Shown: in pieces, positions 1 to 64,000 of the stretch
Position numbering within the stretch: the stretch's first letter is position 1
How the letters are laid out: every line of letters starts with the position of its first letter
Assembly (NCBI RefSeq): GCF_900605005.1
Contig: NZ_LR027558.1
Span: 951,408-1,015,407, forward strand
Direction of reading: 5' to 3'
DNA: 64,000 nt
Source of the DNA: Acidipropionibacterium timonense
GTDB lineage: Bacteria; Actinomycetota; Actinomycetes; Propionibacteriales; Propionibacteriaceae
Translations under genes and position numbers: made by a program
The notes under the pieces: model-generated
Database searches by the model: none
Seen by the model: the letters and a program-made list of their open reading frames with translations, nothing else
What the model was told of the DNA's origin: nothing

Positions 1-318
1 CAGTTTCGCCCTGGCCTGGGCGGCCTGGTCGGTGTTCTGGCGCCACACGTGTCCGCAGCCGGTGCACCGGTACCGGCGCACCCGGATCCGGAGGATCGTG
101 GGCCGGTGGCCCATCGGGGTATGGGCCAGCCGGCGGATCACCGTGTCACGAGGGACCCCCTGGCATCCGCACCAGTGGCACCAGTCGTCGGGGGCGACGA
201 CCCGGCAGGCCAGGACCGTCTCCTCGTCACTGATCAGCTGGCCGGTGACCTCCAGACCGAGTTCGTCCAGACGGGCGAATGTGGTCAGGTCGGGGGCGCC
301 GAAGGTAGCGTGGTTCAT
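1..318 (-). CDS. ISL3-family transposase, N-terminal part
   Basis: The frame opens with ATG at 318 and stays open for 106 codons to the window edge. It contains a zinc-finger-like arrangement: CHWCGC at about residues 52-57, then an Arg-rich strand ending in YRCTGCGHVW. This is the N-terminal zinc-binding helix-turn-helix region of ISL3 transposases, which in intact proteins precedes a DDE catalytic domain of about 300 residues. The catalytic part lies outside the window, so activity cannot be judged. An AAGG motif nine bases upstream could serve as ribosome binding site. Confidence 0.8.
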   Translation of the reverse strand, partial: MNHATFGAPDLTTFARLDELGLEVTGQLISDEETVLACRVVAPDDWCHWCGCQGVPRDTVIRRLAHTPMGHRPTILRIRVRRYRCTGCGHVWRQNTDQAAQARAKL

Positions 319-450
319 GGAGGACCTTGCGATTCACGAGGACGGGACTTAAGACACTCCGATCCTCGCGCAGGGTCCTCCCCCCACGCACCCCGGCCCC
401 ACAGGCCAACTACAGCAGACTCTCACACAGTCAAGTCACAACTACACCCT

Positions 451-465
451 GGATCCTGAAGAGCC
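451..465. repeat. Putative terminal inverted repeat of the ISL3 element
   Basis: Read on the minus strand this is GGCTCTTCAGGATCC, matching the GGCTCTTC start of ISL3-family inverted repeats. It lies upstream of the transposase start at the distance usual for this family. The matching repeat at the other end is outside the window. Confidence 0.6.
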
Positions 466-547
466 GGTTGTCATGACGGCGCACGGCGTGTCGGGCTGTC
501 TGCCTATCGCGTCAAGTCGACCAAATTGTCTGGCCAGTCGTCAGTAA

Positions 548-1681
548 TTATTTGGATAGGTGCGAGGCGGTCGGGAAAATCTTGTGGCGCGCCATCTGGT
601 CTGTTCGGCCGAAACGAAACTCCCACCGCCCGGTTGCTGAAAAGAGACATGCCGCGACGACGTCGAAACCGTCAACCACATAGAAACGAGAGGCTGGATC
701 ACCTTTGGAGGAGCGGGTCTTCTGCACTTCCACCTTGAAGTGTCCGTTTGCGGATCGCTTCGGACTGGCGTTCTTGCACTCGACCCGCAGCATCTGTCCA
801 CTCGCGAGCGTCACGTTGAAGTCATGCATGGCGTCCATGTCCAGACGCACGACAGAGGCGACTCCCGGCGCCGCAGCCAAGTAGTGCTCCAAGTGGTACT
901 CGGCGACCCCGCCACGTACGGCTACCGAGAGCCGTTTGCGTCCTCCGATGATGTCCAGGATCTGTTGGCTCGACAACGCGAACTGCGTTTCCAGCACATG
1001 CCTGTGAGGATGCTCGTCGTCACGTGACCGATCGGCCATCGAGGTGGCAGCGGCGTACCGTAGTGGAGGATCCAAGTGCAGGGATGTGGCGCGCCGCTCC
1101 AGGCGGGCGTAATCGATGAGTCGATCTGGCGTGAAGGCGACCACAGTCTCCAAATGAAGCGGTGAGCGAGCCTCGGTTCGTTTCGTTCCGCCCTTGTTGA
1201 CCTTCTCCCACACGTGCCAGCCGTCGTGGCGAGCTCGCTCGATGTCCGACTCTTTCGCGTAGAAGGAAATGCCCATCGGCAACGGGTCCCATAGATTAGC
1301 ATCCAATCCTAGGATGACGCCGGCTGAGATGTCGATGCCTAGAATCATGGTGACGTCAACGCCAGCAATGTCTCGACCGACCGGATGATCGACCTGCCAA
1401 CTCGCCTCCGCCCCGTACCGCAACTGGCCTCTCACCTCATCGGCTGGCCGGTTCCGAATGGTATTATGAGTCATTCTGAAGGGATACACGAGCATCCCGA
1501 TTCGTTCGTCCGAGTCCAGCTGAACGCCAAGGAACACAGGGGCCCGGTCCTCGGCGCTCGCATAAAGCACGTGCCCGCCTGACGCTTCTACCGCATGAAG
1601 CAGGAACGTGTGGAGGTCAACTCGATTGCTGACCCTGTACACCTCGCCCAGCGCACGTCGAGCGATCAAGTCGTCGGTCAC
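548..1681 (-). CDS. Putative type II restriction endonuclease (PD-(D/E)XK-like)
   Basis: This 377-residue protein is encoded divergently from a C5-cytosine methyltransferase, the layout of many type II restriction-modification systems. I do not recognise the N-terminal 250 residues. Near the C-terminus an Asp (about 287) is followed after a beta-strand-like stretch by LRVECK (Glu301-x-Lys303), which fits the D...ExK core of PD-(D/E)XK nucleases. The likely start is GTG at 1681, preceded by GGGGAGG five bases upstream. The role as partner nuclease is inferred from context plus the ExK motif; the recognition sequence is unknown. Less likely, it is a different DNA-binding accessory protein. Confidence 0.65.
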   Translation of the reverse strand: MTDDLIARRALGEVYRVSNRVDLHTFLLHAVEASGGHVLYASAEDRAPVFLGVQLDSDERIGMLVYPFRMTHNTIRNRPADEVRGQLRYGAEASWQVDHPVGRDIAGVDVTMILGIDISAGVILGLDANLWDPLPMGISFYAKESDIERARHDGWHVWEKVNKGGTKRTEARSPLHLETVVAFTPDRLIDYARLERRATSLHLDPPLRYAAATSMADRSRDDEHPHRHVLETQFALSSQQILDIIGGRKRLSVAVRGGVAEYHLEHYLAAAPGVASVVRLDMDAMHDFNVTLASGQMLRVECKNASPKRSANGHFKVEVQKTRSSKGDPASRFYVVDGFDVVAACLFSATGRWEFRFGRTDQMARHKIFPTASHLSK

Positions 1682-1828
1682 AGTGCCTCCCCTGTGTCAA
1701 GATCTGCGTGGCGTCGGCCAAGACAGTCGTGGGATGTCACTGGCGACTGGCAGACTCGTCCTGACGATACTTGACAGCACCGTGCCCTCTCACGAGCGGG
1801 CGACGGCCGCCAACGGATGGGAGGACCA

Positions 1829-2971
1829 ATGGGTGAGCAGCTTCCTGTGGTGAGTCTGTTCTCCGGAGCCGGGGGACTGGACCTCGCGGTCGAGCGGGCC
1901 GACGCCGAGCCCCTGGCCGCCACCGACACCGGAAGCGGCCTCCTTCGGGTGCGCGTCGCGACGGACTACAACGACCTCGCACTACAGACCCTGACCGCCA
2001 ACTTCCAGTCGGCACGCACCGTGACCGGTGACATTCGGCAGGTCACCACCGATGAGATCCTCGCCACCGCCGGGCTAGCACCCACCGAACCTGTCCTGGT
2101 CGTCGGGGGTCCCCCGTGCACTCCGTTCTCAAAATCCGGATTCTGGCTTGAGCAGAAACGCGAGAGCCGTGATCCGAACGCCTCACTTCTGGACGAGTAT
2201 GTTCGCGTCGTGCGGGACACCCGCCCGCAAGCCTTCATCCTGGAGAACGTCCAAGGCCTGACATACAAGACGCACCATGCCCAGTTCGAGCGACTCCTGA
2301 GGGGTCTGGGCGGCCTGGGCTACAACCCTCAGTGGAAAGTTCTCCTGGCAGCCGACTACGGCGTGCCACAGCTACGCCGAAGGGTGTTCGTCGTCGGCCG
2401 CCGCGACGGAGAGAAGTTCGAGTTCCCCGAGCCCACCCACTCCGGGTGGAGCGAGCACAGCCACGCAGTTGACACGACGAAGACTCCCCACATCACAGCC
2501 GCGCAAGCCTTCGCAGGACTCCCACGACTGGCAGCCGTGACCGACGAAGACATCGTCGACGGCACCTATGGACAGTTGGCCGCAGAGATTCCCCCCGGCC
2601 AAAACTATCTGTGGCATACAGAACGCTACGGAGGTCGAAACCACTTCGCGTGGCGCAGCCGATACTGGACGTTTCTGCTGCGCCTCGACCCCGACCGTCC
2701 ATCCACAACACTCCAGGCCCAGCCAGGACCATGGGTTGGCCCCTTCCACTGGGAAAATGTCGTCACGGCATCCGGCGAGGAACGGGCCCGCCGGCTTCGT
2801 GTCAACGAAATGCTGCGGCTGATGTCGTTTCCCGATGATTTCAAGATCAAGGGAACCCGAGCAGACGTGCAACGCCAGCTCGGCAACGCCGTTCCACTGG
2901 AACTTGGCAAGGCCGTCGTGCGGGCCCTCATGAGCCAACTCGGATACCTACACCCCGCCATCGCTGCATAA
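1829..2971 (+). CDS. DNA (cytosine-5)-methyltransferase
   Basis: This is a 380-residue C5-cytosine methyltransferase, expected to protect host DNA against the divergent nuclease. The family motifs are present in order: motif I FSGAGGLDLA (residues 11-20) for S-adenosylmethionine binding, motif IV GGPPCTPFS with catalytic Cys97, motif VI ENV, motif VIII QLRRRVF, and motif X QLGNAVP near the C-terminus. An in-frame ATG lies 12 bases upstream, but ATG at 1829 is preceded by GGGAGG at the right spacing and leads straight into the first conserved strand. The 147-bp gap to the nuclease gene must hold both promoters. The target sequence cannot be read from the sequence alone. Confidence 0.93.
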   Translation: MGEQLPVVSLFSGAGGLDLAVERADAEPLAATDTGSGLLRVRVATDYNDLALQTLTANFQSARTVTGDIRQVTTDEILATAGLAPTEPVLVVGGPPCTPFSKSGFWLEQKRESRDPNASLLDEYVRVVRDTRPQAFILENVQGLTYKTHHAQFERLLRGLGGLGYNPQWKVLLAADYGVPQLRRRVFVVGRRDGEKFEFPEPTHSGWSEHSHAVDTTKTPHITAAQAFAGLPRLAAVTDEDIVDGTYGQLAAEIPPGQNYLWHTERYGGRNHFAWRSRYWTFLLRLDPDRPSTTLQAQPGPWVGPFHWENVVTASGEERARRLRVNEMLRLMSFPDDFKIKGTRADVQRQLGNAVPLELGKAVVRALMSQLGYLHPAIAA

Positions 2972-2983
2972 TCCGTCTCCTTC

Positions 2984-3364
2984 TCAGCGGCTCTGCGCCT
3001 CGTCGGGGCGGGGGAGTGCTTCCAGAGTGTCCTCGCCTGGCTTGGGTTCCTGGTGGCCGCGTTCGTTCGAGCAGCGCCGGAACGGGCCACTCGACGACAA
3101 CAGGACGGCCATGGTGGGGTCGGCGTATTGGACGAGCCAGTCCATGATCCCGGTGTCGGGCCGGTTGATCCGTAGGGATTCCCAGGCCCGCCACAGGGCG
3201 TCGAACCGGTAGACGGCTTCGGCGTGCCGCCACCAGGTTGGGCACCAGCATTGGCCGGTGTTGCGTCCGGTGCGTCGCTGATAGATCGACCGGATGAACG
3301 CGACGAACTGGTCGAGAGTCTGGAAGTAGTACGGCTGGGCCGGCTGGCCGGCGTCGACGCTCAC
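2984..3364 (-). CDS. DUF4913 family protein
   Basis: A 126-residue protein with the DUF4913 pattern: a YYF...FV start, then WCPTWWRHAEAVYR, a LWRAWESLR helix, and GPFRRC near the end. DUF4913 proteins are common in actinobacterial conjugative elements and plasmids and have no known biochemical function. Its ATG overlaps the stop of the upstream gene by four bases (ATGA), so it is probably the last gene of the transfer operon. It ends 13 bp from the convergent methyltransferase stop. Confidence 0.8.
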   Translation of the reverse strand: MSVDAGQPAQPYYFQTLDQFVAFIRSIYQRRTGRNTGQCWCPTWWRHAEAVYRFDALWRAWESLRINRPDTGIMDWLVQYADPTMAVLLSSSGPFRRCSNERGHQEPKPGEDTLEALPRPDEAQSR

Positions 3365-4257
3365 TGGCTGATCCTGGCGGTTTGGGTGCGGGCTCGCGGG
3401 CGCGGCCGCACGGGACGGCGCCGCACCGGGGCTTTGCCGTCGAGTGCGACTCCGGCCGACGGCGGCTCGACTCGTCCCAGGTCACCGATGACCGCGGCCT
3501 CAGCGGTTTCCGCGTCCACGGTCCCGGCGAGTTGCGCGGCCCACGCGGCACGTCGTTCGGCACTGTCCCAGGCCATGTCGGCCGCTTCGGAGGCCGCAGC
3601 CGCCTCGGCCCGGGTCTCCAGCTCGACGGGATTGGTGTCGGCGACTTCCCCGGTGGTGGTGTCGACGAGGGTGCCGTCGTCGTGCCGGGCCAGGTCGATG
3701 CTGTCTTGCCCCTCAACGCCGACAGTGTCGCCGTCGCGCAGGAGGCCGGCGTCTTGGCCGGTCAGGACGATGGTGTCCTCCTGGTCGGCCTCAAGCGCGT
3801 CGGCTGCCGTCTCGTACCGGTCGGCCCAGGCCTGCTCCGAGATGGCCTGGTCGCGCCAGTCATCGGACTCGGCCAGCACCTCGTCATGGAGACGTGCCAG
3901 GTCGATACCGTCGACGCCGTACAGGGCTTCCAGGTCCATGGCGGTCCGGTCCCCGGCCGCCGTGGCGGCCGCCCGGGCCTGCGCATACCGGTAGCCGTCG
4001 TCGTCGGCAGGGCTGACCGTCTCGGTGGCGGGGGTGGTGGGCGACTGTTCTTCCGACACGGTTGGTTGGGATCGGGCCGGCTGGGTGGGGTCCTCGCCGG
4101 GCCGGCTGGTCGGCCCGACGGGTCTGTGTTGCGCCGACACCCTCGGCGTTGCGCGGTTGACAGGCCGGCCGTAGCGGGCCGCGTCGAGCAGGAAGCGGTG
4201 GATGCCGCGGATGAGCTCGGCGACCCTCTGGTCGGTTTCTTCGAGGGGGTTCGTCAT
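3361..4257 (-). CDS. Uncharacterised acidic protein of the transfer operon
   Basis: I do not recognise this 298-residue protein. It begins MTNPLEETDQRVAELIRGIH, followed by a Pro/Ser/Thr-rich linker, an acidic Ala/Asp/Glu-rich middle (residues about 90-260) and a basic Pro/Arg-rich tail. No membrane segment or enzymatic motif is visible. The ATG at 4257 overlaps the coupling-protein stop (ATGA), and its own stop overlaps the DUF4913 start the same way, so all three are translationally coupled. Location next to a VirD4-like ATPase suggests a cytoplasmic accessory of transfer, but this is guilt by association only. Confidence 0.7.
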   Translation of the reverse strand: MTNPLEETDQRVAELIRGIHRFLLDAARYGRPVNRATPRVSAQHRPVGPTSRPGEDPTQPARSQPTVSEEQSPTTPATETVSPADDDGYRYAQARAAATAAGDRTAMDLEALYGVDGIDLARLHDEVLAESDDWRDQAISEQAWADRYETAADALEADQEDTIVLTGQDAGLLRDGDTVGVEGQDSIDLARHDDGTLVDTTTGEVADTNPVELETRAEAAAASEAADMAWDSAERRAAWAAQLAGTVDAETAEAAVIGDLGRVEPPSAGVALDGKAPVRRRPVRPRPRARTQTARISQ

Positions 4258-6014
4258 GACCGGTCCTTTCGGGTGAGAGTGTCGGCGTGGGGGCCTTTCC
4301 ACCACGGCACGGGGGCAGCCAGGACGGGGGTGGCGCCGGAGGCGAACACCCAGACCCGGCCGGTTGGCAGGTTTCTCAGGTCGGCGACGGTGGCGATACG
4401 CCGTTGGGAGCCTTCGGCGTTCCACGAGCTGGATCGGCCTTGCCGTGAGCTGGACGAGGAGTAGGTGGTGACCCAGTGGTCGCCGATCCCCCTGGACAAC
4501 GATTCGAGGAAGGTGTCGTCGTCGACACCTCCGCCGTACACCTTGACGTTGGCCGCCGACCACAGTTTGCGCATCCCCTCACGGCCCCACGCGAGTTCGC
4601 CTTGGGCCCAGTTCTGCAACAACGTGGTCACACAGATGCCGTGGGAGCCATAGAACGAGTACATGTCGGGCAGCCGCCGCCACCGGCACACGTTGGCGGC
4701 CTCGTCCAACACGACGGTCATGGGCACGGGAAGCCGGCCTCCGGCGGCCCGTGCCGCACGGACGGCGGCTTCGGTGACGGCCACGGTGAGCGCGGTCATG
4801 ACCGGGGCGGCCGAGCCTGGGCCTTCCTGGCTGAACAGGAACAGCGCATCTGTCGAGATGACGAAGGCCTCGGGGATGAACTCGGGCAGCCCCGGCTGCG
4901 GGGTGACCCACGCGTTGGCGGTCTCGTTGAGCAGGAACGAGGCGACATCGGCTGCGCCACCATAGACGCCCGAGCGGGTTTCGTGGACGAGTCCTTGCAC
5001 ACTGTCCAGGTGGGTGGCGACCGCGGTGCACCCGGCGTCCCGCAGAATCTCGACCGGCTCGGTGTCGGTCTCATCGGACAGCCATTGATGGATTCGGGTC
5101 AGCGGCACCCGGCGGGGATCTTTGCCGCGGGCGGCCATGGCCGCCGGCCACTTCGCGGCCGCCAACAGCATGTCGGCCAAGAGTTGGGTGGAGGCGGACT
5201 CAAAGAACCCTTGCCGTCCGGCACTGGTTTGGCGGGTCGCGTCGACGAACACTTCGGCCAGCGTCTTGGCGGTCGTCGCGTCGGTGACGAACGTCAACGG
5301 GTCCCACCAGAAATGTTGGGGCTCGCCGACAATGGTCTGCGGATCGAACACCCAGGTCCGTGACCCGGGCTTGGACTGAGCCAACGCCAGTCGGACATCG
5401 GTGTGACTGCCCGGGGAGGCTAGCGGCGGCAGGAGAATGTCAGGCTTGTTCGATGTGCACACGGTGGCGCCGGGGGATGCCAGGATGAGCGGGATGGCCC
5501 GGGCGGTCGTCTTGGAGCGTCGCGGACCCCAAATGTCGACGACGACGTCTTCCCAAGACGCCCACAGGGGCCGGCCGTCGGCCACGGCCCGGGCAATGGG
5601 CAGCCCCGGATGGGTCTTCGGATCGACGCCCAGCCTGGAGGCTTTCGCGGCGACCTCGGCGCGGTTGATCGAGGCGGTTTCGGCGCGCCTGCCGGTGAGC
5701 CTCGCGGCCCGGTCGCCGCGGCGAGTGGCGGCCCGGCCGCCGCGGGTCGCCGCCCACACGCCGGCGCCCACGGCGGCGACGACCAGGGCGATGCCGGCGG
5801 TGATGGCCCACACCGCCGTGGGCGGGCGCAGTTGACCGGACGCGAGTTGCCCGAGCAGGGCGAACGGGTTGGTTGCCGGATACCCCGACCCGCCGGCGGC
5901 CGCCCAGCCAACATGGATGCCCACATCCAGGATCGCCAATACCGACAAGACGGTGATGGAGCCGACCAGCGCCAGAGCGGCGGCCGGCTCGTCACGCCAC
6001 AGGCGGGCCAGCAT
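4254..6014 (-). CDS. VirD4/TraG-type type IV coupling ATPase
   Basis: This 586-residue membrane ATPase probably links the DNA-relaxase complex to the transfer channel. Two N-terminal hydrophobic segments (about 14-40 and 68-90) precede the motor domain. A Walker-A-like GPRRSKTT (near 164-171) deviates from GxxxxGKT, since the last Gly is replaced by Ser. A Walker B strand ends in VVLDEAANV (Asp/Glu near 438), followed by the LLQNWAQGE motif of the TraM-recognition domain. The C-terminus has a Ser-rich loop. The ATG at 6014 overlaps the upstream stop (TGATG); a GTG three bases upstream is equally possible. The substrate relaxase is not in the window. Confidence 0.85.
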   Translation of the reverse strand: MLARLWRDEPAAALALVGSITVLSVLAILDVGIHVGWAAAGGSGYPATNPFALLGQLASGQLRPPTAVWAITAGIALVVAAVGAGVWAATRGGRAATRRGDRAARLTGRRAETASINRAEVAAKASRLGVDPKTHPGLPIARAVADGRPLWASWEDVVVDIWGPRRSKTTARAIPLILASPGATVCTSNKPDILLPPLASPGSHTDVRLALAQSKPGSRTWVFDPQTIVGEPQHFWWDPLTFVTDATTAKTLAEVFVDATRQTSAGRQGFFESASTQLLADMLLAAAKWPAAMAARGKDPRRVPLTRIHQWLSDETDTEPVEILRDAGCTAVATHLDSVQGLVHETRSGVYGGAADVASFLLNETANAWVTPQPGLPEFIPEAFVISTDALFLFSQEGPGSAAPVMTALTVAVTEAAVRAARAAGGRLPVPMTVVLDEAANVCRWRRLPDMYSFYGSHGICVTTLLQNWAQGELAWGREGMRKLWSAANVKVYGGGVDDDTFLESLSRGIGDHWVTTYSSSSSRQGRSSSWNAEGSQRRIATVADLRNLPTGRVWVFASGATPVLAAPVPWWKGPHADTLTRKDRS

Positions 6015-7504
6015 CACGCCGCCCCGTCATGCCACAGTTTCGCGGTGTCGTTGATGGCACTGGACACTTCGACACCGGTCAGGTGCACTCCGACGGGGAT
6101 GCCGGGACGCCCGCCGACCTTGATGAGGAACTTGCCGCGGCCGGGCCGGGCCGGTTCATCCCCCGGCGCCAGGGCGGTCTGGTCCCAGGTGGGCGGATCG
6201 GTCCACGAGGTGAGCATGTCCTGCTCGATGCTGGACAGGGCGATAGCCCCGGTGAGTTTGTCCATCTCCTCGCGCGGCAGCCCGCCGGCCAGAACCATGC
6301 CGGACCGTTCAACGAATCCTTTGGCCTTGGCCCGGTCATCGTCGGTGGCCAACGCTTCCAGGTCGGCCATGGTGTGGGTGATCATCACCTGGCCCACCCC
6401 CATGTTCCGGTTGAGTCGGGTCAGCGCGTCGACCCGGTCGACCATGCCGGCACCGGCCCGCAGCACCTGCCACAACTCGTCCATGACAATGAGATGACGC
6501 TGCGGGCAGGCCAGCCCGGCGGCGGCCAAGGCTTGCGCGGTCTCGATGACCCCGAACCCGTAGGACCAGCAGGCCATGAGCACCGCACCCTTGATTTGAG
6601 CTGAGGCGGCCCCGATCGAGGACACGTCGAAGACCACCGACCGGTCCAGGCGCATCGGCTGGCTCGTCGGCCGGGCGAAAATCTGGCCCGACGTGCCGCC
6701 GGCCAGGGCCGTCAACGTGGCCTCCAGGTTCTCGGTGCGGTCGAGGTATCGACTCTGGTCGCCCCGATCCAACGCGGCCTGACGCACCGGGGGCGGCCCG
6801 GCACGCAGAATGTCGAGCACGTCGGCCAGGACGGGCGGCTGGTCGTGGCCGGTGTCCCAGTGATCCAGACAGCGGTCCAGGATCGTCGTCTCCCGGTCCG
6901 TCACATGCCCGCCGACCCCGCGGGTGATCTGCACCAGGGCGGCCAACACCGTGAGCCTGCGGGATCGGGCCTCGGCCAGCAAATCCCGGCCGGCCTGACC
7001 GCCGATCCGGCGGGCCGCGGCGATCGCCCCGCCATCATCGAGCGGATTGAGGCCGCCGCGTCCCGGGCCGATCGAGATGACCTGGCCACCCAACGCCTTG
7101 ACCAGGTCGACATAGTCGGGTTTGAGATCGCCCAGGACCACACCGTGAACCCCGTAGGCGGCCAAACCCAGCAGCATGTGCCGCACTGTCGACGACTTAC
7201 CCAGCCCGGGCAGCCCCAACACGAACGCCGACGGGTTCGAGATGAGACCGGCCCGCTGATACCAGCTCAGCGGGTCACAACACACCGTCGCCCCCGTGAA
7301 CAGGTGCCGGCCCATCGGCACCCCCACCATCGGGGTGCCCGAGCCGGCCACCCACGGCCACAACCCGCACACCTGAACTGACGTGCCCCGCCACGAGGGC
7401 GGGGTCTGCCAGCCCACCATGCGGCCCGCACCCGGCCCTGTCCAGCCCCGGGCACCCGGACGCGGCACCGTCGGGGCCGCCGCGGCCGTCCTGCGGGTCC
7501 TCAT
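6014..7504 (-). CDS. VirB4/TraC-like conjugation ATPase
   Basis: A 496-residue P-loop ATPase likely to power assembly of or transport through the mating channel. Walker A is GLPGLGKS (residues 97-104), and Walker B is LIVMDELW near residue 320, followed by a TRLNRNMGVG sensor-like region and an ITHTMADLE motif typical of VirB4/TraC proteins. It is shorter than classical VirB4 (about 800 residues): the N-terminal non-ATPase domain is nearly absent, and the SCO6880-type protein encoded just upstream may supply that part. ATG at 7504 overlaps the upstream stop (ATGA); an in-frame alternative lies nine bases earlier. Confidence 0.85.
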   Translation of the reverse strand: MRTRRTAAAAPTVPRPGARGWTGPGAGRMVGWQTPPSWRGTSVQVCGLWPWVAGSGTPMVGVPMGRHLFTGATVCCDPLSWYQRAGLISNPSAFVLGLPGLGKSSTVRHMLLGLAAYGVHGVVLGDLKPDYVDLVKALGGQVISIGPGRGGLNPLDDGGAIAAARRIGGQAGRDLLAEARSRRLTVLAALVQITRGVGGHVTDRETTILDRCLDHWDTGHDQPPVLADVLDILRAGPPPVRQAALDRGDQSRYLDRTENLEATLTALAGGTSGQIFARPTSQPMRLDRSVVFDVSSIGAASAQIKGAVLMACWSYGFGVIETAQALAAAGLACPQRHLIVMDELWQVLRAGAGMVDRVDALTRLNRNMGVGQVMITHTMADLEALATDDDRAKAKGFVERSGMVLAGGLPREEMDKLTGAIALSSIEQDMLTSWTDPPTWDQTALAPGDEPARPGRGKFLIKVGGRPGIPVGVHLTGVEVSSAINDTAKLWHDGAA

Positions 7505-9003
7505 GAAGCCCACCGGCGCAAGAATTCAGGCACATCCGAATGCGCCGACGGCACCAGGCCCACCGGCAACCCCATGGCGAACGCGGCCGCCTGCGACCCG
7601 TACACCCGGCGCAGCCGCACCCGCGACGCCGCACCCAACGACTCGACCGTCGCCACCAAATCCGGCATGTACACATCCGGGCTCGCCGTCGCCGTGACCA
7701 GCATGGCGAAGTCTTCCAGCCCGGCACCGGCGGCCTCCTCGGCCGCCGTCTTGATCGCCTCATCCCGGGCCCGTAACACGCGCGCCGACGGGTCGTGGGT
7801 CGACCGGGCCCGCACCAGCGCATGATTGACCCCGGCCTCGGCCACCGCCGCCGTGCGGGCAATATCGACCGGCCGATACAACACCGTCACCCTCTTGCGG
7901 GGCACCGCAGCATCCGGACCCAACAGCCGCGCCAGCGTCGCCGACCTCACGAGCCCCGACGGGGCCCGATTCATCTCCCACGTCACCGACAGCCCCGAGT
8001 CGTGCACGTAGTGGTCCCAGGATTCCACCGCAGACATCGGCCCAGCCTGCGCCCAATCCACCTCGACGTGCTGGCCTGCCACCGCCGCATCCTCGAACAG
8101 TGGGCCAGCCGCCGGATCATAGGCGGCCCGCACCATCTGAGCCAGCCGTGCCGCATCCACCGGCACCACCTGCCCGGCACCCGTGCCACCCAAACCCTGC
8201 GACAGGCCCGGCACCTTCGCCGCGATGTCCCGACACATCTCGTCGGCCTCCATACGCCGCCCGCCGCGGGTCGTCGCCGTCCACGTGACCGTCACCCACG
8301 CCCGAATCTGCGCCGACCCGACCGGCAACTCCGCCACAATGGCATCCATCATCTCCCGAGCAATCTGCGCCGACGACTCATCCACATGTGTCTCGACCTC
8401 ACGGCGCAACCGCCGGCCCGTGTCCGGAACCGTCTCCACACACACGCTGGCACCTACAATCGACGGGTCCTCACCCAACCCGGCCAGCCACTGACCCCAC
8501 CGGGCCACCTGCACATCAATCTGCGACGGGTCCACCAAGGACTCACCATCAGGCTGCGCAGCGAAAACCACCGCATAGTGCCGCACCGACGGCACCCGAA
8601 TAATCGCGAATGGCCGCCCATAGCCGTCCTGGGCCTCCAACAGCGTCGACGGCGCCAACACACCCGGCAACTGGCACGTACCCCACCGGGTCCGACCCAA
8701 CGCACCCGACCGGTACCCATGCGACCCAGACATCCGAGTCCTCCACCAGTTGATCCTGCCCATCGCCCGCTCTCCGATCGTGCGCCCATCGGCGTCCCGC
8801 ACCGAGATCGCCGCCACCACTGCCGCACCGGTCGCCGCCACCACCAGCGCCCCAACAATCCCGGCACGCCGCTGCACCAACACCGTCACCACCACCGTGC
8901 CCAACAACACACCCGTCGCCAACGACGAGAGCCCGGCAATACCCGTCGTGGACGGACGATGCCACCCGCCATAGGTCCTCGGCCGATACATCCCCTCAGA
9001 CAT
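7501..9003 (-). CDS. SCO6880-family conjugal transfer protein
   Basis: This 500-residue protein resembles SCO6880-type proteins of actinobacterial conjugative systems. After a short Tyr/Trp-rich N-terminus two closely spaced hydrophobic segments (about 22-70) form a hairpin anchor. A DADGRTIGER-type link follows, and then a long soluble domain ending in a repeat of Val/Ala-rich strands with EDFAMLVTATA. No ATPase motif is visible. It always sits directly before the VirB4-like ATPase in related elements and is inferred to be a membrane partner of it, comparable to the N-terminal part of larger VirB4 proteins. The start at 9003 lies eight bases inside the upstream gene and has GGGGGG upstream. 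Confidence 0.8.
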   Translation of the reverse strand: MSEGMYRPRTYGGWHRPSTTGIAGLSSLATGVLLGTVVVTVLVQRRAGIVGALVVAATGAAVVAAISVRDADGRTIGERAMGRINWWRTRMSGSHGYRSGALGRTRWGTCQLPGVLAPSTLLEAQDGYGRPFAIIRVPSVRHYAVVFAAQPDGESLVDPSQIDVQVARWGQWLAGLGEDPSIVGASVCVETVPDTGRRLRREVETHVDESSAQIAREMMDAIVAELPVGSAQIRAWVTVTWTATTRGGRRMEADEMCRDIAAKVPGLSQGLGGTGAGQVVPVDAARLAQMVRAAYDPAAGPLFEDAAVAGQHVEVDWAQAGPMSAVESWDHYVHDSGLSVTWEMNRAPSGLVRSATLARLLGPDAAVPRKRVTVLYRPVDIARTAAVAEAGVNHALVRARSTHDPSARVLRARDEAIKTAAEEAAGAGLEDFAMLVTATASPDVYMPDLVATVESLGAASRVRLRRVYGSQAAAFAMGLPVGLVPSAHSDVPEFLRRWAS

Positions 9004-10555
9004 CCAAAGCACCCCCCGACTCCCTCGACGCGGCATCCCTGACACGGCCCGCCACCTCAACGCCCTGACCGACCATCCGCATCGGCGACCGGCCCTCCGC
9101 CGCCGGTGCCGGTGCCGCACCGGCGGCCTCCGGGCCACCAGTTGGGCCCGGCACCGCCGAAGGGTCAGCACCCGAAGCCACCGACCCACCCGCAGATCCG
9201 GTGGGACCAGTCGGTCCAGCACCACTTGCCGCACCAAGCGACCCTGCCGGTACGGCGCCACTGGCAGTCCACGACGATCCAGCACCGCTGGCGCCCCCAG
9301 CCGATCCAGCCCCGCTGGCTGTTGCTGCCAGTGTGGCGCCACTGACTGAGCCGGCCGCTCCGGCGCCGCCAGGGGGTTCGGCTCCGGTGGCCTGTGCCGG
9401 GCCAGGTCCGTCGGCTCCGCCTGCGGCGCCCACCGGGCTGGCAGGGGTGGTCGAGTCTGTGGGTGCGGCAGTGCCGGTCCCTTCTGGCACGATGGTGGCC
9501 CCGTCGCTGTCGGCTGGCTGGCCGGTGCCTGTCGCAGCGGCGGCGCTGGTACTGGTGTGGCCGGTCGGGGCGGCCAGGGCGCCGGTGGCGGCCGTGCCGC
9601 CCTTGGCCGCTTTGGTTCCGGTGACGGCCGCTGAGGCTCCACCGGTCGAGGCCATGGCGGCCACTTGGATAGCCCCGGAGGCTGCGGCCCCAGCCGCCGC
9701 CATGGTGGCTCCGCCGGCGGCGGCCGCGCTGCTGGTCTCGGACGGCCCGACGGTCTTGACGAGGACAGGCAGCGCGACCAGGCCCAGGACGAGGACACAC
9801 AGGCCCATGACGAGTTGGTAGGTCGGTGAGGTCGAGGTGCCGCTCGTGCCGACGGCCCGGATGCCGATGGCGTAGATGATCGCCGCCACCGGTTTCCAGG
9901 CGAGGAACCCGATGATCCAGCCCAGCGACTCGTCCCACCACTGTCTGCCACGGGCTGTTGAGGACACGGCGGCCGCGAGCGGCCAGAGCACGACGAGCAC
10001 CATGAGCGCCGCCCCGCGCAGGAACATCAGGCCCATCTGCACCACCGAGATGAGCATGGCGATGATGCCGGTGCCGATCAGTGCCATGGCGCCGGCGGCT
10101 TGGCCCACCGATGCGACGTTGACCAAGGTCGAGGCGAACTTGTCGTTCTGCCCAGAGCTGGTGATGACCCAGGAGGAAAACTCGTCTCCGGCATCAATGA
10201 GCAGCTGGACGGCCACGATCCCGGCGCCGGACACGGCCACGGTACGCATGGCGGCTTTGAGGAGTTCACCCAAGGGTGCGCCGCGGCGGGTCCACACGGT
10301 TTGGGCGGCCGCGACCAGCACCGAGATCAGCAGCAGCGCCCCGACCCACGGGCCGACGAACCCTTGAGCCCAGGCGACCGGGCCCGAGGCGGCCCGCAGC
10401 GCCGGACTGGGCAGTTTCACCCATCCGGCGCCCAAGTCCACCAGGAACGTGTTGGCGGCCTGCGCCACCGAGTGCGCCATGGCGTCCAGGCCGTCCGAAA
10501 TGCTGCCCTGGACGAACTCGGCGACCTGACACTTCGGGTCCCAAAAATTGCACAT
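8996..10555 (-). CDS. VirB6/TrbL-like polytopic membrane protein
   Basis: A 519-residue inner-membrane channel component candidate. Residues 1-60 include an amphipathic region. About six hydrophobic segments follow between residues 65 and 270, with the conserved WWDESLGWIIGFLAWKP loop. The last 245 residues are a low-complexity tail of Ala, Gly, Ser, Thr and Pro with few charges. VirB6/TrbL proteins form part of the translocation pore and often have a long variable C-terminus. Its ATG lies nine bases after the stop of the upstream anchored protein. The tail is also repetitive at the DNA level (9200-9360), suggesting slippage-driven length change. Confidence 0.82.
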   Translation of the reverse strand: MCNFWDPKCQVAEFVQGSISDGLDAMAHSVAQAANTFLVDLGAGWVKLPSPALRAASGPVAWAQGFVGPWVGALLLISVLVAAAQTVWTRRGAPLGELLKAAMRTVAVSGAGIVAVQLLIDAGDEFSSWVITSSGQNDKFASTLVNVASVGQAAGAMALIGTGIIAMLISVVQMGLMFLRGAALMVLVVLWPLAAAVSSTARGRQWWDESLGWIIGFLAWKPVAAIIYAIGIRAVGTSGTSTSPTYQLVMGLCVLVLGLVALPVLVKTVGPSETSSAAAAGGATMAAAGAAASGAIQVAAMASTGGASAAVTGTKAAKGGTAATGALAAPTGHTSTSAAAATGTGQPADSDGATIVPEGTGTAAPTDSTTPASPVGAAGGADGPGPAQATGAEPPGGAGAAGSVSGATLAATASGAGSAGGASGAGSSWTASGAVPAGSLGAASGAGPTGPTGSAGGSVASGADPSAVPGPTGGPEAAGAAPAPAAEGRSPMRMVGQGVEVAGRVRDAASRESGGALDV

Positions 10556-10564
10556 GCTCGCCTA

Positions 10565-11257
10565 TCAGGGTTGCCAGCTGATGAATCCGGCCGCCGACAG
10601 ATCATTGACATGGGTGACCGGTGACGTGTTGGTCGGTGGGGCGACCACACCCCAGTCGTCCCGGGGCGCCGACCAGCGCACAGCCATGGGCCAGGCCGCG
10701 GTCACCCCGTCGAGCTGGAACGCCAGGGTCACCTGGTACTGGTCGGCGTCGACCCGGCTGATCTGGAAGCCCACGATCTGGGTGGCCGGCTGGGCCTGCT
10801 TGTCGGCGGCTGCGGCAATGATCCGCTCGGCGTCGGCGTTCGGGTACAGCAGTTGCTTCAGGGCAGCGTTACCGGCCGGCTCGTTCCAGGCCAGGAAGTT
10901 CGCGGCCGCCAGCAGGGCGCCGGTCGGAGAGTGCGCGAAACAGTGTGACACACCGCCCACGCGGGCCGGGCCCACCCCGTCGATCGAGGGCACCGACACC
11001 CCGTGCCCCACATCGATCCGGGCCGTCAACGGCCCACTCGTCGGGACCCTCTGGTCCCCGGCCGGCACCCCGCAAGCCCCCGTACGGGTCGAGGCTGAGG
11101 CTGCCGGGGCGGATGCCGTCGTGCCCGCCGCGGCGCCCGGCGCCGCCTTGTCATGCTGCTCGGCCAGCGACCAGAGCGCCATGACGGCCGCGGCGGCCAC
11201 AATGGCCACCCCGACCCACCCGGCACGACGCCACCGCCGCCACGTCGGCGAGCTCAT
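10565..11257 (-). CDS. Membrane-anchored transfer protein, VirB8-like layout
   Basis: A 230-residue protein with a basic N-terminus ([14 protein letters not shown]), one transmembrane helix (about 15-32), an Ala/Ser-rich linker and an extracellular domain of about 150 residues. The domain contains PTGALLAAANFLA, then two amphipathic strands and a terminal W-x-V strand. The size and topology match VirB8/TcpC-like proteins, which scaffold the mating channel through an NTF2-like fold, but I cannot confirm that fold by eye. ATG at 11257 overlaps the upstream stop (ATGA), placing it firmly within the operon. Confidence 0.7.
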   Translation of the reverse strand: MSSPTWRRWRRAGWVGVAIVAAAAVMALWSLAEQHDKAAPGAAAGTTASAPAASASTRTGACGVPAGDQRVPTSGPLTARIDVGHGVSVPSIDGVGPARVGGVSHCFAHSPTGALLAAANFLAWNEPAGNAALKQLLYPNADAERIIAAAADKQAQPATQIVGFQISRVDADQYQVTLAFQLDGVTAAWPMAVRWSAPRDDWGVVAPPTNTSPVTHVNDLSAAGFISWQP

Positions 11258-11535
11258 CCGATCATCCAGTTGACGAGTTGGACGGCTGCCCCGACCAGGA
11301 CACACGCGAACATGACCCAGCCCAGCCCACCGGCGGCCTCCTCGCCCTGGCCGCGGTGATGCTGGATCGCCATCCGGCCAGCCACGAGGATCACCCCGAG
11401 CACGCACAGGATCGTGACGATCCCGGCACCCCAGTTGAGGAACTGGTGAAACTTCTCCATGCCCGGCGGCATCGTCGGGGTAATCGGCGCCACCTTGAGC
11501 GGCAGGAGGGTCAGGGTCGACAGGGCACTCATCAT
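11254..11535 (-). CDS. Small two-helix membrane protein, VirB2/TrbC-like
   Basis: A 93-residue protein with two hydrophobic helices (about 34-53 and 69-90) separated by a short charged loop (HHRGQGEE). Small proteins of this layout lie beside VirB6/VirB4 homologues in conjugation loci and resemble VirB2/TrbC pilins, although in Gram-positive systems no long pilus is made. There is no obvious cleavable signal peptide. The start at 11535 overlaps the DUF6668 stop (ATGA). Alternatively it is a membrane chaperone of the channel. Confidence 0.65.
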   Translation of the reverse strand: MMSALSTLTLLPLKVAPITPTMPPGMEKFHQFLNWGAGIVTILCVLGVILVAGRMAIQHHRGQGEEAAGGLGWVMFACVLVGAAVQLVNWMIG

Positions 11536-12080
11536 GCGGTCCTCTCATCCAGGGTTCGGGCGATCTGCCCGACAACAGGGGGTGCCGGGCAGGGCTGGCC
11601 CAGCCGTAACGGCGGCAGCCACGGCATATGCCAGGCGTGCGGGTAGGTGCCGGCCACCACGTCCCGCAGATGCCGCAGCGGCACCGGCAGACGGCCCGGG
11701 GCGTCCGCGATGACCAGGAGACCGGCCAGGTCGCAGGCCAGGTCCCCGGCCGCCCACTGACACGCCGCGGCCCGGGCCGCCTCCAGCCCGTGCGCGTTCG
11801 AGCGGGCCACCACCAGCACGGCAGGACGGGCCAGAGCACCCACAGCCACCGGCCACAGGTGGCCGGCCGGACGCCACCGGGTCATGGCGGCAACCGTCGA
11901 CTCGCCGGCCCCACCATGGGCGCCCAGCACCCATAGGCCGCCCGACCACACACCTCGATGCCCCAACGGATCAGCGGGGGCCGGCACGCCCGGCTGACTG
12001 GTCCACGTGACCTGGCTGCCACGCTCCACCTCGACCAAGGCCGGGGCCGGCTCGTCGGCGACAGTGACCCACGGATTCAT
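11532..12080 (-). CDS. DUF6668 family P-loop-like protein
   Basis: This 182-residue protein has LWVLGAHGGAGESTVA at about residues 50-65, a deviant P-loop like those of MinD/ParA-type proteins but lacking the Lys before Ser/Thr. Hydrophobic strands (AVLVVARS, LAGLLVIADAPG) follow. Proteins of this type recur as the first gene of transfer operons in actinobacterial conjugative elements; no function is established. It is the promoter-proximal gene here: GGGAGG precedes the ATG at 12080, and the upstream neighbour is divergent. Loss of the P-loop Lys suggests it may not hydrolyse ATP. Confidence 0.72.
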   Translation of the reverse strand: MNPWVTVADEPAPALVEVERGSQVTWTSQPGVPAPADPLGHRGVWSGGLWVLGAHGGAGESTVAAMTRWRPAGHLWPVAVGALARPAVLVVARSNAHGLEAARAAACQWAAGDLACDLAGLLVIADAPGRLPVPLRHLRDVVAGTYPHAWHMPWLPPLRLGQPCPAPPVVGQIARTLDERTA

Positions 12081-12162
12081 GGTGTGCCTCCCTTCCACCC
12101 CCGGTGTGCACACCCGGCTGCACACCCCAGACACACGCCCCTGCCCGAAAGGACCACCGCTC
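12081..12162. promoter_or_regulatory. Divergent promoter region with a palindromic operator candidate
   Basis: This 82-bp gap separates the start of the minus-strand transfer operon from a two-gene plus-strand unit. It contains a perfect 12-bp palindrome, GGTGTGCACACC at 12103-12114, with a further TGCACACC half-like copy just downstream. A dyad in a divergent promoter is a plausible regulator binding site. Clear -35/-10 hexamers are not evident. Confidence 0.45.
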
Positions 12163-12438
12163 ATGGCCCGCACCCGCCACGACCGCGGCTGGCCGCCGAT
12201 CACCTGCCGTATCGACGGCACCGATGTCAGCCTCGATGTCGCCGGCGCCCACGCCACCTGGACCGCCCCCACCCTGGAGGCCGCCCGCACCCTGGCACGC
12301 GGCCGCCTCATCGCCCTCGCCGGCCACTTCCGTCGGCCCCTGAGCGCCCACCTGGTCGACCCCGACGGCACCTGGAGCATCAACCTGCACCCCGACGGCA
12401 CCATCACCGAACCGGGCACCACAGGACGGCGGCCATGA
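12163..12438 (+). CDS. Small protein of unknown function
   Basis: A 91-residue protein starting MARTRHDRGWPPITCRIDG. It has alternating short strands and one helix (TLEAARTLARGRLIALAGHF), then a LVDPDGTWSINLHPDGTI hairpin. No known family is recognised. An AAAGGA motif lies ten bases before the ATG. Its stop overlaps the next start (ATGA). It is divergent from the transfer operon and may act with its neighbour as a small regulatory or immunity module, which is speculation. Confidence 0.65.
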   Translation: MARTRHDRGWPPITCRIDGTDVSLDVAGAHATWTAPTLEAARTLARGRLIALAGHFRRPLSAHLVDPDGTWSINLHPDGTITEPGTTGRRP

Positions 12439-12659
12439 CCGGCCCCCAGCCCGAACTCGACGAAACCACCTGCCCGGTATGGGTCCTGACCACCCGGCCC
12501 GGATACCCCAGCGACCTCCAGCCGGCCGACCTGGCCTGGTACATCGACCACGACGCCGCCCTGGCCGCCCGCCGCCAGATCGACGGCGCCCGACTGTGGC
12601 GCCGCGACGTCACCTGCTTCACCTGCACCGGCCCCTGGACCCTCGACGACGACAACTAG
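12435..12659 (+). CDS. Small acidic protein of unknown function
   Basis: A 74-residue protein translated in overlap (ATGA) with the preceding small gene. It contains a CPVWVLTTRPGY strand, a DLAWYIDHDAALAAR helix and a CFTCTGPW pair of cysteines near the acidic C-terminus (DDDN). The single CxxC pair is too little to call a zinc finger. It is followed by a hairpin terminator at 12673. Function unknown. Confidence 0.65.
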   Translation: MTGPQPELDETTCPVWVLTTRPGYPSDLQPADLAWYIDHDAALAARRQIDGARLWRRDVTCFTCTGPWTLDDDN

Positions 12660-12672
12660 CCGCCTCACCGTG

Positions 12673-12693
12673 AGCCGATCACCATGATCGGCT
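12673..12693. terminator. Perfect hairpin between convergent genes
   Basis: AGCCGATCA / TGATCGGCT form a perfect nine-pair stem around a CCA loop. It lies between a plus-strand stop (12659) and a minus-strand stop (12710), so it probably acts in both directions. There is no T-run, as usual in GC-rich actinobacteria. Confidence 0.7.
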
Positions 12694-12709
12694 GACGCTG
12701 CACGCCCGC

Positions 12710-13837
12710 TCACGCCGCCACCCCCGAGGCCGTGCACGCCACAATGGTCGCCAGCCAGCGGGCCACCTGCGGGTCGGACTCGACCCTCTCACCAGCCCGA
12801 AGCCGCAACAGCACCGAGCGGGCCGGACCGCCCCGACGGGTACCCACCAGCAAACTCATCCAGGCGCTCGCCGCATCCGGACTCAACCCGAGCCCGGCCA
12901 GCCGGGCATCCCGGCGTGCCGCAGTGTGCCGGGCCGCCGCGTGATGATCGGCGGCCAGCTGGGCACACCGGCACGTCCCGGCCCACGCCAACGACTCGGC
13001 GACACCGGCCCCACACAACACCTGCACCAGACGCCGGTAGCCGACCGACGACGACGCCATGAGATCCTCTAGGCTCACCTGCACCGGTCCACTCGACTGC
13101 TCCCACGGCGCCGGCCCCGATGGGTCCTCCGGGCAGTCGAGGACCTCCCGGCGTGCCGCATCCTGCTCGTCGGCGGCCGCGACCTGCCGGGCTGCCGCCG
13201 TCACCGCATACCCCCACGGATTCGCCGCCGCCGCCACCTGACCCGGCTGCTGGCGCATGACCAGCCACAACGCTGTGGCCAGATCGGCCACCGTCTCGGC
13301 GGTCGTGGCGTGACCGGCCCGACGGCGCGCCACCCACGCCGCCCGCGTCGACGCGGTCGCCATGATCGCCGCCGGCAACCCCGCCGCCTCCTCACAATCC
13401 CAGCCGTCGGCCGCCACCGCCCGCAACACCGCACGCAGCCCGGCACCAGTCAACACATCACCCGACCCGCCAGCCAACACCACCTGCCCTCCGGCCCGCC
13501 CCCGCCGCTGCGACCCCGACACCACAGCCGGGGCCCCACCCTCGGACTCTACGGCGGGTCGCAGCGCCATGAATCGGCGTCCCAGACGCCAACACGTCGC
13601 CCCCTGACGGTTCCCCATCCGCCGGGCCTGCCGCTCCAGCCAGCCGTCCTGACACAACCGGGCCACCGTGCGCCCCACACTGGCCGTCGACGACCTGGCC
13701 ATCGACGCCAACGTAGGCCGCGACGCCACCGCCACCCCCGTCTCATCAGCCAACAACGCCACCGACGCCAACACCATGCGCGCCGCCATGTCCGGCACAT
13801 CGGCCCGCCACGCCCACGCCACCATCGCCTCCGTCAC
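12710..13837 (-). CDS. Winged-helix DNA-binding protein, plasmid replication-type
   Basis: A 375-residue protein whose N-terminal about 80 residues form a winged helix: an RMVLASVALLADETG helix, a PTLASMARSSTASVGRTVAR helix-turn-helix and a wing ending in GWLERQ. The layout matches another protein of the element at 20701-21879, so the two are probable paralogues. The middle is Ala-rich, and ANPWGYAVTAAARQ resembles conserved C-terminal helices of actinobacterial plasmid replication or regulatory proteins. The GTG start at 13837 overlaps the upstream stop (GTGA). It may be a replication/partition or transcription factor of the element; which one is not decidable here. Confidence 0.65.
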   Translation of the reverse strand: MTEAMVAWAWRADVPDMAARMVLASVALLADETGVAVASRPTLASMARSSTASVGRTVARLCQDGWLERQARRMGNRQGATCWRLGRRFMALRPAVESEGGAPAVVSGSQRRGRAGGQVVLAGGSGDVLTGAGLRAVLRAVAADGWDCEEAAGLPAAIMATASTRAAWVARRRAGHATTAETVADLATALWLVMRQQPGQVAAAANPWGYAVTAAARQVAAADEQDAARREVLDCPEDPSGPAPWEQSSGPVQVSLEDLMASSSVGYRRLVQVLCGAGVAESLAWAGTCRCAQLAADHHAAARHTAARRDARLAGLGLSPDAASAWMSLLVGTRRGGPARSVLLRLRAGERVESDPQVARWLATIVACTASGVAA

Positions 13838-14004
13838 CGCACACCCCCGACCAGGCAGCCGATCAGCACCACGCCAGCGCCACCCAAACCCGCCCCAGCC
13901 GCCACCGGCAACGACACCTGCGGCCACCGACGCGCCAGCCAGCCACCGGCGGCCAGCACCACGTCGACCCCCACCAGCAGGACCACCACAGCCGTCACGC
14001 TCAC
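13834..14004 (-). CDS. Small membrane protein
   Basis: A 56-residue protein with two hydrophobic helices (about 3-21 and 32-52) and a short basic loop (RRWPQ). The GTG start at 14004 overlaps the sortase stop (GTGA), and its stop overlaps the next gene the same way, so it is co-translated with the sortase. No homology is recognised. A role alongside the sortase or in membrane anchoring is possible but unproven. Confidence 0.55.
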   Translation of the reverse strand: MSVTAVVVLLVGVDVVLAAGGWLARRWPQVSLPVAAGAGLGGAGVVLIGCLVGGVR

Positions 14005-14663
14005 CTCACACCCTCCTGCTGACCGAGGGCGGTAGCGGTGACGATGAGGTTCTGAGACCACACCCGGTGCCCATCGGCGTCCACAGCCCGCCCCGCACAC
14101 GTCACCAACACCAAACGCCGGGCCCCCTCACGAGTGCGCCACACCCAGCCCGGAAGCCGGTCACGGGCCACCTGCTCCACATCAGTCACCACGAACCGGG
14201 ACCTGGCCGACCCGTCCACCAGCTCGACCAGATTGCCGGGCACCACCTGGTGCAGCCGCGCCAGCACACCAGGGCTCTGACCCACCCACACATGCCCAGC
14301 CAACGTGGTCGTGCCCGACGACGACCCCAACGGGGCCGACTGGCCCGCCCGACCCAACGAGTCCTCCGGCGGCCACCACGCCGCACCCTTCAACACCAAC
14401 GCCCCGGCCACATCAGCCCGGATACCCGCCGCCGGCACCAGCACCTGCCAGCCAGCAGACCTGGCTGCACCCGAAGGGGCCGCCGTCGGCCCCACCAGCG
14501 ACGGATGAGGATCATGGGCCGTGCGCGCCGCCGGAACCTCCAACACCCCGTCCACGCGCACCAACCCCGCCGGCACATGCCGCACACCCGCCCACACCAG
14601 GACCGCGCCACACACCGCCACAGCCACGAACGCCCACACCAGCCAGCCCGGCCGACGCATCAT
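14001..14663 (-). CDS. Class E/F-type sortase
   Basis: A 220-residue membrane-anchored sortase. An N-terminal transmembrane helix (about 8-28) is followed by the catalytic beta-barrel with all three expected residues: His124 in TTTLAGHVW, Cys189 in LVLVTCAG and Arg200 in GHRVWSQNL. Sortases attach proteins with LPxTG- or LAxTG-like signals to peptidoglycan. The large surface protein encoded just upstream ends with IHTGD, a hydrophobic helix and RRRRS, so it is the likely dedicated substrate. ATG at 14663 follows GGAGGGG; a TTG start three bases earlier is the alternative. A strong hairpin at 14708 separates the two genes, so each may have its own promoter. Confidence 0.85.
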   Translation of the reverse strand: MMRRPGWLVWAFVAVAVCGAVLVWAGVRHVPAGLVRVDGVLEVPAARTAHDPHPSLVGPTAAPSGAARSAGWQVLVPAAGIRADVAGALVLKGAAWWPPEDSLGRAGQSAPLGSSSGTTTLAGHVWVGQSPGVLARLHQVVPGNLVELVDGSARSRFVVTDVEQVARDRLPGWVWRTREGARRLVLVTCAGRAVDADGHRVWSQNLIVTATALGQQEGVR

Positions 14664-14707
14664 CAACCCCTCCTCGTCAAGTCGTTGTCAACTCGTTGAA
14701 CACGGTG

Positions 14708-14748
14708 CGGGCGGCGCAGTCCGTCTAGGCAAAAGACCGCGCCGCCCG
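14708..14748. terminator. Strong GC-rich hairpin upstream of the sortase gene
   Basis: CGGGCGGCGC pairs perfectly with GCGCCGCCCG, extended inward by GTC/GAC, around a loop containing an A-run. It sits in the 178-bp gap between the surface-protein stop and the sortase start, and would end transcripts of the upstream gene or limit read-through into the sortase operon. Confidence 0.6.
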
Positions 14749-14800
14749 CCCGATTCCCACGGCATGGTTGTGAAAGGAGGATCGCCGCAGGAGCCCGGCC

Positions 14801-14823
14801 CGGGCGGGTTTCCACGCCGCCCG
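14801..14823 (-). terminator. Hairpin just after the surface-protein gene
   Basis: CGGGCGG pairs with CCGCCCG around a nine-base loop, 19 bases downstream of the minus-strand stop at 14842. Together with the hairpin at 14708 it makes a double terminator after the surface-protein gene. Confidence 0.55.
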
Positions 14824-14841
14824 AGCCCGTCTGTCACGCCG

Positions 14842-17325
14842 TCACGAACGACGACGACGCACCGCCCACGTGCCACCGAGCACACCGACGGCCACCACGG
14901 CGATACCTGCCCCAGTCAGGCCCGCAGCCCCACCAGGAACATCACCGGTGTGAATCCCGCCACCCGACGCGGCAGCATGACCACCCGACGGAGCCGGCCG
15001 AGACACCGACACCATCTGAGCCGCATCAGCCAGATCGGTGTGCGACGCCACCTGGTTACCGCCAGCAGTCACCGTCTCGAACGCCACCAGCTCCTTGCCG
15101 GCATAGCCGGACGGGACCGTGAACGACACGTCCACCGTGCCGGACGTCGTGTCCGGGGTGAACTGGGCAGACCCCTTGATCCCGGTCGACTTACCCGTGG
15201 CCTTGTCCATGAGGACACCCGAGACCCGGTACTCGACACCCGGCTGAAGACCCTCGTAGCGGACCGTGTCAACGACCGTGCCACCCGTCGGCGCCAGCGT
15301 GTGGTCCTTATCGGTCTTGTCGACCGCGGTCGTACCAACCTTCGGGACCCACACGGTCTGGCTGTGATCGGACAAGTCCTTGTGCTCGGCCACGATCTTC
15401 ACACCATCGGTGAGCGTCTCGAACGCCACCAGCGCCTTGCCGGCATAGCCCGACGGGACCGTGAACGACACCTGGACCGTACCGGTCGAGGCAGTCGGGG
15501 TGAACTGGGCCGACCCCGTGATCCCGGTCGGCTTCCCGCTCACCTGATCGACCAGCTCACCGGAGACCGTGTACTGCCGGCCCGGCTGAAGACCCTCATA
15601 GCGGACCGTGTCCACCACTGTGCCGCCCGCAGCCAGAATCATGTGATCCCCATCAGCCTGATCGGTGGCCGTCGTCCCAATCGTCGACTGCCAGATCGTC
15701 TGATCCGAATCCTTGAGGTCCTTGTGCTCGACGATGACCTTGCCGTTCTTCGAGACCGTCTCGAACGCCACAAACTGCCCGCCAGCCGTACCGGCCGGCA
15801 CCTGGAACGTCACATCCACCGTCCCCGACGAAGCCGTCGACGTGAACTGCGCCGTCCCAGTGATCCCTGTCGACTTACCCGTGACCCGATCCATGAACAC
15901 ACCCGACACCTGGTAGGTGCCAGGCTCCAGACCCTCATACCTCACCGTGTCAACAACCGTGCCACCCTTGATCGAAATCGTGTGGTCTCCGTCGGTCTTG
16001 TCGACCGCGGTCGTGCCGACCTTCGGGACCCACACGGTCTGGCTGTGATCGGACAGGTCCTTGTGCTCGGCGACGATCTTGACACCATCGGTGACCGTCT
16101 CGAACGCCACGAGCTCGTGGCCCGCGTAACCGGACGGGACCGTGAACGACACCTGGACCGTGCCCGACGAAGCCGTCGGGGTGAACGTGGCAGTGCCCGT
16201 CACGCCCGTCGCCTTGCCCGTCGTCTGATCCACCAACTCGCCGGACACCCGATACTGCGTGCCCACCGTCAGATCGTGATAGGCGACCGTGTCAACGATC
16301 GTCCCGCCCGCAGCCACGAGCATGTGATCCCCGTCAGCCTTGTCCACCGCCGTCGTCCCAATCGACGGCGTCACCGTCGGCGTAGGCGTCGGAGTCGGGG
16401 TCGGCGTAGGCGTCGGAGTCGGGGTCGGCGTAGGCGTCGGAGTCGGGGTAGGTGTTGCTGGGACGGTCGCGCTGTCACTGGCGGTGAGCGTCTGCGACTG
16501 ACCGACCACGAGAATCCGCTGTGCCGCGCTATTGGACGGCTTGAGGAAGTTGACCGTCGTCAGCGGCGTGCTCACCGTAGCGGTGACCCTCGCCGGCTGG
16601 TCGAGCGTGCCGAACGAGGCCGTGGCGGTGCCGTCCATTCCGGTTCGCACCGTCGCGGACTGGCCGCGACCATCCTTGATGGTGACGTCCATGCCGTCCA
16701 CGGGCTTACCGGCACCGTTGACCAGCTTCACAGTCGCCTTGTACCCGCTGTTCAAAGCGACTTCGGCGGGAATATCGACCGTAAGCTTGTACGTGCCCGT
16801 GGATGCTCGTCGCTTCGCGATCGTCACCATCTGCTGGGCCAGGCTCGTCACCCCGGCAGCGTTTGCGCGTTCGAGACCGTAGCCGCTCGTGAGCTGGTAA
16901 TTGGGGTAACCCTGAATCGCATACACGGCTGCGTCGACCGCCGCCGCGGTCGTGTTGCTCGTGGTCGAACCCCACGTTCCTAGAATCCACGCGAGCTGGG
17001 CGATCGTCGAGGGCGACAACGCTGTGCTGTCATCGCGCGACCACGTGCCCGTGTTGCCCTGCGACGCGTACGTACCGCCCGCAGAAGCACCTTCACGATC
17101 AGGATCAGCGCAGTAGAACTGGCCCGTCCCGCCACGCGTGGTGTTGTTGAGACGGTACGAGCCGACCCAGCCATCACCGACCGACGTCTTCACGCCGACG
17201 TAGTGGGTCGTCGTCCCATTCCACGTGTACGTGTCGGCGTGCGCAGTCGATGGCACAGCCACCGCCATAGCCACCGACACCAAGGCCACAGCACCCGCCG
17301 ATAGCCTCATTCTTGCTGACCGCAT
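14842..17325 (-). CDS. Thioester/VaFE-repeat surface-anchored protein
   Basis: An 827-residue cell-wall protein. A signal peptide (MRSARMRLSAG... cleaved near AHA-DT, residue 29) precedes an N-terminal domain resembling TQxA thioester adhesin domains, with QFYCADPD and later AAVYAIQGY as the likely Cys and Gln of the internal thioester. A Thr-Pro repeat stalk follows (about 288-318), then four modules of about 114 residues, each with a VaFE signature (LVAFETV, FVAFETV, LVAFETL, LVAFETV), which usually carry isopeptide bonds. The C-terminus has IHTGD, a hydrophobic helix and RRRRS, a sorting signal suited to the adjacent sortase. GAAGGGA precedes ATG 17325. A role in attachment to hosts or mating partners is inferred. 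Confidence 0.88.
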   Translation of the reverse strand: MRSARMRLSAGAVALVSVAMAVAVPSTAHADTYTWNGTTTHYVGVKTSVGDGWVGSYRLNNTTRGGTGQFYCADPDREGASAGGTYASQGNTGTWSRDDSTALSPSTIAQLAWILGTWGSTTSNTTAAAVDAAVYAIQGYPNYQLTSGYGLERANAAGVTSLAQQMVTIAKRRASTGTYKLTVDIPAEVALNSGYKATVKLVNGAGKPVDGMDVTIKDGRGQSATVRTGMDGTATASFGTLDQPARVTATVSTPLTTVNFLKPSNSAAQRILVVGQSQTLTASDSATVPATPTPTPTPTPTPTPTPTPTPTPTPTPTVTPSIGTTAVDKADGDHMLVAAGGTIVDTVAYHDLTVGTQYRVSGELVDQTTGKATGVTGTATFTPTASSGTVQVSFTVPSGYAGHELVAFETVTDGVKIVAEHKDLSDHSQTVWVPKVGTTAVDKTDGDHTISIKGGTVVDTVRYEGLEPGTYQVSGVFMDRVTGKSTGITGTAQFTSTASSGTVDVTFQVPAGTAGGQFVAFETVSKNGKVIVEHKDLKDSDQTIWQSTIGTTATDQADGDHMILAAGGTVVDTVRYEGLQPGRQYTVSGELVDQVSGKPTGITGSAQFTPTASTGTVQVSFTVPSGYAGKALVAFETLTDGVKIVAEHKDLSDHSQTVWVPKVGTTAVDKTDKDHTLAPTGGTVVDTVRYEGLQPGVEYRVSGVLMDKATGKSTGIKGSAQFTPDTTSGTVDVSFTVPSGYAGKELVAFETVTAGGNQVASHTDLADAAQMVSVSRPAPSGGHAAASGGGIHTGDVPGGAAGLTGAGIAVVAVGVLGGTWAVRRRRS
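16379..16450. repeat. Three perfect 24-bp repeats encoding the Thr-Pro stalk
   Basis: The unit beginning GGCGTAGGCGTCGGAGTC occurs three times back to back (16379, 16403, 16427). Each unit encodes four Thr-Pro pairs on the minus strand, so copy number can change stalk length in steps of eight residues without a frameshift. Confidence 0.85.
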
Positions 17326-17371
17326 GAGTTTCCCTTCTGATCTACGAGATGGAAATGGAATTGGAGTCCGC

Positions 17372-18520
17372 TCACGCCTTGATGACGATGCGGGGGTTCT
17401 GGGCCGGGTCGAGCCAGCGGAGGGTGGCGTCGAGTTCGGAGTGGGAGTTGATGGCCACGCAGCCGCCGGTGTAGCTGGTGGCGTAGTGCAGGAAGATTCC
17501 GGCACCTGAGCCGGCGCCGTACCGGATGGGGGACGAATAGTTGTACGACAGGACCACGGCTTGCCGGTAAAGGGAGCCGGCATAGTCGGCCAGATGCTCG
17601 TTGGCAGACGTGGACAGGTGCGAGCAATCCTCGCGCCACCGGTTGTAATCAGCCTGGTGGGGGTCTTCGATCCACCACGAGCACGACCCGATCGTCCGGT
17701 ACGACAGCTTGGTGCCCGGGTTACCCACACCGAACGCTGAGATGACACTGAACGTGCCGGCTGGCGTGGTGTTCGTGCCTTGCCGGCGAGCCGAGGCGTC
17801 CACGACGCCACCGGAGCCGAAGACCGATCCGACACCCGACGCCGACACCTTGACCCAGCCCTTGCTGGCACCCTGCCACTGGTAGCGAGCCCAGGTGCCG
17901 TGAGTACCCGAGGTCCGGTCAGCAACCATGACCTGCTGGGACACATCAGCCGAGACCGAGGTACCCGGAGCAAACCGCGACACCCGAACCGACGCCGACG
18001 GTGTCGAGACCGCAGCCGTGTACACCCGCAGGTAATGGGACGCGACCCACGCAGGCTTCGACCGATACGACACCGGAGTCCAGCCGTTGACCGACGCGCC
18101 ACGAACCCCCACATGGGCGCCACGCGCCAACACGCCTCGTTTCGAGCACGACGTCGATGCGCACGAGCGCACATTGACCGCCGTCGTGGCCGCCACCAGG
18201 CCACTGGAGGGCAACGACGCCGACGTCGTCGACCCGGCGCGCAGGTAGCGCGACGCAACCCAGGCAGCCCGACCCCGGTACGACACCGGGGTCTACCCGG
18301 AACGCGACACACCACGCACCGCCACATGCCCGCCTCTGGGCAACAGACCGAGCCTTGCACACGACGTCGACGCGCACGAGCGCACGTTGACCGCCGTCGT
18401 CGCATACACCAGACCCGACGACGGCATCGCCGACGCCGTCGACGCCCCAATGGCCGGAATCGTGGCAGCACCCGCCGCCACAGCGGCCACCGCGGCCGCT
18501 ACACGCCTAGACACGAACAT
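17372..18520 (-). pseudogene. SH3-domain L,D-transpeptidase, copy A, amber-interrupted
   Basis: The frame starts with ATG at 18520 after GGAAGGA and encodes a signal peptide (to about residue 31), two bacterial SH3 repeats with VNVRSCASTSC, and a YkuD-type L,D-transpeptidase domain ending HYATSYTGGCVAI with catalytic Cys. A TAG at 18293-18295 interrupts the first SH3 repeat exactly where the second repeat has Trp (NGWTPVSY versus RSG-stop-TPVSY), so one G-to-A change from TGG explains it. The frame is otherwise open for 382 codons. The product would be a 75-residue exported fragment unless read through. Its end, RIVIKA, differs from the other two copies. Confidence 0.8.
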
Positions 18521-20319
18521 GACAATCCTTCCAATCAACCAGTGATGACGATGCGGGGGTTCTGGGCCGGGTCGAGCCAGCGGAGGGTGGCGTCGAGTTC
18601 GGAGTGGGAGTTGATGGCCACGCAGCCGCCGGTGTAGCTGGTGGCGTAGTGCAGGAAGATTCCGGCACCTGAGCCGGCGCCGTACCGGATGGGGGACGAA
18701 TAGTTGTACGACAGGACCACGGCTTGCCGGTAAAGGGAGCCGGCATAGTCGGCCAGATGCTCGTTGGCAGACGTGGACAGGTGCGAGCAATCCTCGCGCC
18801 ACCGGTTGTAATCAGCCTGGTGGGGGTCTTCGATCCACCACGAGCACGACCCGATCGTCCGGTACGACAGCTTGGTGCCCGGGTTACCCACACCGAACGC
18901 TGAGATGACACTGAACGTGCCGGCTGGCGTGGTGTTCGTGCCTTGCCGGCGAGCCGAGGCGTCCACGACGCCACCGGAGCCGAAGACCGATCCGACACCC
19001 GACGCCGACACCTTGACCCAGCCCTTGCTGGCACCCTGCCACTGGTAGCGAGCCCAGGTGCCGTGAGTACCCGAGGTCCGGTCAGCAACCATGACCTGCT
19101 GGGACACATCAGCCGAGACCGAGGTACCCGGAGCAAACCGCGACACCCGAACCGACGCCGACGGTGTCGAGACCGCAGCCGTGTACACCCGCAGGTAATG
19201 GGACGCGACCCACGCAGGCTTCGACCGATACGACACCGGAGTCCAGCCGTTGACCGACGCGCCACGAACCCCCACATGGGCGCCACGCGCCAACACGCCT
19301 CGTTTCGAGCACGACGTCGATGCGCACGAGCGCACATTGACCGCCGTCGTGGCCGCCACCAGGCCACTGGAGGGCAACGACGCCGACGTCGTCGACCCGG
19401 CGCGCAGGTAGCGCGACGCAACCCAGGCAGCCCGACCCCGGTACGACACCGGGGTCTACCCGGAACGCGACACACCACGCACCGCCACATGCCCGCCTCT
19501 GGGCAACAGACCGAGCCTTGCACACGACGTCGACGCGCACGAGCGCACGTTGACCGCCGTCGTCGCATACACCAGACCCGACGACGGCATCGCCGACGCC
19601 GTCGACGCCCCAATGGCCGGAATCGTGGCAGCACCCGCCGCCACAGCGGCCACCGCGGCCGCTACACGCCTAGACACGAACATGACAATCCTTCCAATCA
19701 ACCAGTGATGACGATGCGGGGGTTCTGGGCCGGGTCGAGCCAGCGGAGGGTGGCGTCGAGTTCGGAGTGGGAGTTGATGGCCACGCAGCCGCCGGTGTAG
19801 CTGGTGGCGTAGTGCAGGAAGATTCCGGCACCTGAGCCGGCGCCGTACCGGATGGGGGACGAATAGTTGTACGACAGGACCACGGCTTGCCGGTAAAGGG
19901 AGCCGGCATAGTCGGCCAGATGCTCGTTGGCAGACGTGGACAGGTGCGAGCAATCCTCGCGCCACCGGTTGTAATCAGCCTGGTGGGGGTCTTCGATCCA
20001 CCACGAGCACGACCCGATCGTCCGGTACGACAGCTTGGTGCCCGGGTTACCCACACCGAACGCTGAGATGACACTGAACGTGCCGGCTGGCGTGGTGTTC
20101 GTGCCTTGCCGGCGAGCCGAGGCGTCCACGACGCCACCGGAGCCGAAGACCGATCCGACACCCGACGCCGACACCTTGACCCAGCCCTTGCTGGCACCCT
20201 GCCACTGGTAGCGAGCCCAGGTGCCGTGAGTACCCGAGGTCCGGTCAGCAACCATGACCTGCTGGGACACATCAGCCGAGACCGAGGTACCCGGAGCAAA
20301 CCGCGACACCCGAACCGAC
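17380..20319. repeat. Tandem 1,163-bp duplication plus a third partial copy
   Basis: Unit 1 (17380-18542) and unit 2 (18543-19705) read identically over 1,163 bp, and unit 3 (19706 to about 20319) shares the first 614 bp before diverging. The marker GATGACGATG recurs at 17381, 18544 and 19707. Each unit carries an L,D-transpeptidase domain; units 1 and 2 also carry the two SH3-like domains and signal peptide. The period is not a multiple of three, so the copies are separate genes rather than a longer fusion. Confidence 0.9.
18535..19683 (-). pseudogene. SH3-domain L,D-transpeptidase, copy B, amber-interrupted
   Basis: This copy matches copy A across 1,163 bp, including the amber codon (TAG at 19456-19458). 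It has the same signal peptide, two SH3 repeats and YkuD domain, but ends RIVITG like the lipoprotein copy at 19698. That makes B a chimera: the 5' part of A joined to the 3' end of the lipoprotein gene, as expected from unequal crossing-over inside the shared catalytic region. Its stop lies 14 bases before the copy A start, within A's ribosome-binding region. Confidence 0.8.
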
Positions 20320-20687
20320 CGCTTCGTGGCAGGCGCCCGGGTCGCCGTCGCTGAGGCTCTCCGGGTCGTGGTCGACGAGGTAACCCGGCGCGGGCTGGCC
20401 GCCGCCGTGCCACGGCCCACACTCGCCCGGGACGTCGCGCTGGCCGTCGCGGTGGCGGTGCTGCGGGTCGTCGGCCGCGGCGATGAGGCCGAGGAGACCG
20501 GTGACGACGACACCGGCGGGCGCCCGCTCGGCGTCGACGCGACCGTCGGAATCCGTGAGGCCGTCGCAAAGGACGCCGAGGTCGTGGGCGACGGTGACGC
20601 CGGCACACCAGCCGACGATCCGCCAGCACCACACCCGGCCACCACCACCGAGGCAGCGGCTACTACTACAGACAACTTTCGAGTCAC
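19698..20687 (-). CDS. L,D-transpeptidase lipoprotein
   Basis: A 329-residue lipoprotein. GTG at 20687 follows AGGAGG, and the N-terminus MTRKLSVVVA leads to a lipobox VAGC with Cys19. Residues 20-125 are a Ser/Thr/Ala-rich linker. The remainder is the same YkuD L,D-transpeptidase domain as in the two downstream broken copies, including HYATSYTGGCVAI with the catalytic His and Cys. Such enzymes form 3-3 peptide cross-links or attach proteins to peptidoglycan outside the membrane. In a conjugative element it could remodel the wall at the mating channel. It is the only intact copy and the first of the three in transcription order. Confidence 0.85.
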   Translation of the reverse strand: MTRKLSVVVAAASVVVAGCGAGGSSAGVPASPSPTTSASFATASRIPTVASTPSGRPPVSSSPVSSASSPRPTTRSTATATASATSRASVGRGTAAASPRRVTSSTTTRRASATATRAPATKRSVRVSRFAPGTSVSADVSQQVMVADRTSGTHGTWARYQWQGASKGWVKVSASGVGSVFGSGGVVDASARRQGTNTTPAGTFSVISAFGVGNPGTKLSYRTIGSCSWWIEDPHQADYNRWREDCSHLSTSANEHLADYAGSLYRQAVVLSYNYSSPIRYGAGSGAGIFLHYATSYTGGCVAINSHSELDATLRWLDPAQNPRIVITG

Positions 20688-20700
20688 AACATCCTCCTGA

Positions 20701-21879
20701 TCAGGCTCGACGACCGGAAGACGACGCTGTACGCAGCGATGCTTTCGCTGCGGCCAGCAACTCCCGGTGCCGCATGGCGGCCTGCTCATCATGACGCCAC
20801 GACTGGGCGGCGGCGAACGCGTCTCGGGCTCGACGCTCGGCGGCCGTGAGCGTCGGTGGGGTCGGGGTCGGTCGGCCTGTGGCGGGGTCTGCGACCGGGG
20901 GATGCTCCAGCGGCAACCCCCGCAGCCGGGAACACACCAGCCCGGCCATCGAGTGGACCCGTGGCGGCAGCTCGTTCGCGGCCAGGGTGTCCCGCACCTG
21001 ACGTGGCCGCCACCCGCCGGCCACCAGGGCCTCCAACAGCGGAGCGACCCGGGCGGCGCCCGCCTCGTCCAGAACCTGCATCGCCTCGGGCAGACACGCC
21101 CGGACCAGCCTCCACGTCTCGGCCGTCACGGCGCCCGACCCCTCAGGGCTGCCCGTGCCCCCAGCCTCGACAACCGGGCCACCATCGCCCCGCTCGTCGT
21201 CCGCCGGGTCGTCGGCCTCGACCGGTCCGTCGTGGGTCAGATCGTCGGTCACCTCGGCCTCGACCTGACCTGACCCGGCCCGACCAGAGCCGGCGTCGCC
21301 CACGACGCGGCTCGCCGTCGACGGGAAGGGTCGGGTTAGGTCTGGTTCAGGTGATGGTTCTTCCTTATGAGGGGGTGTGGGGGAGTGTGTCACCAGTGTC
21401 ACAGGGGGGGTGTCACCAGTGTCACAGTGGTCAGCCACTGCGCCACCAGTGACACAGTGCCCTCCACGAGGGGATTCACCGTCGACCACGATGGGGGAGT
21501 CCACCACTGTGCCATCCATGTCACAGTGCACTCGACTAGGGGTTTCACGTTCCACGCCCGGACGGGATGATGCGGGGACACGACGGCGCGACACACTGTC
21601 AGGCACGAGCAGATGCCACACCGCCTGAACCCGACGCAGACCACCATCAGCGGCGATCTCATAGCCCTCACGTCGCTCGACCAGCCCAAGCTCAGCCAGC
21701 CCATCCAAGGCCCGGAACACGGTGCGACGCGACGACGACGCCATGTCCGCGAGCGTGTCCACCCGCGGCCACGCCACATCATTCTCGTCAGCGAAGTTCG
21801 CCAACGCGACCAACACCAGCTTGTGCGTCGCATTGGCCACCGGCGCCTGCAACGCCCAGTTCACCGCCCAAATACTCAC
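20701..21879 (-). CDS. HTH_36-type winged-helix protein, replication-initiator-like
   Basis: A 392-residue protein starting at GTG 21879. Residues 1-75 form a winged helix typical of plasmid and phage replication proteins (KLVLVALANFADENDVAWPR, SSRRTVFRALDGLAELGLVERR). A long acidic, Pro/Ser/Thr-rich middle (about 100-260) follows, then a helical C-terminal region (about 270-340) with PPRVHSMAGLVCSRL. The middle coincides with a cluster of short direct repeats at the DNA level (21388-21528), reminiscent of origins lying inside initiator genes such as phage lambda O. It resembles the element's other winged-helix protein at 12710. It could instead be a transcription factor. Confidence 0.65.
   Translation of the reverse strand: MSIWAVNWALQAPVANATHKLVLVALANFADENDVAWPRVDTLADMASSSRRTVFRALDGLAELGLVERREGYEIAADGGLRRVQAVWHLLVPDSVSRRRVPASSRPGVERETPSRVHCDMDGTVVDSPIVVDGESPRGGHCVTGGAVADHCDTGDTPPVTLVTHSPTPPHKEEPSPEPDLTRPFPSTASRVVGDAGSGRAGSGQVEAEVTDDLTHDGPVEADDPADDERGDGGPVVEAGGTGSPEGSGAVTAETWRLVRACLPEAMQVLDEAGAARVAPLLEALVAGGWRPRQVRDTLAANELPPRVHSMAGLVCSRLRGLPLEHPPVADPATGRPTPTPPTLTAAERRARDAFAAAQSWRHDEQAAMRHRELLAAAKASLRTASSSGRRA
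21388..21528. repeat. Iteron-like repeats inside the winged-helix gene
   Basis: TGTCACCAGTGTCACAG occurs perfectly at 21388 and 21411, 23 bp apart, close to two helical turns. Diverged copies follow at 21441 (CGCCACCAGTGACACAG) and 21512 (CCATCCATGTCACAGTG), with related CACTGTG half-sites between them. The reading frame passes through them. The spacing and motif conservation look like protein-binding iterons rather than a protein-level repeat. Confidence 0.5.
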
Positions 21880-21985
21880 GACTCACACCCCCGCCCCATC
21901 CACACTGACCAAGACCCCGACCACTGTTGGCCGGCAGGCACCCGACATCGACACCGACGCCAGGCGATTCACGTCACACCGGCGA

Positions 21986-22252
21986 TCACGCGCACTCATC
22001 GTGGAATCCCACCGTGTGCTCCGCCGCCCGCGCGGCCGTCTCCGCCGCGCGTTCACCCCGCAACGCTTCCGCCTCTGCCCAACTCGCAGGGATCTGCCAC
22101 CGGCCCCCCGGCGTGCAAAACGCACCAGGAATCCCACCCTTGGCAGCCCACCTGCGCACCTGCCACGCCGTCGCCCACCCAATCCGGACCGCCGCCTGAG
22201 CAGGCGACAGCCACAGCGAGGTGGCGGTGGGGTGCGTGTGAGGTTGACCCAT
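21986..22252 (-). CDS. Excisionase-like small DNA-binding protein
   Basis: An 88-residue protein. LWLSPAQAAVRIGWATAWQV followed by RRWAAKGGIPGAFCTPGGRWQIP matches the helix-turn-helix plus wing of MerR-like excisionase (AlpA/Xis) proteins. Such proteins bind attachment-site arms and steer integration/excision or regulate element genes. Its position beside the attachment-site tRNA supports this, though the integrase itself is not in the window. It diverges from the repressor-like gene at 22350 across a short operator-containing gap. The ribosome binding site is weak. Confidence 0.6.
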   Translation of the reverse strand: MGQPHTHPTATSLWLSPAQAAVRIGWATAWQVRRWAAKGGIPGAFCTPGGRWQIPASWAEAEALRGERAAETAARAAEHTVGFHDECA

Positions 22253-22286
22253 GACTTGAAAGTAACACTAACAGTCAGGTAGCGCA

Positions 22287-22299
22287 ACTTGTAACAAGT
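22287..22299. promoter_or_regulatory. Inverted-repeat operator candidate
   Basis: ACTTGT-A-ACAAGT is a perfect dyad midway in the 97-bp divergent gap between the excisionase-like gene and the repressor-like gene. Further GACTTG half-sites lie at 22253 and 22311. The position fits autoregulation of a lysis/lysogeny-type switch; the binding protein is not identified. Confidence 0.5.
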
Positions 22300-22349
22300 G
22301 GCATTTCTATGACTTGTGCAGTTTCGTGGCGAGTGTTAGCCTATGTCGC

Positions 22350-22703
22350 ATGAGCAAGAAACTTGAAGCTTTGCGAGCGTCAGGTACGATCCAGTCCTAC
22401 AGTGCTGACGAGGCGGTCGGCATCGTGGTGAACCAGCTCATGTTCGTGCAACGGATCAGTAGGCGGTCCCTCGGTGACGTACTGGGCATCACAGGGCCTG
22501 CCGCGGGCATGAAGCTCCGCGGTGACATCGGATGGTCGCTTGATGACTTGTCGAGGGTGTCGCGCTATTTCGGACTCTCGGTTGCTGACCTTGTGCCGGA
22601 GTACGTCGGGGGCCCCGCACCTGAGCCTGGTTACGTGCCGGCTCCGGTGACTCCCGAGATGGTGGGGCGTGCGGGGCTCGAACCCGCGACCCAGGGATTA
22701 TGA
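22350..22703 (+). CDS. Repressor-like regulator whose C-terminus is encoded within the tRNA gene
   Basis: A 117-residue protein starting MSKKLEALRASG at the second in-frame ATG. Residues about 20-80 look like an XRE-type helix-turn-helix (AVGIVVNQLMFVQRISRRSLGDVLGI...LDDLSRVSRYFGLSVADLVP). The last residues, GRAGLEPATQGL, are encoded by the antisense strand of the tRNA 3' end. This ending is a recognisable signature of integrative elements whose terminal gene reads into attB. In the circular element the tail would differ. It probably controls the divergent excisionase-like gene through the dyad at 22287. Confidence 0.7.
   Translation: MSKKLEALRASGTIQSYSADEAVGIVVNQLMFVQRISRRSLGDVLGITGPAAGMKLRGDIGWSLDDLSRVSRYFGLSVADLVPEYVGGPAPEPGYVPAPVTPEMVGRAGLEPATQGL
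22660..22703. other. Probable attachment-site core in the tRNA 3' end
   Basis: The element's terminal gene extends to 22703 inside the tRNA. The tRNA 3' half from T-loop to CCA is the usual recombination core for tyrosine integrases. The exact crossover cannot be fixed because the other junction is outside the window. Confidence 0.5.
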
Positions 22704-22736
22704 GTCCCCTGCTCTGACCTGCTGAGCTAACGCCCC
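22660..22736 (-). tRNA. tRNA with CAU anticodon (Met or Ile2)
   Basis: A 77-nt cloverleaf including an encoded CCA. The acceptor stem GGGGCGT pairs with ACGCCCC, the anticodon loop is CTCATAA (CAT) and the T-loop is GGTTCGAGC. With a CAU anticodon it could be elongator tRNA-Met or the lysidine-modified tRNA-Ile; there is no sign that it is initiator tRNA. The 3' end faces the conjugative element and overlaps its last gene antisense. Confidence 0.93.
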
Positions 22737-22743
22737 GATGTGC

Positions 22744-23571
22744 TCAGGACACTGTAGCGACCGGACGCCCCGCCAGCAGCGCGAGGATCGCCTCACCCAC
22801 GGCCGAGTTGTCGTGATGGCCGATGACCGGGTACCCACGTGCCAACACAGTGGGATGGGCATTCGCCACGACGTACGGCCGGCCGACCAGATCGAGCATG
22901 GTGAGGTCGTTCGGCATGTCGCCGAAGGCGACGGCGTGCGCCGGATCGACCCCGAGCTCGATGCACAGCTGCGCCAGGGCCGACCCCTTCGACACCCCCG
23001 GCGGCGCCAACTCGACCATGCCGTCGTCGAGCAGGGCCGAGAAGGTCGCCGTCGCCCGCCCTGCCACGACGGGAGCCAGCCGGTCGAGCAGCAGGTCCGA
23101 CCGCACCCCGAAGGCCCGGGCGAGCACCTTGACCGGACGATGACCAGGTCCGAGGACGTCCTCGATGGGCCCTACGCCGCGCACCCCACGGTCGAGGGGG
23201 TCACGGTCGAAACCGGGCTCAATGACACACCCCACGGCCTCCTCGGCGCAGAACCGGAGGCCGGGGACGGCGTCCCGCAGATCGGCGACCAAGGGCCCGA
23301 GGACCCCGGGTGGGAAGGTCTCGTCCGCAAGCACCCTGCCGCTGGCCAGGTCGACGCTCACCGCCCCGTTGGAGGCTAGGACCGAAGGCCTGACGCACGT
23401 GAAGTCCTCGAGCACGTCGAGCCATCGCAACGGCCGTCCGGTGGCGAAGACGACGTGGACCCCCGCCGCGGCGGCCTGCCGCACGGCTCGCGCATTGAGC
23501 GCGGAGGGCAACCGGTCAGCGCCCAGGAAGGTCCGGTCGAGATCGGTGGCGATGAGCTCGACGTCGGCCAT
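22744..23571 (-). CDS. HAD-superfamily phosphatase (Cof type)
   Basis: A 275-residue cytoplasmic phosphatase. Motif I is ATDLDRT with nucleophile Asp10 and Asp12, motif II lies in VVFATGRP, the Lys of motif III is in VSKGSAL, and motif IV is GDMPNDLTML. A large C2-type cap lies between motifs II and III, as in Cof/YbiV-like sugar- or nucleotide-phosphate phosphatases. The substrate is unknown. Its start overlaps the upstream stop (TGATG), and the gene is the first chromosomal one beyond the tRNA. Confidence 0.88.
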   Translation of the reverse strand: MADVELIATDLDRTFLGADRLPSALNARAVRQAAAAGVHVVFATGRPLRWLDVLEDFTCVRPSVLASNGAVSVDLASGRVLADETFPPGVLGPLVADLRDAVPGLRFCAEEAVGCVIEPGFDRDPLDRGVRGVGPIEDVLGPGHRPVKVLARAFGVRSDLLLDRLAPVVAGRATATFSALLDDGMVELAPPGVSKGSALAQLCIELGVDPAHAVAFGDMPNDLTMLDLVGRPYVVANAHPTVLARGYPVIGHHDNSAVGEAILALLAGRPVATVS

Positions 23572-24479
23572 CACAGCTTCTTGTTGCGGGTCGGCGTGGC
23601 CGAGCCGGACGATCCGGAGGCGCCGGGGGAGTTCATCGTCGGGGGCTTGGTCGGGGTGTGCTGGTTGTTGCCCGGGGTCGGACTGGCCGACGACGGGGAC
23701 CCCGACGACTGCGACGGGCTCGCCGACTGCGGGGAGGGGCTGCCGGAGCTCGGGCTCGGGCTGCCCGACTGTGGGGACGGGCTGCCCGACCCACCCGAGC
23801 CTGAGGCCGAGGTCGGCACCGGCGGCGGGGGAGGGCTCGGCGGGATGTTCTGGAACAACAGCACCGCGATGAGCAGGCCCAACGCCGCGAGGGTGACGAT
23901 GATGAGCCAGGCGATCGCCACGCTCGACCATCCGGCCCGGTCGCGCCGTCCCGGCCAGGGCAGTGGCCAGGTGCGGGAGGTGCCACCACGGGCGTCGTCG
24001 AGCCAGTGCAGGCGGTAGTTCGGTCCGGCGACCCTTCCCTGGGGGGAGGTCATCGACAGGTCGACGGACCGCAGGATGCGCGCGCACTCGGCCAGGGCGG
24101 CCCCCGACCCGTCATTGAGCAACGCCACCCACGGCGCCAACGGTGTCTCGCCGGGAAGCACGGGGTCGTCGGTCTCGCTGCGGAAGAGGTACCCGAGGCG
24201 TCCGGAGTCCTGCCCCTGACCGCCGCGGGCGACGACGGTCTCGACGTGGAGGTGGTTGACCTCCCCGGCCAGTCGGTCGCGGGCCGCGGCGTCACCGGCG
24301 GCGCCGTGCGTCAGGAGGACGAGGAGCACCGGTGTGTCGGCGTCGTCGTGCGCCAGATAGGTGATCCCTGCGGGCATGGCGAGGGCTCGCGCGTCGAGCC
24401 AGAAGTCGCCCACCTTCGGTGGGTCCTCCGGCAGGAGCGGGGTCGGCCCCGGCGGTCCGGGTACAGATGACGTCGACAT
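23571..24479 (-). CDS. Single-pass membrane protein with Ser/Pro-rich tail
   Basis: A 302-residue protein of unknown family. Residues 1-185 look like a globular cytoplasmic domain rich in Asp and Leu (TYLAHDDADTPVLLVLLTHG). A transmembrane helix (about 193-218) follows, then an extracellular tail made almost entirely of Ser, Pro, Gly and Thr (PSPQSGSPSPSSGSPSPQ). It diverges from the moxR gene. The cytoplasmic-sensor plus wall-spanning-tail layout is common in actinobacteria, but no kinase motifs are present. Confidence 0.7.
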   Translation of the reverse strand: MSTSSVPGPPGPTPLLPEDPPKVGDFWLDARALAMPAGITYLAHDDADTPVLLVLLTHGAAGDAAARDRLAGEVNHLHVETVVARGGQGQDSGRLGYLFRSETDDPVLPGETPLAPWVALLNDGSGAALAECARILRSVDLSMTSPQGRVAGPNYRLHWLDDARGGTSRTWPLPWPGRRDRAGWSSVAIAWLIIVTLAALGLLIAVLLFQNIPPSPPPPPVPTSASGSGGSGSPSPQSGSPSPSSGSPSPQSASPSQSSGSPSSASPTPGNNQHTPTKPPTMNSPGASGSSGSATPTRNKKL

Positions 24480-24620
24480 CGCCCACCATCTCACCACACT
24501 CGGTGCAACCCTGGCTCGAACCGACCACGGGGCCGACTTGCCTGGAAGAGATACATCGTCACGGTATCGTGGCAGCGGCCCGACCTCATCGGGCCGACGA
24601 CGGCGCAGGCAGGAGAACTC

Positions 24621-25754
24621 GTGAGCACACCCATGGCGAAGCCGGGCGACCCGCGGTCGCAGCAGCCACCGCAGCGGCTGTCGGGCGGGCAGGACATCGG
24701 CCGAGGCAATGCCGGGGCGCCCATGAGCAACGCCGAGGCGGCCCGCCTCCTGGGCGAGGCCATCGGCCAGGTGCAGCGGGTCATCGTCGGCCAGGAGCAC
24801 ATGGTCGAGCAGCTCATGGTCGGCGTCCTCGCCAAGGGCCACATCCTGCTCGAGGGCGTCCCCGGCGTCGCCAAGACGCTGGCGGTGCGGTCCTTCGCCA
24901 CCGTCCTGGGTGGCGACTTCGCCCGCGTCCAGTTCACCCCCGACCTCGTCCCCTCCGACATCGTCGGCACCCGCATCTACTCGGCGTCGAAGGAACGATT
25001 CGACATCGAGCTCGGCCCGGTCTTCGTCAACTTCGTCCTGGCCGACGAGATCAACCGTGCCCCGGCCAAGGTGCAGTCGGCGATGCTCGAGCTCATGGCC
25101 GAGAAGCAGGTCTCCATCGCCGGACAGACCTTCCCGGCGCGCACCCCGTTCAGCGTCATCGCCACCCAGAACCCCGTCGAGTCGGAGGGCGTCTACCCGC
25201 TGCCGGAAGCCCAGCGCGACCGCTTCCTGCTCAAGATCGACGTGCCCTACCCGCGCGGGAACGAGGAGTTCGAGATCCTTCGCCGGATGAGCGTCAAGCC
25301 CCCGGTCCCCACCCAGGTGCTCACCCCGGACAAGCTCGTCGAACTGCAGGACATGGCCTCCGACGTCTTCGTCCACAACCTCGTCGCCGAGTACATCGTC
25401 CGGCTCGTCCTGGCCACCCGGACCCCGTCGGAATTCGGGATGCCCGACCTCGACGCCGTCATCCAGATCGGCTGCTCCCCCCGCGCCACGCTCGGGCTGG
25501 TCGCGGCGTCCCGGGCCCTGGCCCTCATCCACGGGCGCGACTACGTCCTGCCCACCGACGTCCAGGCCGTCGCCAAGGACGTCATGGCCCACCGCATCAT
25601 GCTCACCTTCGACGCCGTCGCCGATGACGTCGCCCCCGCCCAGGTCATCGAGCGGATCCTCGCCATGGTGCCCCCGCCGACCCCGGTGTGGAACCAGCAG
25701 CAGCGTCAGGCGGCCCACCAGCAGCACCGTCACCAGCCCGAGTACGGCGGCTGA
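24621..25754 (+). CDS. MoxR-family AAA+ ATPase
   Basis: A 377-residue MoxR ATPase thought to act as a chaperone-like activator together with VWA-domain proteins. Walker A is GVPGVAKT (79-86), Walker B is FVLADEINRAP (about 136-146), and the sensor region TQNPVESEGVYPLPEAQRDRF is typical of the family. Relative to relatives it has an extra Gln/Pro-rich N-terminus and a Gln/His-rich C-terminus. The GTG start at 24621 follows AGGAGAA. It heads a four-gene operon with DUF58 and two VWA genes. Confidence 0.93.
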   Translation: MSTPMAKPGDPRSQQPPQRLSGGQDIGRGNAGAPMSNAEAARLLGEAIGQVQRVIVGQEHMVEQLMVGVLAKGHILLEGVPGVAKTLAVRSFATVLGGDFARVQFTPDLVPSDIVGTRIYSASKERFDIELGPVFVNFVLADEINRAPAKVQSAMLELMAEKQVSIAGQTFPARTPFSVIATQNPVESEGVYPLPEAQRDRFLLKIDVPYPRGNEEFEILRRMSVKPPVPTQVLTPDKLVELQDMASDVFVHNLVAEYIVRLVLATRTPSEFGMPDLDAVIQIGCSPRATLGLVAASRALALIHGRDYVLPTDVQAVAKDVMAHRIMLTFDAVADDVAPAQVIERILAMVPPPTPVWNQQQRQAAHQQHRHQPEYGG

Positions 25755-25762
25755 GGGCGCCC

Positions 25763-26812
25763 ATGCCGACGCGTCCTGCGTTCCAACCGGCCCAGGCTGC
25801 GGCCGGCGTCGTCCAGACGGTGCTCCGCCCGCCGACCGGGGCCACCGTCCCGCTGCACCAGTTGGCCCCGGAGGCGGCGCTGCGCCGCCTGGAGCTCACC
25901 ATCGTGCGCCGGTTGGAGGGATACCTGCACGGTGACCACATGGGTCTGCTGCCCGGCCCCGGCTCCGACACCAATGACGCCCGGCCCTACCAGCCCGGTC
26001 AGGACGACGTGCGCATGATGGACTGGGCCGTCACCGCCCGCACGACGGTCCCGCACGTACGCGACACCATTGCCGATCGCGAGCTCGAGGTGTGGGCCCT
26101 GCTCGACGTCACCCCGTCGATGAACTGGGGCACCCAGGGCATGACCAAACGTGACCTGGGCATCGCCGGGATCGCCACGATCGGATTCCTCACCCAGAAG
26201 ATGGGCGACCGCTTCGGTGGACTCATCATGCGACAGGACGCCATCCGCCGCTTCCCGGCCGGGTCCGGCAGAACGGCGCTCTACGGCCTGCTGCGGGCCA
26301 TGCTCACCGACCCCATCGTTCCCGACAACGCCCCCGGCGACATGACCCTGGCCGCTGGCATCGAACAGCTCAACCGCACCGAACGGCGTCGCGGGATGCG
26401 GGTCGTCGTCTCCGACTTCCTCAGCCCCGGCGACCACGAACTCGACCCCGCCGTACCACCGGCCTGGGAACGGTCGCTGCGGAGGCTGTCGGTGCGCAAC
26501 CAGGTGCTGTGCATCGAGGTCGTCGACGCCGCCGAGCTGGACTTCCCCGACGCCGGGGAACTGCTCGTGCGCGACCCCGAGTCCGACTTCGCCCGGTACA
26601 TCGACACCTCCGACCCGGCCGCCAAGGCCCGGATGGACGCCGCGGCCTCCGCCCAGCGTCAGCGCGTCGCCACCGCCATCCGCCGTGCCGGGGCCGGCCA
26701 CATCCAGCTCTCCACGGACCGTGACTGGGTGAGCGACATCGCCCGCTTCGTCCTGGGGTACCGACGCACCGCGGCGATGCTCCACCAGCCTCCGCAGGGG
26801 GTGTCACGATGA
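25763..26812 (+). CDS. DUF58 domain protein
   Basis: A 349-residue protein of the DUF58 family, the usual partner of MoxR. The hallmark GSDTNDARPYQPGQDDVRMMDW is present at about residues 69-90, followed by a von-Willebrand-like fold containing WALLDVTPSMNWG, a MIDAS-like DxTxS. Such proteins are cytoplasmic or membrane-linked and of unknown exact role. It begins eight bases after moxR, and its stop overlaps the next ATG (ATGA). Confidence 0.9.
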   Translation: MPTRPAFQPAQAAAGVVQTVLRPPTGATVPLHQLAPEAALRRLELTIVRRLEGYLHGDHMGLLPGPGSDTNDARPYQPGQDDVRMMDWAVTARTTVPHVRDTIADRELEVWALLDVTPSMNWGTQGMTKRDLGIAGIATIGFLTQKMGDRFGGLIMRQDAIRRFPAGSGRTALYGLLRAMLTDPIVPDNAPGDMTLAAGIEQLNRTERRRGMRVVVSDFLSPGDHELDPAVPPAWERSLRRLSVRNQVLCIEVVDAAELDFPDAGELLVRDPESDFARYIDTSDPAAKARMDAAASAQRQRVATAIRRAGAGHIQLSTDRDWVSDIARFVLGYRRTAAMLHQPPQGVSR

Positions 26813-27780
26813 GCCCGCTCGTCCTGGGTCTGCCACAGGTCAACGCTCCGGGGCACCTGTGGGTGCTGTTGGCCGTCCCCGTGCTCCTCGTCCTCTACCT
26901 CGTCGCCCTGCGCCGCTCCCGGATGGCCGGGATGAGGTTCCCCAACACCGGACTGCTGGCCATGGTCATGCGCCCGCAGAGCCGCTGGAAGAGGCACGTC
27001 GCGGTCGTCATGTCGCTGCTGGCCCTGGCGGCGGCGACGATGGCCTGGGCGCGACCGGTCGGCATCGAGAAGGTACCTCGGGAGAGGGCGACGATCGTCG
27101 TGGCGATTGACGCGTCCCTGTCGATGTCGGCCACCGACGTCAGCCCCAACAGGCTGGACGCCGCCAAGGCCCAGGCCAAGACCTTCGTCAACAGCCTGCC
27201 GACCGGTTTCAACGTCGCCGTCGTGACCGTCTCGGGTCATCCGAGCGTCGTCATGCCGCCCAGCACCGACCGGCCCACCGTCCTGCGCGCCATCGACGCC
27301 ATCTCCACCACCGACGGCACGGCCCTGGGCGACGCCATCAAGGAGTCCCTCCAGGCCATCACCGAAGCCCCCAAGGGCGCCGACGGATCGGCCGCCCCGG
27401 CGGCCGTCGTCCTGCTCAGCGACGGCGGCAACACCGACGGGACGGACCCCATGGTCGCGGCGAACCAGGCGGCTGCGGCCAAGGTGCCGGTCTACACCAT
27501 CGCCTTCGGCACGCCGACCGGCTATGTCGACGTCGACGGCCAGCGCGAACGGGTCGCACCCGACACCACCCTGCTGGCCAACATCGCCCAGCGCACCCAC
27601 GGACGCAGCTGGGGAGCCGATTCGACGAACAAGCTCAAGACCGTCTACCAGGACGTGCGCAGCTCGGTGGGCTACGAGGACGTCAAGAAGGAGGTCACCG
27701 CCAAGTGGGCCTTCTACGCCCTCGGGTTCGCGGTGGTCGCCGGGCTCGGCGTCGTCTCCATGGCAGCGAGGTGGCCGTGA
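26809..27780 (+). CDS. BatA-like VWA-domain membrane protein
   Basis: A 323-residue protein with an N-terminal transmembrane helix (about 17-35), a second hydrophobic segment near 60-80, a von Willebrand A domain and a C-terminal helix (about 298-318). The metal-binding MIDAS motif is intact (AIDASLSMS, plus later Thr and LLSDGGNTDG). It is strikingly similar in layout to the next gene, so the two arose by duplication. Both probably form a membrane complex controlled by the MoxR ATPase. Confidence 0.9.
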   Translation: MSPLVLGLPQVNAPGHLWVLLAVPVLLVLYLVALRRSRMAGMRFPNTGLLAMVMRPQSRWKRHVAVVMSLLALAAATMAWARPVGIEKVPRERATIVVAIDASLSMSATDVSPNRLDAAKAQAKTFVNSLPTGFNVAVVTVSGHPSVVMPPSTDRPTVLRAIDAISTTDGTALGDAIKESLQAITEAPKGADGSAAPAAVVLLSDGGNTDGTDPMVAANQAAAAKVPVYTIAFGTPTGYVDVDGQRERVAPDTTLLANIAQRTHGRSWGADSTNKLKTVYQDVRSSVGYEDVKKEVTAKWAFYALGFAVVAGLGVVSMAARWP

Positions 27781-28739
27781 GCGCACTCATCATCCATTTC
27801 CTGCGTCCCGGGCGCCTGTGGTGGCTCCTCGTTCCGCTCGGCGTCCTCGCCGGATTCCTTCTCCTGTCGGCCCGGGTCACCGGGCGTCGGACGGTAGGGC
27901 GACTCGACCTCCGCCGGATCCTGCCGCGCGACCGAGGCTGGAAACGGTGGGCCGCCGTGCTCGCCTCCGTCCTGTCGATGGCCTCCCTCGTCGTGGCCTT
28001 CGCCCAACCCCAGGACTACCGCAAGGAGCCGCGTGACCGGGCGACGATCGTCGTGGCCATCGACGTGTCGAGGTCGATGGTGGCCACCGACGTCGAGCCC
28101 TCGCGTCTGTCGGCGGCCAAGTCGGCGGCCAAGGAGTTCCTCGGTGATCTGCCCGAGCGGTTCAACGTCTCGCTCGTGCGATTCGCCGCGACCGCCCAGA
28201 TCGTCGTGCCACCGACGACCGACCGCGGGGCGGTGAGCCGGGCCATCGACGGTCTCCAGGTGCTGCCGTCGACGGCCATCGGCGAGGGCATCTACACCTC
28301 GCTCAGCGCCCTCAAGCTCGTCCCCGACGACCCGAAGCATCCCGGGTCGAAACCGCCGGCGGCCATCGTCCTGCTCTCCGACGGTGCGACGAACATGGGT
28401 CGGCCCTCCCTCCAGGCCGCGCAGGAGGCCCGTCGGGAGGGAGTGCCGGTGTACACCATCGCCTACGGCACCCCGGGCGGCTACGTCGTCGAGGGTGGGC
28501 AGCGTCAACCCGTGCCGGTCAACCACTACGAGCTGGCGGCCATCGCCAAGGCCTCCGGCGGCGAGAAGTTCTCGGCCGAGTCGCTCGGCCAGCTCAAGGA
28601 CGTCTACAAGGCCATCGCCCAGTCGGTCGGCTACGAGAAGGTCTACGCCGAGGTCACCGACCGCTACGTCGGCATCGCCCTGGTGCTGGCCCTCGTCGCG
28701 GCCCTCGGGGTGGTGTCGCTGGCGGCGCGCTGGCCGTAG
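27777..28739 (+). CDS. Second BatA-like VWA-domain membrane protein
   Basis: A 320-residue paralogue of the preceding gene: N-terminal helices, a VWA domain with MIDAS AIDVSRSM and LLSDGATNMG, the shared segment VPVYTIAYGTPGGYV, and a C-terminal helix ending AARWP. The GTG at 27777 overlaps the upstream stop (GTGA). It is the last gene of the MoxR operon; the next gene begins 15 bases later and may be co-transcribed. Confidence 0.9.
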   Translation: MSALIIHFLRPGRLWWLLVPLGVLAGFLLLSARVTGRRTVGRLDLRRILPRDRGWKRWAAVLASVLSMASLVVAFAQPQDYRKEPRDRATIVVAIDVSRSMVATDVEPSRLSAAKSAAKEFLGDLPERFNVSLVRFAATAQIVVPPTTDRGAVSRAIDGLQVLPSTAIGEGIYTSLSALKLVPDDPKHPGSKPPAAIVLLSDGATNMGRPSLQAAQEARREGVPVYTIAYGTPGGYVVEGGQRQPVPVNHYELAAIAKASGGEKFSAESLGQLKDVYKAIAQSVGYEKVYAEVTDRYVGIALVLALVAALGVVSLAARWP

Positions 28740-28754
28740 TGATTGAGTGGAGCC

Positions 28755-29462
28755 ATGACCGTCGCCGAGAACCTGGCCCACATCCGTTCGCGCATCGACG
28801 CCGCCGCCCGAGCAGCCGACCGGGACCCCGCGACGGTCCGGCTGCTGCCGGTGAGCAAGACCAAGCCCACCTCGGCGATCCTCGAGGCCGTCGACGCCGG
28901 GCTCACCCGGTTCGGCGAGAACCGCGTCCAGGAGGCCCTGGCCAAGTGGCAGGAACTGGCCCCGGAACACCCGCAGGTCGAATGGGCGATCATCGGCCAC
29001 CTGCAGACGAACAAGGCCCGTGACGTCGCCCGTTTCGCGACCGAGTTCCAGGCCCTCGACTCCCTGCACCTGGCCCGTGAACTCGACAAGCGCCTCCATC
29101 AGGAGGGCCGCCGGCTCGACGTCCTCGTCGAGGTCAACACGTCGGGGGAGCCCCAGAAGTCCGGGATCGAGCCGGGCGAGGCCCTTTCCTTCGCCCGCGA
29201 GCTGGCCGCCTTCGACGCCCTGCACGTCACCGGACTCATGACCGTCGCCGTCAACAGTCCCGACGCCGACCAGGTCGGCGCCTGCTTCGACCTCCTGCGC
29301 GGGGTGCAGGAACGGCTGCGCCAGGAGGCATCGCAGGTGAGTTCCTGGGACGACCTGTCGATGGGCATGTCGGGCGATTTCGAGCTGGCCATCGCCCATG
29401 GGGCGACGACCGTCCGCGTCGGCCAGGCGATCTTCGGGGCGAGGGAGTACCCGACGTCCTGA
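28755..29462 (+). CDS. YggS/PLPBP family pyridoxal-phosphate-binding protein
   Basis: A 235-residue member of the YggS (PROSC) family, single-domain alanine-racemase-fold proteins that bind PLP and maintain vitamin B6 homeostasis. LLPVSKTKP contains the PLP lysine (Lys35), followed by the conserved FGENRVQE, WAIIGHLQTNKA and SMGMSGDFELAI motifs. ATG 28755 gives the family-like start MTVAENLAHIRSRI; a TTG 12 bases upstream is the alternative, since the GGAG motif sits very close to the ATG. Confidence 0.92.
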   Translation: MTVAENLAHIRSRIDAAARAADRDPATVRLLPVSKTKPTSAILEAVDAGLTRFGENRVQEALAKWQELAPEHPQVEWAIIGHLQTNKARDVARFATEFQALDSLHLARELDKRLHQEGRRLDVLVEVNTSGEPQKSGIEPGEALSFARELAAFDALHVTGLMTVAVNSPDADQVGACFDLLRGVQERLRQEASQVSSWDDLSMGMSGDFELAIAHGATTVRVGQAIFGAREYPTS

Positions 29463-29584
29463 CCGATCCCCGCCCGGGCCCCCGACGAGCTTGTCGCCGA
29501 GCCCCGGGAGGGGCACACTGGCCCCAGACCTCCGCGTCGGCACCTCATGCAGGGGAAGGCACGTGGTACCGAGGAGGACGGTCG

Positions 29585-30076
29585 ATGAACAAGCCAGACC
29601 TGCAGGCCGAGGGCATGATCTTCATCCACTCGGCTCCCACGGCGTTGCGCAGCCATGTCGAATGGGCTGTCGACGCCGCCGTCGTCGCGCCCTCCTTCCG
29701 GTGGACCCGCCAGCCCGTCGAGCCCGGGACATGGCGCTCGGAGGCCACGTGGCGCGGAACGGCCGCGTCCGCCGCCGCTCTCGTGTCGACCCTGGCCGCC
29801 TGGGGACGGCTGCGATTCGACCTGACGATCGAGTCCGGGGCACCATCGCGTCGATGGTCGGTGACCCCTGACCTCGGCGTGTTCAGCGCTGCCATGGACG
29901 AGGCCGGATCGGTGCTCGTCGACGAGCACCGCCTGCGCAACGCCGTCGCGCAGGCCCGGCGAGGGGCCGTCCTGGCCGACGAGATCGCCGACCTGCTGGG
30001 CGAGCCGTGGGACGTCGAGCTGGAGGCCTATCGGGCCTGCGACCCTCAGCTCGACGTCAGCTGGCTGGCGGTCTGA
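29585..30076 (+). CDS. DUF3145 family protein
   Basis: A 163-residue actinobacteria-specific protein. Features of the family visible here are the FIHSAPTALRSHVEWA start, a Trp-rich middle (FRWTRQPVEPGTWRSEATW), RFDLTIESGAP, and a DPQLDVSWLAV-type end. Function unknown. GAGGAGG precedes the ATG. It converges on the fatty-acid synthesis operon, where it is often found in related genomes. The 122-bp gap before it shows only GC-rich sequence. Confidence 0.85.
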   Translation: MNKPDLQAEGMIFIHSAPTALRSHVEWAVDAAVVAPSFRWTRQPVEPGTWRSEATWRGTAASAAALVSTLAAWGRLRFDLTIESGAPSRRWSVTPDLGVFSAAMDEAGSVLVDEHRLRNAVAQARRGAVLADEIADLLGEPWDVELEAYRACDPQLDVSWLAV

Positions 30077-30106
30077 GACAGCGCGTTCGGGGACGCCGCC
30101 GGCGAC

Positions 30107-31381
30107 TCAGCGGCTGGCGTGCGCGTTGGTGAAGGCCAGGGTGACGTTGTGGCCGCCGAACCCGAAGGAGTTGTTGAGCGCGGCCAGGTCGCCCTCGGGC
30201 AGCGCCGTCGTCTCCGTGACGACGTGCACCGGCAGATCGGCGTCGAGGGTGTGGGTGTTGATGGTCCCGGGAACCTTGTGTTCGAGCAGGGCCATGACGG
30301 CGGCGAGCGACTCCAGCGCCCCGGCACCACCGAGGAGGTGCCCGGTCATCGACTTGGTGCCGTTGACGAGGACCTCGTCGGTGGCGCCGCCGAGGGCCTC
30401 ACGGATGGACGCGGCCTCGGCCGAGTCCCCCTGGGGGGTCGAGGTGGCGTGGGCATTGACGTGCTTGATGTCGGCCGGGTCGAGGCCGGCGTCATGCAGG
30501 GCCTTGCGCATCGCCGCGGCCTGGCCGGCGCCGGTCGGGTCGGGCTGGACGATGTCGTGGGCGTCGGCGGAGATCCCGGCCCCGGCGAGGGTGCCGTAGA
30601 TCCTCGCGCCACGGGCCCGGGCATGCTCCAAGGTCTCGATGACCATGATGGCGGCGCCCTCGCCGAGGACGAAACCATTGCGCTCGACGTCCCACGGCCG
30701 GGAGGCGTGCTCGGGGTCGTCGTTGCGCGTCGAGAGTGCCTTCATCTGGGCGAAGGCGGCCAGCGGCAGCGGGTGGACGACGGCCTCGGTGCCGCCGACG
30801 ACGACGACGTCGGCCCGGCCGAGACGGATCTGGTCGAGGCCGAGGGAGATGGCCTCGGAGGAGGAGGCGCAGGCCGAGACGGGGGTGTGGATGCCGCCGG
30901 TGGCGTGCAGCTCCAGTCCGATGTTGGCGGCCGGGGCGTTGGCCATGAGCATGGGGATGGTGAAGGGGCTGACGCGGCGGAACCCGCGATCCTTCTGGAT
31001 GTCCCACTGGCCCAGGAGCGAGTGCAGGCCGCCGATGCCGGTGGCGCAGCACACGATGAGGCGCTCGGGGTCGATGCCGTTGTCGACGAGGTTCCCCTCC
31101 TCGTCGCGGGGCATCGTCAGGCCCGCATCGGCCCAGGCCTCGCGCGCGGCGACGAGGGCGAGCTGGCTCGACCGATCGAGGCGGCGGGCCTGGGCGTGCG
31201 GGATGTGGTTGGTCGGTTCGTCGACGACCTCGGCGGCGAAGGTCACCGGCAGGTCGCGGGCCCAGTCGTGCTCCAGGGTGTGGACGCCGTTACGGCCCTC
31301 CAAGAGCCCCTGCCACGTGCTGGGGGCATCGCCTCCCAGCGGGGTGGTGGCACCGAAACCGGTGATGACGACGTCAGACAT
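30107..31381 (-). CDS. fabF: Beta-ketoacyl-ACP synthase II
   Basis: A 424-residue condensing enzyme that elongates acyl-ACP with malonyl-ACP. The catalytic triad is intact: Cys171 in VSACASSSE, His in NAHATSTPQGD and His in GTKSMTGHLLGG. The glycine-rich NNSFGFGGHN near the C-terminus is also present. ATG 31381 follows AGGAG. It is the last gene of the fabD-fabH-acpP-fabF operon, 34 bases after acpP. Confidence 0.95.
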   Translation of the reverse strand: MSDVVITGFGATTPLGGDAPSTWQGLLEGRNGVHTLEHDWARDLPVTFAAEVVDEPTNHIPHAQARRLDRSSQLALVAAREAWADAGLTMPRDEEGNLVDNGIDPERLIVCCATGIGGLHSLLGQWDIQKDRGFRRVSPFTIPMLMANAPAANIGLELHATGGIHTPVSACASSSEAISLGLDQIRLGRADVVVVGGTEAVVHPLPLAAFAQMKALSTRNDDPEHASRPWDVERNGFVLGEGAAIMVIETLEHARARGARIYGTLAGAGISADAHDIVQPDPTGAGQAAAMRKALHDAGLDPADIKHVNAHATSTPQGDSAEAASIREALGGATDEVLVNGTKSMTGHLLGGAGALESLAAVMALLEHKVPGTINTHTLDADLPVHVVTETTALPEGDLAALNNSFGFGGHNVTLAFTNAHASR

Positions 31382-31415
31382 GGGGCAACTCCTGGGGCCG
31401 AGGGGTGGAACGGGA

Positions 31416-31661
31416 TCAGGCCTGGTGGGCGGCGATGTAGGCGACGGCGTCACCGACGGTCTTGAGGTTCTTGGACTCCTCGTCGGGGATCTCGACGCCG
31501 AACTTCTCCTCGCAGTCGTAGATGATCTCGACCATCGACAGGGAGTCGACGTCGAGGTCATCGGTGAACGACTTCTCGGCGGTGACCTCGGCCTGGTCGA
31601 CGCCGGTGATGTCGTTGACGATGTCGGCGAGGTCGGACAGGATCTGGGCGTTGTCGGCCAT
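31416..31661 (-). CDS. acpP: Acyl carrier protein
   Basis: An 81-residue acidic acyl carrier protein. Ser40 in DVDSLSMVE is the 4'-phosphopantetheine attachment site. The four-helix layout and the acidic recognition helix (VEIIYDCEEKFGVEIPDEE) are standard. It shuttles growing fatty acids between the enzymes encoded on both sides. Confidence 0.96.
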   Translation of the reverse strand: MADNAQILSDLADIVNDITGVDQAEVTAEKSFTDDLDVDSLSMVEIIYDCEEKFGVEIPDEESKNLKTVGDAVAYIAAHQA

Positions 31662-31677
31662 GGTGTGCTTCCTTCTG

Positions 31678-31722
31678 TGTCGGATGACTGGCTGTCGGAT
31701 GAGGGTCTGTCGGACGGGTGGA
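31678..31722. repeat. Three imperfect 15-bp repeats before acpP
   Basis: TGTCGGATGACTGGC, TGTCGGATGAGGGTC and TGTCGGACGGGTGGA follow one another in the 83-bp gap between fabH and acpP. On the transcribed strand they make up most of the acpP 5' untranslated region. They could be a minor slippage product or affect mRNA structure. Confidence 0.6.
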
Positions 31723-31744
31723 GGGGTCGGGGGTGGTGGCTTCA

Positions 31745-32749
31745 TCAGGGCAGGACGACGACCTGCCCGGCGTACACCAGGCCGGCGCCGAAACCGATGA
31801 TGAGGGCCAGGTCACCGCTGTGGGCGTCGCCACGGCGGAGCATGCGGTCCAGGGCGATCGGGATCGACGCCGCGGAGGTGTTGCCCATGTCCGTGATGTC
31901 GTGGCACACGGTCACTGACTCCGGCAGGCCGAGGTGGCGGACGATGACCTCGGTGATCCGGTCGTTCGCCTGGTGGGGGATGAAGACGTCGAGCTGGTCA
32001 GGGGCGATGCCCGCGGCGGCGATGGCCTCCTTGGCCTTCGTGGCGACCTCCGAGAGGGCCCACTTGAAGACCTTGTGGCCGTCCATGGCGATGAGCGGGT
32101 GATCGATGTCGGGGTGCGAGGCCACCTGCGTCCAGTCCTCGATCTCGATCGTCTCGACCTGGTCGGCGCGCGAACCCCACTGGGCCGGGCCGATGGCCGG
32201 TTCCTGGGAGGGCCCGAAGACGACCGCCCCGGCACCGTCGGAGAAGAGGAAGGCGGTCGACCGGTCGGCCATGTTCGTCATGTCCGAGAGCCGCTCGACG
32301 CCGATGGCCAGGACGTGGTGTGCGGCGCCGGAGCGGATGAGGGAGTCGGCCAGGGCCGTCGTGTAGCAGAACCCGGCGCAGGCGGCGTTGACGTCGAAGG
32401 CCGCGGCGCGATCCGCACCGACGGCCCGCGCCACATAGGTCGCCAAGGAGGGGGAGGGCCGGTGGTGCGAGACGGTGGCGATGATGACCGCGTCGATCCG
32501 GGAGGGTTCGAGGCCGGCGTCCTCGATGGCCTGTCGCCCGGCCTGGGCGGCCATGGCCTCGACGGTCTGCTCGGGGGTGGCCCACCGGCGTTCGGTGATG
32601 CCGGTGCGCTGCTCGATCCACTCCGGGGTGGAGTCGATGATCGTGCACATCTCCTCATTGGTGACGACGCGGTCGCCGCGCACCGATCCGGTGCCGAGCA
32701 TCCGGGCGTAGGGCGCCCCGACGCTGGCGGTGAGGGTGGGGTGGGACAT
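31745..32749 (-). CDS. fabH: Beta-ketoacyl-ACP synthase III
   Basis: A 334-residue enzyme that starts fatty-acid synthesis by condensing acyl-CoA with malonyl-ACP; its primer choice influences branched-chain content. Cys124 in NAACAGFCY, His in FIPHQAN and Asn in GNTSAAS form the FabH triad. Its ATG overlaps the fabD stop (TGATG). Confidence 0.95.
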
Positions 32750-33684
32750 CAGGCCTCCGAGGTGGTGTGGGAGTGGGCGGCGACGAAGGCGCGGGCGTCG
32801 TCGAGCTGCTCGGGCTTGTCGAGATTGAACAACTCGACCCCCTTGAGGTTGCGCTTGGCGATCCCGGTGAGGGTGCCGGCCGGGGTGAGCTCGAGGATGC
32901 CGGTGACACCGTGCTCGGCCATCGTCGCCATGACGAGATCCCAGCGCACCGGACGGGCCACCTGCGCGACGAGCCGGTTGGCGAAGTCGCGTCCGTCGGT
33001 GACGAGGGCGCCGTCGAGGTCGCTGAGCAACCCCGTCGTCGGGGTCGACGTCGGCATGGCGGCCGCAACCTCGCGCAGGTGGTCGACGGCCGGCTCCATG
33101 TGCGGGGAGTGGAAGGCCCCGGCGACCGACAGGGGGAACAGACGGGTGCGGGCAGGCGGGTTCGCGGCGAGTTCGGCGAGCTGCTCGACGGTGCCGGCGG
33201 CGACGATCTGGCCCTTGCCGTTGTGATTCGCCGGGGTGATGCCGAGCTTCTCGAGGGTGGCGAGGACCTCGTCGGGGTCGCCGCCGATGATGGCGGTCAT
33301 CGAGGTCTGGGTGATGGCCGCGGCGTCGGCCATCGCGCGTCCCCGCTCACGGACGAGGACCATGGCGGCCTCGGGGGAGAAGGCGCCCGCTCCCGCGCCC
33401 GCAGCGATCTCACCGACGCTGTGGCCGGCGACGAGGTCGGCCTGCTCGAAGAGGTCGGGGCTCACCGACGAGGCGGTGGCCAGGGCGGCGGCGACGAGCA
33501 GCGGTTGGGCGACCGCGGTGTCCTTGATGGTGGCCTCGTCGGAGGTCGTTCCGTGGGTCGCCAGATCGATGTCGGCGACGGCCGACAGCCACGCCAGGCG
33601 ATCGGCGAAGGTCGGGTCCTCCAGCCATGCGGCGAGGAATCCGGGTTTCTGGGCCCCCTGGCCCGGGGCGACGACTGCTAGCAC
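32749..33684 (-). CDS. fabD: Malonyl-CoA:ACP transacylase
   Basis: A 311-residue enzyme transferring malonyl groups from CoA to ACP. APGQGAQ opens the protein, the nucleophile is Ser89 in GHSVGE, and the catalytic His is in [11 protein letters not shown] 33684 is the start. It is first in the fab operon; the 115-bp gap upstream should contain the operon promoter and any binding site for the FasR-like regulator encoded nearby. Confidence 0.94.
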
Positions 33685-33799
33685 GACACCACTGTGCCCG
33701 TCCCGACCGCGCCGTGGCAGCCGTTCGCACGACGATTCGCGTCAGGGATCCTTGTCGGGTCCCCACAAAGGACGGTGCTCGGGTACGTGTGAGAAGCGA

Positions 33800-34735
33800 T
33801 CAGGCCCGCACGGCGTCGCGCCGTGCTCGTTCGGCCAGGACGGCCGCCAGCACGTCGTTGACCGGGGTGTCGACGCCGACGGCGTCACCGAGGGACGGCA
33901 GGGCGCCGACCTGGGCGTCGAGTTCGCTGGCCCGTCCGGAGGTGATGTCGCGCTGGAAGGAGGTCGTCGACCGAGGGTCCTGGGTGGCCAGATAGGTGAG
34001 GACGCCGTCGAGGGTGTCCTCGGGCAGGTGCGCACCGTGGGCGCGTCCGACCCGGATCCACTCGTCGATGCAGCGGGCCAACAGGTCCCGGTGGTGCCCG
34101 AGGAGACGGCCGAGGTCGGCCTCGAGGGCGGCCCCGACCGCGCCCTGGGCGCAGACGTTGAGGGCCTTGGCCCAGATCTGGGTCGTCACGTCGTCCACCC
34201 GGGGGGAGTCGACGCCGGCCCGTTCGAGGGCAGCCCGCAGGGCGTCGACGTGGGGATGTGCCCTGCCGTCGAGGGCGCCGACGAGCAGGCTGCACGGTCC
34301 ACCCATGTCCTCGATGACGCCGGGTTCGACGATCTTGACCCACTCCCGGCAGATGCCCGCCGCGGTGTGTTCGGGCCCGACGAGGGAGGCGACGAGGTCG
34401 GGCGTCGAGACGCCGTTCTGGGTCGTCACGACGAGAGTGTGCGGTCCGATGAGGGTCGGCAGGTAGGTGCGCACGGCGTCGGCGACCTGGAAGGTCTTGG
34501 TGCAGACCAGGACGATGTCGACCTGGCCGAGGGTGCTCGGGTCATCGGTGACGACGGGGTGGACGGTGATCTCGCGCCGGCCGACGATGCGCAGGCCGTG
34601 CTCGGCGATGGAGGCCAGCGTCGCGCCGCGGGCGACGAAGCTCACGTCGGCGCCGGCCGAGGCCATCATGGCGCCGTAGAAGCCGCCGATCGCCCCGGCG
34701 CCGATGACGACGATGCGCGGGCCCTCGGCGGTCAT
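33800..34735 (-). CDS. panE: 2-dehydropantoate 2-reductase family protein
   Basis: A 311-residue NADPH-dependent ketopantoate reductase-like protein (pantothenate/CoA pathway). The Rossmann motif is VVIGAGAIGGFYG, the conserved CTKTFQ carries the catalytic-region Lys, and TQNGVS and the C-terminal KALNVCAQGAVGA helix match the family. Several paralogues of unknown substrate share these features, so the panE name is provisional. ATG overlaps the upstream stop (ATGA). Confidence 0.8.
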   Translation of the reverse strand: MTAEGPRIVVIGAGAIGGFYGAMMASAGADVSFVARGATLASIAEHGLRIVGRREITVHPVVTDDPSTLGQVDIVLVCTKTFQVADAVRTYLPTLIGPHTLVVTTQNGVSTPDLVASLVGPEHTAAGICREWVKIVEPGVIEDMGGPCSLLVGALDGRAHPHVDALRAALERAGVDSPRVDDVTTQIWAKALNVCAQGAVGAALEADLGRLLGHHRDLLARCIDEWIRVGRAHGAHLPEDTLDGVLTYLATQDPRSTTSFQRDITSGRASELDAQVGALPSLGDAVGVDTPVNDVLAAVLAERARRDAVRA

Positions 34736-35073
34736 GCCCGGGCCCGTCGGACGGCCTCGACGACACTGGTGCGGGCGTCGGCGTCGGTGGCCGGGAGCAT
34801 CGGCAGGCCCATCGAGGTGAGGGTCCGCTGCATCCCGGGGCCGACGTGGGTGGCGACGACGGCGTCGACGTCGTGGTCGCGCAGGAAGCGGACGATCCGG
34901 GCGTGGTGCGATCCCTCGGTGCCCTCGTCGTGGAGCCGGTCCCAGTCGACCTGGAAGGTCTGCCAGTCGGTCACCTCACCGGACTGGTCGAGGGTGGCGA
35001 CGGCGACCATCGGGGCCTTGCCGAAGCGGGGCTCCACCGAGCCGTCGGGGCGTACCGGGATCATGAGGTTCAT
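34732..35073 (-). CDS. NifX/NifB-like cluster-binding domain protein
   Basis: A 113-residue protein of the dinitrogenase iron-molybdenum cofactor (NifX/NifB C-terminal) domain family: an MIPVRPDGSVEPRFGKAP start, a central HHARIVRFLRDHDVDAVVATHVGPGM and a glycine-poor end. Single-domain versions occur widely in non-nitrogen-fixers with unknown roles in metal-cluster handling. ATG 35073 is chosen; a GTG nine bases upstream is possible. It is translationally coupled to panE. Confidence 0.75.
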   Translation of the reverse strand: MNLMIPVRPDGSVEPRFGKAPMVAVATLDQSGEVTDWQTFQVDWDRLHDEGTEGSHHARIVRFLRDHDVDAVVATHVGPGMQRTLTSMGLPMLPATDADARTSVVEAVRRARA

Positions 35074-35116
35074 GCCTGCCACCCTAGTCGCGCCGGGCGA
35101 TGGAACATGGATGCGT

Positions 35117-36340
35117 TCACCCCGCCAATCTCCCGAGCGTCACGGCGAGCCTCATGACGTAGGCCTCCCGCGGATCGGTCGGCGAGTAGCCGGTGACGTC
35201 CTGGATGCGCTTGAGGCGGTAGCGGACGGTGTTGGGGTGGACGAACATCGCCCGCCCGGTGCCCTCGACCGACCCGCCGTGGTCGAGGAAGGAGACGCAG
35301 GTGGCCATGAGGTCGCCGCCGGCCCGCTCGAGGGGGGCGTACACCTTGTCGACGAGCCACCGGACGGCCTGCTCGTCACCGGACAGGGCCCGCTCGGGCA
35401 GCAGGTCGGTGGCCGAGAGGACGCGCGGTCCCTCCGGCCAGGCGCCGGCAACGCGAGCCCCCGCGAGGGCGGCCCTGGCCGACATCGGGGCGGCGGTGAG
35501 GTCGGTGACGACCGGTCCGACGACGACCGGTCCCTCGGCGAAACTGTCCGCGAGCTGCTGGGCCGTGGTCATGGCCGAGAGGTCGTCGGTGATCGCCGTG
35601 CCGGCGATGATGGCGACGAGTCGGTGCGCCTGCATGGCTGCCAGGATGGTGAGACCCTGCTGTTCCCCGGCTCGCCGCAGGGAGGCGACCGGGGCGGACG
35701 TCGTCCCCGACCCGACGACGACGCAGAGGTTGACCCCCGCGCGCCAGCCCAGGGTCGAGGCCCGGGAGACGAGTTCCTCGTCGGCCTCCGAGCGGACGAC
35801 GGCGTCGACGACGAGGGACTCGAGCCGCTCGTCCCAGGTGCCGCGCCGCTCGGCCGCCCGGGCGTACACCTCGGCGGCGGCGAAGGCGACCTCGCGCGAG
35901 TAGTGGACGATGGCGTTGGAGAGCACCTGGCGGTCGGCCCGCGGCATGGTCGTCGTGATCTGCTCCTCGACGACGTCGATGGTCGTGCGCACGAGATCGA
36001 CGGTCTGGCGCAGCGAGATCTTGCGGGTCATCGACGCCGGTGCCGCACCGAAGACGTCGGTGGGGGAGTAGGGCTCGGCCTGGTCGTCGGCGAACCAGGT
36101 GACGAACCCGTCGATCCCCGACCTGGCGACGATGGAGATCCAGCTGCGCTCGTCCGCCGAGAGCTGACGGAACCACGAGTGACGGGTGTTCATCTCGGCC
36201 AGGGTGGCCGTCGTCATGGCCGAGGTGTGCTCGGCCAGGCGCTTGGTGATGGCCCGGCGGGTACGGTCTGAGGAGACGACGTCGCGCCCGGTGCTGGACA
36301 CATGGACATGTCGCTCGTCGTGGGTGGGGGTCCTCGGCAC
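35117..36340 (-). CDS. fasR: PucR/CdaR-type regulator, FasR-like
   Basis: A 407-residue transcription factor with a central GGDEF-like region and a C-terminal PucR helix-turn-helix ([21 protein letters not shown]). In Streptomyces the homologous FasR lies between aceE and fabD and activates the fatty-acid synthase operon; the same neighbourhood here supports that assignment. GTG 36340 follows GAGGAGG. It diverges from aceE over 138 bp that must carry both promoters. A different PucR regulator is possible but less likely. Confidence 0.8.
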
Positions 36341-36478
36341 TGCGCCTCCTCAAGTCGGGCCGAAGCCTACCCGTGCTCGGCGATGTCGGGCGCGGTTTGT
36401 GATTTTGCTCTCACGCTGCGACACAATGGGACGCGCGTCGAGACAGGACGCATCACCGTCGATGAGAAAGGAACCGGC

Positions 36479-39232
36479 GTGATCCCACGCGAAGTACCCG
36501 GCCCCGTCCTCAATGGACTGCCGACCACGCTTCCTGATCTGGATCCCGAGGAGACGCGGGAGTGGATCGAATCCCTCGACAAGATGGTCGAGGTCGACGG
36601 TGCGAATCGGGCCCGGGTCGTGCTGCTCAAGATGCTCGAGCATGCGCGCAGTCACAACAACCTCGGTCTGTCGGCGCTGACCTCGACCGACTACATCAAC
36701 ACCATCTCCGCCGAGGACGAGGCCCCCTACCCCGGTGATGAGGAGATCGAGCGTGACCTGCGGCGTCTGCTGCGGTGGAACGCCGCCATCACCGTCCAGC
36801 GCGCCCAGCGCCCGGGCATCGGCGTCGGCGGGCACATCTCGACCTATGCCTCCGCCGTCACCCTCTACGAGGTCGGCATGAACCACTTCTGGCGTGGGCA
36901 GGACGCCCCCGGTGGTGGTGATCAGGTGTTCTTCCAGGGGCATGCGGCCCCCGGCATGTACGCCCGCGCCTACCTCGAGGGACGCCTCACCGAGGAGGAC
37001 CTCGACGGTTTCCGTCAGGAGAAGTCGAAGGCCCCGCACGGCCTGCCGTCCTACCCCCACCCGCGGATGCTGCCGGGCTTCTGGCAGTTCCCCACGGTGT
37101 CGATGGGCCTGGGGCCGGCCAACGCCATCTACCAGGCGTCGATGGACAAGTACCTCACCAACCGCGGCATCAAGGACTGCTCCGACCAGCACGTGTGGGC
37201 CTTCCTCGGTGACGGCGAGATGGACGAGCCCGAGTCGCGAGGCTTCCTCCAGGTGGCCGCCAACGAGCAGCTCGACAACCTCACCTTCGTCATCAACTGC
37301 AACCTCCAGCGTCTCGACGGCCCGGTCCGCGGCAACGGCAAGATTGTCCAGGAGCTCGAGTCGGTCTTCCGCGGTGCGGGATGGAACGTCATCAAGGTCG
37401 TCTGGGGCTCGGGTTGGGACAAGCTCCTGGCCGCGGATCGGGACGGCGCCCTCGTCGACGTCATGAACTCCACCCGCGACGGGGACTACCAGACCTTCAA
37501 GGCCAACGACGGCGCCTACGTGCGCGAGCACTTCTTCGGACGCGATCCGCGCACCGCCGCCATGGTGGAGAACTGGACCGACGACGAGATCTGGGCGCTG
37601 CGTCGAGGCGGCCACGACTACCGCAAGATGTACAGCGCGTACAAGGCCGCCACCGAGTTCAAGGGCGCCCCGACCGTCGTCCTGGCCTGCACCATCAAGG
37701 GTTACGACCTGGGCAGCCGCTTCGCCGGACGCAACGCCACCCACCAGATGAAGAAGCTCAACCTGCAGGACCTCAAGGAGTTCCGCGATCGGCTCAACAT
37801 CCCGATCGCCGACGCCGTCCTCGAGGCCGACCCGTACCGCGCCCCCTACTACAACCCGGGACCGGACGACGAGCGCATCCGGTACCTCATGGAGCGCCGC
37901 CGCGCGCTGGGCGGATTCGTTCCCGAGCGCCGCACCGCGCACACCGCCCTGCCGATCCCCGGCCGCAAGGAGTTCGACGGCGTCAAGCGGGGATCGGGCA
38001 AGCAGGAGGTGGCCACGACGATGGCCTTCGTCCGGCTGCTCAAGGACCTCATGCGCGACAAGGACTTCGCTCCCTACGTCGTGCCGATCATCCCGGACGA
38101 GGCCCGCACCTTCGGCATGGACTCGCTCTTCCCGACGATCAAGATCTACAACCCGAACGGGCAGAACTACCTGCCGGTCGACCACGAGCTCATGCTGAGC
38201 TACCGGGAGGCGAAGAACGGGCAGATCCTCCACACCGGCATCAACGAGGCCGGCTCGACTGCGGCCTTCACCGCCGCCGGATCGGCCTACTCGACCCACG
38301 GCGTCCCGCTCGTGCCGGTGTACATCTTCTACTCGATGTTCGGCTTCCAGCGTTCCGGTGACGCCTTCTGGGCTGCCGGCGACCAGATGGCCAAGGGCTT
38401 CGTCATCGGGGCGACCGCCGGTCGCACGACGCTCACCGGTGAGGGCACCCAGCACATGGACGGTCACTCGCCCATGCTCGCGGCGACCAACCCGGCCGTC
38501 GTCAGCTACGACCCGGCCTACTCGTACGAGATCTCGCACATCGTCGAGGCCGGCCTCAACCGGATGTACGGGCCCGACGCCGAGGACGTCATGTTCTACC
38601 TCACGGTGTACAACGAGCCGATCGTCCAGCCGGCCGAGCCGGAGGGGATCGACGCCGAGGGCATCGTCAAGGGCATGTACCTGCTGGCTCCCGGCAGCTT
38701 CGAGGGGGTCAACGCGGACGCCCGCCGCGCCCAGATCCTCGCCTCGGGCGTGTCGGTGCCGTGGGCCCTGGAGGCCCAGCAGATCCTCAAGGAGGATCAC
38801 GGCATCGTCGCCGACGTGTGGAGCGTCACGTCGTGGAACGAGCTTCGTCGGGACGCCATGGCGGCCGACGAGCAGGCCTTCCTCCATCCCGAGCAGGGAC
38901 GTCGGACGCCTTACCTCGTCGAGCGTCTGGCGGACGCCCCCGGCCCGGTCGTCGCGGTGACCGACTACATGCGTCAGGTGCCCGACCAGATCGCCCAGTG
39001 GGTGCCCGGACGGTACGCGTCCCTGGGTGCCGATGGATTCGGGTTCTCGGACACCCGGGCCGCCGCGCGCCGGTTCTTCCACATCGACGGACCCTCGATC
39101 GCTGTGCGGGTGCTCCAGATGCTCGCCGAGGACGGAGAGGTGCCGGCCGAGTGGCCACGCGAGGCCGCCGAGAAGTACCACCTCCTCGACGTCAACGCCG
39201 GGACGACCGGTAGCGCCGGGGGAGAGTCCTGA
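36479..39232 (+). CDS. aceE: Pyruvate dehydrogenase E1 component, homodimeric
   Basis: A 917-residue thiamine-diphosphate enzyme that decarboxylates pyruvate and acetylates the E2 lipoyl group, a length typical for AceE. The TPP motif begins at [12 protein letters not shown] with the matching [16 protein letters not shown] end. The conserved [19 protein letters not shown]-terminal region and the C-terminal transketolase-like domain ([12 protein letters not shown]) are present. GTG 36479 follows AAAGGA and gives the conventional N-terminus. No E2/E3 gene is adjacent. Confidence 0.96.
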
Positions 39233-39252
39233 CCGATCGGGGCGACGACATG

Positions 39253-39282
39253 CCGGGGGTGCCCAGTCATGGGTGCCCCCGG
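39253..39282 (+). terminator. Hairpin after aceE
   Basis: CCGGGGG pairs with CCCCCGG, with CCCA/TGGG pairing inside, 20 bases after the aceE stop. Confidence 0.65.
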
Positions 39283-39409
39283 TGTGCGTTCGGGGGTCGG
39301 GAGAGGTCGTCCGACGGCTGCTGATACGCTGTGACGGCAGCACAACTAAACCGCATTAGTCCTCGTGGCGCGGTGGCCACGAGATGCGGCGAGGATGGGA
39401 GATCGTCAC

Positions 39410-40321
39410 ATGGGTGTGAATCGTCGACAGGTTCTGGCAGGTGCCGCGTGGAGCGCACCGGCAGTGGCGGTCGCCACTGCGCTCCCGGCCTTCGCGGCCT
39501 CCGGTGGGACCGGCCCGGCGCCAGCGTCCTCCGCGCTGACCGCGGTGTACGTCGAGGTCAATCACGAGGACCTGGCGACTGTCGGGACGTTTGTCCTCGA
39601 GGGATCGAGGCGACCGGTCTTCGACCTGGCGATGATCTTCGCGGCGAACATCAACTTCGACGGAACCGCGGCCTACCTCCACCTCAATGATCGCGTCACG
39701 GCGACCCTCGACGACGCCGACACCCAGATCAGGCCCTTGCAGGCCAAGGGGACCAAGGTGCTGCTGTCCGTCCTGGGCAATCACCAGGGAGCCGGCTTCG
39801 CGAACTTCCCGACCGAGCAGGATGCCGACTGGTTCGCAGCCAAGGTCGCCAAGGTCGTGCACGAGTACCACCTCGACGGCGTCGATCTCGACGACGAGTA
39901 CTCCGAGTACGGCACGAACGGGACCGGGAATCCGAACGAGGACTCGTTCGTCTGGCTGGTTCACGCCTTGCGCCGCCATCTGGCACCCCACGAACTCATC
40001 ACGTTCTACGCCATCGGGCCGTCGGCCGAGCGCACCGTGTCGGGCTCGGGCAAGGCATCGGATGCCTTGGACTACGCCTGGAACCCGTGGTACGGCTCGT
40101 ACAGTGCACCGTCGGTCCCGGGGATGGCCAAGGATCACCTCGGTGCGGCCGCGGTCGACTGGGGCCGCACCTCGCCCTCGACGGTGCAGTCCATGGCCTC
40201 GCGCACGGTGGAGGACGGGTACGGCGTCTTCATGTCGTACGACCTGCGGGACACGACCGACCTGTCGTCGGTCCAGGCCATGACTCTCGTCCTCCGGGGG
40301 GAACGGGCTGTCCGGAGCTGA
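39410..40321 (+). CDS. Tat-exported endo-beta-N-acetylglucosaminidase (EndoH type, GH18)
   Basis: A 303-residue secreted glycosidase predicted to cut the chitobiose core of N-linked glycans. A Tat-like signal (NRRQVLAGAAW, cleavage near AFA-AS) is followed by a GH18 barrel closely resembling Streptomyces EndoH: VLLSVLGNHQGAGFANFP and the catalytic DGVDLDDE (156-163, Glu163 the acid). ATG 39410 follows GGGAG; longer starts are possible but would push the signal inward. There is no wall anchor, so it is probably released. It stands alone between terminators. It suggests use or modification of host or environmental glycoproteins. Confidence 0.9.
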   Translation: MGVNRRQVLAGAAWSAPAVAVATALPAFAASGGTGPAPASSALTAVYVEVNHEDLATVGTFVLEGSRRPVFDLAMIFAANINFDGTAAYLHLNDRVTATLDDADTQIRPLQAKGTKVLLSVLGNHQGAGFANFPTEQDADWFAAKVAKVVHEYHLDGVDLDDEYSEYGTNGTGNPNEDSFVWLVHALRRHLAPHELITFYAIGPSAERTVSGSGKASDALDYAWNPWYGSYSAPSVPGMAKDHLGAAAVDWGRTSPSTVQSMASRTVEDGYGVFMSYDLRDTTDLSSVQAMTLVLRGERAVRS

Positions 40322-40335
40322 CCACCGCCCACGGG

Positions 40336-40372
40336 CCACCGGAGGGTGCCACGATGTGGGTGCCCCCGGTGG
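40336..40372 (+). terminator. Hairpin after the EndoH gene
   Basis: CCACCGG pairs with CCGGTGG, extended by GGG/CCC across one mismatch, 15 bases after the stop. Confidence 0.6.
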
Positions 40373-40450
40373 TCGTCGGCGTCATGTTCTGGCACGCTAG
40401 TGGTGGCAGGCAGGCCCCTGCCGTGTGGAACGAGGGAAAGCGAAGGATCC

Positions 40451-40855
40451 GTGGGTAGCGCGACCGATTTCGACAAGCTCGGGTTCGAGTCCGGGCAGGT
40501 CGTCCAGGAGCTCGGTTGGGACGAGGACGTCGACGAGGACCTGCGTCAGCTCGTCATGGACACCATCGACGGTGAGCTCGTCGAGGACTGCCTGGACGCC
40601 GTCGACGTCGTGTGGATGTGGTTGCGTCGGGAGGACGACGAGGTCGCGGACGCGCTCGTCGACGCCATGCGTGACCTCTCCGACGAGGGGTTCATCCTGC
40701 TGGTCACCCCGAAGGTCGGCCGTGACGGGGCCATCGACCCCTCGGACCTGGCGGAGGGCGCCGAGACGGCGGGCATGGTGCTCACCTCGACCTACAACGT
40801 CTCGGACGACTGGCAGGCGCACAAGGTGGTGCGGCCCCGCGGCGGACGCCGCTGA
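40451..40855 (+). CDS. DUF3052 family protein
   Basis: A 134-residue acidic actinobacterial protein (GFESGQVVQELGWDEDVDEDLR, then VDVVWMWLRREDDEVADAL and ILLVTPKVGRDGAIDPSDL). Function unknown; homologues usually sit near aceE, as here. GTG 40451 follows AAGGA. The last codons, PRGGRR, lie inside the first unit of a 28-bp tandem repeat, so the C-terminus was probably modified by the repeat. Confidence 0.85.
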   Translation: MGSATDFDKLGFESGQVVQELGWDEDVDEDLRQLVMDTIDGELVEDCLDAVDVVWMWLRREDDEVADALVDAMRDLSDEGFILLVTPKVGRDGAIDPSDLAEGAETAGMVLTSTYNVSDDWQAHKVVRPRGGRR

Positions 40856-40942
40856 CGTGTCGATACGCGGCGGACGCCGCTGACGTGTCGATACGCGGCG
40901 GACGCCGTTGAAATCTTGACCCGAGGCGGACGCCGCTGACGC
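40838..40942. repeat. 28-bp tandem repeat, two perfect and two diverged units
   Basis: Units begin at 40838, 40866, 40894 and 40922. Each contains GCGGC-GGAC-GCCGC, a short stem-loop. The first unit includes the DUF3052 stop codon, and the last ends just before the promoter region of the aldo/keto reductase gene. The array may act as a set of weak terminators. Confidence 0.85.
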
Positions 40943-40971
40943 TGTCGCACCACCTCGCTAGGGTGGTGGTC

Positions 40972-41985
40972 ATGGCAGTGAGCACCTACCGTGCGGCGGA
41001 CGATCGCTACGACACGATGACCTATCGCCGCTGCGGGGCCAGTGGTCTGTTGCTCCCGGCGGTATCGCTGGGGCTGTGGCAGAACTTCGGCGACCTGCAC
41101 ACCGGCGCCACCCAGCGCGCCGTCCTGCGTCGCGCCTTCGACCGCGGCGTCACGCACTTCGACCTGGCCAACAACTACGGGCCGCCGTACGGGCAGGCCG
41201 AGATCAACTTCGGGCGCATCTTCGCCACTGACTTCAAGGCCCACCGTGACGAGCTCATCATCTCGTCCAAGGCGGGCTACGACATGTGGCCGGGGCCCTA
41301 CGGTCAGGGTGGCGGCAGCCGCAAGTACCTCATCGCCTCCTGCGACCAGTCCCTCGCGCGGATGGGTCTGGACTACGTCGACATCTTCTACTCGCACCGC
41401 TTCGACCCCGACACCCCGCTCGAGGAGACGATGGGTGCTCTCGACCGGATCGTGCGCTCGGGTCGGGCGCTCTACGTCGGGGTCTCGTCCTACGACCCCG
41501 AGCAGACGACCCGGGCGGCCCGGATCGCCCGCGACCTCGGCACGCCGCTGCTCATCCACCAGCCGCGCTACAACATGCTCGACCGGTGGATCGAGGACGG
41601 CCTGCTCGACACCTGTGAGCAGGAGGGGATGGGCGTCATCTGCTTCTCCCCGCTCGCCCAGGGCCTCCTCACGACGAAGTACCTGTCGGGCATTCCCGCC
41701 GACTCCCGGGCCGGCATGGGGTCGGTGTCGCTGCGGCCCAACCGGATCGACGCGGACACCCTCTCGACGGTGCTGGCCCTCAACGAGATCGCCATCGACC
41801 GCGACCAGTCCCTGGCCCAGCTGGCGCTGTCGTGGATCCTGCGGGACGAGCGGGTCACCAGCGTCCTCGTCGGGGCGTCCAGCGTCGCCCAGCTCGACTC
41901 CGACATCGACGCCCTGGCAGCTGCGCCGCTCACCGACGACGAACTCGTGCGCATCGAGACGGTCCTCGCCGAACGTCAGCTGTGA
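40972..41985 (+). CDS. Aldo/keto reductase, YghZ-like
   Basis: A 337-residue NADPH-dependent aldo/keto reductase. Catalytic-region motifs are FDLANNYGPPYGQAE (Asp/Tyr), SSKAGYDMWPGPYG (Lys) and YSHRFDPDTPLEE (His). The GPYG insertion is typical of the YghZ/L-glyceraldehyde-3-phosphate reductase group. The C-terminal SVLVGASSVAQL binds NADP phosphate. CTAGGGT 13 bases before ATG 40972 may be the -10 element, implying a very short leader. Confidence 0.9.
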   Translation: MAVSTYRAADDRYDTMTYRRCGASGLLLPAVSLGLWQNFGDLHTGATQRAVLRRAFDRGVTHFDLANNYGPPYGQAEINFGRIFATDFKAHRDELIISSKAGYDMWPGPYGQGGGSRKYLIASCDQSLARMGLDYVDIFYSHRFDPDTPLEETMGALDRIVRSGRALYVGVSSYDPEQTTRAARIARDLGTPLLIHQPRYNMLDRWIEDGLLDTCEQEGMGVICFSPLAQGLLTTKYLSGIPADSRAGMGSVSLRPNRIDADTLSTVLALNEIAIDRDQSLAQLALSWILRDERVTSVLVGASSVAQLDSDIDALAAAPLTDDELVRIETVLAERQL

Positions 41986-42019
41986 GCCACCCACCCACCA
42001 CCCTCACGAAGGAGATCAC

Positions 42020-42481
42020 ATGGGAGCCGTGAAGTCCCAGCTCAAGTCCGACCTCGTCACCGCGATGAAGGCCCATGACGAGGTCGCCAAGTCGGCGATC
42101 AGGATGGCCGTCTCGGCGATCATGGCCGAGGAGGTCGCCGGGGACGCCGCCCGCGACCTCACCGACGCCGAGGAGCAGGCGGTCCTCGTCAAGCAGGTCA
42201 ACAGCCGACGCGACTCGGCCCAGGCCTACCGTGACGGTGGTAGGGAGGAACTCGCCCGGGCCGAGGAGGCCGAGATCGCCGTGCTCGAGAAGTACCTGCC
42301 GGCCCAGCTCACGGCCGATGAGGTGCGCGCCATCGTCGACGAGGAGATCACTGCCGCCGCTGGCGGGCAGGCACCCACGATGAAGCTCATGGGTCCGGTC
42401 ATGAAGGCGGTCCAGGCTCGGGTGCAGGGACGGTTCGACGGCCGCGAGACGGCAACCATCGTCAAGAAGGCCCTCTCCTGA
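42020..42481 (+). CDS. GatB/YqeY domain protein
   Basis: A 153-residue helical protein of the YqeY family (LKSDLVTAMKAHDEVAKSAIRM, EKYLPAQLTADE, and GPVMKAVQARVQGRFDGR at the end), related to the tail domain of GatB and proposed to interact with tRNA. GAAGGAG precedes the ATG. It follows the aldo/keto reductase by 34 bases and lies upstream of the pyrimidine leader. Confidence 0.9.
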   Translation: MGAVKSQLKSDLVTAMKAHDEVAKSAIRMAVSAIMAEEVAGDAARDLTDAEEQAVLVKQVNSRRDSAQAYRDGGREELARAEEAEIAVLEKYLPAQLTADEVRAIVDEEITAAAGGQAPTMKLMGPVMKAVQARVQGRFDGRETATIVKKALS

Positions 42482-42493
42482 GGTCGAACCACG

Positions 42494-44194
<1,701 letters not shown>

Positions 44195-44198
<4 letters not shown>

Positions 44199-45496
44199 GT
44201 CGAACCCTCCTCACCGACCTGGTCATGCTCGAGGGGGGCACCCCGGTGCCCTCCCAGGTACTCGTCGCCGACGGCCGCGTCGAGGTCATCTCCCGAGGCC
44301 GGACGAGCGCTCTGGACGGCGTCGACGCCGAAGTGCTGAGCCTGGACGGGGCCCTGCTCACCCCAGGGCTGGTCGACCTGCACGACCATCTGCGCGAGCC
44401 CGGCCAGGAGGTCAAGGAGACCATCGCCACGGGCACGGCCGCCGCCGCCCGTGGCGGTTGGACCACCGTGTGCGCCATGCCGAACACGGTCCCCGACCCG
44501 CACAGCCCCGAGCTGCTGGGAGAGATGCTCAGGAGATTCGCGGCGGACGGCGTCGTCAAGGTGCTGCCCATCTCGCCGATCACCGTCGGCCTGGTGAGCG
44601 AGGATCTCGTCGACCTGCCCGCCCAGGTGCAGGCCGGCGCCGTCGCCTTCTCCAATGACGGCAAGGGCGTGCAGAGCGCCGGGGTCATGTACGACGCCAT
44701 GCGCGCCGCGGCCGTCCTCGGCCGCCCGGTGGCCGCCCATGCCGAGGACGACTCGCTGGTGCGCGGGGGAGTGCTCAATGACGGACGCCGCGCTCTCGAG
44801 CTCGGCCTGCCGGGGATCACCCGACTGGCCGAGACGGTCCAGGTGGTCCGCGACCTGGCCATCGCCGAGCAGACCGGCGCCCACTACCACCTGTGCCACG
44901 CCTCGACCCGCGAGTCGATCCGCGCGGTGCGCCGGGCGCAGGCCGACGGCGTCCACGCCACCGCCGAGGCCGCGCCGCACCACCTGCTGCTGGCCGACGA
45001 GGACATCCCCGCCGACGACGGGCAGTACAAGATGAACCCGCCGCTGCGCACCCGCGACGACGTCGAGGCCATGGTCGAGGGACTGTGCGACGGGACCATC
45101 GGTGCCATCGCCACCGACAACGCCCCGCACACCGCTGCCGAGAAGGACTGCTCCATGCGGGACGCGGCCTTCGGCGTCATCACCAACGAGCACACCTTCG
45201 CCCTGCTCCACACGGCCTTCGTCCTGCCCGGGCGGTTCCGCCTGGACCAGCTCGTGCACTGGCTCACCGACGGCCCGGCCGACCTCTTCGGGCTCACCGA
45301 GGCGGGGCGACTCCGGGTCGGCGGACCGGCCGACCTCGCGGCCTTCGACCTGGCCCGTGAGGTGACGGTCGATCCGGAGTCCTTCGCCGGGAAGGGTCGC
45401 AACAGTCCGTTCCGTGGACGCCGCGTGCTCGGCGACTGCATCTTGACCATGGTGGACGGTGTCATCGTCCACTCCAACCGGAAGGATCGCCCATGA
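44195..45496 (+). CDS. pyrC: Dihydroorotase
   Basis: A 433-residue zinc amidohydrolase closing carbamoyl aspartate to dihydroorotate. [11 protein letters not shown] carries the metal-binding HxH and substrate Arg, and later metal ligands lie in HYHLCHAST and IATDNAPHT. Type I architecture, typical of actinobacteria. Overlaps both neighbours by ATGA. Confidence 0.95.
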
Positions 45497-46622
45497 CGAC
45501 GAGGACCCTGCTGCTGGCCGACGGGACCCACATGACCGGCGAGGCCTTCGGAGCCGACCGGCAGGTCACCGCCGAGGTCGTCTTCACCACCGGCATGACC
45601 GGGTACCAGGAGACCCTCACCGACCAGTCCTACAACGGGCAGATCGTCACCTTCACCTACCCCCTCATCGGCAACACCGGCATCAATCGGGACGACATGG
45701 AGTCGCTCTTCCCGACGACCGCCGGGGTCGTCTGCCGGGAGGTCCCCAGGCTGTCGTCCAACTGGCGCGACCGGCAGAGCCTCGACGCCTTCCTCAAGGT
45801 GCACGGCATCCCCGGGCTGGCCGGCATCGACACCCGCGCGCTGGTGCGACGACTGCGCACCGAGGGCGTCATGAAGGGGGTGCTGCTCGGGCCGGACGCC
45901 GACCTCGAGGTCGAACTGGAGCGGTTGCGAGAGACCGAACTGCCGACCGACCAGATCGCCCAGGTGTCCACCCGCACCGCCTACCCCAGCCCACTGGGCG
46001 GCCACAGCGTCGTCCTCTTCGACTTCGGACTCAAGCACTCGATCCTCCGAGAACTCGGCAAGCGCGGGTGCGCGGTGACCGTCGTCCCCCACGACATCTC
46101 CGCCGACCGGGTCCGTGCCCTGGCTCCCGACGGGATCATGCTGTCGAACGGCCCGGGCGACCCCAAGAGTGTGCCGGGGGTCCAGGAGGTCATCCGTGAA
46201 CTCCAGGAGGAGTACCCCATCTTCGGCATCTGCATGGGACACCAGCTCTTCTGCCTGGCCAACGGCGCGGACACCTACAAGCTGCGCTTCGGGCACCGCG
46301 GGTTCAACCACCCGGTACGCGACCTCGCCACCGGCCGGATCGACTTCACCAGCCAGAACCACGGGTATGCCGTCGACCCGGCGTCGATCCGTGGCACCGA
46401 ACTCGAGGTGACCCAGATCGAGATCAACGACGAGACCATCGAGGGGGTGCGCCACCGGCGACTCGGCTCCTTCTCCGTGCAGTACCACCCCGACGCCGCC
46501 GCCGGCCCGCATGACGCCGCCCACATCTTCGACGACTTCATCGCCCTCATGGACGCCGGGCGACCCGCCCGTGCCGACCTCGCCCCCCGCTCCGACCTCG
46601 CCCTCACGGAAGGGACCCACTG

Positions 46623-46623
<1 letters not shown>
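45493..46623 (+). CDS. carA: Carbamoyl-phosphate synthase small subunit
   Basis: A 376-residue glutamine amidotransferase subunit supplying ammonia to CarB. The N-terminal carA-specific domain includes [16 protein letters not shown]. The class I glutaminase triad has Cys in GICMGHQ and His/Glu near QYHPDAA. It overlaps carB by one base (TGATG). Confidence 0.95.
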
Positions 46624-49829
<3,206 letters not shown>

Positions 49830-49830
49830 G

Positions 49831-51541
<1,711 letters not shown>

Positions 51542-51542
<1 letters not shown>

Positions 51543-52252
51543 TGGACACCAGCCGCCCGATCATCGCCCTCGACCTGCCCTCGGCCCGGGATGCCCTCGA
51601 CCTCGTCGCCCGGTTCGCCGGCGAGACCCTCTTCGTCAAGGTCGGCATGGAGCTCTTCTATGCCGCCGGACCGGGCATCGTCAGCCAGCTCAAGGACGCC
51701 GGCCACGACGTCTTCTGCGACCTCAAGCTCCACGACATCCCCAACACCGTGCGTGGGGCGGCGCGCAGCCTGGCGCGGTTGGGGGCCGACCTGCTCACCG
51801 TCCACGCAGCCGGCGGCCGGGCCATGATGGAGGCCGCCCTCGAGGGGCTGGGTGAGGGCGGCGGGTCGGCCAGCGTCGTGGCCATCACCCAGTTGACGTC
51901 GACCTCACCGGAGGCCCTGCGGTCCGAACAGCTCGTCGAGGTGCCCTTGGTCGAGTCGGTGCTCAACTACGCCCGGCTGGCACGGTCCGCCGGTCTGGCC
52001 GGGGTCGTCTGCTCGGCCCACGAGGCCGCCGACATCGCCGCTGCGACGGGAGAGGGGTTCCTGCGGGTGACGCCGGGAATCCGCCCTGCCGGTTCGGCGA
52101 TCGGCGACCAGGCCCGCGTCGCCACCCCGGGGACGGCGGCGTCGATGGGCTCCTCGGCCATCGTCGTCGGGCGTCCGGTCACCCGCGCCGAGGACCCCGT
52201 CGCCGCCTACCACGCCATCATGACCGCCTGGCGCACCGGATCGGACGCCTGA
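51542..52252 (+). CDS. pyrF: Orotidine 5'-phosphate decarboxylase
   Basis: A 236-residue decarboxylase forming UMP. FVKVGMELF and DLKLHDIPNTV carry the Lys-Asp-Lys-Asp catalytic array, TPGIRP and GRPVTRAEDP the phosphate-binding end. This is the short bacterial type rather than the longer mycobacterial form. Overlaps pyrD by one base (TGATG). Confidence 0.95.
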
Positions 52253-52266
52253 GGAAGGACCCTGAC

Positions 52267-52917
52267 ATGACCATCTCGAACCCCATCCTGGCCCACGACG
52301 TCGCGGAGGCGCTGCTGCGCATCGGAGCGGTCTCGCTCAGTCCCGAGGAGCCCTTCACCTGGGCGTCCGGGCTGCACTCGCCGATCTACTGCGACAACCG
52401 GGTCACCCTGTCCGACCCGACCACCCGCGCCCTCATCGCCGACGGCCTGGCGACCCTGGTGCGGGAGAACTTCGACGCCGCCGAGGTCATCGCGGGTACC
52501 GCGACCGCCGGCATCGCCCACGCCGCCCTGGCCGCTGATCGCCTGGCCCGGCCGATGGTCTACGTGCGGTCCCAGCCCAAGGACCACGGCAGGGGAAACC
52601 AGATCGAGGGGCGTCTGACCCCGGGCAGCACGGTCGTCATGGTCGAGGACCTCATCTCGACCGGCGGGTCGGTCCTCGACGCCGCCCGCGCCGTCGAGCG
52701 CGAGGGCAGCGTCGTCGAGGGGGCCGTCGCCATCTTCTCGTACGAGCTCGAGCGCGGCCGTCAGGCCTTCGAGGAGGTCGGCTGGCCCCTGTTCACCCTC
52801 TCGAACTACCCGACCCTCATCGAGGTGGCCGAGTCGATGGGTCGGATCAGCGCCCCCCAACGCGCCGCCCTGGAGACCTGGTCCGCCGATCCACAGGCGT
52901 GGTCGGACGCGCACTGA
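52267..52917 (+). CDS. pyrE: Orotate phosphoribosyltransferase
   Basis: A 216-residue enzyme joining orotate and PRPP. The PRPP loop is VVMVEDLISTGGSVLDAA, with YVRSQPKDHGRGNQIEG as the flexible catalytic loop. It follows pyrF by 14 bases with an AGGA motif and ends the operon. The 67-bp gap after it shows no clear terminator. Confidence 0.95.
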   Translation: MTISNPILAHDVAEALLRIGAVSLSPEEPFTWASGLHSPIYCDNRVTLSDPTTRALIADGLATLVRENFDAAEVIAGTATAGIAHAALAADRLARPMVYVRSQPKDHGRGNQIEGRLTPGSTVVMVEDLISTGGSVLDAARAVEREGSVVEGAVAIFSYELERGRQAFEEVGWPLFTLSNYPTLIEVAESMGRISAPQRAALETWSADPQAWSDAH

Positions 52918-52984
52918 ACGGTCGTGATGTCGGTGCGGCGCTCGTCGGCGTAGCATCGAGGGGCCCCGAGCGAATGGAGGGCCC

Positions 52985-54499
52985 GTGACGACGAGCACCC
53001 CGACCGGCAACGACCACCTCATGACCGTCCACCTCGTGTCGATGGGGTGCGCCCGCAACGACGTCGACTCCGAGGAACTCGCCGCGCGGCTGGAGTCGGG
53101 CGGGTTCCGGCTCGTCGACGACCCGGCGCAGGCCGAGACCGTCATGGTCAACACCTGCGGCTTCATCGAGCAGGCCAAGAAGGACTCGGTCGACACGCTG
53201 CTGGCCGCCGCCGACCTCAAGGAGGACGGGACGACCAAGGCTGTCGTCGCCGTCGGATGCATGGCCGAGAGGTACGGGCGGGAGTTGGCCCAGGCCCTCC
53301 CGGAGGCCGACGCCGTCCTGGGCTTCGACGACTACGACGACATCGCCTCGCGGCTGCGGACGATCCTGGCCGGTGGGTCCATCGAGGCCCACGTGCCCCG
53401 GGACCGGCGCACCCTGCTGCCGCTGAGCCCGGTCGAGCGGGCCGGGGCCGCCGACCGCGTCGCGACCCCGGGCCATCACACGGCGCCGGCGTCCGGGCCG
53501 GCGGTGAGCGAGCCGGGCGGGGGCATCCCCGACCTGCCGGCCTCCGTCACCCCGGCGTCGGGCCCACACCCGGTCAACACCCGTGCCCGGCGACGTCGTC
53601 TGGGCTCGGGTCCCTCGGCGCCACTCAAGATGGCCTCGGGCTGTGACCGTCGCTGCGCCTTCTGCGCGATCCCACGCTTCCGCGGCTCCTATCTCTCGCG
53701 CCCGGCCGCCGAGGTCGTCGAGGAGGCCCGCTGGCTCGTCGACCACGGGGTCAAGGAGGTCTTCCTCGTCTCGGAGAACTCCAGCTCCTACGGCAAGGAC
53801 CTGGGTGACCTGCGCCTGCTCGAGAAGCTCCTGGCCCAGCTCGACCGGGTCGACGGCCTGGAGTGGATCCGGGTGTCGTACCTCCAGCCGGCCGAGCTGC
53901 GTCCCTCCCTCGTCGACGCCATGCTCGCCACCGACAAGGTCGTGCCGTACTTCGACCTGTCCTTCCAGCACGCCTCGGGCCCACTGCTGCGCCGGATGCG
54001 CAGGTTCGGGGACGCCGAGTCCTTCCTGGGCATCATCGACGGCATCCGGGAGCGCTGCCCGAGCGCCGGGTTCCGGTCGAACTTCATCACCGGCTTCCCC
54101 GGCGAGACCGACGAGGACGTCGCGGTTCTCGAGGACTTCCTCCAGCGGGCGCGGCTCGACGTGGCCGGCATCTTCGCCTACTCCGACGAGGAGGACACCG
54201 AGGGAGCCACCCTCGACGGTCACCTCGACGAGGGCGTCATCGGCGAACGTCAGGAACGCCTGGCCGACCTCGTCGACGAGCTCGTCGCCCAGCGTGCCGA
54301 GGACCGTGTCGGAGAGGTCGCCCGGGTCCTCGTCGAGTCCGTCGACGAGGACGGGGCGGTGGGTCGGGCGCCGCACCAGGGGCCGGAGGTCGACGGCACG
54401 GTCAGCCTTCCGGGGGTCGACGACGTGGCCGTCGGCGACCTCGTCGCGGTGCGGTTCACCGGCTCGGACGGCGTCGATCTCGTGGGCGAACCGGCCTGA
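52985..54499 (+). CDS. rimO: Ribosomal protein S12 methylthiotransferase
   Basis: A 504-residue radical-SAM enzyme that methylthiolates an Asp of ribosomal protein S12. UPF0004-domain cysteines are Cys22, Cys58 and Cys92; radical-SAM cysteines Cys220, Cys224 and Cys227 lie in CDRRCAFC; and a C-terminal TRAM-like domain closes the protein. A disordered linker of about 70 residues (Pro/Ala-rich, about 138-208) separates the first two domains. GTG 52985 follows GGAGG. The text differs from miaB at 61654 mainly in the linker and the SEN motif ([12 protein letters not shown]). Confidence 0.93.
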
Positions 54500-54506
54500 G
54501 CTGGCC

Positions 54507-54532
54507 TGTCCCCACGCCCGCGGAGGCGGGGA
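54507..54532 (+). terminator. Hairpin between rimO and pgsA
   Basis: GTCCCC-A-CGCC pairs with GGCG-GGGAC across a one-base bulge, eight bases after the rimO stop and 31 before the pgsA start. Confidence 0.6.
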
Positions 54533-54563
54533 CGCGCCATACTGGCCCCATGCGAGGACGACG

Positions 54564-55157
54564 ATGACCGGGACCGCGAGCGACAGGCCCAGCAATCTCA
54601 ACATCCCCAATGCCCTCACGGTGTTGCGGATCGTCCTCGTGCCGGTGTTCGGGTGGATGCTCCTGGCCCACGCCCACGAGGGCGGATGGCGCACCGCGAC
54701 CACGTTGGTCTTCGTCGCCGCGATCCTCACCGACTTCGTCGACGGACGGATCGCGCGCAAGTACAACCTCGTGACGAACTTCGGCAAGATCTGGGACTCG
54801 GTCGCCGACAAGGCCCTCACCGGCATGGCCTTCATCGGCCTGTCGATCCTCGGCGAGCTGCCGTGGTGGATGACCGTGCTCATCCTCCTGCGCGAATGGG
54901 GCATCACGATCATGCGCGTGTTCATGCTCAAGTACGAGGTCATGGCCGCGAACAAGGGCGGAAAGCTCAAGACGGCGACGCAGGCGCTTGCCATCATCCT
55001 CTTCTGCCTCGGTCTGTGGCGCACCCCGCTCCTCGTCGACGTCCTCGCGTGGACGGTGATGATCGTCGCCTTCCTCCTCACGGTCGTCACCGGGGCGGTC
55101 TACGTCGTCGACGCCGTCCGCATCCGACGCCAGGCCCGGGGCTCGGGCGCCTCGTGA
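54564..55157 (+). CDS. pgsA: CDP-diacylglycerol-glycerol-3-phosphate 3-phosphatidyltransferase
   Basis: A 197-residue polytopic membrane enzyme for phosphatidylglycerol synthesis. The CDP-alcohol phosphotransferase signature is DFVDGRIARKYN...GKIWDSVADK, giving D-G-A-R-G-D-D. About five hydrophobic helices are visible. ATG 54564 follows GAGGACG. Overlaps the cinA-like gene by GTGA. Confidence 0.92.
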   Translation: MTGTASDRPSNLNIPNALTVLRIVLVPVFGWMLLAHAHEGGWRTATTLVFVAAILTDFVDGRIARKYNLVTNFGKIWDSVADKALTGMAFIGLSILGELPWWMTVLILLREWGITIMRVFMLKYEVMAANKGGKLKTATQALAIILFCLGLWRTPLLVDVLAWTVMIVAFLLTVVTGAVYVVDAVRIRRQARGSGAS

Positions 55158-55648
55158 CCGGCAGTGTCGACCCCGTCAGCCGGGCGGAAAGGGTCGTGCG
55201 AGCGCTGCGTCGCGCAGCGCTGAGCGCGGCGACCTGCGAATCGCTCACCGGCGGCCTCGTCGGCGCGACGCTGACGAGCGTGCCGGGGGCCTCGACCGTC
55301 TACCGCGGTGGTCTGGTCACCTATGCCTCCGACCTCAAGGCGAGCCTCGCCGGCGTCGACGCCGACTGGATCGCCTCGCACGGCGTCATCAATGCGACGA
55401 CCGCCGCGCAGATGGCACTGGGGTGCGCCCGCGCGTGCGGTGCCGACGTCGGCATGTCGTGCACCGGTGTAGCCGGGCCCGATCCGCAGGACGGGTTCGG
55501 GGCCGGGACGGTGTACGTCGCCGTGTCCGTCCGGGGCGAGGTCACCGTCCGTGATCTCGCGCTGGCAGGGGACCGGCAGTCGATCCGGCGTCAGACCGTC
55601 GATGCCCTCCTGGCCCTGGTCCTCGAGGTGCTCGGCGTCGAGGCGTGA
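55154..55648 (+). CDS. CinA C-terminal family amidohydrolase (PncC-like)
   Basis: A 164-residue single-domain protein equal to the C-terminal half of CinA, the nicotinamide-nucleotide amidase domain. TCESLTGGLVGATLTSVPGAS contains the catalytic Ser, and SCTGVAGPDP and GTVYVAV are conserved. GTG 55154 overlaps pgsA (GTGA). A pgsA-cinA-clgR order is common in actinobacteria. Confidence 0.9.
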   Translation: MTGSVDPVSRAERVVRALRRAALSAATCESLTGGLVGATLTSVPGASTVYRGGLVTYASDLKASLAGVDADWIASHGVINATTAAQMALGCARACGADVGMSCTGVAGPDPQDGFGAGTVYVAVSVRGEVTVRDLALAGDRQSIRRQTVDALLALVLEVLGVEA

Positions 55649-55656
55649 CGCGGTCC

Positions 55657-55673
55657 GGGCCGGCGTCCGGCCC
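55657..55673 (+). terminator. Hairpin after the cinA-like gene
   Basis: GGGCCGG pairs perfectly with CCGGCCC around a three-base loop, nine bases after the stop. Confidence 0.55.
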
Positions 55674-55782
55674 CTCGCGACGGGTGCCGCAGCACCCCCG
55701 AGGACAGCACGTTGTGCCGAGAGGGGAATGATCCTCGCCCCCGCGACGTTGTCCCAGGTGAATCCACATGGAGGAGTTGAGC

Positions 55783-56061
55783 ATGAAGTTCGCCCTGTTG
55801 CGGGAGATGCTGGGCCAGGCACTGCGCGAGCAGCGGTTCGCCCAGGGACGTACCCTGCGTGAGGTCTCGTCGGCGGCCCGGGTGTCGCTCGGCTACCTGT
55901 CCGAGGTCGAGAGGGGCCAGAAGGAGGCCTCCAGCGAGCTCATCGCGTCGATCTGCGCCGCCCTCGATCTTCCCCAGTCACAGCTCATGGTCATGGTGAG
56001 CGAGAAGCTTCGCCTGGCCGAGGAGGCCATGACCCGTCCCAAGGTGGCGGTGGCGGCCTGA
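55783..56061 (+). CDS. clgR: ClgR-type helix-turn-helix regulator
   Basis: A 92-residue XRE-family regulator. [51 protein letters not shown] is the complete helix-turn-helix typical of ClgR, an activator of Clp protease genes in actinobacteria. ATG 55783 follows GGAGGAG; an ATG 15 bases earlier lacks one. Location after pgsA and cinA and near recA matches known clgR loci. The usual degradation-prone C-terminus (here VAVAA) may make it a Clp substrate. Confidence 0.85.
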
Positions 56062-56083
56062 ACCGGGGGTGTGGCCGGTCAGC

Positions 56084-56893
56084 TCACCGGTCCGGGTCCG
56101 GGACGATCCGCACGGTGACCCCGAGATCGCGGATCCTCGCGATCTGACGGGCATCGGCCGAGTCATCGGTGACGAGCACGTCGAGATCGCTGACGTCGGC
56201 CAACTTTGCCAGGGTGATCCGACCGATCTTCGATCCGTCGACGACGGCGATGATGTGGGGCGCCCGTCTGATCATGGTGTGATTGGTCGCCGCCTCGGTG
56301 TCGTCGTGGGTGGTGAGTCCGCCCTCGATACTCAGCCCGTCGCACCCGACGATGGCCGTCCCGACGTTGACCTGGTTGAACGTGCTCTCGGCCAGCGATC
56401 CCACGAGTTCGAGGGAGGACGGACGGAGCACACCACCGGTGATGAGCACCCGCTGCTGGCCCTGGTTCGCCGCTTCCAGGGCGATGCCGACCGAGTTCGT
56501 GACGATGGTGAGATCACGCCGGTGGCGCAACGCTCGCAGCACCTCCGCCGTCGTCGTGCCGCCGGTGAGCGCGATGGCGTGACGCCCCACCGGCAGCTCG
56601 GCCGCGGCTGCCCGGGCGATGGCCTGCTTGGCCCGGTGACGACGACCGTCACGCAGACTCACCGGCAGTTCGCCACCGGCACCGGCGCTGCGCGCCCCGC
56701 CGTGGGTGCGCACGAGCAGGCCCTGCTCGGCCAGGGACGCGACGTCACGGCGAATGGTGGCCGCGCTGGCACCCAGCTGAACGGCGAGATCGCGCAACTG
56801 CACCTCACCCTGTTCGCGAAGGATGGCCAAGAGAGAGACCATCCGATCGCTGCGGTGGGTCGTCGTCGGTTCCGTCGTGGGCGATGTGGTCAC
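56084..56893 (-). CDS. DeoR-family transcriptional repressor
   Basis: A 269-residue DeoR regulator. The N-terminal helix-turn-helix (DLAVQLGASAATIRRDVASL) is followed by a sugar-phosphate-sensing domain (ALTGGTTTAEVLRAL, IVTNSVGIALEA, VVDGSKIGRITLAKLADV). DeoR proteins usually sense phosphorylated sugars or nucleosides. No metabolic partner gene adjoins it, so the target is unknown. GTG 56893 follows GGGAGG; a longer frame from 56932 would run through the operator. Confidence 0.9.
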   Translation of the reverse strand: MTTSPTTEPTTTHRSDRMVSLLAILREQGEVQLRDLAVQLGASAATIRRDVASLAEQGLLVRTHGGARSAGAGGELPVSLRDGRRHRAKQAIARAAAAELPVGRHAIALTGGTTTAEVLRALRHRRDLTIVTNSVGIALEAANQGQQRVLITGGVLRPSSLELVGSLAESTFNQVNVGTAIVGCDGLSIEGGLTTHDDTEAATNHTMIRRAPHIIAVVDGSKIGRITLAKLADVSDLDVLVTDDSADARQIARIRDLGVTVRIVPDPDR

Positions 56894-56909
56894 GTCAACC
56901 TCCCATGCA

Positions 56910-56926
56910 CGCTCAATCCTTGAGCG
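56910..56926. promoter_or_regulatory. Probable DeoR operator
   Basis: CGCTCAA-TCC-TTGAGCG is a perfect 17-bp dyad, 17 bases upstream of the deoR-like start. Its position suggests autoregulation. Confidence 0.65.
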
Positions 56927-57005
56927 AATCACTCGTCGACGCTCATCATAGTGACCGCCATGCGCTCACCGACGCCGACCGGGGGAGTGCCGTACGCTGT
57001 GCGCC

Positions 57006-57200
57006 GTGTGGGAATCGGAACTGTGGCGCCGTCTCGAGGATGTCCTGGGGGCGGGGTACGTACGCGCGTGGGCCGGGCAGCAGGCGATTCCCGGGCTGGA
57101 TTCCAGGACCGTCCTCGAGGCCCTCGACGACGGGGTCGACGCCAGGACGGTGTGGCGGGCGTGCTGGGCCTTCCTCGAGTTGCCGGAGTCGGCGCGCTGA
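57006..57200 (+). CDS. DUF3046 family protein
   Basis: A 64-residue protein found immediately upstream of recA in many actinobacteria: WRRLEDVLGAGYVRAWAGQQ, then LDSRTVLEALDDGVDARTVWRA. Function unknown. The frame starts at GTG 57006. Its stop is 12 bases before the first LexA-type box. Confidence 0.88.
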   Translation: MWESELWRRLEDVLGAGYVRAWAGQQAIPGLDSRTVLEALDDGVDARTVWRACWAFLELPESAR

Positions 57201-57211
57201 GGCTTGCGTCT

Positions 57212-57225
57212 CGAACATCTGTTCG
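57212..57225. promoter_or_regulatory. LexA (SOS) box upstream of recA
   Basis: CGAACATCTGTTCG is a perfect dyad matching the actinobacterial/Bacillus-type LexA box GAAC-N4-GTTC. CTAGGGT just downstream may be the -10 region, so LexA would block RNA polymerase. Confidence 0.85.
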
Positions 57226-57231
57226 CTAGGG

Positions 57232-57274
57232 TTGTCCACAGGGCGCTGAACAGTTCTCCTGTTCGATGTCCACA
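57232..57274. promoter_or_regulatory. DnaA-box-like sites and a second GAAC/GTTC dyad
   Basis: TTGTCCACA at 57232-57240 is the actinobacterial DnaA-box consensus, and ATGTCCACA at 57266-57274 is one base away. Between them GAACAG-TTCTC-CTGTTC (57248-57264) is a perfect dyad with spacing one base longer than a LexA box. All lie in the recA leader. Confidence 0.5.
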
Positions 57275-57408
57275 GATGTGAGGACGGGCTCCGGATGGTC
57301 GGTGGCCGCCCCTAGAGTTCACAGTGGCCGGGCGGGCAGACCCCGTTCGGGTACTGGGCGGGAGTGCACGTGCCGACGGCAGGTGCCCGTGATGAAAGGC
57401 TTCGACGC

Positions 57409-58455
57409 ATGGTGGCTGCGGCAGATCGGGAGAAGGCCCTCGAGGCAGCTCTCAGTCAGATCGAGAAACAACATGGCAAGGGCTCGGTCATGCGACTGGG
57501 CGAGCGGGAGGCGGTCAAGGTGGCCGTCATCCCGACCGGCGCGGTCGCCCTGGACATCGCGCTGGGGGTCGGCGGTCTGCCGCGCGGGCGCATCGTCGAG
57601 ATCTACGGTCCCGAGTCGAGCGGCAAGACGACGGTGGCCCTGCATGCCATCGCCAATGCCCAGGCCGAGGGAGGCATCTGTGCCTTCATCGACGCCGAGC
57701 ACGCCCTCGACCCGGAGTACGCACGCAACCTCGGTGTCGACACCGACGCCCTTCTGGTGAGCCAGCCGGACAACGGTGAACAGGCCCTCGAGATCGCCGA
57801 CACCCTGGTGCGGTCCGGCGCCCTCGAGCTCATCGTCATCGACTCGGTCGCGGCCCTCACGCCCAAGGCCGAGATCGAGGGCGAGATGGGCGATTCCCAT
57901 GTGGGTCTGCAGGCCCGGCTCATGAGCCAGGCGCTGCGGAAGATGACCGGGGCCCTCAATGGCGCCGGCACGACGGCCATCTTCATCAACCAGTTGCGCG
58001 AGAAGATCGGCGTCATGTTCGGGTCTCCGGAGACGACGACCGGTGGTCGGGCGCTCAAGTTCTACGCCTCGGTGCGTCTGGACGTGCGTCGCATCGAGAC
58101 CCTCAAGGACGGAACCGAGATGGTCGGCAACCGGACGCGGGTCAAGGTGGTCAAGAACAAGGTGGCCCCGCCGTTCAAGCAGGCCGAGTTCGACATCCTC
58201 TACGGCCAGGGCATCTCCCGTGAGGGCAGCATCATCGACCTGGGTGTCGACACCGGCATCATCGTCAAGTCCGGCTCGTGGTTCAGCTGCGACGGTGAGC
58301 AGCTCGGTCAGGGCAAGGAGAACGTCCGGACCTTCCTCAAGTCCAACCCCGAACTGGCCGATTCCCTCGAGGCCCGGATCAAGGCCCATCTGGGGTTGGG
58401 CGACGACGAGGTTCCCGAGGGAGTCGACCCTGAGACCGGGGAGGTCGAGTTCTGA
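57409..58455 (+). CDS. recA: RecA recombinase
   Basis: A 348-residue recombinase for homologous repair and LexA cleavage. Walker A is GPESSGKT (67-74), Walker [11 protein letters not shown]1 [14 protein letters not shown], and L2 ends [17 protein letters not shown]. No intein. ATG 57409 follows GAAAGG and gives the usual actinobacterial N-terminus; the frame is open further upstream. Controlled by the SOS boxes above, and followed in overlap by recX. Confidence 0.97.
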
Positions 58456-58982
58456 CCCGCAGGACGCGCGACGTTCCCGATCCGCAGGACCACACCGAGG
58501 GTGAGTGGTTCGAGATCGCCCGGGAGATCGTCCTCACCAAACTCGACTTCCGGGCCCACACCAGGGCGGAGCTGAGCGAGGCCCTGGGTCGCAGGGGAGT
58601 GCCGGAGGCGATCGGTGCCCAGCTCCTCGACCGGTTCGAGGAGCTGGGGCTGGTCGACGACGCCGAGTTCGCCCGGCGCTGGGTGCAGTCTCGTCACGGC
58701 GCCCGCGGGCTGTCGCGTCGAGCCGTCGCGCTCGAGCTCAGACGCAAGGGAGTAGCGGACGACGTGGTCGAGGTGGCCACCGAGGTCATCTCCGGTGACG
58801 ACGACCTCGACGCAGCGACCGAACTGGCCCTGGCCAAGCTCCGCGCCGGATCCGGGGTCGAGGAGGCGCGGCTGACCAGGCGGGTGCTCGGCGCCCTGGC
58901 CCGCAAGGGCTATGGACCGGAGACGGCCTGGCAGGCGTGGCGACGGGCCAAGGAGGAACTGGGCGACGAGGCCAGCGACTAG
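58452..58982 (+). CDS. recX: RecX regulator of RecA, with apparent CTG start
   Basis: A 176-residue RecX, a three-helix-repeat protein that limits RecA filament growth. Conserved parts are [58 protein letters not shown] and [11 protein letters not shown]. In this frame an upstream stop lies at 58431, and no ATG, GTG or TTG occurs before 58599, which is already inside the conserved first repeat. CTG 58452 overlaps the recA stop (CTGA) and is preceded by GGGGAGG with seven-base spacing, so it is the likely start, coupled to recA translation. A sequencing error is the alternative. Confidence 0.85.
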
Positions 58983-58989
58983 GTTCCCC

Positions 58990-59065
58990 GACACGGTCGG
59001 CTGGTCGTGGGGTTCTCGGGCACGGTCGGCTTCATGCGGGGCCCGCCGACACAGTCGGCATCATG
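58990..59065. repeat. Three spaced CACGGTCGGC-type repeats between recX and rny
   Basis: ACACGGTCGGCTGG (58991), GCACGGTCGGCTTC (59020) and ACACAGTCGGCATC (59050) recur at about 30-bp intervals in the recX-rny gap; the last two are both followed by ATG-containing TCATG. They could be regulator sites spaced by about three helical turns. No terminator is evident here. Confidence 0.45.
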
Positions 59066-59130
59066 TATGGCAAGGTGTCCCCCAGACGCCGACCACCCGG
59101 CGACGTCATCGGTGACGAGAAGGGGGAATG

Positions 59131-60606
59131 ATGCTCGAGGAGATCGGTCCCGCCCCCTTGGCGATCGGTATGTGGCCGATCGTCGCCATCGTGCTGGCGG
59201 TGGCTCTCGTCGCGGTCATCGTCGGTGACCTCTTCATGCGACGTCGTGCCGGCAGCGTCGTCGAGGCCGGACGCGACCAGCTCGAACGCGACCGGGGACG
59301 CATGGAGCGTCAGATGGATCAGCGTCGGGCCGACCTCGAGGCGGCCGTGGACGACCGGCGACGGTCCATCGAGGTGGCCCACGCCGATCGCCTGGCCCAG
59401 CTCGACGAGCAGTCCGCGCAGTTGGCCGCCGATCGGGAGAGGATCGACGACGAGCTCGCCAGGATCGGTGGACTCACCCCCGAGCAGGCGCGCCGCGAGG
59501 TGGTCGACCGGGCCCGCGAGGAGGCCACGGTCGAGGCGGAGACCCTCACCCGAGCCATCCTGGCCCAGGCACGCGCCACCGCCGAGGACCGGGCACGAGA
59601 GGTCGTCGCCACCGCCATCGCCCGATGCGCCGGCGAGGTCACGGCCGACTCGGTGGTCGCCGCGGTCGACCTGCCCTCCGACGACATGAAGGGCCGGATC
59701 ATCGGGCGCGAGGGACGCAACATCCGATCCATCGAGCAGGTCACCGGAGCGACCGTCATCATCGACGACACCCCGGGGATCGTTCTCGTGAGCTGCTTCG
59801 ACCCGATCCGTCGGGAGGTCGCACGCACGACCATTGAGCTGCTCGTGGCCGACGGTCGCATCCATCCGGGGCGCATCGAGCAGGCCCACGCCACGGCCGT
59901 CAAGCGCATCGAGCAGATGTGCCTGGACGCGGCGGACGAGGCCCTCCACGCGCTGTCGATCACGTCCTTCCCGCAAGCTCTGCGGCCCATCCTGGGCTCC
60001 CTGCGATTCCGGACCTCGTTCGGCCAGGACGTCCTGTCGCACAGCGTCGAGTGCGGACGGCTGGCCGGACTGCTGGCCGCCGAGATCGGCGCCGACGCCG
60101 TCACGTGCACCAGGGCCGCCTTCCTCCACGATCTCGGCAAGGCCCTCACCCCCGGCATCGAGGGCTCCCACGCCTCCGTCGGTGCCGAGCTGGCCCGCCG
60201 CTACGGCGAGGACGACGCCGTCGTCCATGCCATCGCCGCCCACCATGACGAGGTACCCGCAGAGTCGGTCGTCGACGTCATCACCCAGGCGGCCGACGCC
60301 ATCTCGGCGTCCCGGCCCGGCGCACGTCGCGAGTCCCTCGAGGCGCACGTCAACCGGCTCGAGGAGCTCGAGAACCTCGCGTCGGCCCATCCCGGCGTCT
60401 CCCGGGCCGTGGCCGTCCAGGCCGGCCGGGAGCTGCGGGTCATGGTGGTGCCCGAGCAGGTCGACGACGCCGCCGCTCGCGACCTGGCACGGGTCCTGGC
60501 CGCCGAGGTCGGTGATCGCATCGTCGTTCCCGGGCAAGTTCGCGTCACCGTCATCCGCGAGACCAGGGCCGTCGAGGTCGTCGGCGCCTCGGGGCCCAGA
60601 GACTGA
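59131..60606 (+). CDS. rny: Ribonuclease Y
   Basis: A 491-residue membrane-anchored endoribonuclease that initiates mRNA decay. One N-terminal transmembrane helix (about 13-35) precedes a long coiled coil (about 45-150, Glu/Arg/Ala-rich), a KH domain with GRIIGREGRNIRSIE, and an HD domain with FLHDLGKAL and AAHHDEV. This is the standard RNase Y order. The second of two adjacent ATGs has the better spacing to AAGGGGG. RNase Y is absent from many actinobacteria, which rely on RNase E/J. Confidence 0.93.
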   Translation: MLEEIGPAPLAIGMWPIVAIVLAVALVAVIVGDLFMRRRAGSVVEAGRDQLERDRGRMERQMDQRRADLEAAVDDRRRSIEVAHADRLAQLDEQSAQLAADRERIDDELARIGGLTPEQARREVVDRAREEATVEAETLTRAILAQARATAEDRAREVVATAIARCAGEVTADSVVAAVDLPSDDMKGRIIGREGRNIRSIEQVTGATVIIDDTPGIVLVSCFDPIRREVARTTIELLVADGRIHPGRIEQAHATAVKRIEQMCLDAADEALHALSITSFPQALRPILGSLRFRTSFGQDVLSHSVECGRLAGLLAAEIGADAVTCTRAAFLHDLGKALTPGIEGSHASVGAELARRYGEDDAVVHAIAAHHDEVPAESVVDVITQAADAISASRPGARRESLEAHVNRLEELENLASAHPGVSRAVAVQAGRELRVMVVPEQVDDAAARDLARVLAAEVGDRIVVPGQVRVTVIRETRAVEVVGASGPRD

Positions 60607-60628
60607 ACCGACTGAACCGACTGAACCG
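60602..60628. repeat. Nine-base repeat, three copies, at the rny stop
   Basis: ACTGAACCG occurs three times in a row; each carries TGA in the rny frame, giving three successive stops. Confidence 0.85.
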
Positions 60629-60646
60629 CCCGGCCGCGAGACGTGC

Positions 60647-61549
60647 TCAGGCGCTCAGGCCCCAGCGCAGGCAGACGTCCTCGCCGGGCTCCAACCGCAT
60701 CATCGAGTCATGGGTCGGTCCCTCGTTGAAGGCGTCCGGCCCACAGGTCATCGGCTCGACGGCCAGGCTGGCCCGGTCGACCGGTGTGTACACCTGCAGC
60801 CATCGGCAGTGCTCGTCGCCCCACAGGAGGCACCGGTCCTCGCCGTGACTCAGCTCCACCTGCCACCGTCCCTCCGGGGCCCCGGTGAACGCCGTGTCGA
60901 CCACCCTGGCGCCGATGACGGTGTCGTGAAGATCGGTGTCCCCGGAGACCGGGTGGACGGCCACCGGAAGCAGCCGGTCGTCGGTCTGGACGAAGCGCGT
61001 GAAGGGTGAGCGTACCTGCCACTGGTCGATCCGTCCGCTGCACACGAGGTACGGATGAGCGGCGTAGCCGAAGGGTACCGGCGTGCTGCCGATGTTGAGG
61101 GCGGTCACCGTCACGGTGAGGCCGTCGTCGGCCAGGGCATGGGTGATGGTCGCCTCGATCGTGCCCGGCCACCCCGGCTGTGCGGTGATGACGACGCGCT
61201 GGGTGAGGTGGTCGTGGGCGTGATTGACGATGGTCCACGGCAACCACCGGCTCAGTCCGTGGATCGCGGTGCCACGGTCCGGCTCGTTGATGGCCAGTTG
61301 TTGGTCGACTCCGTCGAAGACGTAGTGTCCGTCCCGGATCCGGTTGGGCCACGGGAGCAGGTGCTGGCCCTGGGAGGACGGTGGGACGAGGCCGGCGTCG
61401 AAGGGCAGCACGACATCGCGGCCGTCATGGGTGAGGGACCGCAGGGTCGCACCCTGCTCGGTGACGATGGCGTGGTACCCGCCGTGGGAGATCTCGTACT
61501 GGGTGCCGGTGGGCAGCACGGGGTCCGCCGTTGGATGCTCGATGCTCAT
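60647..61549 (-). CDS. Aldose 1-epimerase family protein
   Basis: A 300-residue galactose-mutarotase-fold protein. Catalytic-type residues are the His of TAIHGLSRWLPW, the His of FGYAAHPYL and the Glu of AVEPMTCGPDAFN. LPWPNRIRDGHYVFDG is a family hallmark. It interconverts sugar anomers or acts on a related hexose phosphate; the exact substrate is not clear. It converges with rny across 40 bp and diverges from miaB. Confidence 0.9.
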   Translation of the reverse strand: MSIEHPTADPVLPTGTQYEISHGGYHAIVTEQGATLRSLTHDGRDVVLPFDAGLVPPSSQGQHLLPWPNRIRDGHYVFDGVDQQLAINEPDRGTAIHGLSRWLPWTIVNHAHDHLTQRVVITAQPGWPGTIEATITHALADDGLTVTVTALNIGSTPVPFGYAAHPYLVCSGRIDQWQVRSPFTRFVQTDDRLLPVAVHPVSGDTDLHDTVIGARVVDTAFTGAPEGRWQVELSHGEDRCLLWGDEHCRWLQVYTPVDRASLAVEPMTCGPDAFNEGPTHDSMMRLEPGEDVCLRWGLSA

Positions 61550-61653
61550 GGCGACACCCTAGTGCTGGGTGGCGGGTGGTGCCGGACGACGATCCGGGCT
61601 CGCCGACGACGACCTTGGGGCGGGCGCCCCCGTCGTCGTAGAGTTGTCGGCCG

Positions 61654-63135
61654 ATGACCAGCGAAACTGCCCCCACCAGGCCCGCCCCGACGTACCGCGT
61701 CGTCACCTATGGCTGCCAGATGAACGTCCACGACTCCGAGCGGATCGCCGGACTCCTCGAGGCCGCCGGCTACGTGCGCGACCCGCGCGAGGACACCCTC
61801 GATCCCGCCGATGTCGTCGTCTTCAACACCTGCGCCGTCCGGGAGAACGCCGACAACCGGCTGTACGGAACGCTCGGCCACATGGCCACCGTCAAGGCCG
61901 CCAACCCGGGCATGCAATTGGCCGTCGGCGGGTGCATGGCGCAGAAGGACAAGAACCACGTCGTCTCCCGTGCGCCCTGGGTCGACGTCGTCTTCGGCAC
62001 CCACAACATCGGCTCCCTGCCGGCGCTGCTCGACCGTGCCCGGGCCCAGGATGAGGCCGCCGTCGAGATCGAGGAGGCGCTCGTCACCTTCCCGTCGAAC
62101 CTGCCGACCCACCGCGAGTCGGCCTACTCGGCCTGGGTGTCGATCTCGGTGGGCTGCAACAACACGTGCACCTTCTGCATCGTCCCGCAGCTGCGTGGCA
62201 AGGAGACCGATCGGCGCCCCGGCGACATCCTCGCCGAGATCCGCGCCCTCGTCGATGAGGGGGTCCAGGAGATCACCCTGCTCGGACAGAACGTCAACTC
62301 CTACGGGGTCGAGTTCGGTGACCGTGGTGCCTTCGCCAAGCTGCTGCGCGCCTGCGGCCGGATCGACGGCCTCGAGCGGGTGCGGTTCACCTCGCCCCAT
62401 CCGGCCGCCTTCACCGACGACGTCATCGACGCCATGGCACAGACCCCCAACGTCATGCCGAGCCTGCACATGCCGCTGCAGTCGGGGTCGGACGCCGTCC
62501 TGCGCCGGATGCGCCGCTCCTACCGGTCCGAGAAGTTCCTCGGCATCCTCGAGAGGGTCCGCGCCGTCATCCCGGATGCCGCCATCACGACCGACATCAT
62601 CGTCGGCTTCCCCGGCGAGACCGACGCCGAGTTCGAGGACACCCTGCGCGTCGTCGAACAGGCGCGATTCTCGGCCGCCTACACCTTCCAGTACTCGATC
62701 CGCCCCCACACGCCGGCCGGAGCCATGACCGACCAGGTGCCCAAGCACGTCGTCCAGGAACGCTACGAGCGACTGCTGGCCCTCGTCGACGACACGGCCT
62801 GGCAGGAGAACAAGGCCTTGGAGGGACGCACCGTCGAGGTCATGTTCGCCCAGGGCGAGGGACGCAAGGACGAGCGCACCCACCGGGTCACCGGCCGGGC
62901 GCGCGACAACCGGCTCGTCCACGTCGGACTGCGCCCCGGCGACGAGGTGCCCCGCCCCGGTGACATCGGCCACGTCGTCATCACCGAGGGTCACCCGCAC
63001 CACCTCACCGCCGACGGCGGCCTGCTCGACCTTCGCCGTACCCGCGGCGGAGACGCCTGGCAGGCCCGCCAGGAGGCACCTGCCGCATCCTCCGGGGTGT
63101 CCCTGGGGATGCCGACCATACGTCCGGGGCGCTGA
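61654..63135 (+). CDS. miaB: tRNA-2-methylthio-N6-dimethylallyladenosine synthase
   Basis: A 493-residue radical-SAM methylthiotransferase acting on i6A37 of tRNAs. UPF0004 cysteines are Cys21, Cys60 and Cys94; radical-SAM cysteines Cys168, Cys172 and Cys175 lie in [19 protein letters not shown] and MPLQSGSD are typical, and a TRAM domain ends the protein. It uses the product of MiaA, whose gene begins 500 bp downstream. Confidence 0.95.
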
Positions 63136-63175
63136 CGCCCGAGAGAACGCCGCACCACGGGTACGCGGACATGAC

Positions 63176-63209
63176 GGTGGTGGCGAGCCCCGAAGGGCCC
63201 GCCACCACC
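63176..63209. terminator. Strong bidirectional hairpin after miaB
   Basis: GGTGGTGGCG pairs perfectly with CGCCACCACC, with GCCC/GGGC pairing inside, between the convergent stops of miaB and the small antitoxin-like gene. Confidence 0.85.
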
Positions 63210-63285
63210 GGTGCGTCAACCTCCCGACGCTCCCATCCGGAGCTCGTCACCGGCTCGCCGGCGGGGGAGGGACGCGGTCAGGACA

Positions 63286-63486
63286 TCAGAGGTTGCCGGT
63301 CTTGTCCTCGATGAAGGACTGAGCCTGGTCGACCTGCCCGGCGAACTTGCCACCGGTCTTGTCGTCGACGACGTCGCCGGCCTTCTCGACACCCTGGTCG
63401 ATCTGATCGGCGTGGCTGTTCACGGCCTCCTTGATGTCGTCCTGATGTGCGTTCACGGCGTCCTTCGCCTGATCGAACAGTCCCAT
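63286..63486 (-). CDS. Rv0909-type antitoxin-like small protein
   Basis: A 66-residue acidic helical protein (MGLFDQAKDAVNAHQDDIKE, with VEKAGDVVDDKTGGKFAGQVDQ) matching the MT0933/Rv0909 family annotated as toxin-antitoxin antitoxins, also resembling CsbD-like stress proteins. No toxin gene adjoins it, so the antitoxin label is doubtful. AGGAAGGAG precedes the ATG. Confidence 0.8.
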   Translation of the reverse strand: MGLFDQAKDAVNAHQDDIKEAVNSHADQIDQGVEKAGDVVDDKTGGKFAGQVDQAQSFIEDKTGNL

Positions 63487-63642
63487 GAGAGGCTCCTTCC
63501 TTCCGATGACCCCGAGTGGGGAGGGCGGTCACCAGTGTGTCAGCGCAGCAGGGCATCGACAAGGGGTCGACCCACGACGTTCACCCAATGGCCACCTTCG
63601 GCCGGTTTGGGGCCGAGGCGACGAGCGGGCAAGGATGAGTGC

Positions 63643-64000
63643 GTGAGCATCCCCGTCATCGCCCTCGTCGGGCCGACCGCCAGTGGCAAGTCGTCGCTGG
63701 CCGTGGCCCTGGCCGAGCGGCTCACCGGTGCGGGCAGGCCGACGCAGATCGTCAACGGCGACTCCATGGTCGTCTACCGCGGCATGGACATCGGCACCGC
63801 AAAGCCGTCGGCCGCGGAGCGGGCCCGGGTGCCGCACCATCTCGTCGACGTCCTCGACGTCACCGACGGCTCCTCGGTCGCCCTCATCCGCGAGCTGGCC
63901 AGGGAGTGCTTCACGACCCTGCGACGACAGGGAGTCGTGCCGCTGCTCGTCGGGGGCTCCGCGCTCTACAGCCGGGCCATCCTCGACGAGCTCGACATCC
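63643..64000 (+). CDS. miaA: tRNA dimethylallyltransferase, N-terminal part
   Basis: The first 119 codons of MiaA, which prenylates A37 of tRNAs before MiaB acts. The P-loop is GPTASGKS (10-17), then QIVNGDSMVVYRGMDIGTAKP and PHHLVDVLD, VPLLVGGSALY. GTG 63643 follows AAGGA. The frame runs off the right edge. Confidence 0.95.
   Translation, partial: MSIPVIALVGPTASGKSSLAVALAERLTGAGRPTQIVNGDSMVVYRGMDIGTAKPSAAERARVPHHLVDVLDVTDGSSVALIRELARECFTTLRRQGVVPLLVGGSALYSRAILDELDI

Follow-up and report, generated by a model that had tools for sequence, protein, structure and literature searches.

Conjugation adhesins have precedents in TIE of pLS20 from Bacillus (PMC8092201) and in PrgB, the aggregation substance of pCF10 (PMC12857230). 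TIE is a long multidomain surface protein of a Gram-positive conjugative element, in which a stalk of Ig-like domains is combined with an N-terminal class II thioester domain containing a single key Cys (Cys68/Gln256), and it has neither a sortase signal nor a sortase (PMC8092201). PrgB serves mating pairs and combines a polymer adhesin domain with an LPXTG anchor (PMC12857230, PMC8092201). The Type II-specific locus of the Cutibacterium acnes plasmids p09-9 and p11-79 was published as a PT-repeat protein with a SrtE-family sortase, unconnected to mating; its surface protein and L,D-transpeptidase (LDT) were detected by mass spectrometry in secreted and surface fractions (PMC5696575). In Firmicutes and Coriobacteria, genes for proteins with VaFE (T-Q ester) repeats lie close to VirB4/TraG genes (CD1110-family VirB4 type IV secretion systems, T4SSs).

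Here, we analyzed a 64,000-nt stretch of Acidipropionibacterium timonense DNA (the window) in which genes for a VaFE-repeat surface protein, a class F-like sortase, and LDTs (the trio) lie together. Like TIE, the VaFE protein is a long multidomain surface protein of a Gram-positive conjugative element whose N-terminal domain has a single key Cys, and we count the Ig-like stalk of TIE as a further likeness. Unlike TIE, it has a sortase signal, its own sortase, a T-Q ester stalk, no detectable thioester domain, and an actinobacterial host. With PrgB it shares element encoding and a sortase-type wall anchor, but no homologous domain was recognized. The C. acnes locus likewise combines these three gene families with transfer genes nearby; it lies, however, on a linear plasmid with a Tcp-like T4SS, Tad pili, and one LDT, whereas the element described here is an integrative conjugative element with SCO6880/TraG. 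VirB4/TraG-type ORFs were present in the examined flanks of 19 of 78 VaFE loci elsewhere, and all 10 of those tested are VirB4-family. Some Firmicutes and Coriobacteria VaFE proteins carry TQxAIW thioester motifs, unlike the protein here, and neither a class F-like sortase nor an LDT of the module's family was found in the examined flanks of their loci.

The element spans 40.4 kb between exact 39-bp tRNA-Met direct repeats, and the adhesin/sortase/LDT module occupies one end of it. An integrase, tRNA att repeats, a relaxase, a coupling protein, and a T4SS ATPase are combined in this unit, with the MobF/TrwC relaxase (a 1447-aa frame) and the tyrosine integrase encoded outside the window. By gene content it is a complete integrative conjugative element, for which excision and transfer are predicted. 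An earlier note on this DNA had placed the set within a conjugation locus, and the TraG/VirD4, VirB4-like, SCO6880, TrbC-like, MobF relaxase, and tyrosine integrase genes agree with that placement. The span it gave, 14001-20687, begins and ends exactly at the stop codon of the sortase gene and the start codon of the first LDT gene, with all genes on the minus strand. Relatives of the HTH_36 protein that begins the module occur in C. avidum and in a congener, G003, at 37-39% identity (tblastn); the CopG regulator that precedes the trio on p11-79 is unrelated to this protein. By eye, an ORF at the same element end in C. avidum resembles the small helix-turn-helix ORF listed below. A virus-borne origin of the module genes was rejected because the viral contigs searched contained no relatives.

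Table 1. Features of the element and its adhesin module. Positions are coordinates of the 64,000-nt window; those with the prefix C1 follow contig numbering.
Feature	Position	Strand	Evidence or remarks
TraG/VirD4 coupling protein	4254..6017	-	PF12696 E 1.2e-30
VirB4-like transfer ATPase	6014..7513	-	profile match
SCO6880-family transfer protein	7501..9027	-	NF042935 E 1.4e-148
VirB6/TrbL-like membrane protein	8996..10555	-	no direct Pfam match; own profile finds TrbL of G183 (PF04610)
TrbC/VirB2-like small membrane protein	11254..11535	-	PF04956 E 0.006, below cut-off
Second HTH protein, flanked by module and transfer genes	12710..13927	-	weak HTH matches only
Class F-like sortase, presumed dedicated to VaFE protein	14001..14663	-	PF04203, NF033748
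VaFE/T-Q ester repeat surface protein, 827 aa	14842..17325	-	signal peptide, single Cys (C72), four repeats, IHTGD end
IHTGD sorting motif	14941..14955	-	residue 791, then hydrophobic stretch and RRRR
N-terminal domain, residues 31-185	16770..17235	-	alignments and searches; also in Streptomyces and G183 proteins encoded near T4SS genes
SH3-LDT copy 1, tandem duplicate of copy 2	17372..18520	-	SH3_3 and YkuD; same TAG at 18293-18295
SH3-LDT copy 2	18535..19683	-	in-frame TAG at 19456-19458 (codon 76)
Intact LDT lipoprotein	19698..20687	-	GTG start; VAGC lipobox by eye; PF03734 E 5e-5, 24.3 bits against gathering 23.4
HTH_36 protein, first module gene	20701..21879	-	PF13730 E 1.6e-8
Small helix-turn-helix regulator-like ORF, element end	22314..22703	+	ORF and visual comparison only
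att repeat, 39 bp, 3' end of tRNA-Met	22660..22698	.	exact direct repeat
tRNA-Met (CAT), integration target	22660..22736	-	ARAGORN and Rfam
Second att copy	C1:933669-933707		40.4 kb from first; exact 39-bp direct repeat

The VaFE-repeat protein with an IHTGD sorting end named in the earlier note is borne out, as is a co-located sortase, which the note put in class E/F and which is class F-like. The repeats match PF18202 (four copies, E 7e-115) and NF033903 (E 3.5e-117), and the C-terminus bears the sorting signal. A pattern search of nine Cutibacterium genomes found TGDVPGG as a C-terminal tail only in VaFE proteins of this family; the other matches were not C-terminal. The sortase matches PF04203 (E 5.5e-12), and its best NCBIfam match is the class F model NF033748 (E 5e-14), at 52 bits under the 166-bit cut-off; its p11-79 relative, 46% identical, is annotated as class F. 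The host genome encodes two further sortases elsewhere.

The L,D-transpeptidases that had been read from the same locus are present as three genes, but only the lipoprotein LDT, which is 64% identical to that of p11-79, combines an intact frame with a PF03734 score above gathering. The two SH3-LDT copies are tandem units of 1,163 nt that differ by only six bases, at the 3' end, and a set of three active LDTs was rejected because both are broken by TAG at codon 76. Because these copies are broken, the module might be a decaying passenger that is being lost in the source strain, and the nonsense codon that they share, the truncated VaFE protein of C. avidum, and the VaFE gene of pTP-CU411, which is split by Tn5432, all point in this direction. 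We nevertheless consider such decay very improbable, given that the source strain, G003, and p11-79 all have the VaFE protein, sortase, and lipoprotein LDT at full length, and that two of the p11-79 proteins are made (PMC5696575).

The Cys–Gln thioester postulated for the N-terminal domain was not borne out. Thioester models (PF08341 and others) gave no match to the VaFE N-terminus at E<=5, although two canonical domains used as controls matched at 5e-9 and 8e-12, and profile–profile comparison of the domain with five canonical thioester domains was also empty. The canonical Gln position (TQxA[IV]W) is occupied by Asp131 in six of seven aligned sequences and by Arg in the other, and the seven share no invariant Gln in this domain. 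A true thioester adhesin, in which C72 would form a Cys–Gln or other internal reactive bond and couple covalently to amines of the partner cell, is therefore improbable in our view. Several features do resemble such a protein: C72 is the sole Cys in 827 aa and is kept in all seven aligned sequences, the surrounding YCAD fits the [YFL]C-hydrophobic-hydrophilic rule (PMC8092201), Q110 is kept in six of seven relatives, and a Cys followed by two helices recalls the order in thioester domains (MAFFT alignment). AlphaFold2 models of the domain from 2- and 5-row alignments reached mean pLDDT values of 49 and 48, too poor for geometry, and a Foldseek search with the second model gave no significant match, being uninformative at such quality. 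Searched by sequence, solved structures yielded only a weak match to LppS (E 0.04).

The trio recurs elsewhere on mobile DNA of Cutibacterium. On p11-79, it lies beside a Tcp-like T4SS (TcpC PF12642, FtsK) unrelated to the element's own transfer system, and on pTP-CU411 the surface protein and sortase genes are within the transfer region. In G003, an att-flanked islet of 8.8 kb contains an intact trio (a 1046-aa VaFE frame, sortase, and two LDTs) and no transfer genes, so the trio may not require a T4SS in cis. C. avidum has a decayed stand-alone islet, plasmid HL096PA1 has the T4SS of p11-79 and lacks the trio, and the C. modestum plasmid examined has an LDT fragment only. These cases bear on the main rival to a mating role, host colonization, in which an adhesin for host or other surfaces would ride on mobile elements and help the bacterium attach better to skin or tissue, without being directly involved in DNA transfer. 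The G003 and C. avidum islets are consistent with it, as is the accessory character of the module among C. acnes plasmids, not all of which have it; these plasmids also encode Tad pili, which have been discussed as host adhesion factors (PMC5696575). The module's position beside two unrelated T4SS types in Cutibacterium argues against such cargo, which we regard as possible rather than probable.

Further evidence against colonization comes from Streptomyces, typically soil bacteria, in which the N-terminal domain tracks T4SS loci and host skin is irrelevant. In six Streptomyces genomes, which are not independent of one another, the domain is carried on an LAHTG-anchored SpaA stalk 10.7-15.2 kb from SCO6880. 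It lies within 20 kb of SCO6880 in 6/8 (P ~3e-13 under random placement, shared ancestry ignored), and SCO6880 occurs in 10 of the 11 genomes with the domain, compared with 133 of 296 (P 0.002, with the same disregard of ancestry). The surroundings of the Streptomyces adhesins yielded no relaxase like the element's own. In G183, the domain protein adjoins an integrase of the element's integrase family, and a TrbL gene is on the same contig. The co-occurrence with SCO6880-type genes that the earlier note envisaged thus stands in part: the trio recurs beside a different transfer system on p11-79, and its N-terminal domain is linked to SCO6880 in Streptomyces. A general association of the trio with SCO6880 genes was rejected, since none of 60 other SCO6880 loci had VaFE, class F sortase, or LDT matches while the same profiles recovered positive controls. 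The N-terminal domain was likewise absent from these 60 loci. A tentative and somewhat doubtful extension is that the domain marks out a family of actinobacterial tips linked to conjugation, with a lone reactive Cys and no Gln partner. Between elements, the stalk (T-Q ester or SpaA) and the anchor (own sortase with [IV][HQ]TGD, or LAHTG) would be swapped and the tip retained, and partner attachment would use chemistry or contact other than a Cys–Gln thioester.

Judging from the sequences, we see roughly even chances that the module is a wall-anchored mating-pair or attachment adhesin system of the integrative conjugative element. In its favor we count the complete element, the trio beside the Tcp-like T4SS and its expression on p11-79 (PMC5696575), the gene pair on pTP-CU411, the domain–SCO6880 linkage, the G183 neighbors, the VaFE loci with VirB4/TraG-type ORFs, and the TIE and PrgB precedents; the transfer-gene-free G003 islet, HL096PA1, the C. 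modestum plasmid, the 60 negative loci, the non-independence of the Streptomyces cases, and the missing own-type relaxase near the Streptomyces adhesins count against it. Since relatives of the tip lie near transfer genes in other actinobacteria, the VaFE protein probably helps donors to hold partners. We infer sortase anchoring, adhesion, the partner, and the roles in transfer and of the LDT as follows. The VaFE protein would be exported and then covalently fixed to the donor wall at IHTGD by the element's class F-like sortase, and its ester-cross-linked repeats would form a stiff stalk projecting the N-terminal domain. This domain, with its single conserved Cys, may bind a partner surface, most likely that of neighboring bacterial cells, and binding would stabilize mating pairs for the SCO6880/TraG-type transfer machine. 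The lipoprotein LDT might remodel or re-cross-link peptidoglycan at the membrane–wall face, where the adhesin is anchored or the channel crosses. A Cys–Gln thioester forms no part of this explanation.

A wall-anchored adhesin as a mating-pair factor is within a known Gram-positive principle (PMC12857230, PMC8092201); what is new is an actinobacterial variant with its own sortase. The way in which donors hold on to recipients has been worked out for few Gram-positive systems, mostly in Firmicutes, where 99.6% of pLS20 TIE relatives are found (PMC8092201). The tip domain, which tracks transfer genes in both Cutibacterium and Streptomyces, offers a concrete, deletable mating-pair candidate for actinobacteria, and a self-contained set of adhesin, own sortase, and LDT need not rely on the wall-anchoring enzymes of a new host after transfer.

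The module, a VaFE/T-Q ester repeat surface protein with a class F-like sortase and L,D-transpeptidases (LDTs), occupies the tRNA-bearing end of an element in a 2.8-Mb genome, with all its genes on the minus strand; the window covers positions 951408-1015407 of contig C1. The boundaries drawn for it in the earlier note (14001-20687) match the gene positions exactly. The last 39 bases of tRNA-Met have one further genomic copy, 40.4 kb off (contig C1, 933669-933707). Judged by gene content, the element is predicted to be a complete integrative conjugative element. The methylase and its MTaX1-domain neighbor possibly serve in restriction-modification or self-marking.

Features of the element, in window positions
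Feature	Position	Strand	Remark
C5 cytosine methylase, MTaX1-domain protein	548-2971	divergent	in window, both on element
Sortase	14001-14663	minus	
VaFE protein	14842-17325	minus	
SH3-LDT	17372-18520	minus	
SH3-LDT	18535-19683	minus	
Lipoprotein LDT	19698-20687	minus	
HTH_36 protein	20701-21879	minus	first in module order
tRNA-Met gene	22660-22736		one end of element
TraG/VirD4 coupling protein			in window
VirB4-like ATPase			in window
SCO6880-family protein			in window; E 1.4e-148
VirB6-like membrane protein			in window
TrbC-like protein			in window
TrwC/MobF relaxase with helicase domains			outside window; 1447-aa open frame; MobF NF041492 E 1.5e-74
ParA-like proteins			between repeats, outside window
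GmrSD C-terminal domain protein			between repeats, outside window
ArdC N-terminal domain protein			between repeats, outside window
Mutator transposase			between repeats, outside window
Tyrosine integrase			adjoins far 39-base repeat, outside window; PF00589 E 6e-22

A 1,163-nt unit duplicated head to tail (17367-19692) gives the two SH3-LDT genes, which differ only in six bases at the end, and about 627 identical nt are common to them and the lipoprotein LDT. Both copies have the same TAG at codon 76, a position held by Trp in the second SH3 repeat and in a congener (G003); they could stem from unequal recombination in the recent past or from an artefact of assembly. Of the LDTs proposed earlier, only the lipoprotein LDT has an intact frame, and it alone would therefore be functional unless the codon is read through. 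Other peptidoglycan-acting families had no match among the element ORFs scanned.

The 827-residue VaFE protein begins with a signal peptide, as judged by eye, and an N-terminal "tip" domain (residues 31-185) containing C72, the sole Cys of the whole protein. An Ig-like domain (weak MG4/Big_1 matches), a PT-repeat linker, and four T-Q ester repeats (PF18202) follow, ending in GGIHTGDVPGG, a hydrophobic stretch, and RRRRS. Among nine Cutibacterium genomes, TGDVPGG is a C-terminal tail in the VaFE protein only, and the host genome encodes two more sortases; both observations fit a dedicated sortase-substrate pair.

We compared the tip with the canonical thioester domains that Microbacterium and Buchananella VaFE proteins carry N-terminally. 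PF08341 matches these controls (E 5e-9 and 8e-12) and gave no match at E<=5 to the window protein or three relatives; profile comparison was also negative. In a MAFFT alignment the YC motifs align and canonical TQxA[IV]W falls opposite VDAAVY, a region around which a second, shorter alignment places its gaps elsewhere. The residue opposite the canonical Gln is Asp in six of seven relatives and Arg in the other; no Gln is invariant, with Q110 present in six. Structure predictions reached a mean pLDDT of only 49 and 48, and a fold search with such a low-confidence model returned no match. The Cys-Gln thioester put forward in the earlier note is therefore not supported by sequence. That a secreted protein conserves a single Cys is notable.

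Close relatives of the window genes occur on C. acnes plasmids. Linear plasmid p11-79 encodes a VaFE protein with a GGVQTGDVPGG tail, a class F sortase (46% identical), and an LDT lipoprotein (64%; about 87% in the catalytic part), directly upstream of TcpC, VirB4-like, NlpC/P60, and FtsK genes. This transfer system is Tcp-type, and the window transfer proteins had no match on p11-79. In a published proteomic study, secreted and surface-sheared fractions contained both the PT-repeat surface protein and the LDT encoded here, and the sortase of the locus was named SrtE-family (PMC5696575). Resistance plasmid pTP-CU411, reported as transferable (PMC9119108), has a VaFE gene interrupted by Tn5432, the erm(X) transposon (AP025555.1, region L101 19143-26521); the encoded N-terminus has diverged (24%), an IHTGD tail and sortase (49%) follow beyond the transposon, and the same profiles found no LDT. 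The HL096PA1 plasmid and C. modestum plasmids have the p11-79 type IV secretion system (T4SS), and VaFE and sortase were not found on either; the latter carry an LDT fragment. C. avidum retains HTH, HTH_36, and truncated VaFE genes beside tRNA-Met. G003 encodes HTH_36, VaFE (1046-aa frame), sortase, lipoprotein LDT, and SH3-LDT proteins, every frame open, between 33-bp repeats of the tRNA-Met 3' end 8.82 kb apart (L102 14965-14997, L103 3885-3917). This 8.8-kb islet holds regulators, VaFE, sortase, and two LDTs only, with no integrase or T4SS, and is possibly a satellite or deletion remnant of an integrative conjugative element. Given these varied contexts, the module is therefore accessory and mobile between elements with different transfer systems. 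An intact islet without a T4SS, and plasmids with a T4SS and no module, count against a transfer role.

Association of the trio with SCO6880-type genes, raised earlier, did not extend to the other loci surveyed, and only the tip domain recurred near SCO6880, in six Streptomyces. Using profiles that recover known trio cases, we found no VaFE repeat, class F-like sortase, window-type LDT, or window-type tip in sixty 11-20 kb regions around SCO6880 genes of other actinobacteria. Searched alone, the tip occurs in 11 of 296 Streptomyces genomes; 10 of these 11 also have SCO6880, against 133 of all 296 genomes (P 0.002, hypergeometric test). In G588, G340, G623, G812, G801, and G778, the tip gene lies 10.7-15.2 kb from SCO6880, divergent, with VirB6-like genes and, where the fetched region extends, VirB4-like genes. 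G867 and G798 showed no T4SS gene in fetched DNA, and in another three genomes the tip gene sits at the end of a contig. Chance placement can be excluded (P about 3e-13, ignoring kinship among genomes); shared ancestry of one locus type could also account for the pattern. Complete Streptomyces proteins have a SpaA-type stalk and LAHTG anchor, as seen divergent from SCO6880/VirB4/TraG loci in L214-L217 and L233-L242; no relaxase like the element's was found within the fetched DNA. In Propionibacteriaceae genome G183, the tip protein adjoins an integrase from the same family as the element's (E 2e-52), and the contig ends in a TrbL/VirB6 gene. Relatives in G333 and G373, in the same order, lack the Cys, and the 20 kb fetched for them contain no T4SS gene.

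More broadly, of 78 VaFE loci drawn from the genome collection, 19 have VirB4- or TraG-type ORFs in their fetched flanks, and all ten VirB4 candidates tested belong to the VirB4 family. VaFE proteins look like a common component of Gram-positive conjugative elements. VaFE genes lie inside or adjoining VirB4/TraG runs in Firmicutes and Coriobacteria (L080 3835-14021, L022 4384-11644, L064 2-11254). A Nanchangia anserum VaFE gene with an LAKTG end (L075 4948-12947) has as neighbors relatives of the window's HTH proteins and genes for wall peptidases that look NlpC/P60-like by eye, which hints at a further conjugative element.

In actinobacteria, the tip, not the variable stalk, anchor, sortase, or LDT, tracks T4SS genes, which favors attachment in service of DNA transfer over a skin-specific role. 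Such a role would resemble that of PrgB and the pLS20 TIE protein (PMC12857230, PMC8092201). Mating adhesins of Gram-positive elements are already known; in the literature searched, we found neither a dedicated sortase and LDT with a mating adhesin in actinobacteria nor a non-thioester lone-Cys tip linked to SCO6880 loci. With our lowest confidence, we propose that the LDT might shield the wall or restore its cross-links at the site where the protein or channel is inserted. With a sortase of its own, the element would not need the sortases of its host to display VaFE, a possible advantage when it moves to a new host.
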